Assembly: GCF_000786205.1 (NCBI RefSeq)
Contig: NZ_JROH01000001.1
Span: 62,001-126,000 of the forward strand
Direction of reading: 5' to 3'
From: Sphingomonas sp. 37zxx
Lineage (GTDB): Bacteria > Pseudomonadota > Alphaproteobacteria > Sphingomonadales > Sphingomonadaceae
Length of the DNA stretch: 64,000 bases
Shown here: in pieces, positions 1 to 64,000 of the stretch
Numbering within the stretch: position 1 is the stretch's first letter
How the letters are laid out: the number at the start of each line of letters is the position of its first letter
Notes under the pieces: model-generated
What the model saw: only the letters and a program-made list of their open reading frames with translations
The model's database searches: none
Told to the model about the DNA's origin: nothing
Position numbers and translations under genes: made by a program

Positions 1-911
1 CTGCCAAGCGGCCGTTGGTCCAGCAGTCGCCAGCGGCGATGCGCCGGATCGACGATGTTCAAAAACAGGTCGCCCACCGCCTGCCTGCCGCCAAGCAGGA
101 TCGGCGCGCGATACAAAAGCAGCCGATCGACCAGATCGTCGCGCAGGAACGCCGCCGCGGTCTGCGCGCCGCCCTCGACCAGCAGGTGATCGACGCCCTC
201 GATCTCGCGGATCGCCGCCGGGCCGCGCACCGCTTCCCAGCCCTTGGGGGCGTCCATCCGCGTCATCAGCAGCCGGCGCGGGCTGCGGCCCTCAAGCCCC
301 GCCAGCCGCACGTCGAGGCGAGGTTGATCGGCATCGTAGGTGGCGCGCCCGACCAGGATCGCTTCGTGCCGGGTGCGTTCGATATGACCGTGCGCGCGCG
401 CTGCCGGCCCGGTGATCCATTTGCTGGCCCCCGAATGCAGCGCGATGCAGCCGTCGAGCGACATCGCCAGCTTGAGCGTCACTTGTGGCCGACCGAGCGC
501 CCGCCGGGTGAGGAAGCCCGCCATCGCGCGCCGCGCCTCGTGCGGCATGACGTCATCGGTCACCGCGATTCCGGCGGCGGCAAGCCGGGCATGGCCGGCG
601 CCATCGGTGCGCGGATCGGGATCGCGCAGCGCGGTCACCACGCGGGCGATGCCCGCCGCGACCACCAGATCGCTGCACGCAGGCCCGCGCGCCGACACAT
701 GCGCGCAGGGCTCGAGCGTGGTGTACAGCGTCGCCCCCCCCGCCGCCGCGCCCGCCTGTTCCAGCGCCATCGCCTCGGCATGCGGGCGGCCGCCGGGCTG
801 GGTCCAGCCGCGCCCGACCACCCGTCCGTCGCGCACGATCACGCAGCCGACATTGGGGTTGGGGGCGCTGAGCCCGCGCCCGCGCCCGGCGAGCACCAAA
901 GCTGCCGCCAT
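1..911 (-). CDS. ribD: Bifunctional riboflavin biosynthesis protein RibD (3' end cut by window edge)
   Basis: RibD makes the second and third steps of riboflavin synthesis: a zinc deaminase acts on the pyrimidine, then a reductase acts on the ribosyl side chain. The N-terminus shows APNPNVGC, then the zinc-binding HAE motif near residue 44 and a TLEPCAH...C segment, all of the cytidine-deaminase-like domain. The reductase half runs to the window edge, where NIVDPAHRRWRLLDQRPLG is near the usual C-terminus. The start is the ATG at 911. An in-frame CTG at 932, behind GGAG, would add seven residues and overlap the upstream gene, so the start is not certain. About 303 residues are visible. Confidence 0.9.
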   Translation of the reverse strand, partial: MAAALVLAGRGRGLSAPNPNVGCVIVRDGRVVGRGWTQPGGRPHAEAMALEQAGAAAGGATLYTTLEPCAHVSARGPACSDLVVAAGIARVVTALRDPDPRTDGAGHARLAAAGIAVTDDVMPHEARRAMAGFLTRRALGRPQVTLKLAMSLDGCIALHSGASKWITGPAARAHGHIERTRHEAILVGRATYDADQPRLDVRLAGLEGRSPRRLLMTRMDAPKGWEAVRGPAAIREIEGVDHLLVEGGAQTAAAFLRDDLVDRLLLYRAPILLGGRQAVGDLFLNIVDPAHRRWRLLDQRPLG

Positions 912-928
912 CCAGCGTGAATCGTCGG

Positions 929-1288
929 TCAGAGGCCCCAGCGCTCCATCGCGTCATCGACCTTCTTGAATTCGGCGCGGCGCTTTTCGACGCGCGCTTG
1001 GTAATCGGCGCGCTTCTTGTCGCGGATCACCTGGTCGATCTGTTGCTGTGCGATGATTTCGGCGTCGGTGCGCGACTGCGCCCAACTCTCGAAATAGATG
1101 ATCTCGCGCTTGATCGGTCGGTCGAACTTCGAATCCTTCATGAAGACCAGCATCAGCGTGGTCGTGATCATGATCGACAGCAGCAGGAACCATAATTCAT
1201 AGGGCTGCCGGTGCGACAGAAACAGGCGCAGGTCACGCAGCGCCCGAAATGGCGAAAAGCGGCGGAGATAGTTCACGCAACGCAACAT
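929..1288 (-). CDS. Small single-pass membrane protein of unknown function
   Basis: About 119 residues. The N-terminal third is basic, followed by one clear membrane segment (LWFLLLSIMITTTLMLVFM) and then a charged, Lys/Arg/Glu-rich helical tail with a heptad-like pattern that could form a coiled coil. The tail should face the periplasm or the cytoplasm depending on topology, which I cannot decide. The start is the ATG at 1288; an upstream in-frame start would add 15 residues of unlikely composition. It ends immediately before ribD on the same strand, so the two may be cotranscribed. Similar proteins occur next to ribD in sphingomonads from memory, but no function is known to me. Confidence 0.7.
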   Translation of the reverse strand: MLRCVNYLRRFSPFRALRDLRLFLSHRQPYELWFLLLSIMITTTLMLVFMKDSKFDRPIKREIIYFESWAQSRTDAEIIAQQQIDQVIRDKKRADYQARVEKRRAEFKKVDDAMERWGL

Positions 1289-1347
1289 AGGGTGGTCCGG
1301 CGCGCCAGACCACCCCGGCAATCGGCCCGGCAATCGGCTCTTGGCGC

Positions 1348-2028
1348 TCAGCCGCCTGACAGCTCGAAACGCAGGCTCATCGTCTTCCAGCTTTCCACCG
1401 GCACCCCGCCGCGTGTCGCCGGTTTGAACCGCCAGCGCGCCAATGCGTGCCGCCGGGTTGCATCGAACAGCCCCGGTGAGACCGCGCTGACCTGTTCGAC
1501 CGCCTGGACTCGCCCGTCGATGCCGATCAGCACGCGCACCACCACGCGGCCTTCGCGCTCGGCGCGGCGTTCGGCGGCGGGATATTCGGGCTGGAAGGCG
1601 TTGGCGAAGCGCGGGTCGATCTCGGCCCCGATCAGTGCGGGGGGCGCGGGTTCAGCTGGCACCGATCCGCTGCCGCTGCCCGTAACTGCCCCGCCCGGTG
1701 GCAGCGCTAGCGGCTGTATCGGCTGCAGGATCGTCGTCGACCCGAAGTTAGAGTTAGGCACCGGCAAATTGACGATCGGCGTCGGTTTGAACGGCAGCGG
1801 TGCCGGTGCGGGCTGCACCCGATCGACGCGCGGCTGCTCGATCGGTTCGGGGGGCGGTGGCGGATCGAGCGGGATGTGTATGATCGTCAAAGGGCCGTCG
1901 GGCCGAATGGTCGTCGGAACCACGCCGGTGGTCATTAACAGCGCAAGCAGCCCGGCATTGACCGCGACCGCCGCGCCCAAGCCGACCGATTTTCCCTTGC
2001 CGCCGCTGTCATAGCGTTGTGCGTACAT
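1348..2028 (-). CDS. TonB-family energy transducer
   Basis: 226 residues. A short cytoplasmic N-terminus is followed by one membrane anchor (residues about 16-35), a proline-rich periplasmic stretch (PPPPPEPIEQP and PAPAPLPFKPTP), and a C-terminal TonB domain from about residue 145 (FQPEYPAAERRAEREGRVVVRV...). In the family this protein uses the ExbB/ExbD proton-motive-force motor to open TonB-dependent outer-membrane receptors. No exbBD is adjacent here, so it may share a motor encoded elsewhere. The start ATG at 2028 is preceded by GGAG. The Gly/Ser/Pro linker is typical of sphingomonad paralogues, which are numerous, so the substrate cannot be given. Confidence 0.88.
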   Translation of the reverse strand: MYAQRYDSGGKGKSVGLGAAVAVNAGLLALLMTTGVVPTTIRPDGPLTIIHIPLDPPPPPEPIEQPRVDRVQPAPAPLPFKPTPIVNLPVPNSNFGSTTILQPIQPLALPPGGAVTGSGSGSVPAEPAPPALIGAEIDPRFANAFQPEYPAAERRAEREGRVVVRVLIGIDGRVQAVEQVSAVSPGLFDATRRHALARWRFKPATRGGVPVESWKTMSLRFELSGG

Positions 2029-2108
2029 GGCTTTCTCCTACCCGCCGCAATGGCCGGTATAAGATGTTACATCATATCTTTCGCGCGTGATCGAATCATT
2101 TCATTCTG

Positions 2109-3470
2109 CTACCCACCGGCAGCCTCTAGCCGTCGAATCGCCTCGTCGCGGGCGATCAGCGGCAACAGCGTTGCCATGTCGGGGCCGTGTGGCTGGCCGG
2201 TCAGCGCGAGCCGAAGCGGGAGGAACAGGGCGCGGCCCTTGCGCGCGGTGGCATCCTTCAGCGCGCCGGTCAGCGCGTGCCAGGGATCGCTGGTCCAATC
2301 GATGCCCGCCGCCAGCGTTGCCGCCTCGCGCAGATAGCCGCGATCCTCATCCGCAATCGAAGCCGCCGCGATCGGCCCCTCGATCACCTGCCACCAATCG
2401 GCGGCGTGGGTCACTTTGGTCAGATTGGGCCGAACCGCCTGCCACGCAGGCTGTGCCATGCCCTGGGGCAGGCGTTCGCGCACTGCTTCATAATCGAGCT
2501 GGTGGACGATCTTGGCGTTGAGCCCCGCCAGTTCCTCTTCGTCGAATCGCGCCGGCGCGCGCCCGAAGCGGCTGAAGTCGAACGCCTCGACCAGCGGCGC
2601 GGGATCGACGAAAGGCTCGACCGGATCGCTGGTGCCGATCCGCGCGAGCAGCGCGACGATCGTCTGCGGCTCGATCCCCGCTTCCCGGAAATGCTCGACG
2701 CCAAGCGATCCGAGCCGCTTCGACAATTTGCCCTCTGCCCCGGTGAGCAGCGCGGCATGGGCGAAGGTGGGCGGCGCTGCGCCCAGCGCCTCGAACATCT
2801 GCACCTGGACCGCAGTGTTCGACACATGATCCTCACCGCGCACCACATCGGTGACGCCCATGTCGATGTCGTCGATGACGCTGGGCAGCAGATATAGCCA
2901 ACTGCCATCGGCGCGGCGCACCACCGGATCGCTCATCGTCGCCGGATCGAAGCGCTGGTGTCCGCGAATCCGGTCGTCCCATTCGATCGCCGCGCCGTGA
3001 TCGAGGCGGAAGCGCCAGTGCGGGGCGACGCCCTGCTCGGCAAAACGGTCGTGATCGGCCTGTGTCAGCTTCAGCGCGGCGCGGTCATATACCGGGGGCA
3101 GGCCGCGCCCCAGCAGCACCTTGCGCCGCAGATCGAGTTCGGCGGGGGTTTCGTAGCAGGCATATACCCGTCCGCTGGCACGCAGCGCCTCGAACCGCGC
3201 CTCATACGCTGCCAAATGCGCCGATTGCCGTGCTTCACCATCGGGCGCCAGCCCCAGCCAGCTAAGATCGGCGCGAATCGCCTCGACAAAGCGCTCCTCC
3301 GATCGCGCGGGATCGGTGTCGTCGATCCGCAGCAGGAAGCGCCCCCCTTGCCGCCGCGCCCACAGCCAGCACAGGATCGCGGTACGCAGATTGCCGACAT
3401 GCAGATTGCCGGTCGGGCTGGGGGCAAAGCGGGTGACGGTGATGGCCGATGCGGGGATGGGTGCGCTCAT
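2109..3470 (-). CDS. gltX: Glutamate--tRNA ligase
   Basis: Charges tRNA(Glu) with glutamate in the cytoplasm. 453 residues, the normal length for a bacterial GluRS. The class I signature is at residues 17-26 ([10 protein letters not shown], the HIGH motif) and the KMSKS equivalent KLSKR lies near residues 247-251. The [11 protein letters not shown] and RGEDH motifs of the catalytic core are present. I chose the ATG at 3470 because the HIGH motif then sits at its usual distance; a longer reading frame extends 33 codons upstream into the prs promoter. Alphaproteobacteria often carry two GluRS copies, one misacylating tRNA(Gln), and the sequence alone does not say which this is. Confidence 0.95.
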
Positions 3471-3582
3471 GCGTGCCGTCCTAGTCCGATCGGCGGGCCG
3501 AATGAAGCCCGGCGCCGCGCGCCCCTTTTCACCTGTGATGCTTGCGACTAGGACGGCCACCGAGCGCAAGGGAGACGATCTG

Positions 3583-4518
3583 GTGAAGTTACTGGCGGGA
3601 AATTCGAACCTTCCCTTGGCAAAGGCGATCGCCGCCTATCTCGAAACCCCGCTGACCGAGGCGATGGTGCGGCGCTTTGCCGACGAGGAAATCTTTGTCG
3701 AGATCATGGAGAATGTGCGCGGCGAGGACGTGTTCGTGCTCCAGTCGACGTCGTTCCCGGTCAACGACAATCTGATGGAAATGTTGATCATGATCGATGC
3801 GCTCAAGCGCGCATCGGCCAAGCGGATCACCGCCGTCGTCCCCTATTTCGGCTATGCCCGCCAGGACCGGAAGCCCGGCCCGCGCACGCCGATCTCGGCC
3901 AAATTGGTCGCCAATCTCATCACCAAAGCGGGCGCCGATCGCGTGCTGTCGGTCGATCTTCATGCCGGGCAGATCCAGGGTTTTTTCGATATTCCCACCG
4001 ACAATCTTTATGGCGCGCCGGTGATGTCGGCCGACATCAAGACTCGCTTCGGCGACCGCAACCTGATGGTGGTATCGCCCGATGTCGGCGGCGTGGTGCG
4101 CGCGCGGGCGCTCGCCAAGCGGCTGGACAATGCGCCGCTGTCGATCGTCGACAAGCGCCGCGAGCGCCCCGGCGAATCCGAAGTGATGAACATCATTGGC
4201 GATGTCGAGGGGCGCTTTTGCATCCTGATCGACGATATCGTCGATTCGGCGGGTACCTTGTGCAACGCGGCGGCTGCGCTGAAGGCGGCAGGGGCCGAGG
4301 GCGTCGTTGCCTATTGCACCCATGGCGTATTGTCGGGCGGCGCGGTGGCGCGGGTCGAGAATTCGGCGCTCGAGGAACTGGTCATCACCGATTCGATCGG
4401 CAACCACGAAGTGATCCAGGACGCCCGCCGAATCCGCCATCTGACCATTGCGCCGCTACTGGCCGAAGCGGTCAAGCGGATCGCCGAGGAAGCATCAGTT
4501 TCTAGCCTGTTCGACTAG
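3583..4518 (+). CDS. prs: Ribose-phosphate pyrophosphokinase
   Basis: Makes PRPP from ribose 5-phosphate and ATP, feeding purine, pyrimidine, histidine and NAD synthesis. The start is a GTG at 3583, eight bases after GGGAG; a longer frame reaching back to 3316 runs through the divergent gltX gene and was rejected. The resulting 311-residue protein has the family's usual length. Visible motifs include FGYARQDRK (flexible ATP loop), the [16 protein letters not shown] divalent-metal and ribose-phosphate region, SPDVGG, and the PRPP-binding loop [12 protein letters not shown]. It is divergent from gltX, with a 112-bp shared promoter region. Confidence 0.96.
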
Positions 4519-4662
4519 CCGCGCGCGCCAGGGGGAGCGCTCGCGACCAGTGGTTGCGCTAACGCGACGAGGCCATGGCCGCTCGCACATTGCGGCTTCC
4601 CTTGCCGCCCCATGCGCCGCACAAGCTTTGACCCGTCCTCAAGCCTTGGTTAATGCGCGCAT

Positions 4663-5118
4663 ATGATGCCGGATACCCCGCAATCGGGCCGCTTCGTGAG
4701 CGGTGAGCATCGCTTTGCGGTGCGGGTGTATTTCGAGGATACCGACCTGTCGGGGGTCGTCTATCACGCCAATTATCTGCGCTATATGGAACGCGCGCGA
4801 TCGGACATGCTGCGCGTCGCTGGGATCGACCAGCGCGCGGCGCATGAAGCCAGCGAAGGGGCGTATGCGGTGCGTGACCTGCGGATTCGCTATGTTGCGC
4901 CCGCGCGGCTCGACGATGCGTTGTTGGTGATCACCACGATCGAACGAATTCGCGCCGCATCGGTCGATATTCATCAACGAGTCATGCGCGATGGGCTGCT
5001 GTTGGCCGATGCGCAGGTAGAGGCGGCATTCGTCGCGCCATCAGGGCGTGCGAGACGCCAGCCGGCGAAGTGGCTAGAGGCGTTCGACACCGTGTTGCAA
5101 AAGGGAAAGCCGAGCTAG
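4663..5118 (+). CDS. ybgC: Tol-Pal system-associated acyl-CoA thioesterase
   Basis: 151 residues of hot-dog fold. The signature DLSGVVYHANYLRYMERAR contains the catalytic Asp and the conserved Tyr/His/Asn of the YbgC/4-hydroxybenzoyl-CoA thioesterase family. Family members hydrolyse short acyl-CoAs or acyl-ACP intermediates and are almost always the first gene of the tol-pal operon, as here. Its stop codon directly abuts the tolQ ATG, so translation is probably coupled. The 144 bases between prs and this gene should hold the operon promoter, but I do not see a convincing -10/-35 pair. Confidence 0.93.
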   Translation: MMPDTPQSGRFVSGEHRFAVRVYFEDTDLSGVVYHANYLRYMERARSDMLRVAGIDQRAAHEASEGAYAVRDLRIRYVAPARLDDALLVITTIERIRAASVDIHQRVMRDGLLLADAQVEAAFVAPSGRARRQPAKWLEAFDTVLQKGKPS

Positions 5119-5811
5119 ATGGAAGCAATCGTGAACGCCGACGCTGCGACCCTGTCCCCGCTGGCGCTGTTCCTTACCGCCGACTGGGTGGTGAAGGGCG
5201 TGATGCTTGGGCTGTTGCTGGCCAGCATCTGGACCTGGGCGATCATCATCAGCTTCCGCCGTAAGATCGGCCGCGCGCGCAAGGCGATCGACCAGTTTGA
5301 AGGTGATTATCGCCGCGCCGAGGATGTCGATGCGTTTCATCGCAGCCATGCCGAAAGCGACATGGCGATCGCGCGCGTATTTTCCGCCGGGGTCGCCGAA
5401 TGGCGGCGATCGACCGCCGGCAAGGCGATTGACCGCGAGGGGACGCGTGAGCGACTGGGAACCGCGATGGGCGCTGCGGTGGCGAGCGAGATCGACCGCA
5501 TGTCCGACAGGCTGAACGTGCTGGCGACGATCGGATCGGTCGCGCCGTTCGTCGGGCTGTTCGGCACCGTGTGGGGGATCATGCGAAGCTTCACCGCGAT
5601 CGCGCAGGCGCAGAATTCGTCGCTGGCGGTGGTCGCGCCGGGCATCGCTGAGGCATTGTTCGCGACCGCGATCGGCCTGTTCGCGGCGATCCCCGCGGTG
5701 ATCGCGTACAATCGCTTCAGCCACGGCATCAACAAGATCGAGGCGCGGCTGAACCGTTTCGCGGATGGCTTCCACGCAACGCTGAGCCGGCAGTTGGAGC
5801 TTGGGGCGTGA
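5119..5811 (+). CDS. tolQ: Tol-Pal system proton channel protein TolQ
   Basis: 230 residues with three membrane spans of the MotA/TolQ/ExbB fold: the first near residues 20-38, and a second and third pair in the C-terminal half around VLATIGSVAPFVGLFGTVWGIM and the ALFATAIGLFAAIPAVIAYN segment. Together with TolR it forms the proton-driven motor that energises TolA for outer-membrane constriction at division. The start follows the ybgC stop without a gap. The gap to tolR (about 100 bases) is unusually long for this operon because a palindromic repeat lies there. Confidence 0.95.
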   Translation: MEAIVNADAATLSPLALFLTADWVVKGVMLGLLLASIWTWAIIISFRRKIGRARKAIDQFEGDYRRAEDVDAFHRSHAESDMAIARVFSAGVAEWRRSTAGKAIDREGTRERLGTAMGAAVASEIDRMSDRLNVLATIGSVAPFVGLFGTVWGIMRSFTAIAQAQNSSLAVVAPGIAEALFATAIGLFAAIPAVIAYNRFSHGINKIEARLNRFADGFHATLSRQLELGA

Positions 5812-5829
5812 GCGGCGACTTTCTGTCCT

Positions 5830-5905
5830 CCTCCCGCTCGCGGGAGGGGCTGTCGCCCTGTCCTGGACAAGCCCTCCCCCGCCCCCTCCCGCAAGCGGGA
5901 GGGGG
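5830..5905. repeat. Paired REP-like hairpins between tolQ and tolR
   Basis: Two hairpins with the same core. The first has arms CCTCCCGC and GCGGGAGG (5830-5837 and 5840-5847, loop of 2). The second has 11-base perfect arms CCCCCTCCCGC and GCGGGAGGGGG (5882-5892 and 5895-5905, loop AA). The same hairpin occurs at 9273-9296 and 11384-11405, and its right arm at about 59993-60000, so this is a dispersed repeat family. The right arm ends ten bases before the tolR start codon and could mask its ribosome-binding site. Confidence 0.8.
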
Positions 5906-5914
5906 GAAGAAGTA

Positions 5915-6352
<438 letters not shown>

Positions 6353-6368
6353 GCCGGGGCCGCGCCTG

Positions 6369-7307
6369 ATGGATCGTGCTGAAAAAGCCGGGCTGGGCGT
6401 TGCCGCTGTCGGCCATGTCGTGCTGTTCGGGCTGTTGTCGGTCGGCTTCCTGGCGACCCCCAATCCCGAAAGCCTGGTGTCGACCCCGGTTGAGGTGAGC
6501 CTGGTCGACGAGGTGGGGCTGGTCGCCGAATCGCCGACGATCGAAGCGCCGTCGCCTTCGGTCGCGCCCGAGGAGGGGCCACCCGAGGACGCGGCACCGC
6601 CCGCGCCCGCCGAGGCCGAGCCTGAACCGGCGCCCGCGCCACAACCGGCACCCCCTGAACCCGCCGCTGCACCGCGCCCCAAGCCTGCCGCCAAGCCTGC
6701 TCCCAAAGCTGCGCCCAAGCCGCCCACGCCAGCGCAAGTGCGGCCGACCAAGGCCAAGCCAGCGCCGCAACCGGCGGCCAAGGCAACGCCCAAGGCTGCG
6801 CCCAAAACCGCTGCGGCAAAGCCTGCACCCAAGGCTGCGGCCAAGGGAAGCGGCAGCGATGCTGCGGCCAAGACGGCGCGTCCGCGTGGGTCACGGCTGG
6901 GGGATGATTTCCTCAAAGGGCTGAGCGCCGATGATACGCCGCGCAAGGCGAGCAACGCAGCGCCGGCACAGCGCATCGGCGCGGCGCAGGTCGCCAACAT
7001 CGCCTCGGCGATCCTGCGTCAGGTTCAGCCCTGCGCGAACCGCCAGGTGACGCCGGGGCCGGGAGCCGAGCGAATTCGGGTCACGATCCGGCTTCAGCTT
7101 GCCCAGGACGGGTCGCTTCGCGCACGCCCTACCGTCACCGATCGTGACGGCGTGGACGATGGTAACCGCCGTTATGTCGACCGGGTCGACGATCTGGCGA
7201 TTGCCACCTTTGTCGGGTGCGCGCCGCTTCGCGGCTTGCCCGCCGATCTTTATGCTGCACCCGGCGGCTGGCGCGATTTCAAGCTGCGCTACAAGCTGCC
7301 CGGTTGA
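6369..7307 (+). CDS. tolA: Cell envelope integrity protein TolA (TonB-box type)
   Basis: 312 residues. An N-terminal membrane anchor (about residues 9-29) is followed by a long Ala/Pro/Lys-rich periplasmic rod (about 60-180, with PKAAPK-like repeats) and a C-terminal domain from about residue 208 that resembles TolA-III/TonB-C and should contact Pal/TolB. Position between tolR and tolB supports the call more strongly than sequence, since TolA is poorly conserved. Expected to transmit TolQR motor force to the outer membrane. Confidence 0.88.
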   Translation: MDRAEKAGLGVAAVGHVVLFGLLSVGFLATPNPESLVSTPVEVSLVDEVGLVAESPTIEAPSPSVAPEEGPPEDAAPPAPAEAEPEPAPAPQPAPPEPAAAPRPKPAAKPAPKAAPKPPTPAQVRPTKAKPAPQPAAKATPKAAPKTAAAKPAPKAAAKGSGSDAAAKTARPRGSRLGDDFLKGLSADDTPRKASNAAPAQRIGAAQVANIASAILRQVQPCANRQVTPGPGAERIRVTIRLQLAQDGSLRARPTVTDRDGVDDGNRRYVDRVDDLAIATFVGCAPLRGLPADLYAAPGGWRDFKLRYKLPG

Positions 7308-7318
7308 GGAGAAAAGTT

Positions 7319-8683
7319 ATGCGTTTGGAATCAGCACGAACGGTGATGGGGGCGATCGCGCTGACCATCGCACTCCCCGCCGCGGCGCAGGAGATCGCCC
7401 CGCCGCCCGCCGCTGCGCAGCAAGGCGAGGAACTCGTCGTCGACGTGACCGGCGGTATCTCCGCGCCGATGCCGATCGCGATCCCGTTTTTTCCGACGCC
7501 GGCAGTCACCAGCACCGCTGCGGGATCGACCGATTCGCTCGGGCGGCAATTGGCTGAGATCATCGCCACCGATCTTCGCAATTCGGGCCTGTTCACGCCG
7601 GTCGCGCCCGCGCAGCTTCGCACCGTCGCGTTTCCCGAAGTCACCGCGCCCGCCTATGATTATTGGAACGGCACCGGCGCGCAGGCGCTGGTGCAGGGGT
7701 TTATCCGTGCCAATAATGATGGGACGCTGACGGTGGGCTGCTATCTGTACGACGCGCTCAGCCGCGCCGAGCTGTCGCGGCAGGGTTTTGTCGTGCCGCC
7801 GGCTGATTGGCGGCGCGCGGCGCATAAATGTGCCGACACCGTCTATACGCGGCTGACCGGCGAGGGGCCGTATTTCGATACCCGCGTGGTCTATGTCTCC
7901 GAAACCGGCCCCAAGAACCGCCGGATCAAGCGGCTGGCGATCATGGACCAGGATGGCGCGAACCACCGCTTCCTCACCAACGGCCAGTCGATCGTGCTGA
8001 CGCCGCGCTTTGCGCCCAACCAGCAGTCGATCGTGTATATGAGTTATGCCGACGATAAGCCGACCATCTATGTCTATGATCTGGGCAGTGGTCGTCAGCG
8101 GCGCGTGGTTTCGGGGGCCAGCCTGGCCTTTGCGCCGCGCTTTTCGCCCGATGGCCGCAACATCCTGTTTTCGATGGCGCAGAACGGCAATACCGATCTG
8201 TATCGCGTGTCGGCATCGGGCGGCACGCCGCAGCGGCTGACCAATTCGCCGGGCATCGACACCGGCGGCAGCTATTCCCCCGACGGGAGCCGCATCGTCT
8301 TCGAAAGCGATCGCGGCGGCACCCAGCAGCTCTATGTGATGGATGCCGATGGATCGAATCAGCGGCGGATCAGCTTCGGCAACGGGCGCTATGGCACCCC
8401 CGCCTGGAGCCCGCGCGGTGACCTGATCGCGTTCACGCGGATCGCGGGCGGGTTCAAGATCGGCATCATGAACCCATCGGGCGGCGGCGAGAAAATCCTC
8501 ACCGATGCCTGGGGCGACGAAGGGCCGAGCTGGGCACCCAATGGCCGCGTCATCACCTATCTGCGCTCGGGCCGGGGATCGGGGGCGCAAGTGTGGTCGG
8601 TCGACCTGACCGGCGTCAACGCACGCCGTATCCCCACCCCGCTCGACGGATCGGACCCCAGCTGGGGGCCGGTCCGGCCTTGA
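7319..8683 (+). CDS. tolB: Tol-Pal system beta-propeller protein TolB
   Basis: 454 residues: signal peptide (cleavage near ALPAAAQ), an N-terminal alpha/beta domain up to about residue 180, and a six-bladed WD40-like propeller with repeated FSPDG, YSPDGSRIVFESDR, WSPRGDLIAF and WAPNG motifs. In the periplasm it binds Pal and is released by TolA. The start ATG at 7319 follows GAGGAG by six bases; a frame reaching back to 7217 overlaps tolA and lacks a signal peptide at the right place. Confidence 0.96.
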   Translation: MRLESARTVMGAIALTIALPAAAQEIAPPPAAAQQGEELVVDVTGGISAPMPIAIPFFPTPAVTSTAAGSTDSLGRQLAEIIATDLRNSGLFTPVAPAQLRTVAFPEVTAPAYDYWNGTGAQALVQGFIRANNDGTLTVGCYLYDALSRAELSRQGFVVPPADWRRAAHKCADTVYTRLTGEGPYFDTRVVYVSETGPKNRRIKRLAIMDQDGANHRFLTNGQSIVLTPRFAPNQQSIVYMSYADDKPTIYVYDLGSGRQRRVVSGASLAFAPRFSPDGRNILFSMAQNGNTDLYRVSASGGTPQRLTNSPGIDTGGSYSPDGSRIVFESDRGGTQQLYVMDADGSNQRRISFGNGRYGTPAWSPRGDLIAFTRIAGGFKIGIMNPSGGGEKILTDAWGDEGPSWAPNGRVITYLRSGRGSGAQVWSVDLTGVNARRIPTPLDGSDPSWGPVRP

Positions 8684-8737
8684 CGCCGGAACCATACGGC
8701 CCCGTAACGATTTGAACTTTTAAGAGGAGACGATGAC

Positions 8738-9265
8738 ATGGCGACGAATAAGACGAGCGTTCTCATCCTGGGTGCGGCGCTGTTGGCGACAGCCGGTTGC
8801 GCCAAGAAGCGTCCTGAAGTGCTGCCGCCTGCCCCGGGCGAGACCGTTGCGCCGGTGACGCCGGGCACCGGCATGAACGACGGCAATGTCGGCACCGGCA
8901 CAGTGCCCGGATCGGCCGAAGATTTCCGCCGCTCGGTTCAGAGCGATACGGTCAATTTCGACCTCGACAGCTATGACATCGATCCGCGCGCGCGTTCGAT
9001 TCTGGATGGGCAGTCGACGTGGCTGGCGCAATATCCCAATGCCCGGATCACGATCGAAGGGCATTGCGACGAGCGCGGCACGCGCGAATATAACCTTGCG
9101 CTGGGCGATCGGCGCGCCAATTCGGCCAAGAACTATCTGGTCGCGCGCGGTATTTCGGCCGATCGGATCACGACGATCAGCTATGGCAAGGAACGCCCGC
9201 TGGGCGGTTCGGGCGAAGACGCCTGGGCGCTCGATCGTCGCGCGGTCACCGTGGTGGTGAGCTGA
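8738..9265 (+). CDS. pal: Peptidoglycan-associated lipoprotein Pal
   Basis: 175 residues. The signal peptide ends in the lipobox LLATAGC with Cys21 as the lipidated residue, followed by a short Pro/Gly linker and an OmpA-like peptidoglycan-binding domain (VNFDLDSYDIDP..., ITIEGHCDERGTREYNLALG with the Asp and Arg that hold diaminopimelate). It anchors the outer membrane to peptidoglycan and is the last gene of the tol-pal operon. AGAGGAG lies 9-15 bases before the start. Confidence 0.96.
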   Translation: MATNKTSVLILGAALLATAGCAKKRPEVLPPAPGETVAPVTPGTGMNDGNVGTGTVPGSAEDFRRSVQSDTVNFDLDSYDIDPRARSILDGQSTWLAQYPNARITIEGHCDERGTREYNLALGDRRANSAKNYLVARGISADRITTISYGKERPLGGSGEDAWALDRRAVTVVVS

Positions 9266-9272
9266 GTGCAGT

Positions 9273-9296
9273 CCCCCTCCCGCTGGCGGGAGGGGG
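9273..9296. repeat. Perfect REP-like hairpin after pal
   Basis: Arms CCCCCTCCCGC (9273-9283) and GCGGGAGGGGG (9286-9296) pair perfectly around a two-base loop. Same repeat family as at 5882-5905 and 11384-11405. It starts eight bases after the pal stop and may help terminate or stabilise the tol-pal transcript, although no U-run follows. Confidence 0.8.
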
Positions 9297-9310
9297 CTGT
9301 TCTACCTTCC

Positions 9311-9389
9311 CTTCGTCATTCCCGCGAAGGCGGCAATCCATAACCACCGCACTGGCGTATGGATTCCCGCCTTCGCGGGAATGACGAAG
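9311..9389. repeat. Large inverted repeat between convergent pal and nuclease genes
   Basis: Arms of about 31 bases (9311-9341 and 9358-9389) pair with one or two mismatches around a loop of about 16 bases. The arm core reads CATTCCCGCGAAGGCGG. I recognise this as a widespread proteobacterial intergenic palindrome. It lies between two converging genes, where it could act as a bidirectional terminator. It is distinct in sequence from the GC-rich REP hairpin just upstream. Confidence 0.8.
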
Positions 9390-9418
9390 AAAATGCATCA
9401 GAATCCCGTCATCATGCC

Positions 9419-10300
9419 CTATCGCCGCCGCTCGGGCGTGAACGCCTTTGCCGGATCGAGCGCTTCGTCGAGCAGCCGCGCCAGTCGCAGCCCGGCGCGC
9501 TCGACCTGCAACCGCGCGGGGGCGATCGCCTGTTCGATCGCGGCGTTGGTCAGCGTCACCCGCCCCTGCGGCTTGGGGCCGCAAGGATCGCCGCCCAGCG
9601 CCAGCGCATAGGCGACGTCACGGCTGACGCCCCAGGCTTCGCGGCTCCAATCCTCGGTCGTGCCACCGGCGATGCTTGCGCGTTCCTGCGCCGAATAGAC
9701 CCGCTCGAGCGAGGGGGGCGTCGTCAACGCGCGCTCGGCGAGTTCGCCGTCCCACACCGAATGCAGGTTGAGCCGTTCGCTGACATAGTCGCCATAGCTC
9801 GATTTGACGTCGTTGCCGCCGCGATCGGCGCGGTCGCCGGCGTGCAGCGGCATATGCAAATCGCCGACGAAGTGGATGAGATAGGCGAGCGCGGCCACTT
9901 TCTCGCTGGCTGGGATCGTCGTGTTCTGCAGCAGCTTCACCTGGCGATCGATTTGCGCCGACACGCAATTGCCGTTGGCGCAGGCGCTGCCCAGGTCGAA
10001 GGGCTTGCAGATATCGACATTCTGATAGTGCCAGGGGCCGGTGTAGCTGAACCGATCGCCCATCGCGCGGATGCAATCGGGCCAGACGCTGGCATCCTCG
10101 GGAGTCGCGGCGCGGCAGCTGGGGGTCTGCAACAGCGCGGTTTGCCGTAGCATCGCCGCTACTCGGGCGCGGGTCGCGGGGGTCGCGTTGGCAAGCGCAA
10201 TCCGCGCGACCGCGCCGTGCGCGTAGCGGCCATAGGCCTGCGCCGGCGTGTGGAAGCCAAGCGCGAACAGCGCGGCGATCAGGGCGAGGGTGCGGAGCAT
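9419..10300 (-). CDS. Exported S1/P1-type nuclease
   Basis: 293 residues with a signal peptide ending near HTPAQA (residue 22). The trinuclear zinc ligands of the S1/P1 family are visible: mature H6 (AYGRYAH), an Asp in VWPDCIRAMGD, His in GPWHYQNVD, YLIHFVGDLHMPLHAGD (His, Asp, His), and LNLHSVWDGEL (His, Asp). Such enzymes cut single-stranded DNA and RNA and can remove 3'-phosphates, so a periplasmic nutrient-scavenging role is likely. The residue after the predicted cleavage is Tyr, where the family normally has a zinc-binding Trp1. It converges on pal. Confidence 0.9.
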   Translation of the reverse strand: MLRTLALIAALFALGFHTPAQAYGRYAHGAVARIALANATPATRARVAAMLRQTALLQTPSCRAATPEDASVWPDCIRAMGDRFSYTGPWHYQNVDICKPFDLGSACANGNCVSAQIDRQVKLLQNTTIPASEKVAALAYLIHFVGDLHMPLHAGDRADRGGNDVKSSYGDYVSERLNLHSVWDGELAERALTTPPSLERVYSAQERASIAGGTTEDWSREAWGVSRDVAYALALGGDPCGPKPQGRVTLTNAAIEQAIAPARLQVERAGLRLARLLDEALDPAKAFTPERRR

Positions 10301-10371
10301 GCCCCTGCGCTAGCTGCCGAATGTGACGAAGGGAATACCCGCCTCGTGCGGTTGCGCGCGCGAGGGCAGCC

Positions 10372-11367
10372 TTATTCGTCGCCGTAAATCGCGACGCTGC
10401 GCTTGCCCGCCGCGCTTGCCATGCCGCGATACATGCCCGGGGTGTTGAAGCTATATGCCATTTCACCGCTCGGCCCGGTGACGATCACCCCGCCGGTGCC
10501 GCCCAGCGCCAGCGTTTCGGCCATCACCACGTCGGCGGCGGCCTTCAGCGTCTCGCCCTTGAAGCGCACCCGCGCGCAGATTTCATGCGCCACGCCTTCT
10601 CGGATGAAGAATTCGCCCGCGCCGGTGGCGGAGATCGCGCAGGCGCGATCGTCGGCATAAGTGCCAGCCCCGATCAGCGGTGAATCGCCGATCCGGCCCC
10701 AGCGCTTGCCGGTGACGCCGCCGGTCGAGGTGGCGGCGGCGACATGCCCCTTGGCATCGCGCGCGACCGCGCCGACCGTCCCGTATTTCATGTCGATGTC
10801 GTAGGCGCTGGCACCCTGTGACTTGAGCTCGTCGAGCTGGCGGCGGCGCTCGTCGGTGGCGAACCATTCGGGGCCGGCCTGTTCGAGGTTCTGCTCGCGC
10901 GAAAAGCGGTTCGCGCCTTCGCCCGCGAGCATCACGTGCGGGCTGTTTTCCATTACCGCGCGGGCGAGGCCGATCGGGTTCTTGGTCGCGTTGATCCCGG
11001 CGACCGCACCCGCCTTGCGCGTGGTGCCCTCCATGATCGCGGCGTCGAGTTCGTTGGTGCCTTCATAGGTGAACACCGCGCCGCGCCCGGCGTTGAAGCT
11101 GGGATCATCCTCGAGCACGCGCACCGCCGCCTCGACCGCGTCGAGCGCGCTGCCGCCCGCCGCCAGCACCTTGGTCCCGGCATCGAGCGCGGCGTTCAGC
11201 CCGGCGCGCGCGGCGGCTTCGCGATCGGGGGTCATCCGCGCCCGTTCGATCACGCCAGCGCCGCCATGGATGACCAGGGTCCAGCCGGGATTGTCTTGCG
11301 CGGCGGCGGGGGTGGCGGTCATGGTCAGGGCTCCGATAGTAGCGATGATGGTGCGTGCGAAGGGCAT
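10372..11367 (-). CDS. iaaA: Isoaspartyl peptidase / L-asparaginase, exported
   Basis: 331-residue Ntn-hydrolase precursor. After a signal peptide (ending ATPAAAQ) comes LVIHGGAGVI, then GRGAVFTYEG, and the autocleavage site KYGTVGAVARD with the nucleophilic Thr197, followed by STGGVTGKRWGRIGDSPLIGAGTYAD. The precursor splits before this Thr into alpha and beta chains. It hydrolyses beta-aspartyl dipeptides and asparagine; the signal peptide places it in the periplasm. The start at 11367 is preceded by AGAAGGA. It follows the nucleoside transporter gene after a REP hairpin and may be cotranscribed with it. Confidence 0.92.
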   Translation of the reverse strand: MPFARTIIATIGALTMTATPAAAQDNPGWTLVIHGGAGVIERARMTPDREAAARAGLNAALDAGTKVLAAGGSALDAVEAAVRVLEDDPSFNAGRGAVFTYEGTNELDAAIMEGTTRKAGAVAGINATKNPIGLARAVMENSPHVMLAGEGANRFSREQNLEQAGPEWFATDERRRQLDELKSQGASAYDIDMKYGTVGAVARDAKGHVAAATSTGGVTGKRWGRIGDSPLIGAGTYADDRACAISATGAGEFFIREGVAHEICARVRFKGETLKAAADVVMAETLALGGTGGVIVTGPSGEMAYSFNTPGMYRGMASAAGKRSVAIYGDE

Positions 11368-11383
11368 GGGTGTTCCTTCTGCT

Positions 11384-11405
11384 CCCCTCCCGCTTGCGGG
11401 AGGGG
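11384..11405. repeat. REP-like hairpin between transporter and asparaginase genes
   Basis: Arms CCCCTCCCGC (11384-11393) and GCGGGAGGGG (11396-11405) with a TT loop. A member of the same palindrome family as at 5882-5905 and 9273-9296. It lies inside the 41-base gap of a probable two-gene minus-strand operon, close to the ribosome-binding site of the downstream gene. Confidence 0.8.
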
Positions 11406-11408
11406 GAT

Positions 11409-12674
11409 TTATGGTAGGATCAGCCCTGCCAGCGCCGCCGACATCAGGTTCGCCAAACTGCCCGCGAGCAGTGCGCGGATGCCTAGCCGTGCGATCACCG
11501 GGCGCTGGTTGGGGGCAAGGCTGCCCGTCGCTGCCATCTGAATCGCGATCGAGCTGAAATTGGCGAAGCCGCATAGCGCGAAGGTGACGATCGCGGTGGT
11601 GCGCGTACTCAATTCGCCGCCCATCCGGCCGAGATCGATGAACGCGACGAATTCGTTGAGCACCAGCTTGGTGCCGAACAACCCGCCCGCGCGGCCCGCT
11701 TCGTCCCAGGGGATGTTGAGCAGGAACATGATCGGTTTGAAGAAGCTGCCGATCACCGCCTGGAAGCTGAGCGCGGGATAGCCGAACCAGCCGCCGACCG
11801 CACCGAGCAAGCCATTGGCCATCGCCACCAGCGCGACGAACGCCAGCACCATCGCGCCGACCGCGACCGCGATCTTGACGCCGATCTGCGCCCCCATCGC
11901 CGCTGCCATGATGACATTGGCGGCGCGTTCGTCCTCCTCGACCTTTTCGCCGACCGCGACCACCGCGTCGTCGGGCTCACCCGCCAGCGGCAATTCGGGC
12001 TCGACCGGATCGTCGGGCATGATGATCTTGGCCATCAGCAGGCCGCCAGGCGCTGCCATGAAGCTGGCGGCGAGCAGATAGGGCAATGCCGCCGGCCCGA
12101 GGAACGAGGCATAGGCGGCAAGGATCGTCCCCGCGACGCCCGCCATGCCGACCGACATCACCGCGAACAACTGGCTGGGGGTGAGCGCGGCCAGATAGGG
12201 CTTGATGACCAGCGGCGATTCGCTCTGGCCGACGAAGATGTTCGCCGCCGAACATAGCGATTCGACCTTCGACACGCCGGTCACCTTCTCGATCGCGCCG
12301 CCGACATAGCGGATCACGAACTGCATGATGCGCAGGTGATACAGCACCGAGACGAGGCTGGCGAAGAAGATGATCACCGGCAGCGCCGAGATCGCAAAGC
12401 TCGCGCCGCCCATGTCGGGGCGCGCCAGCGGGCCGAAGATGAAATCGGTGCCCGCCTGGGCATAGCCGAGCAAGGCGGTGACGCCCGCCGCCATCGTACC
12501 GATCATCGCGCGCCCGGCGGGGACATAGAGCACGAGAAAGGCGATCCCCGCCTGCAACGCAAACGCCGCCCCCACCACGCGAAGCCGGATCGCGCGGCGA
12601 TTGGTCGACAGCAGGACGGCGAGCCCCAGAATGACCGCGATACCGGCCAGGCCGATCAGAAACCGTGTGAACAA
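11409..12674 (-). CDS. Concentrative nucleoside transporter (CNT/NupC family)
   Basis: About 421 residues of mostly hydrophobic sequence. The CNT hallmarks are visible: a Na+_nucleos domain with GQSESPLVIKPYL, the gate domain around GMAGVAGTILAAY, and the C-terminal NEFVAF and ALCGFANFSSIAIQ motifs. The protein should import nucleosides with H+ or Na+. I prefer the TTG at 12674, which has GGAAG ten bases upstream and gives the usual N-terminus (LFTRFLIGLAG). A longer frame to 12737 adds an Arg-rich stretch not expected in the family. Confidence 0.9.
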   Translation of the reverse strand: MFTRFLIGLAGIAVILGLAVLLSTNRRAIRLRVVGAAFALQAGIAFLVLYVPAGRAMIGTMAAGVTALLGYAQAGTDFIFGPLARPDMGGASFAISALPVIIFFASLVSVLYHLRIMQFVIRYVGGAIEKVTGVSKVESLCSAANIFVGQSESPLVIKPYLAALTPSQLFAVMSVGMAGVAGTILAAYASFLGPAALPYLLAASFMAAPGGLLMAKIIMPDDPVEPELPLAGEPDDAVVAVGEKVEEDERAANVIMAAAMGAQIGVKIAVAVGAMVLAFVALVAMANGLLGAVGGWFGYPALSFQAVIGSFFKPIMFLLNIPWDEAGRAGGLFGTKLVLNEFVAFIDLGRMGGELSTRTTAIVTFALCGFANFSSIAIQMAATGSLAPNQRPVIARLGIRALLAGSLANLMSAALAGLILP

Positions 12675-12831
12675 AACCCTGTCGCTTCCCCAAGCGCGCC
12701 GCGCGAAGCGGCGAAGGTGAAAGGTCGCAGGTGGCACAGGACGCCGGGGGATGGAAGCGCGATGTGAGGATCGCCCGGCCGCGCGCCGGGAGAGGATTTG
12801 CTTGCCCCGCCTTTTCCTCTACGTCGCGGTG

Positions 12832-13500
12832 ATGCACCCGACCCAACCCGCGATCCCGCGTTCGCTGTTCCTGTTTTCGATCTTTTACGGCGGCATGGTC
12901 TGCATCGCGGGCGTACTGGGCAACAAACAGGTGGCGCTGGGGCCGCTGGCGGTCGAGGCGGGGATTTTCGCGTTTCTGCTGCTGGTCGTCGTATCGAGCG
13001 CGATCGCCGAGCTGCACGGCGCGACGATCGCCAAGCATTTGGTGTGGTTCGGGTTTATCCCGCTGATCTTTTCGATCTTGCTGGTGCTGCTGGTGCTGCA
13101 GGTGCCCGCCTCGGCGAGCATGGAGCCCGAGCGGCTGGCGGCGTTCGAGCTGATGATGCGCGCGACCTGGCGGATCTGGATCGCCGGGATCATTGCTTAT
13201 GGCGTGTCGCAGACGCTGAACGTCACCTTGTTCGATGCGATGCGGCGCGGGCCGAAAACAGCGGGCTGGGGTGGATTGTTGTGGCTTCGCGCAGCGGCAG
13301 CGAGCGTGCTGTCGCAGATCGTCGATACGCTGATCTTCATCTCGGTCGCCTTTTATGGCCTGTTCCCGATCGGCGAATTGCTGGTGGGGCAATTGCTGAC
13401 CAAGGTGGTGCTGTCGATCGTGATGGTGCCGCCGCTGATCTATCTGTTTGTCGGGCTGGGGCGGCGGCTGGATGCGACGCGGGCGGCAGCCACCGCCTGA
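12832..13500 (+). CDS. yhhQ: Queuosine precursor transporter (YhhQ/DUF165 family)
   Basis: 222 residues with six or more membrane spans. Family signs are LFLFSIFYGGMVCIAGVLGNKQ at the start, then WRIWIAGIIAYGVSQTLNV and SQIVDTLIFISVAFYG. YhhQ imports 7-deazaguanine precursors of tRNA queuosine, such as preQ0 or preQ1. The ATG at 12832 is used; a frame reaching back to 12751 adds charged residues. It is divergent from the nucleoside transporter, and the two promoters share about 150 bases. Substrate is inferred from the family only. Confidence 0.85.
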   Translation: MHPTQPAIPRSLFLFSIFYGGMVCIAGVLGNKQVALGPLAVEAGIFAFLLLVVVSSAIAELHGATIAKHLVWFGFIPLIFSILLVLLVLQVPASASMEPERLAAFELMMRATWRIWIAGIIAYGVSQTLNVTLFDAMRRGPKTAGWGGLLWLRAAAASVLSQIVDTLIFISVAFYGLFPIGELLVGQLLTKVVLSIVMVPPLIYLFVGLGRRLDATRAAATA

Positions 13501-13559
13501 TCGCTTGGTGCTGACGAACGGGGTTGGGGAAAAGCGCGTGTCGGATTAAGGCGCATCGC

Positions 13560-14459
13560 ATGACCGACCACGCTCCAGACCCAGCAATGCTCGCCAAGGC
13601 CGAAACGCTCACCGAAGCCTTGCCCTATCTCCAGCGCTATGCCGGCGCGACTTTTGTCGTGAAATATGGCGGGCACGCGATGGGTGACCCCGAACTGGCG
13701 CGCGATTTCGCCGAGGATGTGGTGCTGCTCAAGGCGGTGGGGATCAACCCGATCGTCGTGCATGGCGGCGGGCCGCAGATCGGCGCGATGCTCAAGCGGT
13801 TGGGGGTCGAATCGCGCTTCGTCAACGGCCTGCGCGTCACCGACAAGGCAACCGCCGAGATCGCCGAAATGGTGCTGGCGGGCAGCATCAACAAGGAAAT
13901 CGTCGGCTGGATCGCCGCCGCCGGGGGACGCGCGGTCGGCATTTCGGGCAAGGACGCCGGGCTGGTGATCGCCGAAAAGGTCAAGCGCACCGAACCCGAT
14001 CGCAATTCGGGGATCGAGCGGCATGTCGACCTGGGTTTCGTCGGTGAACCGGTCGCGGTCGATCCTTCGATCCTGCAGATGCTGGCGGCGCAGAATGTGA
14101 TCCCGGTGATCGCGCCGGTGGCATTGGGTGCCGATGGCGAGACCTATAATATCAACGCCGACACGATGGCGGGCGCGATCGCGGGCGCGATGGGGGCCAA
14201 GCGGTTTTTCCTGCTGACCGATGTTGCCGGGGTGCTCGACAAGGATCGTAACCTGCTGACCGACCTCAACCCGCAGCAGATCGCCGATCTGACCGCCGAC
14301 GGGACGATTTCGGGCGGCATGATTCCCAAGGTCGAAACCTGCGTGAATGCGGTGGCGGCGGGCGTCGATGCGGCGGTGATCCTCGACGGGCGCGTGCCGC
14401 ATGCGATGCTGCTCGAAATCTTCACGCGCGGTGGCGCGGGCACGTTGGTGCGGCGTTAG
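13560..14459 (+). CDS. argB: Acetylglutamate kinase
   Basis: Phosphorylates N-acetylglutamate in the second step of arginine synthesis. 299 residues with [22 protein letters not shown] and the C-terminal [13 protein letters not shown] and [14 protein letters not shown] motifs of the amino-acid-kinase fold. The N-terminal helix ([16 protein letters not shown]) is of the type found in hexameric, arginine-inhibited enzymes, so feedback control is likely. The ATG at 13560 was chosen over an upstream in-frame start. No other arg gene is adjacent. Confidence 0.96.
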
Positions 14460-14558
14460 CGGCCAGCGCTGTTGCCGGGGGGCGGATTTCAGCGACACCT
14501 TGCCCCGCGCCGTCGAAACCCGATATGACGACCTACGTTGCACTGCGGAGAGCCAAGC

Positions 14559-14867
14559 TTGTTGATCCTGCTCGAAATCATCCAGATGCTGCTGACCATC
14601 GCGCGGTGGATCATCATCATCCACATCGTGCTGTCGCTGCTTATCGCGTTCAACGTCGTCAACACCGGCAGCGATTTCGTCCGGTCGGTCTGGAACGGGC
14701 TCGATGGGCTGACCGAGCCGGTGTATCGACCGATCCGGCGGGTATTGCCCGATTTCGGATCGCTCGACCTGTCGCCGATGGTGGTGCTGATCGGGCTCTC
14801 GATCATCGACATTATCGTCAACCGGCTTGCGCTCAACATCGCCACCGGCGGAGCCGCGCCACTGTAA
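14559..14867 (+). CDS. YggT family membrane protein
   Basis: About 102 residues with two hydrophobic segments (LLEIIQMLLTIARWIIIIHIVLS and the C-terminal MVVLIGLSIIDIIVNRL) joined by a conserved linker with LTEPVYRPIRRVLP, the YggT-family signature. The role is uncertain; family members have been linked to osmotic tolerance and cell division. The start is a TTG at 14559 with GGAG nine bases upstream. It lies between argB and folD on the same strand. Confidence 0.88.
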   Translation: MLILLEIIQMLLTIARWIIIIHIVLSLLIAFNVVNTGSDFVRSVWNGLDGLTEPVYRPIRRVLPDFGSLDLSPMVVLIGLSIIDIIVNRLALNIATGGAAPL

Positions 14868-14930
14868 TCGTTACAGGGCCGGTTCGCTGGCGCTGGCGGT
14901 GCGCGCGGCTTGGCTGTATGCCGCCGATCC

Positions 14931-15806
14931 ATGACCGCTATGATCATTGACGGCAAAGCCGCCGCCGCCGCCCTTCGCGCCCGTATCGGCGTCCTCGCCG
15001 AAGCCTTTGCCGCCGATGCGGGGCGAAAGCCCGGGCTGGCGGTGGTGCTGGTGGGGGAGGATCCCGCCTCCTCGGTCTATGTCCGCAACAAGGGCAAGGC
15101 GACGATCGGCGCCGGCATGGAAAGCTATGAGCATCGCCTGCCCGCCGACACGTCGCAGGCGGCGCTGATCGCGCTGGTCGATTCGCTGAACCATGACGAC
15201 AAGGTGGATGGCATCCTGGTGCAATTGCCCTTGCCCGATCATCTCGATTCGCAGGCGGTGCTGACCCGGATCGACCCCGACAAGGATGTCGACGGCTTCC
15301 ACCCGGTCAATGCCGGGCGGCTGGCAACCGGGCTGAACGGCTTTGTCCCCTGCACGCCCTATGGCTGCCTGTTGCTGCTGCGCGAGCAACTGGGGAATTT
15401 GTCGGGGCTGAACGCGGTGGTGATCGGTCGGTCGAATATCGTCGGCAAGCCGATGGCGGCGTTGCTGACCGCCGCCGATTGCACGGTGACGATCGCCCAT
15501 TCGCGGACCCGCAATCTGGCTGGACATCTGGCGCATGCCGATATTGTCGTGGCCGCGGTCGGACGCGCGAAATTCGTGAAGGGTGAATGGATCAAGCCGG
15601 GGGCGACGGTGATCGATGTCGGCATCAACCGCACCGAAGACGGTCTGGTCGGCGATGTCGATTTCGAGGGGGCGGCTTCGGTCGCCAGCGCGATCACCCC
15701 GGTGCCCGGCGGCGTCGGGCCGATGACGATCGCCTGCCTGCTTCGCAACACGCTGGTCGCGGCGCATCGTCGCGCAGGGATCGTGCTCGACGCCGAGGCG
15801 ATCTGA
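14931..15806 (+). CDS. folD: Bifunctional methylenetetrahydrofolate dehydrogenase / cyclohydrolase
   Basis: About 291 residues. FolD interconverts 5,10-methylene-, methenyl- and 10-formyl-tetrahydrofolate with NADP. Visible motifs are YVRNKGKA with the catalytic Lys (canonical YxxxK), VQLPLPDH, and the NADP-binding [14 protein letters not shown] followed by [10 protein letters not shown]. Start at the ATG 14931 (MTAMIIDG); a second ATG at 14940 is equally close to family N-termini. MarC starts one base after its stop, so the two are probably cotranscribed. Confidence 0.95.
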
Positions 15807-15807
15807 C

Positions 15808-16428
15808 GTGCTCGAGCTGTTCGTTTCCTCGTTCATTACCTTTTTCGTGATCATCGATCCGCCGGGCTGCGCGCCGATCTATGCCGGGCTCACTTCGGGC
15901 GCGTCGCCGGCACAGCGGCGTTCGATGGCGGTGCGCGCGACGATGATCGCAGGCGGCATCCTGTTCGGCTTTGCGCTGTTCGGCGAAGATTTGCTGCGGG
16001 TGCTGCATATCAGCCTTGATGCGTTCAAGATCGCGGGCGGCATCATGCTGTTCCTGATCGCGCTCGAAATGGTGTTCGAAAAGCGCACTCAGCGCCGCGA
16101 GGACCGCGCGCAACAGATCATGGATACCCCCGAGGTCGACGACGTCGCCGCCTTCCCGATGGCGATGCCGATGATCGCCGGCCCTGGATCGATCGCTTCG
16201 GTGATGCTGATGATGAGCCAGAATAGCGGGCTGCCGGCGGCGCTGACGGTGCTGGGGGCGCTGTTGCTGGTACTGGTCGTGACGATGCTGGCGCTGATCG
16301 CCGCCGGGCCGATGATGCGGGTGATGGGGGTGAAGATCGAAGCGGTGATCACGCGGTTGCTGGGCGTGCTGCTGGCCGCGCTGGCGACGCAGTTCGTGCT
16401 CGATGGGCTGGCGGCGACGGTATTGTAG
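15808..16428 (+). CDS. MarC family integral membrane protein
   Basis: 206 residues with six predicted spans. The MarC/UPF0056 signatures FVSSFITFFVIIDPPGCAPIY and AFPMAMPMIAGPGSIASVML are present. The family was once tied to multiple antibiotic resistance, which has not held up, and the transported substrate is unknown. The GTG start at 15808 comes right after the folD stop codon. It converges on the GT-C-like gene, with a hairpin between them. Confidence 0.88.
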   Translation: MLELFVSSFITFFVIIDPPGCAPIYAGLTSGASPAQRRSMAVRATMIAGGILFGFALFGEDLLRVLHISLDAFKIAGGIMLFLIALEMVFEKRTQRREDRAQQIMDTPEVDDVAAFPMAMPMIAGPGSIASVMLMMSQNSGLPAALTVLGALLLVLVVTMLALIAAGPMMRVMGVKIEAVITRLLGVLLAALATQFVLDGLAATVL

Positions 16429-16430
16429 CG

Positions 16431-16469
16431 AACCGTTCGTTTTTCGACTTCGCTCGAAACGAACGGCAG
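16431..16469. terminator. Inverted repeat between convergent genes (candidate bidirectional terminator)
   Basis: Left arm CCGTTCGTTTTTCGA (16433-16447) and right arm TCGAAACGAACGG (16455-16467) pair with two extra T in the left arm and a short CTTCGC loop. It lies in the 50 bases between the ends of marC and the GT-C-like gene. The core resembles a sphingomonad intergenic repeat that I recall from other genomes. Confidence 0.6.
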
Positions 16470-16478
16470 CGGTTCAGG

Positions 16479-18254
16479 CTATCGTATCCGCCACAGGCGA
16501 TAGGGCGAATTGCGCGGCAGCGGCACGCTCTCGAGGAATGCCGGCACCTGGCCGCGCACGATCTGGGCATAGAAGCCCTTCGGCGACCGCGCGCGATAAT
16601 TGGTCGTTTCGGCCATGTTGGGACAGATCAGCAGATAGGTCGCGCCATGCGATCGGGCGATCTGCCGGAACTGCGCCGCCGATCCCTGAAAGGCGTGGTG
16701 GACATCGAGGATCGCGTCGCCATTGCGATGATATGGCCCGGTGATGCCGCTGTGCCGCGTGCCGACGATCAGGCGCGGGGCGAGATCGACATGGGTGAAG
16801 AAGGTTGCCGGCGGCACCCGGTTGAGCGTGGCCAGCGCCGGCAGGCTGGTGCAGCGAGCGCCGGCGCGGTTGATCATCTTGGCCCGTGCATCGGGCCGAT
16901 CGACCGGCATCCAGCGCACGACCAGCCCTGAAAACAGACCCGATACCAGCAGGAAGGCGGCAGCGGTGCCGAGCACGCGCACCAGCACCGATCGGCGCGA
17001 CAACAGCCAGGGGAAGAGCAGCCAGCCCAAGGCGGTCGCGCCGGGCACCGCCAGCAACTGCGCCGCCGGGGCCGCGCGGACCTGCCACAACAGCATCGCC
17101 CCGGCAAAGGCGGTGAACAGCGCCACCGCCACCCAGCCGACGAAGCGTTCGCTGCCGCGCGCGCGCCAGCTGGCGATGATCGCGCCGATCAGGCCGATGA
17201 CCGGCATCACCGCGATCGGAAAGGCGGTGTCGAACGGGTGGCGGTAGATCGGCTTGGCCTCGCGCACATTGCTCAGCCAGGTGCGGGCGAGTTCCTCCGA
17301 AACCCCCTCCGGGCGGCCCAGGCATTGCGGGAACAACAGCGCGAAGCCGCCGACGATTACCCCGCCTGCGACCACCGACGCGATCAGCCGCGCGGCGCGG
17401 TTCACAGGGTTCGCCGCCGCCAGCGCGAGCAGCAGCGCACCCGCCACGACCATCACCGACAGCCACACCGGCGTCAGCGCATCACATCGCATCGCGTAGT
17501 TGGCGGTCGAGGCAAAGGCGGCAAAGCCGATCGCGCAGCCGCCGCCCAGCGTTACGGCATAGGCCGCCATCCGCCGGGCTTCGCCCCGATCCCACACCCA
17601 TCGCAGCGCGATTACCGCGCCCGCGCTGGCGCAATAGGGCAGCATCTCGAGCCCGATGCTGAGCGAAAACGCACTCGCAAGGCCCACCACCGCGCCGCCG
17701 CGCGCGCGGCGCGGATCGGCGAGGCCGGCCACTGTCACCGCCAAAGCCGCCAATTGCCAGCCATGATGATCGATCCGCAGCGGCCAGAACATGCGCATGG
17801 TCACCCCGCAGCCCAGCAGGAACACGATCGCCAGCGGCCAGGCGAGCGGCGCGATCAGCCGCCGTGCCACCAGCGCGATCCCAGCCATCGTGATCGACAG
17901 CGGCAGCAACGGCGCAAAGCCCACCGCCAGCCGCTCGGCCCAGGCGGGGGTGGTGAACCAGCCGAAGAACCAGATTAGTGCAGCGATCGGCAAGTCGACG
18001 ATCCGCGACCAGTGGATGTCGATGCCGCGCGGCGGGTCCATCCGATATTGGCGCAGATCATACCAGCCCTGGCCGTCCATCCATGCGCGCACTTGCGCCA
18101 GCCGCAGATTATCGTCGGTGTCGGCCAGCGCCAGCCAATGGATCGGACCCCAGCGTTGCTGGATAAAGAAGACAACCACCGCGACCCATGCCAGCAGCGT
18201 CCAGCGCAGCCAGTGGCGGTCGAGGTCGCGGGCAAGGTCGAAGCCCTTTGGCAT
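16479..18254 (-). CDS. GT-C-like polytopic membrane protein (putative lipid-linked sugar transferase)
   Basis: 591 residues, with about eleven hydrophobic segments followed by a soluble C-terminal part. The first periplasmic loop has LALADTDDNLRLAQVRAWM, then DPPRGIDIHWSRIVD. An acidic DTD next to the first span and a following basic/aromatic loop resemble STT3/PglB-type GT-C enzymes, which use polyprenyl-phosphate sugar donors. Similar sphingomonad proteins are, from memory, sometimes labelled AcrB/AcrD/AcrF, which the topology does not support. Start ATG at 18254; the longer upstream frame crosses an intergenic repeat. Neighbours gtrA and gtrB support a glycosylation role. Confidence 0.65.
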   Translation of the reverse strand: MPKGFDLARDLDRHWLRWTLLAWVAVVVFFIQQRWGPIHWLALADTDDNLRLAQVRAWMDGQGWYDLRQYRMDPPRGIDIHWSRIVDLPIAALIWFFGWFTTPAWAERLAVGFAPLLPLSITMAGIALVARRLIAPLAWPLAIVFLLGCGVTMRMFWPLRIDHHGWQLAALAVTVAGLADPRRARGGAVVGLASAFSLSIGLEMLPYCASAGAVIALRWVWDRGEARRMAAYAVTLGGGCAIGFAAFASTANYAMRCDALTPVWLSVMVVAGALLLALAAANPVNRAARLIASVVAGGVIVGGFALLFPQCLGRPEGVSEELARTWLSNVREAKPIYRHPFDTAFPIAVMPVIGLIGAIIASWRARGSERFVGWVAVALFTAFAGAMLLWQVRAAPAAQLLAVPGATALGWLLFPWLLSRRSVLVRVLGTAAAFLLVSGLFSGLVVRWMPVDRPDARAKMINRAGARCTSLPALATLNRVPPATFFTHVDLAPRLIVGTRHSGITGPYHRNGDAILDVHHAFQGSAAQFRQIARSHGATYLLICPNMAETTNYRARSPKGFYAQIVRGQVPAFLESVPLPRNSPYRLWRIR

Positions 18255-18321
18255 GATCAAATCGGCTTCCCTCAACGTAGCGACAAGACTAGGGCACATC
18301 CCTTCCCGATCGTCCTGCGCT

Positions 18322-18369
18322 TGTCGAAGCGCCGTCCTTTGCTTTGGGGTAAGGGACAGCGTTTCGACA
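18322..18369. repeat. Imperfect inverted repeat in a divergent promoter region
   Basis: Arms TGTCGAAGCGCCGTCC (18322-18337) and GGACAGCGTTTCGACA (18354-18369) match at 14 of 16 positions. It lies in the 176-base gap between the GT-C-like gene and gtrA, which are transcribed away from each other. The arm core resembles a dispersed sphingomonad repeat. A regulatory role is possible but not shown. Confidence 0.65.
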
Positions 18370-18430
18370 GGGTCGGCACGAGGGGAGACGGGCACTCCCT
18401 ATCTCAGCGGGCGCAAAGGGCAAGGATGGC

Positions 18431-18856
18431 GTGGCGGCGGTGATTCGACAGATACGGGCAATGCGCGGGCATCCTATGGTCGGCCAGCTGGTGCGCTTCC
18501 TGTTCGCAGGCGGCATCACCACCGCGTTGTACACCGCGGTCTATCTGCCGCTCGCCACCTGGGTGTTCGCGCGCGACCAGGCGGTGTTCGCGGTGCCGCC
18601 CGCCTTTCTGGTCGCGGTCACCGCAGGCTTTTGGCTGCACAGCCGCTGGAGTTTTCGCGGGCATGGTGAGCGCACCGGCGCGGGGCAGCAGGCCAAGTTC
18701 GTCGGGGTTCAGGCAAGCGGCCTGGCGATGCACGCTGCGATCACCTGGGTCGCGACCGATTTGCTCAACCAGCCTCCCTGGGTGCCATTGATCCCCGGCG
18801 TCATCCTGGTGCCGATCGTCACTTTCTTCCTCAACCGCCAATGGGTTTTTCGCTGA
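18431..18856 (+). CDS. gtrA: GtrA family protein (polyprenyl-linked sugar flippase)
   Basis: 141 residues with four membrane spans. The signature QLVRFLFAGGITTALYTAVYLPL and the conserved end VPIVTFFLNRQWVF mark the GtrA/DPMS family. In O-antigen glucosylation systems, GtrA flips undecaprenyl-phosphate sugar made by GtrB across the inner membrane for a GT-C transferase. The three partner types are all here: the GT-C-like gene at 16479-18254 and gtrB at 19686-20711. Confidence 0.88.
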   Translation: MAAVIRQIRAMRGHPMVGQLVRFLFAGGITTALYTAVYLPLATWVFARDQAVFAVPPAFLVAVTAGFWLHSRWSFRGHGERTGAGQQAKFVGVQASGLAMHAAITWVATDLLNQPPWVPLIPGVILVPIVTFFLNRQWVFR

Positions 18857-18869
18857 TGGGACATAGCTG

Positions 18870-19598
18870 ATGGATCGTATCGTCTATGACCGGATGGCGG
18901 CGCACGACACTACCCATTGGTGGTATCGCGCGCGGCGCGACATTCTGGCGGATTATGTCGCGCGCGAGGGTGGATTGCCCGCCGATGCGCGGATCCTCGA
19001 GATTGGCTGCGGCACCGGGCATAATCTGCCGATGCTGGCGCGCTTCGGCGAGGTCGATGCGATCGAGATTGATCCAGCCGCTGCCGAATTCGCCAGCGCA
19101 CGGCTGGGCAAGCCGGTCGGCACCGCGCCGCTGCCGCAGCTCACCGGGGTGGCGCGCGGCAGTTATGACATGGTCGCGGTGCTGGATGTGGTCGAGCATA
19201 TCGAGGACGATGTCGGCGCGCTGCGCGGGATCGCCGATACGCTCAAGCCCGGCGGCTGTGTTCTCATTACCGTGCCCGCGCACCCCTGGATGTGGTCGGC
19301 GCATGATGTGGTGAACCATCATCACCGCCGCTATTCCAAGGCGACGCTGGGCGCAGCGCTGACGGAGGCAGGGCTGACGCATAATGGCCTTCGCTATTTC
19401 AACTCGCTGCTGTTTCCGCTGGCGGTGGGCGCGCGTGCGTTCGGGAAGCTGACCGGCAAGGACGACAGCGACGATTCACCGCCGCCGGGGCCGGTCAATG
19501 CGCTGTTCGAGACGGTGTTCGGGTTCGAGCGGCATTTGATCGGGCGGGTGCCGTTGCCGCCGGGGCTGTCGATCATCACGATCGCGCGGAAAGGCTAG
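18870..19598 (+). CDS. Class I SAM-dependent methyltransferase
   Basis: 242 residues. The SAM-binding motif I is ILEIGCGTGHN, with the acidic post-I residue in VDAIEIDP and motif IV-like MVAVLDVVEHIEDDVGAL. The N-terminal HWWYRARRDIL motif is typical of methyltransferases found in polysaccharide loci. It starts 13 bases after gtrA and likely shares its mRNA. The substrate may be a sugar or lipid intermediate of the same pathway; this is inferred from location only. Confidence 0.82.
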   Translation: MDRIVYDRMAAHDTTHWWYRARRDILADYVAREGGLPADARILEIGCGTGHNLPMLARFGEVDAIEIDPAAAEFASARLGKPVGTAPLPQLTGVARGSYDMVAVLDVVEHIEDDVGALRGIADTLKPGGCVLITVPAHPWMWSAHDVVNHHHRRYSKATLGAALTEAGLTHNGLRYFNSLLFPLAVGARAFGKLTGKDDSDDSPPPGPVNALFETVFGFERHLIGRVPLPPGLSIITIARKG

Positions 19599-19605
19599 AT
19601 CGTCT

Positions 19606-19697
19606 TGCCGGGCTAGACCCGGCATCCAGGACGGAGTTTGCCACCAGCTTATCGCTTGTGGTGGATCGTGCAGCTGGACCCCGGATCAAGTCCGGGG
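19606..19697. repeat. Two hairpins of an intergenic repeat
   Basis: TGCCGGG and CCCGGCA (19606-19612 and 19618-19624) flank CTAGA, and CCCCGGA and TCCGGGG (19679-19685 and 19691-19697) flank TCAAG. The second hairpin is part of a very common proteobacterial repeat (GGATCAAGTCCGGGGTGACG). It lies between the convergent methyltransferase and gtrB genes, and the gtrB stop codon falls in the second loop. Confidence 0.75.
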
Positions 19698-20711
19698 TGA
19701 CGAAGGAGGAGCCGGGGTGACCGCCTCGCCCATCTGCCCGTCGCCGGCGCGATAGCCAAGCGTCGCCACCCCCTGCACCGGCCCGGCGACATCGGCGACC
19801 AGATAGAGCGGGCGGCGTTTCGATTCGACGTATAGCCGCCCCAGATATTCGCCGATCATCCCCAGCACGAACATTTGCACCGCGCCCAGGAACACCGTCA
19901 CCAGCATCATCGACGTCCACCCCTGCACCGCGCTGCCGGTGAAGAAGCCGATGCCGATATAGATCAGCAGCAGGAACGACAGCGCGAACAGCCACATGCC
20001 GATATGGCTGGCGAAGCGAAGCGGCGCGGTCGAGAAGCCGGTGACCGCGTCGAAGGCGAAGCTGAGCATTTTCGACAGCGGATATTTGGTCTCGCCGGCA
20101 TGACGCTCGGCACGGTCATAGGCGAAGGGCACTTGGCGGAACCCGACCCACGCCACCATCCCGCGAATGAAACGCGCCTGTTCGGGCATCGACAGCAAGG
20201 CATCGAGCGCGCGGCGGCTCATCAGGCGGAAGTCGCCGGTGTCGAGCGGGATCGGCGTGTCGGTGACGCGATCGAGCACGCGGTAAAACACAGCGGCGGT
20301 CAGCTTTTTGAAAAAAGTTTCGCCTTCGCGTCGGCGGCGCACGGCATAGACGACGTCAGCCGATTCGGCGGCCATCACCGCGCGCATCTGCGGCAGCAAT
20401 TCGGGCGGATCCTGTAGATCGGCGTCGAGGATCAGGATCTGCTCGCCCGAGCATAGATCGAGGCCGGCGGTGAGCGCCAATTGGTGGCCGTGGTTGCGCG
20501 ACAGATTGATCGCCACCAGCCGGGGGTCGGCGGCGGCAAGCCGCTGCATCACCGGCCAGCTTTCGTCGCGCGATCCGTCATTGACCAGGACGATCTCATG
20601 GTCGTTGCCGACCGCATCGATCGCCGCAGCCGACACCCGCGCATGCAGCGTGTCGAGGCAAGCAGCCTCGTTGAAACAGGGAATGACGATCGAAAGCGCG
20701 GGGCGGTGCAT
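19686..20711 (-). CDS. gtrB: GtrB-like glycosyltransferase family 2
   Basis: 341 residues. A cytoplasmic GT-A domain shows LSIVIPCFNEA, VNDGSRD, and the DXD-type DADLQDPPELL; two C-terminal membrane spans follow (about residues 230-250 and 265-290), then the conserved IGEYLGRLYVESKRRP. This is the GtrB/DPM1 type that transfers a nucleotide sugar to undecaprenyl phosphate. The last five residues (SSPRT) and the stop codon come from an intergenic repeat, so the natural tail has been altered. Partners are gtrA and the GT-C-like gene. Confidence 0.92.
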   Translation of the reverse strand: MHRPALSIVIPCFNEAACLDTLHARVSAAAIDAVGNDHEIVLVNDGSRDESWPVMQRLAAADPRLVAINLSRNHGHQLALTAGLDLCSGEQILILDADLQDPPELLPQMRAVMAAESADVVYAVRRRREGETFFKKLTAAVFYRVLDRVTDTPIPLDTGDFRLMSRRALDALLSMPEQARFIRGMVAWVGFRQVPFAYDRAERHAGETKYPLSKMLSFAFDAVTGFSTAPLRFASHIGMWLFALSFLLLIYIGIGFFTGSAVQGWTSMMLVTVFLGAVQMFVLGMIGEYLGRLYVESKRRPLYLVADVAGPVQGVATLGYRAGDGQMGEAVTPAPPSSPRT

Positions 20712-20807
20712 GGCCCGGCTTTAGCCGAAGCAGCGGGGAGGGCAAATAACGCTTCGTCGCTCCCCCGCCGCCCGCTTGCTGGCGGAACGGCGGGAGGCGT
20801 TGGCGGC

Positions 20808-21905
20808 TTATGCCGCTTCGGTTTCCAGCGTCGGATAATCGGTATAGCCCTCGGGGCCACGCGAATACCAAGTGGGGACGTCATCCTTGGTCAATGGCGC
20901 GTCCTGTTCCAGCCGCGCCGGCAGGTCGGGATTGGCGAGGAACGGGCGACCGAAAGCGACCGCGTCCGCAGCACCCGATTCGACGACGTCGCGGGCGCGT
21001 GTGCCGTCGAAATCCTGGTTGAGCACGAGCACGCCGTCATAGGCCTTGCGGAAGGCGGGCGAGATCGGCGGCTGGGTGGTCGAGCCGAACGTGCCGTCGG
21101 GGCCGGGTTCGCGCAGTTCGACAAAGGCCAGCTTCTTGCCCGACAGATAGTGCGCGATCGGCAGGAACAACGCCTCGGGATTGCTGTCGATCACCCCCTG
21201 GGTGTCGCCATTGGGCGAGAAGCGTACCGAGGTGCGATCGCCGCCGGCGACATCGACGATCCGGTCGATCGCCTCGCGCAGCAGGCGCGCGCGATTTTCG
21301 GGGCTGCCGCCATATTCGTCTTCGCGCAGGTTAGTGTTGTCGCGCAGGAACTGGTCGATCAGATAGCCATTGGCTGCATGCAGCTGCACCCCGTCAAAGC
21401 CGGCATCGAGCGCGTTTTGCGTCGCGCGGGCGTAATCGTCGAGCACGCGCTGGATGTCGTCGAGCGTCGCTGCGCGCGCCATGCCATAGCCGCGCTTTTC
21501 GCCGCTCGATAAATAGGTGCGGACCGAGCCGGGTGCCTGCGTCGCCGAGGACGACAGGGGCGCGTCGCCGCCGAGGAAATCGGGGTGGACCAGCCGGCCC
21601 ATGTGCCAAAGCTGGGCGACGATCCGGCCGCCGGCCTTGTGAACCTGTTCGAGCACCGGCTTCCAACCTTCGACTTGTTCGTCGGTCCACAGGCCCGGGG
21701 CATAGGCCCAGCCAAGCCCTTCGCGGCTGATGCCGGTGGCTTCGCTGATGATTAGGCCTGCAGAGGCGCGCTGCGCGTAATAGTCGCCCATGATCGCCGT
21801 TGGCACGCTGTCTTGCGTCGCGCGACCGCGGGTCAGCGGGGCCATCAGCACTCGGTTGGGCGCTTGCACTGCGCCAAGGGTAATCGGATCGAACAAACCA
21901 GCCAT
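20808..21905 (-). CDS. Alkene reductase of the old yellow enzyme family
   Basis: 365-residue FMN-dependent TIM barrel. Family motifs: LMAPLTRGRA, QLWHMGRLVHPDF, the substrate-binding LHAANGYLIDQF (His and Asn), DEYGGSPENRARLL, and the FMN phosphate-binding VAFGRPFLANPDLPAR. It should reduce activated C=C bonds or nitro groups using NAD(P)H. The ATG at 21905 is used; a frame reaching 21941 adds 12 residues. It is divergent from the DMT transporter, with a 56-base promoter region. Confidence 0.93.
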   Translation of the reverse strand: MAGLFDPITLGAVQAPNRVLMAPLTRGRATQDSVPTAIMGDYYAQRASAGLIISEATGISREGLGWAYAPGLWTDEQVEGWKPVLEQVHKAGGRIVAQLWHMGRLVHPDFLGGDAPLSSSATQAPGSVRTYLSSGEKRGYGMARAATLDDIQRVLDDYARATQNALDAGFDGVQLHAANGYLIDQFLRDNTNLREDEYGGSPENRARLLREAIDRIVDVAGGDRTSVRFSPNGDTQGVIDSNPEALFLPIAHYLSGKKLAFVELREPGPDGTFGSTTQPPISPAFRKAYDGVLVLNQDFDGTRARDVVESGAADAVAFGRPFLANPDLPARLEQDAPLTKDDVPTWYSRGPEGYTDYPTLETEAA

Positions 21906-21961
21906 AAGGGGCTCCTTTGAAAGTTTCAGGACGAAACGCAAATGGGGCGCTAGGGGGCGCT

Positions 21962-22927
21962 ATGCACCCCACCAAGTCCACAACCAAAACTACGGTCGAC
22001 CCAAGCCCGGCTCCGGGGATCGGCCCGATCCTTGCGGTGATCGCCGCCAATATCGCGCTCGCCTTTGGCCCATTGTTCGTGCGGATGGCCGATACCGGGC
22101 CGGTCGCGGCTGCCTTTTGGCGAATCGCGCTGGCGGTGCCGGTGCTGCTGATCGCTGCCTTTGCGCTGAAGGAGCGGCCGATCGCTTCGGCGCGGGGGTT
22201 GTGGGGGTTGCTGCTGTTCTCCGGCGTCGCCTTTGCCGCAGATCTGGCGAGCTGGCATTTCGGGATCATGCGCACGACGCTCGCCAATTCGACGCTGTTC
22301 GGCAATTCGGCGACGTTCATCTATCCGATCTATGGCTTTCTGATCGCGCGGATGTGGCCGACGCGGATGCAGGCGGTGGCGTTGCTGCTGGCAGGGCTGG
22401 GCGCGGTGCTGTTGCTCGGGCGATCGGCCGAATTGTCGCCGCGCAACCTGGCGGGCGATATGTTCTGTCTGCTCGCGGGCGTGCTCTATGCCCTTTATTT
22501 CATCCTGATGGCGCGGGCGCGGACGAGGATGCTGCCGGTGTCGGCATTGGCGCTGTCGTCGGTCGCGTCGATCGTGCCGCTGCTGCTTTTCACGGTGTTG
22601 CTGGGCGAACAGATCATGCCGAGCCAATGGACACCGCTTATCCTGCTCGCGCTGATCAGCCAGGTGATCGGCCAGGGGCTGATGATCTATGCGCTGGGGC
22701 ATCTCTCGCCGTTGGTGGTGGGGCTGGCGCTGTTGTTGCAGCCGGTGGTGGCGGGAACGATCGGCTGGGCGATGTATGGCGAGCGGCTGGGGACGCTCGA
22801 CTTGGTCGGCGCGCTGCTGGTCGGGGCAGCATTGGTGCTGGTGCGGCGGGGGGCACCCAAAGCATCGCCCGAGGGGGAGGTGACGAAAGAGCCGTTGCCG
22901 GTGGCGGCGGCGGACCCTAGATCATAA
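21962..22927 (+). CDS. DMT superfamily transporter with two EamA domains
   Basis: 321 residues with ten hydrophobic segments that form two EamA repeats (first around ANIALAFGPLFVRMADTGP, second around FCLLAGVLYALYFILMARAR). Such proteins usually export amino acids, metabolites or drugs. The substrate cannot be read from sequence. The start is the ATG at 21962. Its stop codon shares one base with the COQ9 start codon, so translation is coupled. Confidence 0.87.
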   Translation: MHPTKSTTKTTVDPSPAPGIGPILAVIAANIALAFGPLFVRMADTGPVAAAFWRIALAVPVLLIAAFALKERPIASARGLWGLLLFSGVAFAADLASWHFGIMRTTLANSTLFGNSATFIYPIYGFLIARMWPTRMQAVALLLAGLGAVLLLGRSAELSPRNLAGDMFCLLAGVLYALYFILMARARTRMLPVSALALSSVASIVPLLLFTVLLGEQIMPSQWTPLILLALISQVIGQGLMIYALGHLSPLVVGLALLLQPVVAGTIGWAMYGERLGTLDLVGALLVGAALVLVRRGAPKASPEGEVTKEPLPVAAADPRS

Positions 22928-23607
22928 TGGATTGGAGAATGCCCGTGGCCGACCTGCCCGAAGATGCGACGCTTGAGGAAATCCGTGCAGCGCTTGCCGC
23001 GCGAATCGCCCCCAATGCCGCCTTCGACGGCTGGACGCAGGCAGCGGTCGATGCGACGGCGGCGCAGATCGGTGTCGACCCCGACATCGCCCGGCTGGCG
23101 TTTCGCAACGGCCAGGTCGACATGATCGACGCCTGGTTCGCACAGATCGACCGCGTGATGATCGAGGCGGTGCCGGCAGAGCGGCTGGCGGCAATGAAAA
23201 TCCGCGAGAAGATCGCAGCGTTGGTCGAGGCGCGGCTCGATGCGCTGGCCCCTGATCGCGAGGCGCTTCGCCGCGCGGTGGCGATCCTGGCGATGCCGCA
23301 GCATCTGGCGCGCGCGGCGCGGCTGGGCTGGCGATCGGCCGACCTGATGTGGCGGCTCGCGGGCGATACCGCGACCGATTATAATCACTATACCAAGCGC
23401 GCGATCCTGGGCAGCGTCTATGCCGCGACGATCAGCGTGTTCCTGAACGACGAAAGCGAAGGCCATGTCGAAACGCGCGACTTCCTGGCGCGGCGGATCG
23501 AGGGGATCATGCGTTTCGAAAAGGCCAAGGCCAAGTTGCTGACCCCAAAGACGCACCGGCTGAGCCTGACGCGCTTTATCGGTCGGCTTCGCTATCCGGT
23601 GGTTTGA
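22927..23607 (+). CDS. COQ9 family ubiquinone biosynthesis protein
   Basis: 226 residues, mostly helical, of the COQ9/RpsU-divergent type: TetR-like fold with a C-terminal lipid-binding region. Conserved segments include IAPNAAFDGWTQ, WRSADLMWRLAGD and DYNHYTKRAILGSVYAAT, which are family hallmarks. In eukaryotes and alphaproteobacteria it helps COQ7-type hydroxylation of ubiquinone intermediates by presenting the lipid substrate. Overlaps the upstream transporter by one base. Confidence 0.9.
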   Translation: MDWRMPVADLPEDATLEEIRAALAARIAPNAAFDGWTQAAVDATAAQIGVDPDIARLAFRNGQVDMIDAWFAQIDRVMIEAVPAERLAAMKIREKIAALVEARLDALAPDREALRRAVAILAMPQHLARAARLGWRSADLMWRLAGDTATDYNHYTKRAILGSVYAATISVFLNDESEGHVETRDFLARRIEGIMRFEKAKAKLLTPKTHRLSLTRFIGRLRYPVV

Positions 23608-23653
23608 CGCGGGCGCAAAAGACAACAGAAATCGCTGGCGTTTACTGTGAGTT

Positions 23654-23672
23654 ATTGATAATCGCTCGCAAT
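23654..23672. promoter_or_regulatory. Fur-box-like site before feoA
   Basis: ATTGATAATCGCTCGCAAT, a 19-base AT-rich imperfect palindrome, matches the general shape of Fur sites in Proteobacteria. It overlaps the first possible feoA ATG, which favours the second ATG at 23686. Iron-repressed expression is expected for feoAB. Recognition is by eye only. Confidence 0.5.
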
Positions 23673-23685
23673 GCTTTCGCCGGTC

Positions 23686-23925
23686 ATGAGTCTCGCCCAA
23701 CTGCCGCACGCTTTTCGTGCCGTGGTCGAATCGGTCGATTGGTCGCGGCTCTCCGCGCCTGAAGCCAAGCGGCTGCGCGAATTGGGCCTGGACGAGGGCG
23801 TGTCGGTCGAGATGGTGCATCGCGCGACGATCGGCGGCGGCCCGCTGGCGTGCCGGATCGGGCGGATGACCGTGGCGCTTCGCCGCCATGTCGCGCAGAC
23901 GATCCATGTCGTTCCCGCAGGTTGA
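23686..23925 (+). CDS. feoA: Ferrous iron transport protein FeoA
   Basis: 79-residue SH3-like protein. It shows the FeoA pattern: LSLAQLP-type start, a middle RLRELGLDEGVSVEMV and a C-terminal GPLACRIGRMTVALRRHVAQTIHV. FeoA supports GTPase-driven Fe(II) uptake by FeoB, which follows 29 bases downstream. I chose the ATG at 23686 because the alternative at 23671 overlaps a Fur-box-like site. Confidence 0.9.
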   Translation: MSLAQLPHAFRAVVESVDWSRLSAPEAKRLRELGLDEGVSVEMVHRATIGGGPLACRIGRMTVALRRHVAQTIHVVPAG

Positions 23926-23954
23926 GGCAGCCTGAACAAGGCATTGCCCCGGTC

Positions 23955-25805
23955 ATGAATCAACCTCCTATGGTCGCGCTGGTCGGCAATCCCAATGCCG
24001 GCAAAAGCGCGCTGTTCAACGCGCTCACCGGTGCGCGGCAAAAAGTGGGCAATTATCCCGGCGTTACCGTCGAGCGGCATTCGGGGCGGATGGCGCTTGG
24101 CGATGGACGGCCGGTCGAGCTGCTCGACTTGCCCGGCACCTACAGCCTCGACCCCGAAAGCCCCGACGAGCGGGTGACTCGCGATGTGGTGACCGGGGCG
24201 TTGGCGGGCGAACGCCGGCCGGACGCGCTGGTGGTGGTGGTCGATGCCAGCAATCTCGATAATCATCTGCGTTTTGTCTTGCAGCTCAAGACGCTCGGGC
24301 TGCCGATCGTGCTTGCGCTCAACATGGTCGACCTGGCCGAGCGCGATGGGCTGGTGCTCGATCCGCAGGCGCTGGCCAAGGCGATCGACCTGCCGGTGAT
24401 CGCGACCGTCGCGGTGCGGCGGCGCGGGTTGCCTGAGTTGCGCGAGGCGTTGTCGGCGCTGTTGCTGGCCGGTGCGCCGGCAGCGACGGTGGCGGGTGCG
24501 GTGCCCGAGCTGCATACCTTGCAGCGCGAGGCGCGCGAGCTGGCGCGGATCGCGACGGTAAGCGAAACCAGCGTGCGTCGCTGGACCCATCGGATCGATC
24601 ATATCGTGCTGCATCCGATCTGGGGCACCGCGATCCTGCTGGCATTGTTGTTCACGATGTTTCAGGCGGTGTTCGCCTGGTCCGAAGCACCGATCGGCTG
24701 GATCGAGGACGGGATGGCGGCACTGGGCGGCGCGGTGGCGGCGGTGCTGCCCGATGGTTTCGTCCAATCGCTGATCGTCGATGGCATCATCGCCGGTGTC
24801 GGCGCGGTGATCGTGTTCCTGCCGCAGATTTTGATCCTGTTCGCCTTCATCCTGCTGCTCGAAGCATCGGGCTATATGGTGCGCGCGGCGTTCCTGATGG
24901 ACCGGCTGATGGCCAGCGTCGGGCTGTCGGGGCGCGCGTTCATCCCGCTGTTGTCGAGCTTTGCCTGCGCGATTCCCGGCATCATGGCGACTCGGACGAT
25001 CGATGATGAAAAGGACCGGCTAACCACGATCCTGATCGCGCCGCTGATGACCTGTTCGGCGCGGTTGCCGGTGTACACCATCATCATCGGCGCGTTCATT
25101 CCCGATCGCGCGGTGGGGCCGGGAATCGGGCTGCAGGGACTGGTGCTGTTCGCGCTCTATATCCTGGGGATCGTCGGTGCGTTCGTGGTCGCGCTGGTGC
25201 TGCGCCGGACGGTGGCCAAGGGTGCGTCGTCGGGCTTCATGCTCGAAATGCCGCGCTACCAGATGCCGCAACTGCGCGATTTCGCGATCGGGTTATGGCA
25301 ACGCGCCGAGGCGTTTCTGAAGCGTGCAGGGTCGATCATTCTGCTCACCACGGTGGCGCTGTGGGCGCTGCTGACCTTTCCGCAGGCTCCCACCGGGCAG
25401 AGCCAGGTCGAATATTCGATAGCAGGCAGGATCGCGAGCGGGATCGAGGTCGTGGTCGCGCCGATCGGCTTCAATCATGACATCGCCTTGGCGCTGATCC
25501 CGGCGATGGCGGCACGCGAAGTCGCGGTGGCGGCGATCGGCACCGTCTATGCCGTCGAGGATTCGGAAGGCGAAAGCGGGCAGGCGACGATCCGCGAGCA
25601 GTTACAGGCGCGCTGGAGCCTGCCGACGGCGCTGGCTTTCCTCGCCTGGTTCGTGTTCGCGCCGCAATGTATTTCGACGATCGCGGTGACCAGGCGTGAG
25701 ACTAATGGCTGGAAATGGCCGATGTTCATGCTCGGCTATCTGTTTGCGCTTGCCTATGTCGCGGCGGGGATCACCTATTGGAGCGCGCGCGCGCTGGGAT
25801 TGTAA
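23955..25805 (+). CDS. feoB: Ferrous iron transport protein FeoB
   Basis: 616 residues. The N-terminal G domain shows GNPNAGKS (G1, residues 11-18), DLPGTYSL (G3) and NMVD (G4). A helical spacer is followed by a polytopic core with two Gate domains (including CAIPGIMATRTI and ALIPAMAAREVAVAAIG). It moves Fe(II) across the inner membrane. The ATG at 23955 starts the G domain; a longer frame overlaps feoA and was rejected. Likely Fur-regulated with feoA. No feoC is visible. Confidence 0.95.
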   Translation: MNQPPMVALVGNPNAGKSALFNALTGARQKVGNYPGVTVERHSGRMALGDGRPVELLDLPGTYSLDPESPDERVTRDVVTGALAGERRPDALVVVVDASNLDNHLRFVLQLKTLGLPIVLALNMVDLAERDGLVLDPQALAKAIDLPVIATVAVRRRGLPELREALSALLLAGAPAATVAGAVPELHTLQREARELARIATVSETSVRRWTHRIDHIVLHPIWGTAILLALLFTMFQAVFAWSEAPIGWIEDGMAALGGAVAAVLPDGFVQSLIVDGIIAGVGAVIVFLPQILILFAFILLLEASGYMVRAAFLMDRLMASVGLSGRAFIPLLSSFACAIPGIMATRTIDDEKDRLTTILIAPLMTCSARLPVYTIIIGAFIPDRAVGPGIGLQGLVLFALYILGIVGAFVVALVLRRTVAKGASSGFMLEMPRYQMPQLRDFAIGLWQRAEAFLKRAGSIILLTTVALWALLTFPQAPTGQSQVEYSIAGRIASGIEVVVAPIGFNHDIALALIPAMAAREVAVAAIGTVYAVEDSEGESGQATIREQLQARWSLPTALAFLAWFVFAPQCISTIAVTRRETNGWKWPMFMLGYLFALAYVAAGITYWSARALGL

Positions 25806-25883
25806 CGCGCCCGGAATGTACGAATGTGGCGTTTGGACTTGTGACGGCGCAATTTAACAACGGTTGACCTGGCCGCTGTCGCA

Positions 25884-28574
25884 ATGCAGCAAGAACCCAT
25901 GGCCAGTCTCCCTTCGATCACCAACAATCCCGACATCCGCTTTCTGGGCCGCCTGCTCGGCGACGTCATTCGTGCCTATGGCGGCGAGGAATTGTTCAAG
26001 CGCACCGAATATATCCGATCGACTTCGGTCGACCGGCATCGCGGCGTCGCGGGGGCCGACGCGATCGACCAGGGGCTCGACCGGTTGAGCCTGGACGAAA
26101 CGCTCGATTTCGTGCGCGGGTTCATGCTGTTTTCGATGCTGGCGAATCTGGCCGAGGATCGGCAGGGGATTACGATCGACGAGGGTGCCGATGTCGCGCA
26201 CACGCTGACCCGGCTGGCCGAGGACGGCATCGACCGCGCGCAAGTGATGGCGCTGATGCAGAACGCGCTGATCGCGCCCGTACTGACCGCGCACCCGACC
26301 GAAGTGCGGCGCAAATCGATGATCGATCACCGCAACCGGATCGCCGAGCTGATGGCGCTGAAGGATCGCGGGATTGACGAGACCGAGGACGGCGACCAGG
26401 TCGACGAAGCCATCCTGCGCCAGATCGCGTTGCTGTGGCAGACGCGGGTGCTGCGGCGCGAGCGGCTCTACGTCACCGACGAGGTCGAGACCGCGCTTGC
26501 CTATCTGCGCGACGTGTTTCTGCCGACGCTGCCTGCCTTGTATGCGCGCTGGGACCGGGCGCTGGGCGAGCGTTGCCCGAGTTTCCTGAAACCCGGCAGC
26601 TGGATCGGCGGCGATCGCGACGGCAATCCTTACGTCACCGCCGAATCGCTCGGCCATGCGCTGCGCCGGGCGGCTGAGACTGCGATCGGCCATTATCTTG
26701 ATGCGGTGAACGCGCTGGGGGCCGAGCTGTCGATCTCGACCGAGATTTCGCACGTCAATGGCGAGGTCGGGCGGCTGGCCGAGTCGAGCGGCGATCATGC
26801 GCTGAGCCGCGCCGACGAGCCGTATCGCCGGGCGCTGTCGGGGATTTACGCGCGGCTGGCGGCGACGCACCAGAAATTGGTGGGCAAGCGCCCGCCCTTA
26901 CCCGGCCCGCTGACCGGCGAGGCTTATGATACCCCGCAGGCGCTGCGCGACGATCTGGCGTCGATCGCGCGTGCGCTGGCGGCCAATGGATCGGGGGCGC
27001 TGGCATCGGGCGGGGCACTGGGGCGGTTGATCCGTGCGGTCGAGGTGTTCGGCTTTCACCTGGCGACGCTCGACCTGCGGCAAAATTCGGCGGTGCATGA
27101 GCGCGTGGTCGCTGAATTGCTCAAAGGCGCGGGCGTCGAGGCCGATTATCTGTCGCTCGACGAGGATGCGCGGGTGGCGCTGCTTCGCCGCGAACTTGAA
27201 AGCCCGCGCCCGCTCACCAGCCCCTATGCCGATTATTCGGAAGAGACTGCGGGCGAGCTGGCGATCCTGCATGCGGCGGCGAGCGCGCATGCGACTTATG
27301 GCCGCGAGTGCATCCGCAACTACGTGATTTCGATGGCGCAGTCGGTGTCGGACCTGCTCGAAGTCCATTTGATGCTCAAGGAAGCCGGGCTTTACGTGCC
27401 GGGTGAGCAGCCGCAGGCGCATATCATGGTGGTGCCGCTGTTCGAAACCGTCGCCGATCTCGAGGCGGCGCCCGCGATCATGGCTGATTGGTTCGCCTTG
27501 CCCGAGGTCGCTGCCGTGGCGCGGGCGCGCGGGCATCAGGAAGTGATGATCGGCTATTCGGATTCGAACAAGGATGGGGGTTACCTCACCTCGACCTGGC
27601 AATTGTCGCGCGGATCGACCGCGCTGGCGCCGGTGTTTGAAAAGGCCGGGGTCGCGATCCAGCTGTTCCATGGGCGCGGCGGCGCGGTGGGGCGGGGCGG
27701 TGGGTCTGCGTTCGCGGCGATCCAGGCGCAGCCGCCGGGGACGGTGCAGGGGCGTATCCGAATCACCGAACAGGGCGAGGTGATCGCGGCGAAATACGGC
27801 ACGCGGGCAAGCGCGATGGTGAACCTGGAAGCGATGACTGCCGCGACTTTGCGCGCCAGCCTCGAACCGGTGCGGCTGGCGGCGGCTGATTCGGAGCGGT
27901 TTTGCGCCGCGATGGACGAATTGTCGGCGACCGCGTTCAAGGCGTATCGCGGACTGGTGTACGAGACCGACGGGTTTCGCACCTTTTTCCGCCAGATGAC
28001 GCCGATCGCCGAAATCTCGGGCCTTAAAATCGGGTCGCGCCCGGCGTCGCGCAAGAAATCCGACGCGATCGAGGATCTGCGTGCGATCCCCTGGGTGTTT
28101 AGCTGGTCGCAGGCGCGGGTGATGCTGCCGGGCTGGTATGGCGTCGGCGCGGCGTTGCAGGCGTTCCCCGACAAGGGGCTGCTGCGCGAAATGGCGGCGG
28201 GATGGCCGTTCTTTGCCGCGACGCTGGCGAATATGGAGATGGTGCTGGCCAAGTCCGACATGGGGGTCGCTGCGCGCTATGCTGCCTTGGTCGAGGATCG
28301 GACGATGGCCGATCGCATCTTCGGCCAGATCCGCGATGGCTGGCAGGCGACGCATGACGGGTTGCTGACGATCACCCGCCAGACGCGATTGCTCGAAAAG
28401 CATCCGGCGCTCGAAACCTCGATCCGGTTGCGGACCCCCTATATCGAGCCGCTGAACCTGTTGCAGATCGAATTGCTCAAACGCTATCGCGCCGGCGAGG
28501 ACGATCCCCGGATCGGCGAGGGCATTTTGCTGTCGATCAACGCGATCGCTACGGCGCTGCGCAACAGCGGCTAG
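25884..28574 (+). CDS. ppc: Phosphoenolpyruvate carboxylase
   Basis: 896 residues, close to the normal length. Carboxylates PEP to oxaloacetate, refilling the TCA cycle. The catalytic motifs VLTAHPTEVRRKS (active His), GGDRDGNPYVT, IGYSDSNKDGG and the glycine-rich FHGRGGAVGRGGG loop are all present, and the C-terminus ends normally in ALRNSG. Start ATG at 25884; a second one at 25899 (MASLPS) is possible. Stands alone, with feoB upstream. Confidence 0.96.
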   Translation: MQQEPMASLPSITNNPDIRFLGRLLGDVIRAYGGEELFKRTEYIRSTSVDRHRGVAGADAIDQGLDRLSLDETLDFVRGFMLFSMLANLAEDRQGITIDEGADVAHTLTRLAEDGIDRAQVMALMQNALIAPVLTAHPTEVRRKSMIDHRNRIAELMALKDRGIDETEDGDQVDEAILRQIALLWQTRVLRRERLYVTDEVETALAYLRDVFLPTLPALYARWDRALGERCPSFLKPGSWIGGDRDGNPYVTAESLGHALRRAAETAIGHYLDAVNALGAELSISTEISHVNGEVGRLAESSGDHALSRADEPYRRALSGIYARLAATHQKLVGKRPPLPGPLTGEAYDTPQALRDDLASIARALAANGSGALASGGALGRLIRAVEVFGFHLATLDLRQNSAVHERVVAELLKGAGVEADYLSLDEDARVALLRRELESPRPLTSPYADYSEETAGELAILHAAASAHATYGRECIRNYVISMAQSVSDLLEVHLMLKEAGLYVPGEQPQAHIMVVPLFETVADLEAAPAIMADWFALPEVAAVARARGHQEVMIGYSDSNKDGGYLTSTWQLSRGSTALAPVFEKAGVAIQLFHGRGGAVGRGGGSAFAAIQAQPPGTVQGRIRITEQGEVIAAKYGTRASAMVNLEAMTAATLRASLEPVRLAAADSERFCAAMDELSATAFKAYRGLVYETDGFRTFFRQMTPIAEISGLKIGSRPASRKKSDAIEDLRAIPWVFSWSQARVMLPGWYGVGAALQAFPDKGLLREMAAGWPFFAATLANMEMVLAKSDMGVAARYAALVEDRTMADRIFGQIRDGWQATHDGLLTITRQTRLLEKHPALETSIRLRTPYIEPLNLLQIELLKRYRAGEDDPRIGEGILLSINAIATALRNSG

Positions 28575-28585
28575 GCCATCAGGGT

Positions 28586-28605
28586 GCGAAGGGGCTGGCC
28601 TTCGC
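28586..28605. terminator. Short hairpin after ppc
   Basis: GCGAAGG (28586-28592) and CCTTCGC (28599-28605) pair perfectly around a six-base loop, 12 bases after the ppc stop. No U-run follows, so its role as a terminator is weakly supported. Confidence 0.35.
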
Positions 28606-28630
28606 GCCGGCTTGCCCCCACATATCGCCG

Positions 28631-29395
28631 ATGCGCGCCCCCAAGCCCCAGATCATCCGAGTTATCGACCTAGAAACCACCGGCAACGCCCCGCCCGCCC
28701 ATGCGGTGTGCGAGATCGGCTGGCAGGACGTCGCGCTGGGCGAAGATGGCCGCTGGGAATTATATGGCGAGGGCGGATCGACGCTGGTGAACCCAGGGCG
28801 ACCGATCCCGCCGATTACGCAGGCGATCCACCACATCCTCGACGAACAGGTCGCCGATGCGCCCTATTGGCACGACGTCGCGCGCCAGGCGCTCGATCCG
28901 TGGCCGCGCCGGCTGGCGCTGGCGGCGCATCGCGCGAGCTTCGAGGAGCAATATTGCACCCCGCCGCTCACCCGATCGGCCGATTGGATCTGCACCTGGA
29001 AATGCGCGATGCGGCTATGGCCCGATTCGCCGAGCTTTTCGAACCAGGTGCTGCGCTATTGGCGCAGGCCCGAGGGGATCGATCATGCGCGCGGGCTGCC
29101 GATCCACCGCGCCTTTCCAGACGCTTATGTCACCGCGTTCCACCTGCGCGACATGCTCAATGAGTCGTCGCTGGCGCAATTGCTCGAATGGTCGCGCGTG
29201 CCCGGATTGTTGCCGCGCGTGCGCTATGGCCCCGATCGCGGCAAGGAATGGTCCGAGATCGAGGATGAATCGCTCCAGAAGTTCCTGGGCGACCGCGACG
29301 AGGATGTCCGCTTCACCGCCGAGACCGAACTGGCGCGGCGAAGCGAAGGCGGGTCGGTGGGCCGCCGCGATGCGAGCGACTGGCTGCTGATCTAG
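28631..29395 (+). CDS. 3'-5' exonuclease of the DEDD family (DnaQ-like)
   Basis: 254 residues. Exo I is VIDLETTGN (residues 11-19, Asp13 and Glu15) and Exo III is HRAFPDAYVT (His and Asp). The expected Exo II Asp is replaced: the segment reads AAHRASFEEQY, with Glu where DnaQ has Asp in HNxxFD. The C-terminal 80 residues are charged and not part of the domain. It may act in DNA or RNA processing; the substrate is unknown. Its stop codon overlaps that of the convergent purK in the sequence CTAG. Confidence 0.82.
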   Translation: MRAPKPQIIRVIDLETTGNAPPAHAVCEIGWQDVALGEDGRWELYGEGGSTLVNPGRPIPPITQAIHHILDEQVADAPYWHDVARQALDPWPRRLALAAHRASFEEQYCTPPLTRSADWICTWKCAMRLWPDSPSFSNQVLRYWRRPEGIDHARGLPIHRAFPDAYVTAFHLRDMLNESSLAQLLEWSRVPGLLPRVRYGPDRGKEWSEIEDESLQKFLGDRDEDVRFTAETELARRSEGGSVGRRDASDWLLI

Positions 29396-30471
29396 CGAAT
29401 CACTCGCGTGACATGCCCCATCTTGCGACCGGGGCGGCTCTCATGCTTGCCATAGAGGTGCACATGCGCGCCGGGGACCGACAGGAATCGCGCGGCTCCT
29501 GCTGCGTCGTCGCCGATCAGGTTGAGCATTTCGACGCTGGTGCCCGTCAGGCTGGTCGGCCCCAAGGGCGACCCGCAGATGGCGCGGATATGGTTTTCGA
29601 ATTGCGAGGTTTCGGCACCTTCGATCGTCCAATGGCCGCTATTGTGGACGCGCGGGGCCATTTCGTTGAAGATCGGACCCTCGGCACCGACGAAGAATTC
29701 GATCGCCAGCACTCCGACATGATCGAGCGCTTCGGCCACGCGACCGGCAAGCGCGGCGGCTTCGGTCCATTGCGCGGCGACTTCGGGCGGGGCGGGGAGC
29801 GTCGAGGTCGCGAGGATGCCGTCACGATGGACATTGTGTGGCGGGGCATAGCTGGTGGTGTCACCGTCCAGGCCGCGCACCAGCAGGATCGAGAATTCAT
29901 GGGTGAAATCGACGAACGCTTCGAGCACCGCCGGGCCGCCGCCGATCGTTGCCCAGGCGGCGTCGGCATCTTCGGGGGAGGCGATCCGGGCCTGCCCCTT
30001 GCCGTCATAGCCAAAGCGCGTGGTTTTCAGCACCGCTGGTGTGCCGATTTGCGCGATCGCGGCATCGAGTGCTGCGCGGTCGGCAACCGGCACCCAGGGT
30101 GCGGCGCGTCCGCCGAGCTGCTCGACGAAGCGCTTTTCGGCGACGCGGTCCTGCGCGGTCACCAGCGCCGCGATCGAAGGACGCACCGCGACGCGATCGG
30201 CCATGTCGGCAAGCGCTTCGGCGGCGACATTCTCGAACTCATAGGTGACGACATCGACGACGCTGGCGAATGCACCCAGCGCGGCGGCATCGTCATAGGC
30301 ACCGCGGGTGAAGGCGGCGGCGACGTCGTTGGCGGGGCCGGTGACCGGGGCATAGATGTGGCAGCGATAGCCAAGCTGCGCCGCCGCGATCGCCAGCATT
30401 CGGCCGAGCTGGCCGCTGCCAAGGATGCCGATCGTCGAGCCGGGAGCCAGGGCGGCGGGGGTATCGTTCAT
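29392..30471 (-). CDS. purK: 5-(carboxyamino)imidazole ribonucleotide synthase
   Basis: ATP-grasp enzyme of purine synthesis that converts AIR, ATP and bicarbonate to N5-CAIR, the substrate of PurE. 359 residues. Motifs: [13 protein letters not shown] near the start, [19 protein letters not shown], and the metal-binding [15 protein letters not shown]. It starts within purE (four-base overlap) and the two form an operon transcribed leftwards. The last bases overlap the convergent exonuclease. Confidence 0.96.
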
Positions 30472-30953
30472 GCTGGTACCTCGGGAACGCGGTTCGTTTG
30501 CTGGGTGCGCCAGTCGATGAGGCGGTCGCGCAATTCGGCGTCCTCCAGCGCGAGGATCGATGCGGCCATCAGGCCGGCATTGGTCGCGCCGGCGGCACCG
30601 ATCGCGAGCGTGCCGACGGGAACGCCGGCGGGCATCTGGACGATCGAGAGCAGGCTATCCATGCCGCTCAGCGCCTTTGACTGCACCGGTACGCCGAGCA
30701 CCGGCAGATGAGTCATCGCCGCGACCATGCCAGGCAGATGCGCTGCGCCGCCAGCACCCGCGACGACGATCTTCAGGCCGCGCGTGGCGGCGCTTTCGGC
30801 ATAATCGTGCAGCCGCTGGGGCGTGCGGTGCGCCGACACGACGCGCGTTTCATAGGGGACATCCAGCGTATCGAGCATGTCTGCGGCGGCGCGCATCGTC
30901 TCCCAATCGGAGGTGCTGCCCATGATAATGCCGACCAACGGTGCCCGTGTCAT
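30468..30953 (-). CDS. purE: N5-carboxyaminoimidazole ribonucleotide mutase
   Basis: 161 residues. Moves the carboxylate of N5-CAIR to give CAIR. It shows [14 protein letters not shown], the catalytic [20 protein letters not shown] and [22 protein letters not shown]. The ATG at 30953 was chosen because the mutase core starts right after it; a longer frame reads through the promoter region. First gene of the purEK operon, overlapping purK by four bases (ATGA). Confidence 0.96.
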
Positions 30954-31039
30954 GCTCGCTCCCAAGCCGTTAGGAGCGCGATGTCCTAGCGGCGGCGGCG
31001 GGGCAGGGCAATCCGCACAGGTGCTTCTTTCGGACGCGC

Positions 31040-32272
31040 TCAGCCGCCGGAACGCAGCGCCTGTTCGCGCTCGTTGATGTAATCGCGGGTAAGCGGCAGC
31101 GCATCGCGGTCGCGCGCGAACTGAACCTGATAGTTGACCAGGCCGCCATGATCGAAACTCACCTGGCTGCCGGCAAGATAATAGGTCCACATCCGGTAAA
31201 ACCGCTCGTCATAGAGCGCGACGATCGCATCCTTGGCGGCGACGACGCGATCATACCATTGCGCCAGCGTGTAGCCATAATGGCGGCGCAGCACCTCGAC
31301 ATCGGTGACGAACATCCGCAGCCCTTCATTGGCGCGGATGATTTCGGACAAGGCAGGGATATAGCCGCCGGGGAAGATATATTTGGCGGTGAAGGCATCG
31401 GTGACGCCGGGGCCGCCCGCGCGGCCGATGGTGTGGAGCAGCATCACCCCGGTCGGCGTGAGCAGCTCGCGGACCTTGCGCATGAAGGCACCGTAATGCG
31501 CCGGGCCGACATGTTCGAACATGCCCACCGAGACGATCCGGTCGAATTGGCCGGTGACGTCGCGATAGTCGATCAGCTCGAACTTCACCTGCGCCGAAAC
31601 GCCCGCTTCCTCGGCGCGGCGGCGCGCGACCTTTAGCTGCTCCTCCGACAGGGTGACGCCAAGCACATCGGCCCCGGTCTTGGCGTTGAGATACAGCGCC
31701 ATGCCGCCCCAGCCGCAGCCGATGTCGAGCACGCGCATGCCGGGTTCGATCGCGAGCTTGGCGGCGATATGCGCCTTTTTGTCGTCCTGCGCCTGTTCGA
31801 GCGTATTCGAGGGATCGGTATAATAAGCGCAGCTATATTGCCGGTCGGCATCGAGGAACAGGTCGTACAGACGATCGCTGAGGTCATAGTGATGCGCGAC
31901 GTTGCGCTTCGATCGCCGCGCCATGTTCACCCGATCGATCCGGAAGCGGACATTGTCGAAATGACGGCGGAACGCGCTGGCGTCTAGTGTCCCGCGCCCC
32001 TCCTCCCAGCGATTATTGGCGGTAGCGATCGCAAGGAAATCCCGAATGTCGCCGTGTTCGATCAGCAACCGCCCGTCCATGAATGCCTCGGCCGAGCCCA
32101 GCGACGGATCGGCAAGCAATTGCCGAAGCGCGCGGCTGTCGGCGAAGCGGATCGCCACCGGCTTCATCGCCGGATCGGCGGTGCCGTAGGTGGCGGTGCG
32201 GCCGCCGGGGAAGGTTACGGTGAGTTCGCCGCGACGAATGGCACGCGACAGGAAGCGATCAATCAAGGACAT
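31040..32272 (-). CDS. cfa: Cyclopropane-fatty-acyl-phospholipid synthase family protein
   Basis: 410 residues. The N-terminal lipid-binding region is followed by the SAM-dependent core: YSCAYY, the SAM motif [36 protein letters not shown] and [15 protein letters not shown] synthases add a methylene group from SAM to the double bond of membrane phospholipid chains, making cyclopropane fatty acids that resist acid and oxidative stress. Related enzymes of the family make other methylated lipids, so the product is not certain. It is divergent from the LOV-HTH gene with 134 bases between starts. Confidence 0.9.
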
Positions 32273-32406
32273 GGCTGCCTGCTAGCCCATAACCAGTGTG
32301 ATGCAAACGACACGCTGCGGCGCGGTATCGGAACAATGTCAAAAATGAGGACCGGGTACGCCGGCTGGACTGGATAACGCCCATCCCACGCACTATATTG
32401 CTGGTA

Positions 32407-33033
32407 ATGGCTACGATCTCTCCGAATGCTCCCCGGCTCGAAGCTACTTTCGAAGGCTTGATCGAAAATAGTCCGATCGCGTCGGTGATCAGTAATCCGC
32501 GATTGCAAGACAACCCTATCGTTGCTTGCAACGAAGCGTTTTGCCATCTTACCGGCTATCCGCGCGACCAAGTGGTCGGGCGCAATTGCCGCTTCCTCTC
32601 GGGGCCGGGCACCGAACCCTGGCTGACCGAGGAAATTCGTGCGGGCGTTCGAGAACACCGCCCGACGCTGGTCGAGATCCTGAACTACAAAGCCGACGGC
32701 ACACCGTTCCGTAACGCGGTGCTGGTCGCGCCGATCTATGACGAAACCGACGAACTGTTGTATTTCTTGGGCTCGCAAGTTGAGATTCCCGAAGGAGCGA
32801 CCGGACCTTCGAACAGCCGCCGGATCAAGGCCGCCGAAACGGTGAAGGCTTTGTCCGAACGCCAGCGCCAGGTGCTCGAAATGGTCGCCAAGGGCCTGCT
32901 GAACAAGCAGATTGCAGGCATTTTGGGGCTGTCGGAAAAGACGGTGAAGATGCACCGCGCGATCGTGATGGAGCGACTGGGTATTCACCGCACCGCTGAA
33001 ATGGTGCGCGTGGCGGTTGAGGCTGGGTTATAA
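32407..33033 (+). CDS. LOV-HTH blue-light-responsive transcription factor (EL222-like)
   Basis: About 208 residues. The N-terminal PAS/LOV domain carries GRNCRFLSG with the photoactive Cys61 (bases 32587-32589); Asn60 and the downstream [11 protein letters not shown] and FLGSQVEI are conserved for flavin binding. The usual Gln after GRNCRFL is Ser here. The C-terminal LuxR/GerE HTH is [15 protein letters not shown], then [21 protein letters not shown]. In Erythrobacter EL222, blue light forms a flavin-Cys adduct that frees the HTH to dimerise and bind DNA. The ATG at 32407 fits better than the TTG at 32398. Probable targets include the divergent cfa. Confidence 0.88.
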
Positions 33034-33037
33034 GGCT

Positions 33038-33056
33038 CCGGCTACAGGATAGCCGG
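33038..33056. terminator. Hairpin after the LOV-HTH gene
   Basis: CCGGCTA and TAGCCGG (33038-33044 and 33050-33056) pair perfectly around CAGGA, four bases after the stop codon. There is no U-run. Confidence 0.4.
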
Positions 33057-33097
33057 TGGCGATAAATGGAAAGCTGGCGCTAGGCGCGCGATAGGTC

Positions 33098-33922
33098 GTG
33101 GCGTACAGCGCGGAGATGGTGTCGCAAATCTCTCCCTCCGCTCAAGCCGTTAGCCAAGCGCACCAAGTGCGGATCGCTGCTGAAGTTGTTTTCGGTTTTC
33201 CGGAGCCCAAGGAAACGCTGCTCGAAGCGCCGGTGAGCATCCGCAAAGGTATCTACGACGTCGATTTCGTCGGTGCCTATAGCTACCTAGGTGGGCGCGA
33301 GACGTTCATTCGTCACGTTTCGACGATTGGTCGATTTTGTTCGATCGCAAGCAACATCGTTTCGGGTCAAGTCGAACATCCGACCGACTTTCTGTCCGCA
33401 TCACCGGTTTTGACCGGCTTCGACGAGTTCGGCGATTTAAGCCAGTTTTATGGTGACAACCGTCTAATGGTTGACAAGGCAGTCGCCGCGATCGGCAATT
33501 CGATGTCGAACCGGATTGAAAAGATCAGCATCGGCAATGATGTCTGGATCGGCGAAGGCGCATTTATTCGACGCGGCGTTAAAATCGGCGATGGCGCGGT
33601 AATTGCCGCGCGTTCGGTCGTCACCAAAGATGTCGCGCCATATGCGATTGTTGGCGGTTCTCCCGCTAAGGTCATCCGGTTCCGATTCGAGCAGAAGGTA
33701 ATAGACGCGCTACTTGGGCTGCAATGGTGGAACTATGGCTTGTCCGCGATCAAGGGGGCCGATTTCACCGATGTCGATCAAGCGATCCTAGCCATTGAGC
33801 GCAACATCGCGTCTGGCGATGCCCAGCCGTACAGCGGAAGGCTCGTTAAAATTGGCGAAGACGGGCAGGCCACCGCGTGGCACTACAGTCGTGAGCAAAA
33901 CGCTTTGTTGCCCCGCGCCTAA
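33098..33922 (+). CDS. Left-handed beta-helix acetyltransferase (CatB/XAT-like)
   Basis: 274 residues. Hexapeptide-repeat signatures include [36 protein letters not shown] and [19 protein letters not shown]. The typical CoA-binding end [14 protein letters not shown] follows. Members O-acetylate sugars, xenobiotics or streptogramins. Base composition is less GC-rich at third positions than in neighbours (codons such as TTT, ATT, GTT, CTA are frequent), which suggests a more recent acquisition. Start GTG at 33098; an ATG at 33116 is possible. The acceptor is unknown. Confidence 0.82.
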
Positions 33923-33981
33923 AGCGGGTTCTCCGCGCTTGTTCAGGATCCTATCCAACGCCCGCCAGCGAGCGATAGCCG

Positions 33982-34158
33982 ATGCGAACTAAAGCCAGCG
34001 TCTGCGCGCGCAAAAGGCGGTTCGGTTCGGCGGGCGAGGCCGCCGATCATGCGGTGGCGATCGGGTTGCCGTTGCTGCCCTATCGCTGCGATCGGTGTGA
34101 CCTTTTTCATCTGACCAGCCGGACCAAGGGGAAATGGCGACCATTGCCCAAGCCGTGA
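33982..34158 (+). CDS. Small CxxC-containing protein
   Basis: 58 residues, just below most length cut-offs. The N-terminus is basic (MRTKASVCARKRRFGS), followed by a short helix and the C-terminal YRCDRCDLFHLTSRTKGKW, a CxxC plus His arrangement that could bind zinc. I recall similar small proteins with a terminal CxxxxHLTSRTKG signature in sphingomonads, sometimes called hypothetical. It lies in what would otherwise be a 315-base gap between two genes. No SD is obvious. The function is unknown. Confidence 0.7.
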   Translation: MRTKASVCARKRRFGSAGEAADHAVAIGLPLLPYRCDRCDLFHLTSRTKGKWRPLPKP

Positions 34159-34237
34159 CGCTCGGCTTGTCGCCCCACGCGCTTTTGGCTTATGCGCCTC
34201 CAAGCGATCCAGCCCGAATAGTGGAAGCGACCCCGAT

Positions 34238-34915
34238 TTGATCCCCCGCGAATTGATCGGCACCGCGCAGGTGCCCGACGGCGAAGAACTCAAGCTGTTT
34301 CGGCGCGGCGACGATTTCATGATCGTCCTGCAACGCAACGAGCTGATGAACAGTCGAATGAGCGGGTCTGAGGAAGCGCTGGCGACGATGACCTGCGAGC
34401 GGCTGGCGCAGCGCAAGGCGCTGCGTATCCTGATCGGCGGCTATGGCATGGGGTTCACGCTGCGAGCGGCGCTTGCGGTGCTGCCGGGCGATGCCGAACT
34501 GGTGGTCGCCGAACTGGTGCCCGAGATCGTCGCATGGGCGAAGGGACCGATGGCGGCGCTGACCGCCGGATGCCTGGACGACGCGCGTGTTTCGGTGGTG
34601 TTCGAGGATGTCGCGGCCTCGATCGACAAGGCCAAGGGCGAATATGACGCGATCCTGCTCGATGTCGACAACGGCCCTGACGGGCTGACCCGGCTGGGCA
34701 ATGACCGGCTCTATTCGTCGAGGGGGGTGGCGGCGGTGCGGCGGGCGCTGAAGCCCGGCGGGGTGCTGGCGGTGTGGTCAGCCGCGCCCGATGCCCCGTT
34801 CGCGCGGCGGCTGCGTGAGGGTGACCTGACGGTCGACGAAGTCGTCGTGCGCGCGCGCAGCAACGGCAAGGGCGCGCGCCACGTCATCTGGTTCGCGCGG
34901 CGGCCTGAGGCATGA
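34238..34915 (+). CDS. Spermidine synthase-like methyltransferase-fold protein
   Basis: 225 residues, with a Rossmann fold. Motif I is LIGGYGMGFTLRAAL, followed by LVVAELVPEIVAWAKG and the aminopropyltransferase-like YDAILLDVDNGPDGLT. The protein is shorter than true SpeE (about 280 residues), lacks the first beta-strand domain and lacks the active-site GGGDG motif (it has GGYGM). So a spermidine synthase activity is not assured; it may use SAM or decarboxylated SAM on an unknown substrate. The TTG start is at 34238. Confidence 0.7.
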   Translation: MIPRELIGTAQVPDGEELKLFRRGDDFMIVLQRNELMNSRMSGSEEALATMTCERLAQRKALRILIGGYGMGFTLRAALAVLPGDAELVVAELVPEIVAWAKGPMAALTAGCLDDARVSVVFEDVAASIDKAKGEYDAILLDVDNGPDGLTRLGNDRLYSSRGVAAVRRALKPGGVLAVWSAAPDAPFARRLREGDLTVDEVVVRARSNGKGARHVIWFARRPEA

Positions 34916-35037
34916 CGGGGGACCACCCCGCGCCGGGGAGCCGAATCCCGATCTGGGTCGTAGCGCCGACAAGGTAAGGCATGGCGGCGGCTTTCCGCGC
35001 GTGGCAGGTCGGAGCATCCGATTTCACGAAAGAGCCG

Positions 35038-35970
35038 ATGATGCGCATTTTCGCATGCCTAGCCGCCACCAGCCTGCTCGCCGCGCCTGCTTTTCCCCAG
35101 GGCGAGGGGCCGTTCACCGTCGTCGAACAGGGCCGGAGCTTCGGCAATCTATATGATGCGGTGCAGGCGATCGGCGACGGCACGGGGACGATCCGGATCG
35201 CGCCGGGGCGCTATCGCGACTGCGCGGTGCAAGAGGCGGGGCGGATCAGCTTCGTCGCGACGACGCCGGGCAGCGTGGTGTTCGATTCGGCGATCTGCGA
35301 GGACAAGGCGACGTTCGTGCTGCGCGGGCGGGGCAGCAAGGTGGACGGGATCGTCTTCACCCGCACCTTCGTAAACGACGGCAATGGCGCTGGCATCCGG
35401 ATCGAGAAGGGTGACCTCGAGGTCGTCAATTCGATGTTCGTCGATGGCCAGTGCGGCATCCTGTCGGCGAGCGATCCGCAATCGACGATCAGCGTCGACA
35501 AATCGACCTTCGCGCGGCTGGGCAAGCATCCCGACGGATCGGGCGCGCACGCGCTGTATATCGGCGACTATGGCGCGCTGAAGGTGACGCGATCGCGCTT
35601 CGAGCAGGGCACCGGCGGTCATTATGTCAAGAACCGCGCCCCGCGGGTCGAGATCGTCGACAACAGCTTCGACGACAGCAAGGGACAGGCGACCAATTAT
35701 ATGATCGACCTGTCGAACGGCGCGGTGGGGCGGATCGCCGACAACAGCTTCGTCCAGGGGAACGGCAAGGACAATTGGACGACGATGATCACCGTCGCGC
35801 CCGAGGGGGCCGAGAACGTATCGGCGGGTCTGGTGGTGGAGAATAACCGCGCATCGACGGTGCCGGGATTCAGGAACGATACCGTGCTGGTGCGGAACTG
35901 GTCGAGTGATAAGCTGGTGTTGCGCGGTAATATGCTGAGCGGTCGGATGACCGAATATGCGCGGCAATAA
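35038..35970 (+). CDS. Exported right-handed beta-helix protein
   Basis: 310 residues. A signal peptide (MMRIFACLAATSLLAAPAFPQ) is followed by repeats of the parallel beta-helix type: GTIRIAPGRYRDC, VDGIVFTRTFV, IRIEKGDLEVVNS, VTRSRFEQGTGGHYVKN, VEIVDNSFDDSKGQ and IADNSFVQG. The family includes polysaccharide lyases and mannuronan epimerases, but no catalytic motif is clear. Likely periplasmic or secreted. A downstream lipoprotein hydrolase is 12 bases away on the same strand, so the two may form an operon. Confidence 0.75.
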   Translation: MMRIFACLAATSLLAAPAFPQGEGPFTVVEQGRSFGNLYDAVQAIGDGTGTIRIAPGRYRDCAVQEAGRISFVATTPGSVVFDSAICEDKATFVLRGRGSKVDGIVFTRTFVNDGNGAGIRIEKGDLEVVNSMFVDGQCGILSASDPQSTISVDKSTFARLGKHPDGSGAHALYIGDYGALKVTRSRFEQGTGGHYVKNRAPRVEIVDNSFDDSKGQATNYMIDLSNGAVGRIADNSFVQGNGKDNWTTMITVAPEGAENVSAGLVVENNRASTVPGFRNDTVLVRNWSSDKLVLRGNMLSGRMTEYARQ

Positions 35971-35982
35971 GGGGGCAATCGA

Positions 35983-36831
35983 GTGAGGGGTCGCACGCCA
36001 ACGCTGTTTGCCCTGTCGTTCGCGCTGGGCGGCTGTACCGTGGCGATCAACCAGGACAGTTTCTTCCCGCAAACCATGCCAGCCCCCGCTGCCGCGCTCA
36101 CCGCGCCGCCGGGCTATACGATGGAAGAAGCGTTGATCGTCCTGCCATCGGTGGGGGCGGTGCATGTCGTCCGGCTGGACAACCCGGCGAGCGAGGCGAC
36201 GCTGATCTATAGCGGCGGCAATGGCAGTTTCGTGGCCGGGCAGAGCCAGATGGCGGCGGCGCTGGCCGACGCGGCCAAGACCGACATCATCCTGTATGAC
36301 TATCCCGGCCGTGGCGGCACCACCGTGCCGCCGACGATCGACGCTTCGCTGGCGAACGGTCCGGCGTTGCTCGAGGCGCTGCGCGCACGCGGCTGGATCG
36401 GGCGTGCGGGGCTGTTCGCCTATGGCCTGTCCTTTGGCGGATCGCAGGCGGCGGCGATGGTCCGCAATGGCGGCTTTGACGGGCTGATCATCGAAGGGAG
36501 CGCAGCCGACATTCCGCGCATCGGTCGCGGTTTCGTGCCTGCACTTGTCCGGCCCTTTGTGCTGCTGCGCGTCGATCCCGTCCTCGCCCGGTTTGAATAT
36601 GCCGAGTATGCGATCGCAAGTGGCGCGCCGATCCTGCTGGTCTCGTCCGCCGATGACAGGATCGTCGCCGCCCCGATCATGCGCGATTTTGCCACAGACC
36701 TGCGCGCAAAAAAGGTCGATGTGACCTTTGTCAGCGTACCCGGCGGGCATGGCAGAGCGCTGGGCGATCCTGCGGCGCGGGCGGCGGTGACTCGCTTTCT
36801 GGCCACGCATGCGCGACCGGCTGGCGGCTAG
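35983..36831 (+). CDS. Lipoprotein alpha/beta hydrolase
   Basis: 282 residues starting at GTG 35983. The signal peptide ends in FALGGC, a lipobox with Cys18, so it is probably a membrane lipoprotein. The serine-hydrolase fold shows AYGLSFGGSQA (nucleophile Ser in GxSxG), SSADDRIVAAP (acid) and PGGHGRALG (His). The hydrolysed ester or amide is unknown. Its TAG stop is part of an inverted repeat. Follows the beta-helix gene by 12 bases. Confidence 0.78.
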   Translation: MRGRTPTLFALSFALGGCTVAINQDSFFPQTMPAPAAALTAPPGYTMEEALIVLPSVGAVHVVRLDNPASEATLIYSGGNGSFVAGQSQMAAALADAAKTDIILYDYPGRGGTTVPPTIDASLANGPALLEALRARGWIGRAGLFAYGLSFGGSQAAAMVRNGGFDGLIIEGSAADIPRIGRGFVPALVRPFVLLRVDPVLARFEYAEYAIASGAPILLVSSADDRIVAAPIMRDFATDLRAKKVDVTFVSVPGGHGRALGDPAARAAVTRFLATHARPAGG

Positions 36832-36903
36832 TGGTCCGATTCTGACATTTGCTACCCCCTTCGGCTCAGTCAGGAGCAAATGTCAGAATCTCCAGGACCA
36901 CTA
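36829..36903. repeat. Bulged palindrome copy 1
   Basis: Left arm 36829-36853 (begins TAGTGGTCC, ends TGACATTTGCT) pairs with the right arm 36875-36903, which has an extra TCCA bulge. Loop of 21 bases. The first three bases are the TAG stop of the lipoprotein hydrolase. The core GACATTTGC recurs as GACATTCGC in the neighbouring copy. Confidence 0.8.
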
Positions 36904-36917
36904 GCAATTATGTGATT

Positions 36918-36996
36918 CTAGTGGATTTTATGATTTTGACATTCGCAGCGAGAGCGTGCCGCAGGCGGGATGCGAATGTCAAAATCAATCCACTAG
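36918..36996. repeat. Bulged palindrome copy 2
   Basis: Left arm 36918-36947 (CTAGTGG...GACATTCGCA) pairs with 36971-36996 (TGCGAATGTC...CCACTAG) except for a four-base bulge, loop of 23 bases. The right arm contains the stop codon (36993-36995) of the converging asparagine-synthetase-like gene. It is related to copy 1 and may act as bidirectional terminator. Confidence 0.8.
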
Positions 36997-38744
36997 GCAG
37001 CGTCGGTCGCCACCCCGAGTGCTGCCGCCAGATATTCCAGCGCCGCGATCCTGCGCCATAGCGCGGTGTCGGTCACCCGGTCGATGTTGAAGAAGGCGCG
37101 CATCGCGGGGAAGGCGAGGTCGATCACCCGTGCCATGTAATCGGGGGTCAGCAGCCCGCCATGTTCGTCGCCCATCGGCCGCAGCCGGCGTTGCAGCGCA
37201 TAGCTGTGCTGGCGCACCCAGGTGGGGCGGATCCGCGAGGACCATTCGCTGAAGCGGTGGCGGCGCCCGGGCGGCTCGGTGAAGCGGTGGCCATAGGCCG
37301 AGGGTTGGGCGGCCAGCGCGGGGTCGATCGCGGCGAGCAACTGCGCCTCGAACCGGCCAGCTTGTTTGAGCGCCATCGGCAGCGCCATCGCCTCGGCCAC
37401 CAGCCGGTGATCGAGGAACGGCATCAGGTATGCGCCGTAACGCGATTCGAGGCTGATCTCGCGCCCGAACAGCGACCGGCAGCGCACGTGCGGATAGGCT
37501 TGCTCAATCCATTGGCGCGACAGCAGCGCGGTGGGGCTGCCAACGCCCAGCGCGTCAGCGATCTTGCGCTCGATCGCGCCGATGAAGGCGCGCGGATCGA
37601 ACAACGCGGTCGCGTCGCGGGCGTCGAAGCGGGCGAAGAAGGTGCGGGCGACGGTGCGGGCCGAGGCGGGGCGATCGGCGAGGAAGAAGAAATCGCGCCA
37701 GATCTCGCCGCAGCCGCCCGATGCCGCCAGCGCGCCGCCGGCATGGCGCTTGTCGCGCGCCCAGGCCGCGCCGCCATTGTCGAAGATATTGCCGAAGGTC
37801 GGCAGCGCGTCGAACTGGTCAAAGTTGCGCGCCACCTGCTCGGCAAAGCCATCGGGGGTGATCGATAGCGCGCCGTCCTTGTCGACCCATTCGACCGCGA
37901 ACCCCATCGCGTCGCCGATCGCTTGGGCAAAAACGACATCATCCTCGTCGCGGTCGCCATAGACATAGACATGCGGGGCGTGGCCCGCCTCGCGCAGCGC
38001 CGCCAGCAGCAGCCGCGAATCGAGCCCGCCCGACAGCGGGCAAAAGATGCGGTCGCCAAACGACCCCGCATGCGCCGCGACCACTTGCGCCAGCCGCTGG
38101 CGGTGCCGCCCGATCCGGTCGGGCAGCGCCATATCGCTGACCGTATCGGGCAGGCGTTTTTCGAGCGGATGGGTGATCGTGCCATCGCGGGTCAGTTCGA
38201 TCATGGCGCGCGGGCCGAGCGTCTTTAGCCCGGCGAACACGCTATCTTCGCCGATCGGCACGACGTTGAACGCGAATTCATACACGCCCTGGCGGTCGAA
38301 CCGAAGCACCGGCATCGAGCGGGCGGCGGCAAGCAGCGAGGTCGAAAAGAAGCTGCGATCGCTGTCGTGATGCACCTGGTGCGCGGCAAACCAGTCGGTG
38401 AAGACAAAGCTGCGCCCGTTTTTGTGGATCAGCGCGGTGAATTGGCCACCGATACGCTGCCAATCGGGCGCGGTATCGAAGCTGGCCAGCAAGGTCGCAA
38501 GCGCGGGTGCGCCGATCGCCGAATCGAAGGTGAGTGTGCCCGCCACCGCCACGAAATCCGCCCCCTCGACATGCAGCGTGGCGGGGCCGCCCAGGACATA
38601 GTCGAAGTGGAGGATATGCCAGCCGGCCACCGCATGTTCGCTGGGCGGGCCAAAGCCGTGGCGGGCATATTGCGCGCGAGCCATGCCCAGCCGCGTATCG
38701 GCCACTGCGCGGTTCGCGTTGCGGGTAAGGTACAGGCCGGCCAT
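36993..38744 (-). CDS. Asparagine synthetase-like protein without the N-terminal cysteine
   Basis: 583 residues. The C-terminal PP-loop domain shows FCPLSGGLDSRLLLA (about residue 235), and a glutaminase-like fold precedes it. The start ATG gives MAGLYL, not MCG, so the Cys nucleophile needed to split glutamine is missing. The chemistry could be ATP-dependent amide formation with free ammonia or another amine, as in the beta-lactam synthetase and lasso-peptide cyclase branches. No lasso precursor or protease lies nearby. The ORF continues 94 codons upstream, but that region is the divergent fpr promoter. It converges on the lipoprotein hydrolase. Confidence 0.72.
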   Translation of the reverse strand: MAGLYLTRNANRAVADTRLGMARAQYARHGFGPPSEHAVAGWHILHFDYVLGGPATLHVEGADFVAVAGTLTFDSAIGAPALATLLASFDTAPDWQRIGGQFTALIHKNGRSFVFTDWFAAHQVHHDSDRSFFSTSLLAAARSMPVLRFDRQGVYEFAFNVVPIGEDSVFAGLKTLGPRAMIELTRDGTITHPLEKRLPDTVSDMALPDRIGRHRQRLAQVVAAHAGSFGDRIFCPLSGGLDSRLLLAALREAGHAPHVYVYGDRDEDDVVFAQAIGDAMGFAVEWVDKDGALSITPDGFAEQVARNFDQFDALPTFGNIFDNGGAAWARDKRHAGGALAASGGCGEIWRDFFFLADRPASARTVARTFFARFDARDATALFDPRAFIGAIERKIADALGVGSPTALLSRQWIEQAYPHVRCRSLFGREISLESRYGAYLMPFLDHRLVAEAMALPMALKQAGRFEAQLLAAIDPALAAQPSAYGHRFTEPPGRRHRFSEWSSRIRPTWVRQHSYALQRRLRPMGDEHGGLLTPDYMARVIDLAFPAMRAFFNIDRVTDTALWRRIAALEYLAAALGVATDAA

Positions 38745-38973
38745 CGCCGCGTGGTGTAGCGGGTAACGCTTAACGATCGATAGACCAAGGCCGTCGGCGG
38801 TGCTGGCTTCAACGGCTGCTTGGAGGCGGTATAGAATAGCTGGCACGACGCGGGCCGCGATCCACGATAGGGCGGCTGCATCATCCCTAATGCGCGTCGG
38901 CGTTGATCGTTTCGCCACAGGTCGGTATCGACCGCCGACAAGCCGCGCCTTTTGCGTTACCGGAGACTGTCCT

Positions 38974-39786
38974 TTGCACGCCCCCCGCACGAAGCTTACC
39001 CAGCCGCCGCACGCCGCCTTTGACACTGTCGAGGTGAAATGGGTGCGCCATTGGAATGAGCATCTGTTCAGCCTGGCGGTCGATCGCCCGCCAAGCTTTC
39101 GCTTCCGTTCGGGCGAGTTCGTGATGCTGGGGTTGCAGGGCGACGATAAGCCGCTGATGCGCGCCTATTCGATTTCGAGCGCGGCCTATCATGACGAGAT
39201 CGAGTTTCTGTCGATCAAGGTCGAGGACGGCCCGCTGACGTCGCGGTTGCAGAACGTCGTCGCGGGCGATGAGCTGTATATGGGGCGCAAGCCCACCGGC
39301 ACGCTGGTGACCGACGCGCTGACGCCGGGCAAGCGCCTGTTCCTGCTGTCGACCGGCACCGGCCTTGCGCCGTTCCTTAGCCTGCTTCGCGATCCCGACA
39401 CCTATGAGCGGTTTGAACAGATCGTGCTGGTGCATTCGGTGCGCCGCGTGAGCGACCTGGCGTTCCATGAGGAATTGTCGGGCAAGCTGGCCGATGATCC
39501 GCTGGTGGGCGAGCAGGCGCAGACCCAGTTGCACTATATCCCAACCGTGACGCGCGAGCCGTTCCATACCAGCAAGCGTATCCAGGGCTTGATCGAGGAC
39601 GGCACGTTGTTTGCCGCGCCGATCGAAGGGCCGGCGGCGTTCGATCGCGAAACCGATCGGGTGATGATGTGCGGCAGCACCGCGATGATCGCCGATTTCG
39701 CCAAGCTGCTCGAAGATGCCGGGTTCGAAGAAGGTTCGAATGCGCGCCCTGCGGACTTTGTGATCGAGCGGGCGTTCGTCGGGTGA
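38974..39786 (+). CDS. fpr: Ferredoxin--NADP reductase
   Basis: 270 residues. The FAD-binding RAYSISSA motif, the NADP-binding GTGLAPFLSLLRD and the FVIERAFVG C-terminus fit bacterial class II FNR. It passes electrons between NADPH and ferredoxin or flavodoxin, supplying Fe-S and heme enzymes and oxidative-stress defence. The TTG at 38974 follows GGAG by eight bases; a longer frame up to 38800 has no RBS. Divergent from the asparagine-synthetase-like gene, with 229 bases between starts. Confidence 0.92.
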   Translation: MHAPRTKLTQPPHAAFDTVEVKWVRHWNEHLFSLAVDRPPSFRFRSGEFVMLGLQGDDKPLMRAYSISSAAYHDEIEFLSIKVEDGPLTSRLQNVVAGDELYMGRKPTGTLVTDALTPGKRLFLLSTGTGLAPFLSLLRDPDTYERFEQIVLVHSVRRVSDLAFHEELSGKLADDPLVGEQAQTQLHYIPTVTREPFHTSKRIQGLIEDGTLFAAPIEGPAAFDRETDRVMMCGSTAMIADFAKLLEDAGFEEGSNARPADFVIERAFVG

Positions 39787-39792
39787 TCTCTG

Positions 39793-39829
39793 CCCCGTTC
39801 GTGCCGGGGCAGGCTCGGCATGAACGGGG
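39793..39829. terminator. Bidirectional terminator-like hairpin
   Basis: CCCCGTTCGTGCCG (39793-39806) pairs with CGGCATGAACGGGG (39816-39829) with one mismatch and a nine-base loop, between the convergent fpr and apbE genes. Confidence 0.6.
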
Positions 39830-39834
39830 AAGCG

Positions 39835-40803
39835 TCAGGCGAGCATCGCCGCCAGTGCGGGGGTGATCCATTCGCGGCCATCGCCGGCGCGAAGCTGCGC
39901 GGCAAGGGTATGGCGCTGCGCCGCCGCCATCGCCGCATCGGGGCCAAGCACGGTCAGCGCGGTCGCCCAGGCATCGGCGGTCATGCAATCGGCAGCGATG
40001 ACAGTGGCCGAAACGATGCCGTTTTCGATCGGCCAGCCGGTGCGCGGATCGATGCTGTGGCCCAGGCGGCGGCCATTGCGGGCGATGAAGCGGCGATAAT
40101 CGCCCGACGTTGCCACCGCCAGATCGTGCAGCGCGATTCGCAGCGACGCAGGGAGGCCCGGCGGCGCTTCGACCTCGACCCACCAGGGCTCGCCATCGGG
40201 GCGAATGCCGGCCCCGACGAACTCCCCGCCGATCTCGACCAGAAAATCATGCACCCCCGCCGCGCGACAAGTCGCGGCCAGCCGATCGACCGCATAGCCC
40301 TTGGCAATGCCCGACAGGTCGAGCGTGACCCCGGCATGGCGGCGGGCGCGATGGCCAAATAGTTCCAATTGATGCGCGCCGCTGCGTGCAAGGGCACCGG
40401 CGACTTCGCGTAGCCGGGGCAGATCGCCGCGCGCGCCCGGTGGGCCGAAACCCCAGAGATCGGCAAGCGCGCCGCAGGCAGGATCAAAGGCCCCGTCACT
40501 GGTGCTGCTCACCGCAAGCGCGGCGGCCAGCACCTTGGCCAGATCGGCGGGCAAATCATGCCATTCGCCGATCGGCGAGCGATTGAACCGTGATAGCGCC
40601 GAATCGGGCCGCCATTGGCTCATCGACATGATGACCGAATCGATCGCTTGCCAAAGCGCGGTCTCAAGCCCTGGCGGCGGCGCGACTACCAGTGCCGACC
40701 AGCTGGTGCCCATCGTGTCGCCGCCGATCCGGGCAATCGGCGCCGCTGCGTCGCGCCTGGCGAACGCTTCGGGCGCGACGATTGCCGGGATCGCGACGTG
40801 CAT
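39835..40803 (-). CDS. apbE: FAD:protein FMN transferase (ApbE)
   Basis: 322 residues. It shows MGTSWSALV, the SGIAKGYAVD loop, the FLVEIGGEFVGAG strand, SGDYRRF, and the HSIDPRTGWP metal/FAD motif of ApbE. The enzyme cuts FAD and joins FMN to a Ser/Thr in target proteins outside the cytoplasm. No obvious signal peptide or lipobox is seen at the chosen start (40803), so export is unproven; a TTG at 40821 would add six residues. It ends the PepSY-DUF2271-DUF4198-ApbE operon, and the DUF2271 protein is the likely target. Confidence 0.93.
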   Translation of the reverse strand: MHVAIPAIVAPEAFARRDAAAPIARIGGDTMGTSWSALVVAPPPGLETALWQAIDSVIMSMSQWRPDSALSRFNRSPIGEWHDLPADLAKVLAAALAVSSTSDGAFDPACGALADLWGFGPPGARGDLPRLREVAGALARSGAHQLELFGHRARRHAGVTLDLSGIAKGYAVDRLAATCRAAGVHDFLVEIGGEFVGAGIRPDGEPWWVEVEAPPGLPASLRIALHDLAVATSGDYRRFIARNGRRLGHSIDPRTGWPIENGIVSATVIAADCMTADAWATALTVLGPDAAMAAAQRHTLAAQLRAGDGREWITPALAAMLA

Positions 40804-40810
40804 CGCCGTG

Positions 40811-41632
40811 TCAGGCGCCAAGCACTTCCAGCGTGGTCGTGTAGCTCATGCGGCGCGCGGCTCCGGGGATGGTCGCGCTCTTGCCAGTTGCACTGGCATT
40901 CAGCCAATACATGCCCGCTTCGCTGAACGACACGCGGACCTTGCCCGCCGCATCGGTCTTGAGCGTCTGTTCATCGACCGCGTCGCGATAGCGTTTGCCG
41001 CCGCGCACCACCAGCACCTCGAGCCCGGCTGCAGGCTTGCCATCCACGATAAAGCCGAACACGGCGTCTTCGCCGGTCACCACATCGCTGGGATGGGTTT
41101 CGGCCACCATTTCGAGTCCCTTGCCGGTCGGACGAAGCACGGTGTCGGTGGGCGCACCCGAGGTGACGAACACCTCGTAGCGGCTCTCCATCTGCGTCAG
41201 CGCCACGTCGGTCGCCCCGGCGGGGATGATGCCGGGCAATTTGTCGGCAGTGGTGCCGCGCGGCAGGCGCTTTTCTTCGCCATTCAGCTTGTAGCTGCCG
41301 CCGATGCCGTCATTTTGCATCGCGACCTTCCAGGTCCCGGGCTGCGTCAGATGCAGGTCGAAGGTGCTGCGGAAGCGCCCGGTGTTGAAATTCTCGACCT
41401 TGGCGGCGCTGCCATCGGGGGCGAATGCGCTCGGCTCGACGCGCATCGGCTGATGATCGGCGTGGAATACATCGGTCGATGCCGCCGCGTCGAAGGTGAC
41501 CCAGCCATCGGCGCTCGAGATGATCGTGGTCGAGGGGGCCATCCACAGCCGGTGCGCCTGCAGGCTGGCAGGCACTGCGGCGATGGCGACGGCGGCGATG
41601 GCGATGGCGGTGGCGGTGGCGGTGCGAAGCAT
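40811..41632 (-). CDS. DUF4198 periplasmic protein
   Basis: 273 residues with a signal peptide (ending ASLQAHRLW). DUF4198 proteins are beta-rich, often with a nickel- or iron-linked context, and have a carboxypeptidase-regulatory-like second half, visible as KPAAGLEVLVVRGGKRYRD and GKVRVSFSEAGMYWLNAS. The mature protein begins with HRLWM, a His near the N-terminus that could bind metal. It lies seven bases upstream of apbE. Role is inferred from the cluster: a periplasmic partner in metal uptake or electron transfer. Confidence 0.85.
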   Translation of the reverse strand: MLRTATATAIAIAAVAIAAVPASLQAHRLWMAPSTTIISSADGWVTFDAAASTDVFHADHQPMRVEPSAFAPDGSAAKVENFNTGRFRSTFDLHLTQPGTWKVAMQNDGIGGSYKLNGEEKRLPRGTTADKLPGIIPAGATDVALTQMESRYEVFVTSGAPTDTVLRPTGKGLEMVAETHPSDVVTGEDAVFGFIVDGKPAAGLEVLVVRGGKRYRDAVDEQTLKTDAAGKVRVSFSEAGMYWLNASATGKSATIPGAARRMSYTTTLEVLGA

Positions 41633-41648
41633 GGCGAAATTCCCCTGA

Positions 41649-42161
41649 TCAGCGCGTGAAGGCGAGCGCGACCGCGCCCAGTTCGGATTTGCCCGATGCG
41701 GTAAAGCTTTGGCCGGGCTTTGGCGGCCAGCTGAAGGGAACGCGGATCACCTCGCGGCCCCCTGCTTCGCGCGCTGCCTCGATCGCCAGCACATATTGGC
41801 CGGGGGCCATCTGGCCGGTCGGCACGCGGACCATATGCTTGCCCGGCGCGCGGGTGGCACCCGTCACGCCATCAGCGGGAAAGCGCATCGTCCGGCCCGA
41901 GGCGCGCCACCAGCTTCGCACATCGCTCAGCCATTTGGTGCCCTCGTTCTTGGCCATGTCGAAATCATACCAGACCTGAAGCGTGCGCGCGGGGGCACCG
42001 GGCTTTTCCAGCCAGATGGCGACATAGGGCCGGTTATATTCGGCGACGTTCAGGCGCGGGATCGTGAGTTCGATTTGCGCGGTCTGGGCGAGGGCGGGCG
42101 TGGCGAGCGCGAGCATCGGCAGGCCGGTGAGCAGCATTTGGTGGCGGACCTGCATGGTCAT
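41649..42161 (-). CDS. DUF2271 periplasmic protein with an ApbE-type flavinylation motif
   Basis: 170 residues. Signal peptide with cleavage near PALAQ. The mature part has the DUF2271 pattern YVAIWLEKPGAPARTLQVWYD, WWRASGR, PGKHMVRVPTG and PGQYVLAIEAAREAGG. Residues 97-103 read D-G-V-T-G-A-T, which matches the D-x-x-[S/T]-G-A-[S/T] consensus used by ApbE in NqrC/RnfG and FMN-binding-domain proteins, with Thr103 (bases 41853-41855) as the likely FMN acceptor. Lies between the PepSY and DUF4198 genes, five bases after the first. Confidence 0.85.
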   Translation of the reverse strand: MTMQVRHQMLLTGLPMLALATPALAQTAQIELTIPRLNVAEYNRPYVAIWLEKPGAPARTLQVWYDFDMAKNEGTKWLSDVRSWWRASGRTMRFPADGVTGATRAPGKHMVRVPTGQMAPGQYVLAIEAAREAGGREVIRVPFSWPPKPGQSFTASGKSELGAVALAFTR

Positions 42162-42166
42162 TGTCC

Positions 42167-42832
42167 TCAATGGATGAAGAAAAGGGTGATGATGGTAGGA
42201 ATGGCGAGGCCCAGCGCGACCAGCGGCCAGGTGCTTGGCCGCTTTTTGGCGTGGATCTGGAGCAGTACGAAGCCGGTGAGGGCGAAGATGACACAAGCGC
42301 CCGAAAAAATGTCGAGAAACCATTTCCAGGCGGTGCCGGTGTTGCGGCCCTTGTGCAGGTCGTTGAGCCAGGAAATCCAGCCGCGATCGGTGACTTCGGC
42401 GGTGATCGCGCCGCTGGCCTTGTCGATCGCGACCCAGCCGTCGCCGCCGGGACGCGGCAGCGCGACATAGACTTCGCCCTCGCTCCATTCGGCATTGCCG
42501 CGCGGCGAAAGCCCGGTCTCGTCCTCGATCCAGCGCGCGACCGGGGTGGGGATCGGGCGCGCGGTCTGATCGCTCGACGATAGCTGCGCCAGCAGTGGCG
42601 CGGGCAGCGCGGCGGCGGCGGTGTTCACCCTCGGCGTCGATTCGATCTCACCCGCATGGTTGAGCGTGATGCCGGTGATGGCGAACAGCAACAGGCCGAC
42701 CAGACTGATCGCCGAGCTGACCCAATGCCACAAATAAGTCTGTTTCAGCCAGAATGCCTTGCGGCCCGATTTGCGGCGGGGCGGTGCGGGGCTGGTGGTG
42801 GCGGCTACGGGGTTGGTGGTAGCTTGATGCAT
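42167..42832 (-). CDS. PepSY-associated transmembrane protein
   Basis: 221 residues. A membrane span (about residues 34-56, YLWHWVSSAISLVGLLLFAITGI) is followed by a periplasmic PepSY-like domain and two more spans at the C-terminus. The conserved LHKGRNTG and the His pairs (W-H-W near span 1, N-H-A after it, D-L-H-K) are typical of heme-ligand positions in ferric-reductase-like PepSY proteins. It would carry electrons across the inner membrane. First gene of the cluster, preceded by a Fur-box-like site. Confidence 0.85.
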   Translation of the reverse strand: MHQATTNPVAATTSPAPPRRKSGRKAFWLKQTYLWHWVSSAISLVGLLLFAITGITLNHAGEIESTPRVNTAAAALPAPLLAQLSSSDQTARPIPTPVARWIEDETGLSPRGNAEWSEGEVYVALPRPGGDGWVAIDKASGAITAEVTDRGWISWLNDLHKGRNTGTAWKWFLDIFSGACVIFALTGFVLLQIHAKKRPSTWPLVALGLAIPTIITLFFIH

Positions 42833-42898
42833 GGCGGCTTAGCTACGCTTCATCGTCATCGGCCAGTTCATGTACCGCTTTTCACTTTCGCGCCGCTA

Positions 42899-42915
42899 AT
42901 GCAAACAATTCGCAT
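42899..42915. promoter_or_regulatory. Fur-box-like site of the PepSY-ApbE cluster
   Basis: ATGCAAA-CAA-TTCGCAT is an imperfect 17-base palindrome with one mismatch, 67-83 bases before the first gene of the PepSY cluster. Its shape is like Fur/Irr-type iron-responsive boxes of Alphaproteobacteria. This is a by-eye match. Confidence 0.45.
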
Positions 42916-42981
42916 CTCCTGCGGCGTGCGTGGGGGTTTGTCAATATCGGGGGCAGGCGGGATGGGTCGAAAGGCACAGAA

Positions 42982-43013
42982 AACCCCGGCGTCTCGGGTG
43001 AGACGCCGGGGTT
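42982..43013 (-). terminator. Rho-independent terminator of the ribonucleotide reductase gene
   Basis: A perfect hairpin with 14-base arms (AACCCCGGCGTCTC and its complement, loop of 4). On the minus strand the right arm is followed by TTTTCTG, a short U-run. It lies 24 bases after the ribonucleotide reductase stop. Confidence 0.88.
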
Positions 43014-43036
43014 GATAGCGACGGGTCAGGCGATGC

Positions 43037-44971
43037 TTACTGGCAGGCGAGGCACTCGTCATAGTCGGTCGATTCGCCCAGATCGAAGGTGGGCTTGTCG
43101 ATCGTGTTGTCGGCCTCGACCCCGCCGCTGCCGGCAAAACCGGCGCGCTGCATCGACTTCGAGCGGAGATAATAAAGCGATTTGATGCCCAATTCCCACG
43201 CGCGGAAGTGGAGCATCAGCAGATCCCACTTCTCGACATCGGCGGGGATGAACAGGTTCAGCGACTGCGCCTGGTCGATATAGGGGGTGCGATCGCCCGC
43301 GAGTTCGAGCAGCCAGCGCTGGTCGATCTCGAAGCTGGTCTTGAACGCATCCTTTTCATCCTGGTTCAGGAAATCGAGATGCTGGACGCTGCCGCCCTTT
43401 TCCAGGATCGAGTTCCAGATCGCGTCGGAGTTCTTCGACTTGGCCGACAGCAGCTTTTCCAGATGCGGGTTACGCACCACGAAGCTGCCCGACAGCGTCT
43501 TGTGGGTATAGATATTGCCCGGGATCGGCTCGATGCAGGCGCTGGTGCCGCCGCAGATGATGCTGATCGACGCGGTGGGCGCGATCGCCATCTTGCAGCT
43601 GAAGCGCTCCATCACGCCCATGTCGGCGGCGTCGGGGCAGGGGCCGCGCTCGATCGCGAGTTGCATCGATGCTTCGTTCACTTGCGCCGAGACGTGGCGG
43701 AAGATTCGCAGGTTCCACGACTTGGCCATCGCGCCCTCGAACGGCAGGCAGCGCGCCTGCAGGAACGAATGGAAGCCCATGACGCCGAGGCCGACCGAAC
43801 GTTCGCGCATCGCCGAATAAGCGGCGCGCTCCATGCCGGGTTCGGCGCGGTCGATATAATCCTGCAGCACATTGTCGAGGAAGCGCATCACGTCCTCGAT
43901 GAAGCGCTTGTCGCCGTTCCACTCGTCCCAGGTTTCGATGTTGAGCGACGAGAGGCAGCAGACTGCGGTGCGGTCGTTGCCGAGGTGATCGCGCCCGGTG
44001 GGCAAAGTGATCTCGCTGCACAGGTTCGAGGTCGAAACCTTCAGACCCAGGTCGCGATGATGCTTGGGCATCGTCGAATTCACGTGATCGCTAAAGACGA
44101 TATAGGGCTCGCCGGTCGCAAGCCGCGTCTCGACCAATTTCTGGAACAGCGAGCGGGCATCGACCGTCGCGCGGACGCTGCCGTCCTTGGGGCTTTTGAG
44201 CTGCCATTCGTCGCCTGCGCGGACGGCTTCCATGAAGGCGTCGGGGATCAGCACGCCGTGGTGCAGGTTGAGCGCCTTGCGGTTGAAATCGCCGCTGGGC
44301 TTGCGGATTTCGAGGAACTCTTCGATCTCAGGGTGCGAGACGTCGAGATAGCAGGCAGCCGAACCACGGCGAAGCGAGCCCTGGCTGATCGCCAGTGTCA
44401 ACGAATCCATCACGCGGACGAACGGAATGATGCCGCTGGTCTTGCCGTTGAGGCCGACCGGCTCGCCGATGCCGCGGACATTGCCCCAATAGGTGCCGAT
44501 GCCGCCGCCGCGCGAGGCGAGCCAGACATTCTCGTTCCAGGTCTGGACGATGCCCTCAAGGCTGTCGGGAACCGAATTGAGATAACAGCTAATCGGCAGG
44601 CCTCGCCCGGTGCCACCGTTCGACAGTATGGGCGTTGCGGGCATGAACCACAGCTTCGAGATATAGTCATACAGCCGCTGCGCATGCGTTGCGTCATCGG
44701 CATAGGCCGAGGCGACGCGGACGAAGAGATCCTGATAGCTCTCACCCGGCAGCAGATACCGATCCTTGAGTGTTTCCTTGCCGAAATCGGTCAGCAGCGC
44801 GTCGCGCGAATGATCGACCTCGACCGCATAAAGCTGGACATCGACGGTGTGCGAGTTGCGCTTCTTGGGCGCGGCAGCCTCGGTTGCGGCTTTGGTGGCG
44901 GCTTCGATGCCGGCCTCGATAATGGTGTCGGTCGCGGTATCGCTCACGTGCTGATCGTCCCTGAAATCCAT
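43037..44971 (-). CDS. nrdA: Ribonucleoside-diphosphate reductase, alpha subunit
   Basis: 644 residues. Reduces ribonucleotides to deoxyribonucleotides with a beta subunit that supplies the radical. Active-site elements: PISCYLNS, SNLCSEITLP (Asn, Cys, Glu), VCCLSSLNIE, and the C-terminal DECLACQ redox pair. An N-terminal ATP-cone, usual in about 750-residue NrdA, is absent, so dATP inhibition by that domain is not expected. An Ala/Glu-rich extension (residues 10-35) leads the core. A GTG at 44947 is an alternative start. No nrdB is adjacent in the window. Confidence 0.93.
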   Translation of the reverse strand: MDFRDDQHVSDTATDTIIEAGIEAATKAATEAAAPKKRNSHTVDVQLYAVEVDHSRDALLTDFGKETLKDRYLLPGESYQDLFVRVASAYADDATHAQRLYDYISKLWFMPATPILSNGGTGRGLPISCYLNSVPDSLEGIVQTWNENVWLASRGGGIGTYWGNVRGIGEPVGLNGKTSGIIPFVRVMDSLTLAISQGSLRRGSAACYLDVSHPEIEEFLEIRKPSGDFNRKALNLHHGVLIPDAFMEAVRAGDEWQLKSPKDGSVRATVDARSLFQKLVETRLATGEPYIVFSDHVNSTMPKHHRDLGLKVSTSNLCSEITLPTGRDHLGNDRTAVCCLSSLNIETWDEWNGDKRFIEDVMRFLDNVLQDYIDRAEPGMERAAYSAMRERSVGLGVMGFHSFLQARCLPFEGAMAKSWNLRIFRHVSAQVNEASMQLAIERGPCPDAADMGVMERFSCKMAIAPTASISIICGGTSACIEPIPGNIYTHKTLSGSFVVRNPHLEKLLSAKSKNSDAIWNSILEKGGSVQHLDFLNQDEKDAFKTSFEIDQRWLLELAGDRTPYIDQAQSLNLFIPADVEKWDLLMLHFRAWELGIKSLYYLRSKSMQRAGFAGSGGVEADNTIDKPTFDLGESTDYDECLACQ

Positions 44972-45405
44972 GACTGGCCCCCGTCTCTCATTCGTGCGGC
45001 ATGCACCCCGAGTCGCGGGTAGATGCCGAAATTACCATCCCGCGAGGTGCGCGAGAACAAAAAGTGATCGTTTTGCACCGGGGAGCGGAAACGAGCCGTG
45101 CCACGATATGGGTCTATCGTGCGTCGGATACCAGCGCTTGGGTCCGCCCCCGTTCGCTACCACCATAGATTGTGCCTAAAAGCGTTTGGGGGCAAGCGGG
45201 TAAATCGCCACCCGGCGGCGCTTCGTCGGAAATGCGGGTGGTTCGGACGCGATCGATCGGGCGCGACGCATGGACCAAGCTGGCCTCGCGCGAAAGCAAT
45301 AGGGTGGCATGGGCAGGCCAAAAAGATTTTGGTGGAGGAATCAGCGCCGGTTGCATGCGAGCGGCTTTTCCCGGACCAATGACCTTTGGGGGCAGGAGAG
45401 CAGCG
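44972..45405. other. Gap of 434 bases between divergent genes
   Basis: Upstream regions of nrdA and the MFS gene face away from each other here. Apart from the palindrome at 45102-45121 and a possible NrdR-like CCATAGATTG at 45163-45172, I see nothing more. No coding region is supported. Confidence 0.6.
45102..45121. promoter_or_regulatory. Perfect palindrome in the nrdA upstream region
   Basis: CACGATA (45102-45108) and TATCGTG (45115-45121) flank TGGGTC, a 7-6-7 inverted repeat that suits a dimeric regulator. It is 131-150 bases before nrdA and about 285 bases before the MFS gene. The regulator is unknown; NrdR boxes are usually different (paired sites of about 16 bases). Confidence 0.4.
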
Positions 45406-46677
45406 ATGGACGAACTGGGACGCACGACGGTGCACCAGGTGACATGGCGGCTGATCCCGCTGCTCGGGCTGCTGTACATGGTCGCCTATATCGACCGGCA
45501 GAACGTGTCCTATGCCAAGCTGCAAATGGTCGGCGACCTGGGCATCAGCGAGGCGGCCTATGGCTTGGGCGCGGGATTGTTCTTCGTCGGCTATTGCCTG
45601 TTCGAAGTGCCGAGCAACCTGATCCTCGAGCGAGTCGGCGCGCGGCGATGGTTTGCGCGGATCATGGCGAGCTGGGGGGTGGTGACGCTGCTGCTGGGCT
45701 TCACCCAGAGCCCGACGATGTTCTACATCCTCCGCTTCCTGCTGGGCGTTGCCGAGGCGGGGTTCTTTCCCGGCGTGCTCTATGCGCTGACCCTGTGGTT
45801 CCCGCAGGCGCATCGCGCGCGTGCGATCGGGTTGTTCATGCTGGCGAGCGCGGTCGCCAATGCGGTGGGGGCGGCGCTGGGCGGGTTGCTGCTCGACCTT
45901 GACGGGCTGGGGGGCTTGCGCGGCTGGCAATGGGTGTTCCTGGCGACCGGCGCGCCCGCTTTGCTGCTGGTGCCGGTGGTGCTGCGCTATCTGCCGAGCG
46001 GCCCGGACGAGGCGCGCTGGCTGACCCCGGCGCAAAAGACCTGGCTTGCCGAAGTGCTCGAGGCCGAGCGAACCGCTGGTGGGCGCGAGGCGCATGGCAA
46101 CCCGCTACGCGCGCTGCTCGATCCCCGCGTGCTGATGCTGAGCGCCGCCTATGTCGGGTTTCCGCTGGCGGCCTATGGCCTCAGCTATTGGCTGCCGACG
46201 ATCGTCCAGGGGTTCGGGGTGTCGAACACCGTCAACGGGTTCCTCAACATCACTCCGTGGGTGCTGGTGGGGCTGGCGCTGTGGGCGGTGCCGCGCCACG
46301 CCGCGCGCTACGCTGATCAGCGCTGGCATATCGTGGTGCCAGCGATCGTTGGCGGCATCTGCCTGATCGGCAGCGTGGTGGTGCCCGGCGCGGTCGCGAA
46401 GTTCGCATTGCTGTGCATCGCCGCGCCCGCGATCTTTTCGGGCCAGCCGGTGTTCTGGACGCTGCCGCCCCGCTTCCTGAGCGGGGCGGGGGCGGCGGCG
46501 GGGTTGGCGATCATCAATTCGGTGGGCAATCTGGGCGGGTTCGTCGCGCAGACGGTGGTGCCGCGAATCCGCGACGAAACCGGGAGCGACCTGGCACCGA
46601 TGCTGTTCCTGGCCGCGTGCCTGTTCGCGGCGGCGGTGGGGGTGCTGGTGGTCGAGCGAAGGTTGCCGCGCGGCTGA
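45406..46677 (+). CDS. MFS transporter, anion:cation symporter type
   Basis: 423 residues, 12 spans. The first span is followed by YIDRQNVSYAKLQM, typical of the ACS/phthalate-permease group (sugar acids, tartrate, phthalate and similar organic anions). The A-like motif between spans 2 and 3 is present as NLILERVGARRWFARIM. The ATG at 45406 follows AGGAG by seven bases; longer upstream frames cross the intergenic region. Next gene on the other strand is the GMC oxidoreductase, but the link to the sugar locus is only by location. Confidence 0.85.
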   Translation: MDELGRTTVHQVTWRLIPLLGLLYMVAYIDRQNVSYAKLQMVGDLGISEAAYGLGAGLFFVGYCLFEVPSNLILERVGARRWFARIMASWGVVTLLLGFTQSPTMFYILRFLLGVAEAGFFPGVLYALTLWFPQAHRARAIGLFMLASAVANAVGAALGGLLLDLDGLGGLRGWQWVFLATGAPALLLVPVVLRYLPSGPDEARWLTPAQKTWLAEVLEAERTAGGREAHGNPLRALLDPRVLMLSAAYVGFPLAAYGLSYWLPTIVQGFGVSNTVNGFLNITPWVLVGLALWAVPRHAARYADQRWHIVVPAIVGGICLIGSVVVPGAVAKFALLCIAAPAIFSGQPVFWTLPPRFLSGAGAAAGLAIINSVGNLGGFVAQTVVPRIRDETGSDLAPMLFLAACLFAAAVGVLVVERRLPRG

Positions 46678-46681
46678 CAAG

Positions 46682-46718
46682 TTGCTTCCCTCTCCCGCGC
46701 CGCAGGAGAGGGAAGCAA
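46682..46718. terminator. Bidirectional terminator-like hairpin
   Basis: TTGCTTCCCTCTCC (46682-46695) and its exact complement (46705-46718) with a nine-base loop. It fills the space between the MFS stop codon and the GMC oxidoreductase stop codon, which lies directly next to it. Confidence 0.7.
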
Positions 46719-48401
46719 TCAGATCGTGCCGGCCTGTTTCAGCTTCACCGCGTGATCGACCGCGCGGGCGGTGAGCGCCATGAAGGTCAGTGAGGGGTTT
46801 ACGCACGAGACCGATGTCATCTGCGCGCCATCGGTGACGAACAGATTCGCCGCGTCATGCGCCTGTCCCCATTTGTTGACCACCGACTGGCGCGGATCGG
46901 CCCCCATGCGCGCGCCGCCCATTTCGTGGATCGCATCACCCGGCACATGTTCGCCGCGCCGGCTGGTGACGTTGGCGAGGCCGGCCTTGCGGAGCATTTC
47001 CTCGCCCTGTTCGCGCGCGTCGGTCATCATCTTGAGTTCATTGTCGCGGAAGGTGACGTCGAACCGCATCAGCGGCATGCCGAAGCGATCGACCTTGTCG
47101 GGGTGCAGGCTGACGCGATTATCTTCATAGGGCAGGCATTCGCCGAACGCGGTCATGCCGAAGCTCCAGGGGGCATAGCCGCGCATCGCCTGTTTCATCG
47201 AAGCGCCAAAGCCGACCGGGGGCATCGGCTCGCGGCGAGCGCCGCCCTGATAGCCATAGCCGCGCTTGAAGCCGACGCCTTCTTCGCCGCCGACATTGCG
47301 GAAGCGCGGAATATAGACGCCGCCGGGACGCCGGCCATATTCGATATAGTCGGTCATGCCCGGAATCTCGCCGCTGATGCCGACTCGGAAGATATGGTCC
47401 ATGACATAGCGACCCAGCGTATTGCTGTTGTCGAACACGCTTTTGGTCGAGCCGGGTGCGCGGGTGTTCATCATGATCTGGGTCGACGACATCGCCGAAG
47501 CGCACAGGAAAACCAGGCCCGCCGGGATGATTTCGGCCTGGTTGGTCGTGGTGTCGATCACCCGAACCCCGGTGACGCGCTTGCGCTTTGCGTCATATTC
47601 CAGGTTGGTGACCAGCATGTTGGCGCGCAAGGTGAGATTGCCGGTGGCGCGGGCCGCCGGCAGCGTCACCGCCTGGGTCGAGAAATAGGCACCGAAAGAA
47701 CAGCCGCGACCGCATTGGTTGCGATATTGGCATTTGGTGCGGCCCTGATCCTCTTTGTCCTCGGTCATGTTCGACAAGCGGGTGTTGATCAGCTTGCGCC
47801 CCGGCGACGTTTCCTCGAGCCGTTGCTTCAGCCATTTCTCGGCGATGTTCATCTGCATCGGCGGCTGGAACACGCTGTCGGGCAATTGCGGCAGGTTTTC
47901 GCGCGATCCCGAAACGCCGATATATTTCTCGACATAATCATACCACGGCGCGACGTCTTCATAGCGGATCGGCCAGTCGATCGCGACATTCTCGCGCTTA
48001 TTGGCTTCGAAGTCTTCGGGTGCCCAGCGGAACGACCAGCGGCCCCAGATCAGCGATTTGCCCCCGACCGCGGCCGGGCGAATCCAGTAAAACTTGTCGC
48101 CTTCGTCATAGGCATAGGGGTTCAGCCGGTCGTTATTATAATATTTCTGGGTGCTCGGCGCGACATAGCCGTGCCTGGCGATGAAATAATCGGTTTTCAG
48201 CAGTTCCGCCGGCATTTGATCGCGTGCCGGGATTTCGAAGGCCGGTTTGCCGTCATAATCATAATCCTGGCCGTGTTCGACCATGACGCCGCGATCAAGC
48301 ATCAGGACGCGCAGTCCCTTTTCGGTCAGTTCCTTGGCCGCCCAACCGCCGCTCACCCCGGAGCCGATGACGATCGCGTCGAACTTGTCGGTCGCTTGCA
48401 T
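46719..48401 (-). CDS. GMC-type sugar oxidoreductase, catalytic subunit with three-cysteine cluster motif
   Basis: 560 residues. FAD-binding IVIGSGVSGGWAAKEL at the N-terminus and the GMC C-terminus with IHEMGGARMG (active His) and CVNPSLTFMALTAR. A segment C224-x5-C230-x3-C234 (CQYRNQCGRGC) is like the 3Fe-4S ligand motif of bacterial FAD glucose dehydrogenase, so electrons may pass through an iron-sulfur cluster. Members oxidise sugars at C1 or, in glucoside 3-dehydrogenases, at C3. It ends the operon that begins near 54380; the small subunit gene is two upstream. Confidence 0.9.
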   Translation of the reverse strand: MQATDKFDAIVIGSGVSGGWAAKELTEKGLRVLMLDRGVMVEHGQDYDYDGKPAFEIPARDQMPAELLKTDYFIARHGYVAPSTQKYYNNDRLNPYAYDEGDKFYWIRPAAVGGKSLIWGRWSFRWAPEDFEANKRENVAIDWPIRYEDVAPWYDYVEKYIGVSGSRENLPQLPDSVFQPPMQMNIAEKWLKQRLEETSPGRKLINTRLSNMTEDKEDQGRTKCQYRNQCGRGCSFGAYFSTQAVTLPAARATGNLTLRANMLVTNLEYDAKRKRVTGVRVIDTTTNQAEIIPAGLVFLCASAMSSTQIMMNTRAPGSTKSVFDNSNTLGRYVMDHIFRVGISGEIPGMTDYIEYGRRPGGVYIPRFRNVGGEEGVGFKRGYGYQGGARREPMPPVGFGASMKQAMRGYAPWSFGMTAFGECLPYEDNRVSLHPDKVDRFGMPLMRFDVTFRDNELKMMTDAREQGEEMLRKAGLANVTSRRGEHVPGDAIHEMGGARMGADPRQSVVNKWGQAHDAANLFVTDGAQMTSVSCVNPSLTFMALTARAVDHAVKLKQAGTI

Positions 48402-48422
48402 GTGAATGTCCTCGAGTGCGGG

Positions 48423-49256
48423 TCAGGCGCGCAGGCGGCTGAGCGTCTGGAAGCTGGTGGTGATGTCGGGCAGATAGGGGGCCGGCGACTGATCATTTTC
48501 GACATAGAAATGCCGCACGCCGGCAAGGTCGTTGAGTGCGAAGATGTCGGCGAAATCGATCACGCCCTTGCCCACGCTGGTCATCTTGCCATCGGTGGTG
48601 CGGTCCTTGACGTGATAGGCATAGATGCGACCGGGCATGCTGCGGATCAGCGCCTTGGGATCGACGCCCGCGACCACTGTCCAGAACAGGTCGAGTTCGA
48701 TCTTCACCAGCGCCGGATCGGTTTCGGTGACCAGGCGGTCGAACAGGCTGCGCCCTTCGGGCTTCAGCGTGAATTCGAAATCATGGTTGTGATAGGCGAA
48801 GTCGAGGCCAAGTTTTTTGAGGGCTTCGCCAAACCGGCTGAAATCGGCGATTGCCTTGGTCCAGGCGGGCAGGGTGCGATACGGATCGGTCATGTAGGGC
48901 AACACGACGGTGTCTGCCCCCAGCGTCTTGGCCATCCGCACGACGCCGTCAAAATCGGCGAGCAGCGTTTCATAGGCGACATGGATCGACGGCGATGTCA
49001 GCCCCAGCCGGTCCATCGTCCGGCGGAGCGCGGCATGATCCATCTTGTCGTAGCCGCCACCGCCATATTCGACCTCGCGATAGCCGATCCGCGCCACTTT
49101 TTCGAGCGTACCCATCGGATCGGGCGTGAACAATTCGCGCACGGTATAGAGTTGCAGGCCGATCGGCCTGGTCCCCTGTGCGAAGGCAGGGCCGGCGGCG
49201 GCGAGCGTGGTGAGGGCAGCGCCGGTGCCCAGCAACTGGCGGCGATTGATCATCAT
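48423..49256 (-). CDS. Exported TIM-barrel sugar isomerase-like protein
   Basis: 277 residues with a twin-arginine signal (NRRQLLGTGAALTT) that ends near PAFAQ. The AP-endonuclease-2/xylose isomerase-like barrel shows IGLQLYTVRE, GLDFAYHNHDFEF and VKIELDLFWTV, with likely metal ligands among the His/Glu/Asp of these strands. It overlaps the upstream small-subunit gene by four bases and precedes the GMC gene by 21. In 3-keto-sugar pathways, similar barrel proteins act as isomerases or beta-eliminating lyases. Confidence 0.85.
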   Translation of the reverse strand: MMINRRQLLGTGAALTTLAAAGPAFAQGTRPIGLQLYTVRELFTPDPMGTLEKVARIGYREVEYGGGGYDKMDHAALRRTMDRLGLTSPSIHVAYETLLADFDGVVRMAKTLGADTVVLPYMTDPYRTLPAWTKAIADFSRFGEALKKLGLDFAYHNHDFEFTLKPEGRSLFDRLVTETDPALVKIELDLFWTVVAGVDPKALIRSMPGRIYAYHVKDRTTDGKMTSVGKGVIDFADIFALNDLAGVRHFYVENDQSPAPYLPDITTSFQTLSRLRA

Positions 49257-49810
49257 GCCGAATATACCTTGTTCACATTGGCATAGGGAAAGGCACCGTC
49301 ATAGCTGCCGGGCACCGGCAGATATTCGCGTTCCTGCATGATGCCGATTTCGGAGGTGAAATAGCCGGTGACGACGAGCTGGCGGAACCGTTCGAAAAAC
49401 GCTTTGCCGCCAGGAAGCTGGTCGTTCATCGCCAGCGTCAGCAGTGCGTCGTGCTGCGCCGCGCTCGCCTTGGCGCCTGCGACCTTATAATCGGCGCGGC
49501 ATCGCGCCTCGATCGAATCGAGGCCAGCGACGATCGGCACGCGATCTTCGGGCAGCGCCCAGTCGGCGAGCAATTTTTCGATGAACTGCGGCACTTCGGC
49601 GGCGATCGCTCCGGGGGTGTCGGTGGTGGGCATCACCCGTTCGCTGAGCGCGGTCATCAGCGCGCGCTGTTCGGTGGTGAACACCGCGACCGAGGCTGCG
49701 CCATCGCTGATCGGCACCACCTGCCCCGCTGCCGCGCGCGCGATCGGAGCGAACAGCGCGGTGCCGAACATCGCCGCCATGCCGGCAAGTGCATTTCTGC
49801 GATCGATCAT
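49253..49810 (-). CDS. Gluconate 2-dehydrogenase subunit 3 family protein
   Basis: 185 residues with a twin-arginine signal (IDRRNALAGMAAMFG). It has the family features LSERVMPTTDTPGA near the start and a late PGGKAFFERFRQLVVTGYFTSEIGI. This small subunit usually escorts the GMC catalytic subunit through the Tat pathway and is needed for activity. The GMC subunit gene follows one gene later. It overlaps both neighbours by four bases (ATGA), so translation is coupled. Confidence 0.9.
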   Translation of the reverse strand: MIDRRNALAGMAAMFGTALFAPIARAAAGQVVPISDGAASVAVFTTEQRALMTALSERVMPTTDTPGAIAAEVPQFIEKLLADWALPEDRVPIVAGLDSIEARCRADYKVAGAKASAAQHDALLTLAMNDQLPGGKAFFERFRQLVVTGYFTSEIGIMQEREYLPVPGSYDGAFPYANVNKVYSA

Positions 49811-50625
49811 TTCACGGCTCCTTGGAAATCATGGCTCAGCGCCGGCTCGGGCAGCGGGCGCACCCAGATGTTGCGGAACGACACCGCCGAATCATGATCC
49901 TGCAGCTGGATCGGCGCGGCATCGCCATGCGGTTCATATTTCGCCACCTGCCGCCAGACGGTGGTGCCGAGCCAGGGCTGACGATTTTGCACCAGCACGC
50001 CGTTGAGGAAGGCGGTGATATAGGCTGGGCGAAGCAGCGCGCCGTCGGTGCCGAAGCGGGGGCGTTCGAAGACGATGTCGTAGCTTTGCCATTCGCCGGG
50101 CTTGCGCGATGGGTTCACCAGCGGCGGCTTCCACGCATAGATCGCGCCGACGGTGCCGTCGGCATAAGTAGGGTTTTGATAGCCGTCGAGGATCTGGATC
50201 TCGTAGCGCTGCATGAACCAGATGCCGCTGTTGCCGCGATCCTGCGAGCTTTTGGTCGGCGGGTTGGGGCTGCGGAATTCGAGGTGGAGCTGGACGTCGC
50301 CGAAGCTCTGCTTGGTGACCAGCGCGCTTTCCTTGCCGCCGGCGCGCGGGGGAACGGTGAAGGCGCCGCCGGCGATTTGCCAAGCCGCCCCTTGCGCGGT
50401 CCAGGCATCGAGCGAGCGCCCGTCGAACAGCATGATCGCGTCGGACGGCGCGGCGCCGGCGGCAGGGCCGGGGGTGACGACCGTCGGATGGGGGCGTTCC
50501 GAATCATGGACGCGCCATTTGCCGTCGGGCAGCATCGGCGTGTCGCGAAAGCCCGGCTTGTCCTGTGCCATAGCGATACCCCCGATCGACACCACCGCGC
50601 CGATCGCCATCAACATGCGCTGCAT
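49807..50625 (-). CDS. DUF1080 protein (3-keto-disaccharide hydrolase-like)
   Basis: 272 residues with a signal peptide (MQRMLMAIGAVVSIGGIAMAQ). The concanavalin-like DUF1080 fold shows IMLFDGRSLDAW, LHLEFRSPNPP, GNSGIWFMQRYEIQILDGYQN, EWQSYDIVFERPRF and FLNGVLVQNRQ. Members in Bacteroides hydrolyse 3-keto-glycosides after a sugar oxidase has acted. The ATG at 50625 has GGGAG seven bases upstream; an ATG at 50640 overlaps the previous stop. Downstream genes overlap by four bases. Confidence 0.88.
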   Translation of the reverse strand: MQRMLMAIGAVVSIGGIAMAQDKPGFRDTPMLPDGKWRVHDSERPHPTVVTPGPAAGAAPSDAIMLFDGRSLDAWTAQGAAWQIAGGAFTVPPRAGGKESALVTKQSFGDVQLHLEFRSPNPPTKSSQDRGNSGIWFMQRYEIQILDGYQNPTYADGTVGAIYAWKPPLVNPSRKPGEWQSYDIVFERPRFGTDGALLRPAYITAFLNGVLVQNRQPWLGTTVWRQVAKYEPHGDAAPIQLQDHDSAVSFRNIWVRPLPEPALSHDFQGAVK

Positions 50626-50636
50626 GTGCACTCCCT

Positions 50637-51551
50637 TCATACCGCGTCGATCGCGCGATAGGCGGCGACCAGCCGATCCTCGCCCGCGCGGCCCTCTACC
50701 GAATTGCCATGTTCCATGCCGATCACCCCGCCAAAGCGCTTGGCGCGGAGCCAGCGGACGACATTCTGATAGTTGATTTCGCCGGTGCCCGGCTCCTTGC
50801 GGCCGGGATTGTCGCCGAACTGGATATAGCCGATTTCGCTCCAGCATTGATCGAGCGTGTTGATCAAATTCCCGGCTTGAATCTGTTCATGATACAGGTC
50901 GGCGAGCACCTTCATCGCCGGGCTGTCGACCGCGCGCGCGACCGCGAAGCCCTGCGGGATCGACGACATGAAGACGCCGGGATGGTTTACCAGCGTGTTG
51001 AGCGGCTCCATCACCATCACCAGTCCATGCGGCGCGTAAATGTCGGCGGCGCGGCGAAGCACGTCGATCACTCGCGCGGTCTGGATCTCCACCGGCAACC
51101 GGCGATCCATGAAGCCGGTGACGATGGTCATGTGCTTGGCATTCAGCCGCTTGGCGACCTCGACCGAGGCACGGATGTCGGCGAGAAAGCCTTCGCGATC
51201 GGCGTCGTCATTGCCGCCAAGCAGCGGGCGGAACTCCGACCATTTGGGCATGCTGGCGACGAAGACGCCCATCGTCATGCCGCGCTGTTGCAGCGCCTTT
51301 GCCATCGCGGTCTGGTCGGCGACCGATCGGCCGGCGGCTTCATTGTCTTCCCAGGCGGTAAAGCCCTGATCGGCGGCGTAGGCGATCTGTTCCAGCCGGT
51401 CGCCGCGGCTTTTGAAGCTGCCCTCATGCGGTGCGAATTTCAGCGAGAAGGTGGCGCGGTTCTGGCCGGGGGTGCCCGCCAGCGTTGCGGTGCCGATGGC
51501 GGTGGCGCCGACGGCTCCCGCCGCCAGCATCGATCGACGCGATACTTTCAT
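50637..51551 (-). CDS. Hydroxypyruvate isomerase-like TIM-barrel protein, exported
   Basis: 304 residues. Twin-arginine signal (SRRSMLAAGAVGATA), then a barrel with FSLKFAPHEGSF, MVMEPLNTLVNHPG, a His near IGYIQFGDNPG, and GVIGMEHGNS, matching the Hyi/AP-endonuclease-2 family. It may rearrange or cleave a keto sugar in the periplasm. It starts inside the MFS gene (ATGA overlap) and the DUF1080 start follows 11 bases after its stop. Frames that read further upstream belong to the MFS gene. Confidence 0.85.
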   Translation of the reverse strand: MKVSRRSMLAAGAVGATAIGTATLAGTPGQNRATFSLKFAPHEGSFKSRGDRLEQIAYAADQGFTAWEDNEAAGRSVADQTAMAKALQQRGMTMGVFVASMPKWSEFRPLLGGNDDADREGFLADIRASVEVAKRLNAKHMTIVTGFMDRRLPVEIQTARVIDVLRRAADIYAPHGLVMVMEPLNTLVNHPGVFMSSIPQGFAVARAVDSPAMKVLADLYHEQIQAGNLINTLDQCWSEIGYIQFGDNPGRKEPGTGEINYQNVVRWLRAKRFGGVIGMEHGNSVEGRAGEDRLVAAYRAIDAV

Positions 51552-52879
51552 GCGATCTCCCCCGCAAGATGCGCGCGCGATTTGCCGCGCTCGCGCAACC
51601 AGATGACGCCGAATACCGCCAGCAGGATAAGCGGCAGGATCGCCAGTCGCTGGAACGATACCGATGCGGCCGCGTCCTCCACGGCAAGCAGCGCATCGCC
51701 GGTCAGCGCGGCAAAGGCGGCGGGACCGCCGGCGAACTCTACCTTGGCCTGATCGAACATCGCGCCAAGCTGCGGCAGCACGAAAAAGCTGGCCATCGCA
51801 CCTGCCGAACCGACCAGCCCCAGCGCCCAGGACCCGCCGCGCGGATAGCGTTCGGCGACCGATGCCAGCATCGTCGGCCACATCACGCAAACGCCAAGTC
51901 CCCAGACGGTGGAGGCGATGATCGCGGCGAGCGGCGACTGTGCCTGTGCCAGCATGAACAGGCCGATCGCAGCCAGCAGGCTGGACACCCACAACAGCCC
52001 CGGATTGGAAATCGTGTTGGCCAGCCGCCCCGCGAAGTGGCGAAACACGAACATCAGCGCGTTGACATAGACCAGCAGCAAGATGCCGCGCATCCCGACG
52101 CGATTGGTGAGCGCGACGTCGATCCACTGGCCCGGCGCCAGTTCGGACGCGGCGGTGAGGAACATCGCGCCGAACCAGATGAAGAAGCTTGGGCGGCGGA
52201 ATACCTCGCCCAGCATTTCGCCAAAGCCGACGCCGCTTTGCGCGCGAAGCGGCGGTGGGAAGGTGGTGGTGGCGGCGATCACGATGGTGGCGATGGCGGG
52301 AACGATCACCAGCGCCATGATTCCCTGCCAGGGCAGTATGTCGGACAGGAAAAAGCCCGCCAGCCCGCCGACGATGATGCCGCCGGGGAACCAGGCATGG
52401 AGCACGTTCAGGCGGTGGGTGGTGTCTTCGGGATAGAGCTGGGCGGTGAGCGGGTTGATCGCGGCTTCGGTGAGGCCCCAGCCGATGCCGCTGAGCAACA
52501 TGCCGAACCATACGATCGTGTAGACCGTCATGCCGGTGGCGAGATTGCCGGCGGTGGCGATGGCGAGCGGCCCCAGCACGAAGCAGCAGCCCGCCAGCAA
52601 CAGGCAGCGCTTCATGCCGATCTGGTCGAGCAAGGTGCTGGCGACGAATACGGTGATCGCAAAGCTCAGAAACGCAGCGCCCAGCGCAGCGGCAAGCAAT
52701 TCGCCCGCCTGCAACGCATTGATCGGATCGATCCATTCGCTTTTGAGGCCGCTGGCGATCGCGCCGCGGATCGCGAGGCTGGAGGCGGCGGTAAATAGCG
52801 CCAATACGCCGAGCCAGAATAGCCGACCCTTATTGACGCTCTCGGCTCCCGGTATTGCCGTGCTCGCTTCGCTAGCCAC
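51548..52879 (-). CDS. MFS sugar transporter
   Basis: 443 residues and 12 spans, with the fucose/glucose-permease-like pattern (TEAAINPLTAQLYPEDTTHRLNVLHAWFPGG), as in the FHS or NHS groups. It would bring oxidised or free sugars into the cytoplasm. GTG 52879 follows a GGGGGG run by five bases; the upstream in-frame ATG at 52915 has no RBS. In the middle of the sugar operon, overlapping the downstream gene by four bases. Confidence 0.86.
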   Translation of the reverse strand: MASEASTAIPGAESVNKGRLFWLGVLALFTAASSLAIRGAIASGLKSEWIDPINALQAGELLAAALGAAFLSFAITVFVASTLLDQIGMKRCLLLAGCCFVLGPLAIATAGNLATGMTVYTIVWFGMLLSGIGWGLTEAAINPLTAQLYPEDTTHRLNVLHAWFPGGIIVGGLAGFFLSDILPWQGIMALVIVPAIATIVIAATTTFPPPLRAQSGVGFGEMLGEVFRRPSFFIWFGAMFLTAASELAPGQWIDVALTNRVGMRGILLLVYVNALMFVFRHFAGRLANTISNPGLLWVSSLLAAIGLFMLAQAQSPLAAIIASTVWGLGVCVMWPTMLASVAERYPRGGSWALGLVGSAGAMASFFVLPQLGAMFDQAKVEFAGGPAAFAALTGDALLAVEDAAASVSFQRLAILPLILLAVFGVIWLRERGKSRAHLAGEIA

Positions 52880-52933
52880 GCATCCCCCCTTCGTATTTGT
52901 TTTATTGTCATACAAGTTGATCGGCGCTTCGCC

Positions 52934-53977
52934 TCAGGTCAAGCCCAACATTGCACGATTGAGCGCAGGATCGCCGCCGCCGGCGAAATCGTCGAATGCG
53001 CCCTCGGCCTTTCGGATCATATGCGCTTCGATGAACGGTGCGCCTTCCCTCGCCCCGTCTTCGGGATGTTTCAGGCAGCATTCCCATTCGAGCACTGCCC
53101 AGCCGGCATAGCCATATTGGGTGAGCTTGGAGAAGATGCCGCCGAAATCGACCTGCCCGTCGCCAAGCGAACGGAAGCGGCCGGGGCGATCGACCCAATC
53201 CTGAAACCCGCCATACACGCCTGAGCGACCATTGGGATTAAGCTCGGCATCCTTGACGTGGAACATCCGAATCCGCTCGTGATAGAAATCGATGAACTGC
53301 AAATAATCGAGCGATTGCAGCACATAATGGCTTGGGTCGTAGAGGATGTTGGCGCGCGGATGATTGTCGACGCCCGCCAGGAAGCGTTCGAAGGTCACGC
53401 CATCATGCAAATCCTCGCCCGGATGAATTTCATAGGCGAGGTCGATCCCCTGATCTTCATACACATCGAGGATCGGGTGCCAGCGCCTGGCGAGTTCGGC
53501 AAAGGCTTCCTCGACCAAGCCGGCGGGGCGCGGCGGCCAAGGATAGAGATAAGGCCATGCGAGCGCACCCGAGAAAGTGGCGGCGGCGTTCAGCCCCAGC
53601 CGGCGGCTGGCGCGCGCGGCCAGCTTTACCTGCTCGACCGCCCAGGCCTGGCGCTCGACCGGCTTGCCGTGCAGCGCTTGCGGCGCGAAGGCGTCGAAGG
53701 CGACGTCATAGGCCGGATGCACCGCGACCAATTGGCCCTGCAGATGCGTCGAGAGCTCGGTGATCTCGACGCCCGCCTCGCGGCAGGTGCCCGCCAGCTC
53801 GTCGCAATAATCCTGGCTGTCGGCGGCCTTGGCCAGATCGATGCAGCGGCTGTCCCAGGTGGGGATCTGCACCCCGACATAGCCCGCATCGGCCATCCAG
53901 CGCGCCGCCGAGGCGAGCGTGTCGAACGGTGCGGCGTCACCCATGAACTGGGCGAGGAAGACGGCTGGTCCCTTCAT
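52934..53977 (-). CDS. Cytoplasmic TIM-barrel sugar isomerase/epimerase
   Basis: 347 residues, no signal peptide. The barrel shows MADAGYVGVQIPTWD, LAYEIHPGEDLHDG, ILYDPSHYVLQSLD, MFHVKDAELNPNG and AVLEWECCLKHP, with the metal-binding Glu/Asp/His/Glu set of the xylose isomerase-like superfamily. ATG 53977 follows GGGAG by seven bases. It is the third barrel protein of the locus and the only one without export signal, so it should act on the imported keto sugar. Confidence 0.87.
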   Translation of the reverse strand: MKGPAVFLAQFMGDAAPFDTLASAARWMADAGYVGVQIPTWDSRCIDLAKAADSQDYCDELAGTCREAGVEITELSTHLQGQLVAVHPAYDVAFDAFAPQALHGKPVERQAWAVEQVKLAARASRRLGLNAAATFSGALAWPYLYPWPPRPAGLVEEAFAELARRWHPILDVYEDQGIDLAYEIHPGEDLHDGVTFERFLAGVDNHPRANILYDPSHYVLQSLDYLQFIDFYHERIRMFHVKDAELNPNGRSGVYGGFQDWVDRPGRFRSLGDGQVDFGGIFSKLTQYGYAGWAVLEWECCLKHPEDGAREGAPFIEAHMIRKAEGAFDDFAGGGDPALNRAMLGLT

Positions 53978-53999
53978 CGGCAAACTCCCATCGGATCGA

Positions 54000-54380
54000 T
54001 CATTTCGAGGTTTCGGTTTTCAAATAAGCGATCAACGCCGCACGGCGGGCAGGGTCGGCGACCTTCACCACCATGCGCGTCCCCGGTACTCGTTTCGCAG
54101 GCGCTTCGAGATAGTCGCTGAGCGTCTTTTCATCCCAGCGGATCTTCGACGCCTTCAGCGCCGGGCTATAGCTGAAACCGGCAGCAGAGGCAGCCTGACG
54201 CCCAAATAAACCGTGCAGATTGGGGCCGGCACCGTTGCGTCCGCCCGCATTCAGCGTGTGGCAGGCGCGGCAGGTGTTGAAGGTCTGTGCCCCCGCATTG
54301 GCGGCGTTTTGCGCGGTTGCAGCAGTAGGGGCGATCGACAAGGCGGCTGTAACCAGCATGGCCGCAAACGGGAATTTCAT
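54000..54380 (-). CDS. c-type cytochrome, class I
   Basis: 126 residues. Signal peptide ending ATAQ, heme motif CRACH, and an axial Met in VPGTRMVV near residue 100; FGRQAASAAGFSYSPALK is the usual loop. It resembles mitochondrial-like c552 carriers. As the first gene of the minus-strand sugar operon, it is a plausible electron acceptor for the GMC enzyme, by analogy with three-subunit FAD sugar dehydrogenases. Confidence 0.92.
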   Translation of the reverse strand: MKFPFAAMLVTAALSIAPTAATAQNAANAGAQTFNTCRACHTLNAGGRNGAGPNLHGLFGRQAASAAGFSYSPALKASKIRWDEKTLSDYLEAPAKRVPGTRMVVKVADPARRAALIAYLKTETSK

Positions 54381-54458
54381 GAACCTCTCCGGTCTATTGC
54401 GATCGGTTGCCCGGCTTGTAGCGGGTTCCCTTTGGTGTGAGCAAGCCGTTGGCGCGGC

Positions 54459-54509
54459 TTGCGTTTTGAGGCTTGCAACACATCCTGCCTGTCGCGGCGC
54501 TTAACGCAA
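54459..54509. promoter_or_regulatory. Two operator half-sites in a divergent promoter
   Basis: TTGCGTT (54459-54465, within TTGCGTTTT) and AACGCAA (54503-54509, within TTAACGCAA) are exact opposed halves of the perfect palindrome at 57424-57439. They lie between the cytochrome c gene and the Gfo/Idh gene, which diverge here. Confidence 0.5.
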
Positions 54510-54572
54510 GTCATTTGGCATGGCGGGATTGCGGCGCTACCCATGAACACAGACAATAGGGAGGGGCTGTGT

Positions 54573-55787
54573 ATGACGGCACTGGCATCGGCATCGGCAA
54601 TGAAACTGCGCTATGGCATGGTGGGTGGTGGCGAGGGCGCGTTTATCGGCGCGGTCCATCGCATGGCGGCGGCGCTCGACGGTGAATGCGCGCTGGTCTG
54701 CGGTGCCTTCAGCAGCGATGGCGAACGCAATGCCCGCAGCGCCGCCGCGCTTGGGCTAGACCCCGCCCGCGCCTATCCCTCGCTTGATGCGCTGCTGGCG
54801 GCCGAAGCGGCGCTGCCGACGGGTGAGCGGATGCAGGCGCTGGCGATCGTCACCCCCAACCACCTGCACGCGCCGATGGCGATCGCCGCACTCGACGCCG
54901 GGTTCGACGTGATGTCGGAAAAGCCGATGGCGTTGAACCTGGGCGAAGCGCTGGCGATTGCCGAGGCGGTCGAGCGCTCGGGCAGGTTATATGGCCTTGC
55001 CTTCACCTATAGCGGTTATCCCCTGGTCGAGGAGGCGCGGGTGCGTGTCGCGCGCGGCGATCTGGGCGCGATCCGGCTGGTGCAGGTCGAATATTCGCAA
55101 GGATGGCTGAGCCAGGCGATCGACGTCGCCGGTAACAAACAGGCCGAATGGCGCACCGATCCGGCGCGCGCGGGGCTGGGCGGGTGCCTGGGCGACATCG
55201 GCACGCATGCGTTTCAATTGGCCGAGCATGTATCGGGGCTGCGGGTCGAGGCACTGAGCGCCGATCTGACGATCCATGTTCCCGGACGGCGGCTCGACGA
55301 CGATGTATCGGCGCTGCTGCGCTTCGAGGGCGGCGCGCGCGGCACGCTCAAGGCCAGCCAGGTCGCGGCGGGCGATGAAAATGGCTTGCGGCTGCGGATT
55401 CATGGCGAGAAGGGCGGGCTCGACTGGTCGCAGATGGAGCCGAACACGCTGACGTTGCGCTGGCTCGACCGGCCCGCCGAGATCGTGCGCGCTGGCGGTC
55501 CGGGGCTCGACGCGCTGACCACCGCGCGGCTGCGGACCCCGGCGGGGCATCCCGAAGGCTATATCGAGGCGTTCGCCAATCTGTATCGCAGCTTCGCGCG
55601 CACCGTGTCGGCGGCGGCTTCGGCCCCGGTGACCGGCGATGCCGACTGGTTTCCCGGGATCGACGATGGTCTGCGGACCATGACCTTTGTCGAGGCGATG
55701 ATCGAAAACAGCGCGGGCGATGTGAAATGGACCCGGCTTGCCGATGTGCTGGCGGCGCGCCGGGCCGAGATGGGAGCAAACCGATGA
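54573..55787 (+). CDS. Gfo/Idh/MocA family oxidoreductase
   Basis: 404 residues. The NAD(P)-binding start is [17 protein letters not shown], followed by the motif [12 protein letters not shown] (EKP) and the catalytic [13 protein letters not shown] region (Asp and His). Family members oxidise or reduce sugars, typically at C3 in keto-sugar pathways. The ATG at 54573 is preceded by GGGAGGGG; longer frames cross the operator region. It starts the plus-strand arm of the sugar locus, and the Dabb gene overlaps its end. Confidence 0.9.
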
Positions 55788-56188
55788 GCCGTTCGAAACT
55801 GGGCTGGCTGGTTGCCGGGGTGGTGCTGTCCTCGCTGTTCGTCGCCGCGCCGGCGCGCGCGCAGACACCGCGCGAGGCGCGGTTCGTACATCATGTGTTT
55901 TTCTGGCTGAAGAATCCCGACAGCGCCGCCGATCGGGCCAAATTGATCGCCGCGCTGGAAAAGCTGGCGGCGGTACAAACGATCCGCCGCTATCAGATCG
56001 GCCAGCCCGCCCCGACGCGGCGCGACGTGATCGACAGTTCCTATTCGGTATCCTGGACGTTGTTCTTCGACAATAAGGCCGAACAGGACGCCTATCAGGT
56101 CGATCCGATCCATTTGAAGTTCGTCGAGGACAATGCCGCGCTTTGGGAGCGGGTAATGGTCTATGATACCGAGCCGGTGGCCCGGTAG
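55784..56188 (+). CDS. Dabb (stress-responsive alpha/beta barrel) protein, exported
   Basis: 134 residues, with a signal peptide (ending PARAQ) before a ferredoxin-like Dabb domain (FVHHVFFWLKNP, SWTLFFDNKAEQDAYQVDPIHLKFVED). Such domains dimerise and act in diverse catabolic clusters. It overlaps the oxidoreductase gene by four bases (ATGA). Function in the sugar pathway is unknown. Confidence 0.85.
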   Translation: MSRSKLGWLVAGVVLSSLFVAAPARAQTPREARFVHHVFFWLKNPDSAADRAKLIAALEKLAAVQTIRRYQIGQPAPTRRDVIDSSYSVSWTLFFDNKAEQDAYQVDPIHLKFVEDNAALWERVMVYDTEPVAR

Positions 56189-56194
56189 CACAGG

Positions 56195-56225
56195 GCGGCG
56201 GCGGGACACGCGATCCCGCCGCCGC
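56195..56225. terminator. Bidirectional terminator-like hairpin
   Basis: GCGGCGGCGGGA (56195-56206) and TCCCGCCGCCGC (56214-56225) pair perfectly around a seven-base loop, between the convergent Dabb and PQQ-type dehydrogenase genes. Confidence 0.7.
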
Positions 56226-56230
56226 TGCGA

Positions 56231-57406
56231 TCACCTGGGCGTCAGCTTGAGCAACCGCCCGCCTTCGCCGTCTTCGAGGACATAGAGCGCGCCATCCGGC
56301 CCTTGCTCTACCTCGCGGATGCGGGCGTTCATGCCCCATTGGTCGCCCTTGGTGGCGTTGGTGCCGTTGACATCGACGCGAACCAGCGACTGGGACGAAA
56401 GGCCACCGATGAACAGATCGCCCTGCCATTGCGGAAACATGCTGCCCGAATAGGCAATCAGCCCGCCGGGCGAGATCACCGGATTCCAGGTGACTTTATA
56501 CTTTTCAAACTCGGGGCGGGTGTCGTGATCGGGAATGTCGCGACCGTCATAATGATCGCCATCGGAGACGATCGGATAGCCGTAATTCTTGCCCGGCAGG
56601 ATCAGGTTGACCTCGTCGCCGCCCTTCGGCCCCATTTCCTGCTCCCACAAATTGCCCATGCCATCAAAGGCGATGCCGAGCAAATTGCGATGGCCATAGG
56701 ACCAGACCGCCGGATGGAAGCCCCGTCCGGTCAGGCCGGGATCGCCCGCCGGTTTGCCGTCAAGTGTCAGGCGAAGCACCTTGCCCAATGTCGCCTTGGG
56801 ATCCTGCGCCGGATCGAATTTCTGCCGCTCGCCATTGGTGAAGAACAGATGCTGGCCATCGGGCGCAAAGGCGATCCGGCCCGAATAATGGCCATTACCC
56901 TCGACATAGTGCGAGGCGCGGAAGATTACCGACACATTCTGTAGTGACGGCGATGCGCCATCCTGCATCACACCGCTTGCCAGCGCGACGCCCTTGCCGC
57001 CGGGGCCGGTTTCGGAAAAGCTGAAATAGACCATCCGATTCTGCGCGAATTGCGGATGGAGGACGACGTCCATCAGGCCGCCCTGACCGGCGCTGTCGAC
57101 CGCCGGGATGCCCGACACTTCGGTCTTGGTCTTGCCATCGGCCGAGACGAGCAGCAGTTTGCCCGCCTTTTCGGTCACCAGCATCCGTCCGTCGGGCAGG
57201 AAGGTCATCGCCCAGGGAGCGTTGAAATCGGCAACCGGGGTAATCGCAAAGGGCAGGCCGGTTTGTGCTGCTGCCGCGGGCACCGCATTGGCGGGCGCGC
57301 CGGCAGCCGGATCGGCGGTGACGGCTGCATTGCCCTGATCGGGTGCGCCACACGCCAATAAGGTGGTCGAGGCGATGGTGGTGAAAAGGGCTATTCGCAT
57401 GGTCAT
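56231..57406 (-). CDS. PQQ-dependent soluble aldose dehydrogenase-like lipoprotein
   Basis: 391 residues. Lipobox TTLLACG places it on a membrane from the periplasmic side. The six-bladed propeller shows NAPWAMTFLPDGRMLVTEK, YSGRIAFAPDGQHLFFTNGER, HRNLLGIAFD and QEMGPKGGDEVN, the pattern of the YliI/aldose sugar dehydrogenase family. PQQ use is inferred from the family. A perfect 16-base palindrome lies 18-33 bases upstream of the start and matches half-sites in the sugar operon promoter. Confidence 0.88.
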   Translation of the reverse strand: MTMRIALFTTIASTTLLACGAPDQGNAAVTADPAAGAPANAVPAAAAQTGLPFAITPVADFNAPWAMTFLPDGRMLVTEKAGKLLLVSADGKTKTEVSGIPAVDSAGQGGLMDVVLHPQFAQNRMVYFSFSETGPGGKGVALASGVMQDGASPSLQNVSVIFRASHYVEGNGHYSGRIAFAPDGQHLFFTNGERQKFDPAQDPKATLGKVLRLTLDGKPAGDPGLTGRGFHPAVWSYGHRNLLGIAFDGMGNLWEQEMGPKGGDEVNLILPGKNYGYPIVSDGDHYDGRDIPDHDTRPEFEKYKVTWNPVISPGGLIAYSGSMFPQWQGDLFIGGLSSQSLVRVDVNGTNATKGDQWGMNARIREVEQGPDGALYVLEDGEGGRLLKLTPR

Positions 57407-57423
57407 GGTCTCTCCCGAGAAAA

Positions 57424-57439
57424 TTGCGTTTTAACGCAA
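57424..57439. promoter_or_regulatory. Perfect palindrome TTGCGTTTTAACGCAA before the PQQ dehydrogenase gene
   Basis: A 7-2-7 palindrome, 18 bases upstream of the aldose dehydrogenase start. Its halves recur at 54459-54465 and 54503-54509 in the divergent sugar promoter, which points to one common regulator. No regulator gene is in the locus. Confidence 0.6.
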
Positions 57440-57592
57440 ACCTGCATCAAGCGACACGGTTCCGCCAGAGGCGCTTGCCGATCGCCGAATCGCGGCGTAT
57501 ATGGCAGGTCTTCTCGACATTGGTGACACTGACGAGGTCGGGACCGAAAGGCTCCGGCGCGCTAGCTGCTTGCCTGTACAACGAAAGACCGC

Positions 57593-58156
57593 ATGGCCGA
57601 TATTGCCGCCCTGACTGCCCTGATCGAACCCGAAGCGACCGCGCTCGGGCTGGCGCTGGTGCGCGTCAAGATGTTCGGCGGCACTTCGGACCCGACATTG
57701 CAGGTGATGGCCGAGCGGCCCGATACCCGCCAGTTGATGATCGAGGATTGCGCGGCGCTGTCGCGGCGGATTTCGGACGTGCTCGACGAAAAGGATCCGA
57801 TCGTCGAGGCGTATCGGCTCGAAGTATCGTCGCCGGGCATCGACCGTCCGCTGACCCGGCTTGCCGATTTCAGCGACTGGGCGGGGCATGAAGCGCGCAT
57901 CCACCTGGTCGAGCCGGTCGATAACCGCAAGCAACTCACCGGCATCCTGGTGGGCACCGAGGGCGACCAGATCACGATCGACGTTCGCAAGCACAAGGAA
58001 ATGACGATCGGGTTCGCGCAGGTCGCCGAGGCGAAGCTGCTGCTGACCGATAAATTGATCGCCGCCACCCAGCCACTGTCGCTGGCCGGAGCCGACGAAA
58101 TCATCGAAGCGCCGATCGACGGCACCGACGAAACCGAAGCAGAGGAACAGGACTGA
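57593..58156 (+). CDS. rimP: Ribosome maturation factor RimP
   Basis: 187 residues. The N-terminal domain shows RVKMFGGTSDPTLQVMAERPD, then LSRRISDVLDEKDPI, YRLEVSSPGIDRPLTRLADF, and the SH3-like C-terminal domain. RimP helps assemble the 30S subunit. First gene of the rimP-nusA-ylxR-infB operon; the nusA start overlaps its stop by one base. Acidic C-terminal tail. The 186-base upstream region must hold the operon promoter. Confidence 0.95.
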   Translation: MADIAALTALIEPEATALGLALVRVKMFGGTSDPTLQVMAERPDTRQLMIEDCAALSRRISDVLDEKDPIVEAYRLEVSSPGIDRPLTRLADFSDWAGHEARIHLVEPVDNRKQLTGILVGTEGDQITIDVRKHKEMTIGFAQVAEAKLLLTDKLIAATQPLSLAGADEIIEAPIDGTDETEAEEQD

Positions 58157-59805
58157 TGGCCACCGCCGTTACTGCCAACCGCGCCGAGCTGATCGCGATC
58201 GCCGATTCGGTCGCCAAGGAAAAGCTGATCGACAAGGCGATCGTCATCGAAGCGATGGAGGACGCGATCCAGCGCGCCGCCAAGAATCGCTATGGTGCCG
58301 AAAACGACATCCGCGCCAAGCTCGATCCGGTGACCGGCGATCTGCGGCTGTGGCGCGTCGTCGAAGTCGTCGAGGCGGTCGACGATTTCTTCAAGCAGGT
58401 TGATGTCGCGCAGGCGCAGAAGCTGCAAAAGGGTGCGGTAGTCGGCGATTATATCGTCGATCCGCTGCCGCCGATCGAATTCGGCCGCATCCAGGCGCAG
58501 GCATCGAAGCAGATCATCTTCCAGAAGGTTCGCGACGCCGAGCGCGATCGCCAGCATGAGGAATTCAAGGACCGCGTCGGCGAGATCATTACCGGCGTCG
58601 TCAAGCGGGTCGAGTTCGGCCATGTCGTGGTCGATCTGGGCCGTGCCGAGGGCGTCATCCGCCGCGACCAGCAGATTCCGCGCGAAGCGGTGCGCGTCAA
58701 CGACCGCATCCGCAGCCTGATCTTCAGTGTTCGCCGCGAAAATCGCGGGCCGCAGATATTCCTCAGCCGCGCGCACCCCGACTTCATGAAGAAGCTTTTC
58801 GCGCAGGAAGTGCCCGAAATCTATGACGGCATCATCGAGATCAAGGCGGCAGCGCGTGATCCGGGCAGCCGCGCCAAGATCGGCGTCATCAGCCATGATT
58901 CGGGCATCGATCCGGTCGGCGCGTGCGTCGGGATGAAGGGCAGCCGCGTGCAGGCGGTGGTGCAGGAAATGCAGGGCGAAAAGATCGATATCATCCCCTG
59001 GTCGCCCGACATCGCGACCTTCGTCGTCAACGCATTGCAGCCCGCCAACGTCGCGCGCGTAGTGATCGACGAGGAAGATGATCGAATCGAAGTAGTGGTG
59101 CCCGACGACCAGCTTTCGCTGGCGATCGGCCGTCGCGGCCAGAATGTGCGGCTTGCCAGCCAGTTGACCGGCAAGGCCATCGACATCCTCACCGAAGCCG
59201 ATGCCAGCGAGAAGCGGCAGAAGGAATTTGTCGAGCGATCGACGATGTTCGAAAAGGAGCTCGACGTCGACGAGACGCTGGCGCAGCTCCTGGTCGCCGA
59301 GGGCTTTGGCGAGCTGGAAGAAGTCGCTTATGTCGAAATCGCCGAGCTGGCGACGATCGAGGGCTTTGACGAGGATCTGGCGGGCGAATTGCAGAATCGC
59401 GCGCAGGAAGCGCTGGATCGCCGCGAGGAAGCGAATCGCGAACTGCGCCGCTCGCTGGGGGTCGAGGACGACCTGGCGACGATGCCGTATCTGACCGAGG
59501 CGATGCTGGTGACGCTGGGCAAGGCGGGGATCAAGACGCTCGACGACCTGGCCGATCTGGCGACCGACGAGCTGGTCGAGAAGAAGCGCACCGAACCGCG
59601 CCGCCGCAACGACGACACGCCAAAGCGGCCCGAGCCCAAGGGCGGCATCCTGGCCGATTATTCGTTGAGCGACGAGCAGGGCAACGAAATCATCATGGCC
59701 GCGCGCGCGCACTGGTTCGAGGACGAGGCACCCGCGGCACCCAAGGCCGCCGCCCCCGAAACCGAAGATGCCGGGGAGGACGCTGTTGCGGAATCCGAGC
59801 AATGA
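58156..59805 (+). CDS. nusA: Transcription termination/antitermination protein NusA
   Basis: 549 residues in the usual order: N-terminal RNA polymerase-binding domain, S1 domain (GVVKRVEFGHVVVDLGRAEGV), KH1 and KH2 (GACVGMKGSRVQAVVQEM; IGRRGQNVRLASQL), then two acidic helix-hairpin repeats and a Glu/Ala-rich tail. Regulates pausing, termination and antitermination. The 3' end overlaps the ylxR start by 20 bases. Confidence 0.97.
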   Translation: MATAVTANRAELIAIADSVAKEKLIDKAIVIEAMEDAIQRAAKNRYGAENDIRAKLDPVTGDLRLWRVVEVVEAVDDFFKQVDVAQAQKLQKGAVVGDYIVDPLPPIEFGRIQAQASKQIIFQKVRDAERDRQHEEFKDRVGEIITGVVKRVEFGHVVVDLGRAEGVIRRDQQIPREAVRVNDRIRSLIFSVRRENRGPQIFLSRAHPDFMKKLFAQEVPEIYDGIIEIKAAARDPGSRAKIGVISHDSGIDPVGACVGMKGSRVQAVVQEMQGEKIDIIPWSPDIATFVVNALQPANVARVVIDEEDDRIEVVVPDDQLSLAIGRRGQNVRLASQLTGKAIDILTEADASEKRQKEFVERSTMFEKELDVDETLAQLLVAEGFGELEEVAYVEIAELATIEGFDEDLAGELQNRAQEALDRREEANRELRRSLGVEDDLATMPYLTEAMLVTLGKAGIKTLDDLADLATDELVEKKRTEPRRRNDDTPKRPEPKGGILADYSLSDEQGNEIIMAARAHWFEDEAPAAPKAAAPETEDAGEDAVAESEQ

Positions 59806-60709
59806 TCGGGCGGAAGTTGGCCTGACTGCTTCATCCCCCCTTTCGCCCCATGGCGAAGGGGTCGGCGAGGGGCTGGTAACCGAAGGCGGGTCACTTGTGG
59901 ACACGTCCTCCCCCAACCCAGCTTCGGGTCGGTCAGGCTCCCAGCCTGACCTGAACGATGCGAGGCATCGTTCACCTGAAACTCGCAAGCGGGAGGGGGG
60001 CATTTCGAACGACCCGATCCGCACCTGTGTGCTGTCGCGCGAGGAAGCGCCGCGTGACGGGTTGGTGCGGCTGGTGCTTGGCCCCGACAACCAGGTGCAT
60101 CCCGATGTGCGTGCCAAGGCTCCTGGCCGTGGCGGGTGGATCGGCGTCACGCGCGTCGAGTTGGAAGCGGCGCTTGCCAAGGGCAAGCTGCGCGGCGGGC
60201 TGGCGCGTGCGTTCAAGACCGGCGATTTCACGATCTCCCCCGATCTGCCGCAGCGGATCGAGGATCAGTTGCGCCGCAACGCACTCGACCGGCTTGGGCT
60301 GGAGTCGAAAGCGGGTTTTCTGATCGTCGGCGGTGACCGGATCGGCGAGGCTGCGCGTTCGGGCAAGCTTCGCGTGCTGCTGCATGCCGCCGATGCCAGC
60401 GACGATGGCAGCCGCAAGCTGGCCCAGGCATGGCGCGTGGGCAGTGACCGTGAAGGCAGTGATCTCAAGGGGATGACATTGCCGATCGACCGCACCATAT
60501 TGTCATTGGCGCTAGGCCGCGAAAATGTGGTACATGCTGCCGTAACCGATCCCAAGGCGGCCAAGCGGGTCAGCGAAGCGCTGACACGGTGGCTGCATTT
60601 TATCGGACCAGACCCCGCCCCCTTGCCTTGCGAAACCGGCTCGCAGGGCGCATCGGCTGCCACGGCAGACGATGCGCGCGGACCCGCCGGCACGAATGAA
60701 GGACGCTGA
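59786..60709 (+). CDS. ylxR: YlxR/DUF448 RNA-binding protein with an in-frame repeat insert
   Basis: 307 residues. DUF448 core RTCVLSREEAPRDGLVRLVLGPD with GRGGWIGV, then an L7Ae-like C-terminal domain (KAGFLIVGGDRIGEAARSGKLRVLLHAADAS). The TTG start at 59786 follows GGGGAGGA by six bases and gives MRNPSND, the usual sphingomonad N-terminus; it lies within the nusA end. Residues about 13-72 are made of intergenic-repeat DNA (59822-60000), an insertion that stays in frame. An alternative is a late start near 60002 with an ATT codon after GGGAGGGGGG. Confidence 0.78.
   Translation: MRNPSNDRAEVGLTASSPLSPHGEGVGEGLVTEGGSLVDTSSPNPASGRSGSQPDLNDARHRSPETRKREGGISNDPIRTCVLSREEAPRDGLVRLVLGPDNQVHPDVRAKAPGRGGWIGVTRVELEAALAKGKLRGGLARAFKTGDFTISPDLPQRIEDQLRRNALDRLGLESKAGFLIVGGDRIGEAARSGKLRVLLHAADASDDGSRKLAQAWRVGSDREGSDLKGMTLPIDRTILSLALGRENVVHAAVTDPKAAKRVSEALTRWLHFIGPDPAPLPCETGSQGASAATADDARGPAGTNEGR
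59823..60000. repeat. Intergenic-type repeat inside the ylxR coding region
   Basis: About 180 bases with palindromic parts: CCCTTTCGCC/GGCGAAGGGG around 59837-59855, AACGATG/CATCGTT around 59953-59970 and GGTCAGGCTCCCAGCCTGACC at 59932-59952. It ends in the right arm GCAAGCGGGAGGGGG of the REP family seen at 5882-5905. No stop codon occurs in the ylxR frame. Confidence 0.7.
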
Positions 60710-60717
60710 GTACCCGA

Positions 60718-63567
60718 ATGAGCGACACGGACAACGAAAAGCCGAAATTGGGCGCGCGCGCGCCGCTGGGCCTCAAGCGCACGGTCGAAACCGGTCAGGT
60801 GAAGCAGAGCTTCAGCCATGGCCGCTCGAACACCGTGGTGGTCGAGGTGAAGCGCCGCCGCGTCATCGGCCGTCCGGGCGAGGAACAGCCCCAACAGCTT
60901 GAAGCAGCAGCCCCGCCGCCGCCACCGGTCGCCGAACCCGTGCGTCCGACGCCCGCGCCGGCACCGCCGCAGCGTCAGGCTCCGCCCAGCACGTTGCTGT
61001 CGCGTCAGGAAATGCAGGCAAAGCTGCTGCGCGAGGCCGATGAAGCCCGCATGGCCGCGCAGGAAGATGCGCGTCGCCGCGACGAGCGCATCGCCCGCGA
61101 AGCCGCCGAAGCCGAGCGCCAGCGCGTCGAGGAAAAGCAGCGCGAAGCTGCCAAGGCAGCCGAAACACCAGCGGCGGCTCCCGAACCGGCTGCGCCACCG
61201 CCGCCGGCAGCACCTGTCGCCGCGCCAGCCGCTCCCGTGGCTGCGCCGGCACCTGCCGCCGAGCCTGCGGTTGCTGCCGCAACCCCTGCGGTGGCCGAAG
61301 CGCCGGCAGCGCCAGTGCCAGCGCCAGCCCCTGCGCCTGCGCCGGTCGCTGCTGCAACGCCGGCTCCGGCCCCGGTTGCTGCGCCGACCCCGGCTCCGGC
61401 ACCCACTCCAGCGCCGCCCGCGCCCGCGCCGCTCAGCTTTGGGCTTGATCCCTCGCGTCCGGCGCCGCGTCGTTTTACGCCGGTGCCGCGGCCTGAAATT
61501 CCGCGTCCGCAGCCAAAGCCCGAGCCCGTCGCCGCCGAGCCAGCCGCGACGACGGCTTCGACCGATGCCGCCGGTGCCGCACCACGCGCTGGCGCGCCGG
61601 TTGCCCCGGGTGCCAAGCGTCCCGATCAGCCGCCTGCGCGCCCGGCGCGTGGCCGGCAGGGCGACGATCGTCGCCAGTCGGGCAAGCTGACCGTCAACCG
61701 CGCACTGTCCGACGACAGCGGCGCGCGGGCGCGGTCGCTGGCTGCGCTCAAGCGAGCGCGCGAGAAGGAAAAGCGCGGATCGGGCGGCCCGCGTGAGCCG
61801 CAGATCAAGCAGGTCCGCGACGTCAAGGTGCCCGAGGCGATCACCGTGCAGGAACTCGCCAACCGGATGGCCGAAAAGGGCGCCGATCTGGTGAAATCGC
61901 TGTTCAAGATGGGCATGCCGGTAACGGTGACCCAGACGATCGACCAGGATACCGCCGAACTGATGGTGACCGAATTCGGCCACAACATCGTCCGCGTGTC
62001 CGACAGCGATATCGACATCCAGCTCGACACGACCGACGATGCGGTCGAATCGCTGCTGCCGCGTCCGCCGGTGGTGACGATCATGGGCCATGTCGATCAC
62101 GGCAAGACGTCCTTGCTCGACGCACTGCGCGGCACCGATGTCGTTGCCGGCGAAGCCGGTGGCATCACCCAGCATATCGGCGCGTATCAGGTGACGCAGA
62201 AGGACAAGTCGAAGATCACCTTCCTCGACACGCCGGGCCATGAAGCGTTCACCGAAATGCGCCAGCGCGGTGCCAATGTGACCGACATCGTGATCCTGGT
62301 GGTCGCCGCCGACGACGGGCTGATGCCGCAGACGATCGAGGCGATCAGCCACACCAAGGCCGCCGGCGTGCCGATGATCGTGGCGATCAACAAAATCGAC
62401 AAGCACGACGCCAATGCCCAGAAGGTGCGCGAGCGGTTGCTCGAGCATGACATCCAGGTCGAGGACATGGGCGGCGAGACCCAGGACGTCGAGGTATCGG
62501 CGCTCAAGAAGCTGGGGCTCGACGATCTGATCGAGAAGATCCAGTTGCAGGCCGAATTGCTCGAACTGCGCGCCAACCCCGATCGTCCGGGCGAGGGCAC
62601 GGTGATCGAAGCCAAGCTCGACAAGGGCCGCGGCCCGGTTGCGACGGTGCTGGTCAGCCGTGGTACGCTTCGCGTCGGCGATATTTTCGTGTGCGGCGCC
62701 GAAAGCGGCAAGGTGCGCGCGCTGATCGACGACAAGGGACGCCAGGTGAAGGAAGCCGGGCCATCGGTGCCGGTCGAGGTGCTGGGGCTTTCGGGCGTGC
62801 CGATGGCGGGCGATCCGCTGCAGGTGGTGGAGAATGAGGCACGGGCGCGCGAAGTCGCGGCGTATCGTGCCAGCGTGATCCAGAACAAGCGCACGACATC
62901 GGCGCCCGCCAGCCTCGAGACGATGTTCTCGGCGCTCAAGGAAAAGCAGGCGATCGAATATCCGCTGGTGGTCAAGGCCGACACCCAGGGGTCGGTCGAG
63001 GCGATCGTGGCGTCGATCAACAAGATCTCGACCGCAGACATCCGTGCGCGGGTGCTGCATTCGGGGGTTGGCGGCATCACCGAGAGCGACGTGACTTTGG
63101 CGGCGGCATCGGGGGCGCCGATCATCGGCTTCAACGTGCGACCCAACGCCAAGGCGCGCGAGATCGCCGAGCGGAGCAAGGTGGCGTTCAAATATTACGA
63201 CGTCATCTATGATCTGACCGACGAGATCCGTGCCGGCATGGCGGGCGAGCTTGGGCCGGAGGCGTTCGAAACGGTGGTTGGCCGTGCGGAAATCCGCGAC
63301 GTCTTTTCGGCGGGCAAGCACGGCAAGGCGGCGGGTCTGCTCGTCACCGAAGGCGTTATCCGCAAGGCGCTCAAGGCCCGTATCACCCGCGACGACGTCA
63401 TCATCTATCAGGGCGAGATCGCATCGCTGCGGCGGTTCAAGGACGATGTCGCCGAGGTGCGCGCCGGGCTGGAGTGCGGTGTGACGTTCACGCAGAACTT
63501 CGTCGACATCAAGGCGGGCGATTATCTCGAGACCTTCGAAGTCGAGATGCGCGAACGCACGCTGTAG
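60718..63567 (+). CDS. infB: Translation initiation factor IF-2
   Basis: 949 residues. A long Ala/Pro/Glu-rich N-terminal segment (about 50-280) precedes the IF2_N-like region and the GTPase domain: G1 GHVDHGKTSLLD, G3 DTPGHEAF, G4 NKIDKHD. The C-terminal domains bind fMet-tRNA. The ATG at 60718 starts the normal DTDNEKPKLGARAPLGLKR N-terminus. Operon partner of ylxR, eight bases upstream. A terminator follows 12 bases after the stop. Confidence 0.97.
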   Translation: MSDTDNEKPKLGARAPLGLKRTVETGQVKQSFSHGRSNTVVVEVKRRRVIGRPGEEQPQQLEAAAPPPPPVAEPVRPTPAPAPPQRQAPPSTLLSRQEMQAKLLREADEARMAAQEDARRRDERIAREAAEAERQRVEEKQREAAKAAETPAAAPEPAAPPPPAAPVAAPAAPVAAPAPAAEPAVAAATPAVAEAPAAPVPAPAPAPAPVAAATPAPAPVAAPTPAPAPTPAPPAPAPLSFGLDPSRPAPRRFTPVPRPEIPRPQPKPEPVAAEPAATTASTDAAGAAPRAGAPVAPGAKRPDQPPARPARGRQGDDRRQSGKLTVNRALSDDSGARARSLAALKRAREKEKRGSGGPREPQIKQVRDVKVPEAITVQELANRMAEKGADLVKSLFKMGMPVTVTQTIDQDTAELMVTEFGHNIVRVSDSDIDIQLDTTDDAVESLLPRPPVVTIMGHVDHGKTSLLDALRGTDVVAGEAGGITQHIGAYQVTQKDKSKITFLDTPGHEAFTEMRQRGANVTDIVILVVAADDGLMPQTIEAISHTKAAGVPMIVAINKIDKHDANAQKVRERLLEHDIQVEDMGGETQDVEVSALKKLGLDDLIEKIQLQAELLELRANPDRPGEGTVIEAKLDKGRGPVATVLVSRGTLRVGDIFVCGAESGKVRALIDDKGRQVKEAGPSVPVEVLGLSGVPMAGDPLQVVENEARAREVAAYRASVIQNKRTTSAPASLETMFSALKEKQAIEYPLVVKADTQGSVEAIVASINKISTADIRARVLHSGVGGITESDVTLAAASGAPIIGFNVRPNAKAREIAERSKVAFKYYDVIYDLTDEIRAGMAGELGPEAFETVVGRAEIRDVFSAGKHGKAAGLLVTEGVIRKALKARITRDDVIIYQGEIASLRRFKDDVAEVRAGLECGVTFTQNFVDIKAGDYLETFEVEMRERTL

Positions 63568-63579
63568 ATGTTCGAGTAG

Positions 63580-63612
63580 CAGGTCCGATGGCGTTGCTAT
63601 CGGACCTGTTTT
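63580..63612 (+). terminator. Rho-independent terminator of the rimP-infB operon
   Basis: CAGGTCCGAT (63580-63589) and ATCGGACCTG (63599-63608) pair perfectly with a nine-base loop and are followed by TTTTATT. Confidence 0.85.
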
Positions 63613-63627
63613 ATTGAATATCGGCGT

Positions 63628-63867
63628 ATGGAAACACGCTTGTCCGCATCGGCCGCCAGAGCGCTACTCCGATCGAATAAGCGGGAGTTGATACGAGAAA
63701 AGATTGAACAGCTGGCAAGTGACCCGTTTGCGCTGAGTGGAAACGTAACGCGGTTGCAAGGGCGGCCGGAATATCGTCTGCGCGTGCAGGATTGGCGCAT
63801 TATCTTCCGCATTGAGCATGGTGTGCTGTTCATCGACGACATTGCACCGCGCAGTTCGATATATTGA
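63628..63867 (+). CDS. RelE/ParE-family toxin
   Basis: 79 residues: LIREKIEQLASDPFALSGNVTRLQGRPEYRLRVQDWRII and VLFIDDIAPRS are the pattern of RelE-superfamily mRNA interferases, with the usual basic Arg residues in the central strand. Codon use is less GC-rich than in infB, consistent with acquisition by transfer. The antitoxin gene begins nine bases after its stop, so the toxin-first order is like higBA. Confidence 0.85.
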   Translation: METRLSASAARALLRSNKRELIREKIEQLASDPFALSGNVTRLQGRPEYRLRVQDWRIIFRIEHGVLFIDDIAPRSSIY

Positions 63868-63876
63868 GGTGGCGAT

Positions 63877-64000
63877 ATGACGGCACAAATCCTGGAAATT
63901 TCCGGTCAAAAGATGGCGTTGCTGCCAATTGCTGACTATGAGCGACTGGTCGATATAGCGGAAGATAGATCCGATGTTGTCGCCGCATGTGCCGCCGAAG
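63877..64000 (+). CDS. Probable antitoxin (5' part; cut by window edge)
   Basis: The first 41 residues are visible: an N-terminal ILEISGQKMALLPIADYERLVDIAED, the segment that in many RelE/HigB partners precedes an Xre-type HTH. The HTH lies beyond the window, so the class is not proven. GAGG lies eight bases before the ATG. Composition is AT-richer than the operon upstream. It should bind and neutralise the toxin and repress their shared promoter. Confidence 0.75.
   Translation, partial: MTAQILEISGQKMALLPIADYERLVDIAEDRSDVVAACAAE

What the first reader, a model, noticed from the sequence alone, without database searches (positions are those of the whole stretch)
39835..42832. Flavinylation cluster in which the DUF2271 protein carries the ApbE target motif
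Sequence: four genes in one direction (PepSY membrane protein, exported DUF2271, exported DUF4198, ApbE). The DUF2271 protein has D97-G-V-T-G-A-T103, matching the D-x-x-[S/T]-G-A-[S/T] site that ApbE modifies in NqrC/RnfG-type proteins. Knowledge: from memory, genome surveys of flavinylation report ApbE near PepSY, DUF2271 and DUF4198 genes, linked to iron uptake. Inference: DUF2271 is the FMN-bearing periplasmic carrier, PepSY brings electrons across the membrane, and the system reduces Fe(III). No separate FMN-binding-domain protein is in the cluster, so DUF2271 is the only clear target.
Basis: partly seen in the sequence, partly recalled or inferred. Interest (0 to 1): 0.78.

Follow-up and report, generated by a model that had tools for sequence, protein, structure and literature searches.

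The report
Iron-reductase operon with inside-facing flavin transferase
A four-gene bacterial operon of a known kind makes a flavin-tagged periplasmic protein thought to reduce iron, but the enzyme that attaches the flavin appears to stay inside the cell, so the tag may be added before the protein is exported.

Summary
In detail: a minus-strand operon PepSY – DUF2271 – DUF4198 – ApbE, with D97-GVTGA-T103 in DUF2271. A Fur-like palindrome lies upstream here.

All 131 keep the Ser/Thr acceptor; 36 near-apbE proteins have Pro instead of Ala.

What I found in no paper is a compartment mismatch. DUF2271 is exported, yet 94 of 95 standalone neighbouring ApbEs show no recognisable signal peptide (the window's is one of seven borderline cases), and 49 of 50 related genomes have a single apbE gene. 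In another class, where apbE is unlinked, the 18 ApbEs I could read are lipoproteins. DUF2271 signals are less hydrophobic than DUF4198's in 13 of 14 families with adjacent apbE, 5 of 8 without. I infer flavinylation in the cytosol before Sec export; unproven. In 68 of 113 relatives' junctions apbE seems to start at CTG inside the DUF4198 stop (CTGA).

The parts
42900..42914 (.). Fur-like palindrome TGCGAATTGTTTGCA upstream of the operon, beside a TTGACA-like -35 (by eye)
   Evidence: Only perfect match to TGCRAANNNTTYGCA in the 3.69-Mb genome (the pattern was drawn from this site, so one match is guaranteed). Score >=10 of 12 upstream of 123 of 183 clusters vs 51 of 915 control stretches.
42167..42832 (-). 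PepSY_TM_like_2 membrane protein; predicted heme carrier
   Evidence: PF16357. Across 104 cluster proteins H36 104/104, H160 104/104, H59 95/104, H194 81/104, H221 91 of the 91 that reach it.
41649..42161 (-). DUF2271, predicted FMN carrier
   Evidence: PF10029; AlphaFold model mean pLDDT 77.9.
42087..42161 (-). Sec-type signal peptide of DUF2271 (residues 1-25 by eye)
   Evidence: Sequence; family comparison; no Tat-like pattern in 123 relatives.
41853..41873 (-). Flavinylation motif D97-GVTGA-T103
   Evidence: acceptor column S/T in 131/131; in a low-confidence loop of the model (mature residues 71-80, mean pLDDT 59).
40811..41632 (-). DUF4198, exported protein whose mature form is predicted to start with His (codon 41554-41552)
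   Evidence: PF10670; His at this column, after an AxA-like site, in 108 of 111 aligned rows; fold matches metal-binding Zcp and 9GCB.
39835..40803 (-). ApbE FMN transferase without a recognisable signal peptide (alternative TTG start at 40821)
   Evidence: PF02424; family-conserved D168, K174, H255, D283, T287 present; N-terminus MHVAIPAIVAPEAFARRDAAAP.

Best explanation
The operon is an iron-regulated PepSY/DUF2271 flavinylation system. Electrons cross the inner membrane through hemes held by conserved PepSY histidines, pass to FMN on Thr103 of exported DUF2271, and reduce Fe(III) in the periplasm; DUF4198, with its N-terminal histidine, probably binds the metal. What differs from the textbook is where FMN is attached: ApbE has no recognisable signal peptide, so it most likely transfers FMN from cytosolic FAD to the DUF2271 precursor before Sec exports it. 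Shown: gene order, families, motif, absence of a recognisable ApbE signal in the group, presence of Sec-type signals on both partners. Inferred: flavinylation itself, its compartment, the heme ligands, the substrate Fe(III), the role of DUF4198.
For: Families and motif. Published flavinylation of a DUF2271, lost on Thr-to-Ala. Fur binding at the Caulobacter operon and its fitness role under EDTA. Fur-like box here. TonB-receptor and PiuC-like genes near 43 and 44 of 104 clusters, 0 of 27 other loci. ApbE: 94 of 95 anchored standalone neighbours without a recognisable signal; best 11-residue hydrophobicity median 1.09 vs 2.07 (DUF2271) and 2.35 (DUF4198); some start 9-12 residues before the domain. 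Contrast: the 18 unlinked ApbEs that I read in another class have lipoprotein-type signals; the state changes only 3 times on a quick ApbE tree. 49 of 50 related genomes have a single apbE gene; in the family 49 of 49 genomes with DUF2271 have ApbE vs 8 of 100 without. DUF2271 signal less hydrophobic than DUF4198's in 13 of 14 families with adjacent SP-less apbE (p 0.0006) vs 5 of 8 (p 0.74) without.
Against: No experiment shows flavin on this protein or where it is added. The window's ApbE N-terminus is the second most hydrophobic of the 95 (1.97; seven reach 1.8, among them its nearest relative L097), so taken alone it is the weaker case. No SignalP-type predictor was available, and the threshold of 2.0 also misses 50 of 123 DUF2271 signals. 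The published DUF2271 experiment speaks of a signal-peptide-truncated cognate ApbE, and one of the 95 here (L167) is a lipoprotein. A reference title in PMC12052999 (Bertsova 2014) says that localisation controls ApbE specificity in Klebsiella, so a cytosolic ApbE need not reach exported targets. The signal-peptide contrast compares different lineages, and part of it comes from DUF4198 signals being more hydrophobic in the SP-less group (2.41 vs 2.22; DUF2271 2.03 vs 2.16).
Confidence: 0.6

Rival explanations
1. Textbook topology: ApbE reaches the periplasm by a signal that is not recognised (its short N-terminal segment or a non-classical route) and flavinylates exported DUF2271 there.
For: The review passages describe ApbE acting on secreted targets from the periplasm; the window N-terminus is mildly hydrophobic and has an AFA-like site by eye.
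Against: Homologues L153, L154, L160, L161 have only 9-12 residues before the domain if the nearest ATG is the start; no basic n-region by eye; the segment is a conserved R-I-x-I-P stretch in 113 junctions (selected for having it); lipoprotein signals in the same enzyme family are obvious where present.
Confidence: 0.2
2. The SP-less ApbE serves an unknown cytosolic protein; DUF2271 is modified by something else or not at all.
For: Cytosolic ApbEs with cytosolic targets are known.
Against: ApbE tracks DUF2271 in the family (49/49 vs 8/100) and is mostly its operon neighbour; 49 of 50 genomes have no second apbE gene; no FMN_bind match in this genome.
Confidence: 0.1
3. ApbE is made as a frameshift fusion to DUF4198 and exported with it, which would explain both the missing start codon and the missing signal peptide.
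For: 55 of 79 junctions have ApbE in the -1 frame; 69 of 113 have no ATG/GTG/TTG.
Against: The frame differs in 24 of 79, the window among them; the 69 junctions without a usual start are all in the -1 frame, so those in other frames have a start of their own yet no signal peptide; the usual GCG CCC TGA does not look slippery (my reading); an annotated relative starts with GTG at the same GTGA position.
Confidence: 0.04
4. The system handles another metal (Ni, Co, Cu, Zn), or PepSY is a siderophore permease rather than a reductase.
For: A DUF4198 relative binds Ni; Zcp structures with Zn, Cu and Co match the fold; PepSY permeases were proposed in Alteromonas.
Against: Fur control and chelation phenotype of the Caulobacter operon; the Ni ligand His18 is absent from the window protein.
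Confidence: 0.12

Closest known systems
PepSY-like flavinylation system (Meheust et al. 2021, PMC8238504; passages read)
   Same: PepSY, DUF2271, DUF4198, ApbE; [S/T]GA[S/T] motif; proposed iron reduction.
   Different: ApbE without a recognisable signal peptide. The passages I read do not discuss this; clusters were kept if at least one of four target genes had a signal, so such clusters pass.
Caulobacter crescentus CC3059-CC3063 operon (PMC3751524, PMC12004947; passages read)
   Same: PepSY, DUF2271, DUF4198, ApbE in that order; Fur site over the promoter.
   Different: Caulobacter has a fifth gene annotated as sulfite reductase flavoprotein; none of that kind follows in the window's operon. 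I did not read the Caulobacter ApbE sequence.
Cytosolic ApbE of Klebsiella pneumoniae (as told in PMC12052999; passages read)
   Same: FMN transferase without signal peptide.
   Different: Its target, a soluble fumarate reductase, stays in the cytosol; DUF2271 has an export signal.
IsDUF4198, PDB 9GCB (PMC12537917; passages read)
   Same: Exported beta-sandwich with His as first mature residue; fold match E 7.2e-9.
   Different: No sequence match at E<=1; second ligand His18 absent, instead His34 and His154 (mature numbering) are conserved.

Membership tests
PepSY-like flavinylation system | PepSY protein (PF03929 or PF16357) in a flavinylation cluster | tested here: met
   Both Pfam models above cut-off.
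PepSY-like flavinylation system | DUF2271 with the ApbE target motif | tested here: met
   D97GVTGAT103, PF10029.
PepSY-like flavinylation system | ApbE gene in the cluster, key residues kept | tested here: met
   PF02424; D168, K174, H255, D283, T287, conserved in 81-83 of 83 cluster ApbEs (that they are catalytic is recalled, except His as general base).
PepSY-like flavinylation system | At least one signal peptide among the target genes | tested here: met
   DUF2271 has one by eye and hydrophobicity; criterion read.
PepSY-like flavinylation system | ApbE itself exported (textbook assumption, not a stated criterion) | tested here: not met
   No recognisable signal; 94 of 95 standalone neighbours alike, without a dedicated predictor.
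PepSY-like flavinylation system | Covalent FMN on DUF2271 | not testable with these tools
   Needs protein.
PepSY-like flavinylation system | NAD-binding domain on PepSY (only in a subset) | tested here: not met
   221 aa, only PF16357/PF03929 at E<=0.01.
Fur regulon | Fur box at the promoter | tested here: inconclusive
   Palindrome found and enriched in relatives; binding not tested and the pattern was not taken from a Fur data set.
Ni-binding DUF4198 (9GCB type) | N-terminal His plus His18 | tested here: not met
   His1 column in 108 of 111 rows; no His at mature position 18 of the window protein.
Diheme PepSY reductase (FoxB type) | Conserved heme-ligand histidines | tested here: inconclusive
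   H36 and H160 invariant in 104, H59, H194, H221 mostly; not aligned with FoxB, heme not tested, PepSY not modelled.

The most novel reading that the evidence does not exclude
A large class of exported flavoproteins (DUF2271) is flavinylated in the cytosol by an ApbE that never leaves it, and the FMN-bearing precursor then threads the Sec channel. A weaker signal peptide on DUF2271 buys time for the reaction, so no FAD export is needed. In many sphingomonads the enzyme is made at a low level from a CUG codon coupled to the end of DUF4198.
Probability: 0.5. Interest if true: 0.8.

Novelty: new variant of a known kind. Interest (0 to 1): 0.55.

Why it matters
Flavinylation of exported proteins is taken to happen outside the cytosol, which raises the question of how FAD gets there. 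A signal-peptide-less ApbE paired with an exported target turns that round and allows a clean test: in which compartment, and can Sec pass a covalent FMN. It would also mean that surveys that filter ApbE by signal peptide, or gene finders that allow only ATG/GTG/TTG, miss or truncate such enzymes, and that the natural target motif may be broader (Pro for Ala) than the usual one.

Tried and rejected
Motif conserved only beside apbE: rejected (65/105 vs 15/26). Tat export of folded, flavinylated DUF2271: 5 of 123 signals hold an Arg pair and none fits a Tat-like pattern. DUF4198-ApbE frameshift fusion: see rivals. The neighbouring ferredoxin-NADP reductase (38800-39786, +) as electron donor: among 131 loci it lies near the cluster only in the window and in one same-genus relative, on the opposite strand, and in none of 80 named loci. 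Rfam families in 38000-45000: none at gathering score. Novelty of the DUF4198 N-terminal His: already in print (PMC12537917). CUG start at Caulobacter dnaA as a precedent: the paper says it is not used in vivo. DUF2271 fold search: nothing at E<=0.001, uninformative. A first hydrophobicity comparison placed the DUF2271/DUF4198 windows upstream of their signals; one search replaces it (its ApbE values stand). One search read minus-strand loci on the wrong strand; one search replaces it. Search for prior notice of SP-less ApbE beside DUF2271: (listings) and passages of PMC8238504, PMC11334425, PMC12052999, PMC9045290; none found, but only open-licence papers are held and supplements could not be read. 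Search for CUG starts in this setting: (listing, 15 of 2,188 papers shown), uninformative.
Full report
WHAT IS THERE. Four genes on the minus strand, 42832 to 39835: PepSY_TM_like_2, DUF2271, DUF4198, ApbE. PepSY and DUF2271 are 5 bases apart, DUF2271 and DUF4198 16, and ApbE begins at an ATG 7 bases after the DUF4198 stop codon (or at an overlapping TTG). The genome (completeness 100 by the tool) holds one DUF2271, one ApbE and no FMN_bind match. Upstream, 42900-42914, lies TGCGAATTGTTTGCA, the only perfect match to TGCRAANNNTTYGCA in the genome (the pattern was drawn from this site, so one match is guaranteed). Scores of 10 or more of 12 occur upstream of 123 of 183 clusters (both locus sets, the window included) and in 51 of 915 control stretches.

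WHAT IS KNOWN. Passages of the 2021 eLife survey (PMC8238504) describe this kind of cluster: PepSY-like clusters with DUF2271 (2833) and DUF4198 (1500), and flavinylation of one DUF2271 by its ApbE in E. coli, lost on Thr-to-Ala. Passages of PMC3751524 show that the Caulobacter operon of these genes is bound by Fur and induced by iron limitation; PMC12004947 links it to fitness under EDTA. PMC11334425 describes two bis-histidine hemes in a PepSY relative. PMC12537917 describes the N-terminal His of DUF4198 in a Ni-binding relative.

RELATIVES. I searched PF10029 in 241 class, 149 family and 397 phylum genomes, overlapping sets, and fetched 130 stretches of up to about 14 kb, which with the window cover the 131 distinct places over the family's cut-off. 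My own profiles found DUF2271 in 131 of 131 loci; 84 had PepSY, DUF4198 and ApbE together, and 104 had PepSY and DUF4198 with or without ApbE. Sampling favours the window's family (51 of 131). A further 80 named loci came from the search for related loci with a DUF4198 profile, nearly all sphingomonads.

THE MOTIF. Strict [S/T]GA[S/T] is in 80 of 131; with ApbE within 7 kb 65 of 105, without 15 of 26. So adjacency does not predict the motif. All 131 keep Ser or Thr at the acceptor position; position 1 is Asp in 104. Of the 40 ApbE neighbours without the strict motif, 36 have Pro at the Ala position; none of the 26 without ApbE nearby do (Fisher p 1.2e-4, not corrected for descent). The eight ApbE-DUF2271 fusions all have odd motifs (KPS, RPT, GPT, RET). 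PMC12052999 tells of about 50% flavinylation after Gly-to-Ala or Ala-to-Val, so a variant is not excluded as a target; Pro is untested as far as I saw.

THE COMPARTMENT MISMATCH. DUF2271 and DUF4198 carry Sec-type signal peptides. The ApbEs beside them do not. Of 106 ApbE hits, 95 standalone ones could be anchored at the TMGT-like motif; 8 were fusions with DUF2271, and three others (a fragment in L129, L098, L176) were left out of the count. The best 11-residue Kyte-Doolittle mean before the domain has median 1.09 for ApbE, 2.07 for DUF2271 (n=123) and 2.35 for DUF4198 (n=111); at 2.0 or more: 1 of 95, 73 of 123, 101 of 111; at 1.8 or more: 7 of 95, 102 of 123, 109 of 111 (the ApbE counts are the same with 60 residues). 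The one is L167, a lipoprotein. The window's own value, 1.97, is the second highest, and its nearest relative L097 is also among the seven. But its segment MHVAIPAIVAPEAFARR corresponds to the R-I-x-I-P segment of its relatives, has no basic start and is broken by prolines; in L153, L154, L160 and L161 only 9-12 residues precede the domain if the nearest ATG is the start. A few others (for example L157, L165) have longer, unlike N-termini. No transmembrane anchor stands out in the bodies (best 19-residue mean: median 1.34, 3 of 95 reach 1.8; PepSY 2.51).

CONTROLS. I searched ApbE genome-wide in the 20 and the two. The 18 of the 20 that could be read have lipoprotein-type signals; two (G493, G543) were not read. 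The two sphingomonads have one unlinked ApbE each, without a signal (L325, L326). On a quick tree of 121 ApbEs the signal-peptide state changes 3 times against a mean of 23 in shuffles (FastTree only). Of 50 related genomes, 47 have one ApbE match, two have what looks like one gene in two pieces, and one (G291) has two genes. In the family, ApbE is present in 49 of 49 genomes with DUF2271 and 8 of 100 without.

A PREDICTION TESTED. If flavin is added before export, DUF2271 should be exported slowly. In 79 clusters with SP-less ApbE its signal peptide is less hydrophobic than that of DUF4198 in the same operon (median difference -0.42, p 1e-10); in the 20 loci without adjacent apbE there is no difference (-0.08, p 0.96, similar with windows of 8 and 14). 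By family: negative in 13 of 14 (p 0.0006) versus 5 of 8 (p 0.74). Against a simple reading: the two groups are different lineages, and part of the contrast comes from DUF4198, whose signals are more hydrophobic in the first group (2.41 vs 2.22), while DUF2271's are lower (2.03 vs 2.16, p 0.03). It supports the idea but does not prove it.

START CODON. Among 113 distinct DUF4198-apbE junctions in both sets that hold the R-I-x-I-P segment, 69 have no ATG, GTG or TTG at or before it; in 68 of these the frame begins with CTG overlapping the DUF4198 stop as CTGA (the other: ATAG). Of the 44 with a usual start, 25 have C before TGA. Two annotated relatives on plasmids start with GTG; in the Sphingomonas one it is GTGA at the same place. 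The window is not of this type. Most are related sphingomonads, so 68 is not 68 independent events.

PARTNERS. PepSY: H36 and H160 in 104 of 104, H59 95, H194 81, H221 in the 91 that reach it, consistent with heme ligands. DUF4198: His at the first mature position in 108 of 111 rows; a confident model (pLDDT 91, pTM 0.86; 75 rows) matches the metal-binding proteins Zcp (E 3e-13) and 9GCB (E 7e-9). His34 and His154 (mature) are conserved in the 75 rows; I had no coordinates to test whether they meet His1. DUF2271: model pLDDT 78, motif in a low-confidence loop. TonB receptors lie near 43 and PiuC-like dioxygenases near 44 of 104 clusters, and near none of 27 other loci; in the named set near 43 and 49 of 78, and near both of two loci with only part of the cluster. 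The window has no such receptor in 34501-49500.

VERDICT. The cluster is a member of a published system. What I found in no paper is the apparent cytosolic place of its flavin transferase: well supported as a sequence fact for the group, borderline for the window protein taken alone, and inferred as a mechanism.

Noticed in passing
L128, L132, L146, many of L219-L298: DUF4198-apbE junction: In 68 of 113 junctions apbE seems to start at CTG inside CTGA, the DUF4198 stop; gene finders limited to ATG/GTG/TTG would truncate the protein.
   Followed up: partly
L099, L145, L194-L196, L198-L200: ApbE fused to DUF2271 in one protein with signal-like N-termini, and with degenerate target motifs.
   Followed up: no
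L100:6890-10635 (+): Operon DUF2271 - PepSY_TM/flavodoxin/FAD/NAD-binding fusion (736 aa) - ApbE, again without an ApbE signal peptide.
   Followed up: partly
L299:1-4879, L300:1-4912: On plasmids of Sphingomonas parapaucimobilis and Methylobacterium currus a TonB siderophore receptor and an Fe2+-dependent dioxygenase lie directly upstream of the four genes, like the Caulobacter CciT/CciO pair named in PMC12004947.
   Followed up: partly
L016-L028: Weak partial DUF2271 matches (mostly profile positions 64-114, E 5e-5 to 1e-3) in 13 genomes, open frames of 226-277 aa; perhaps another Ig-like domain such as FlgD (guess, not tested).
   Followed up: no
window 38800-39786 (+): Ferredoxin-NADP reductase convergent with apbE; found there only in the window and one same-genus relative.
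   Followed up: yes
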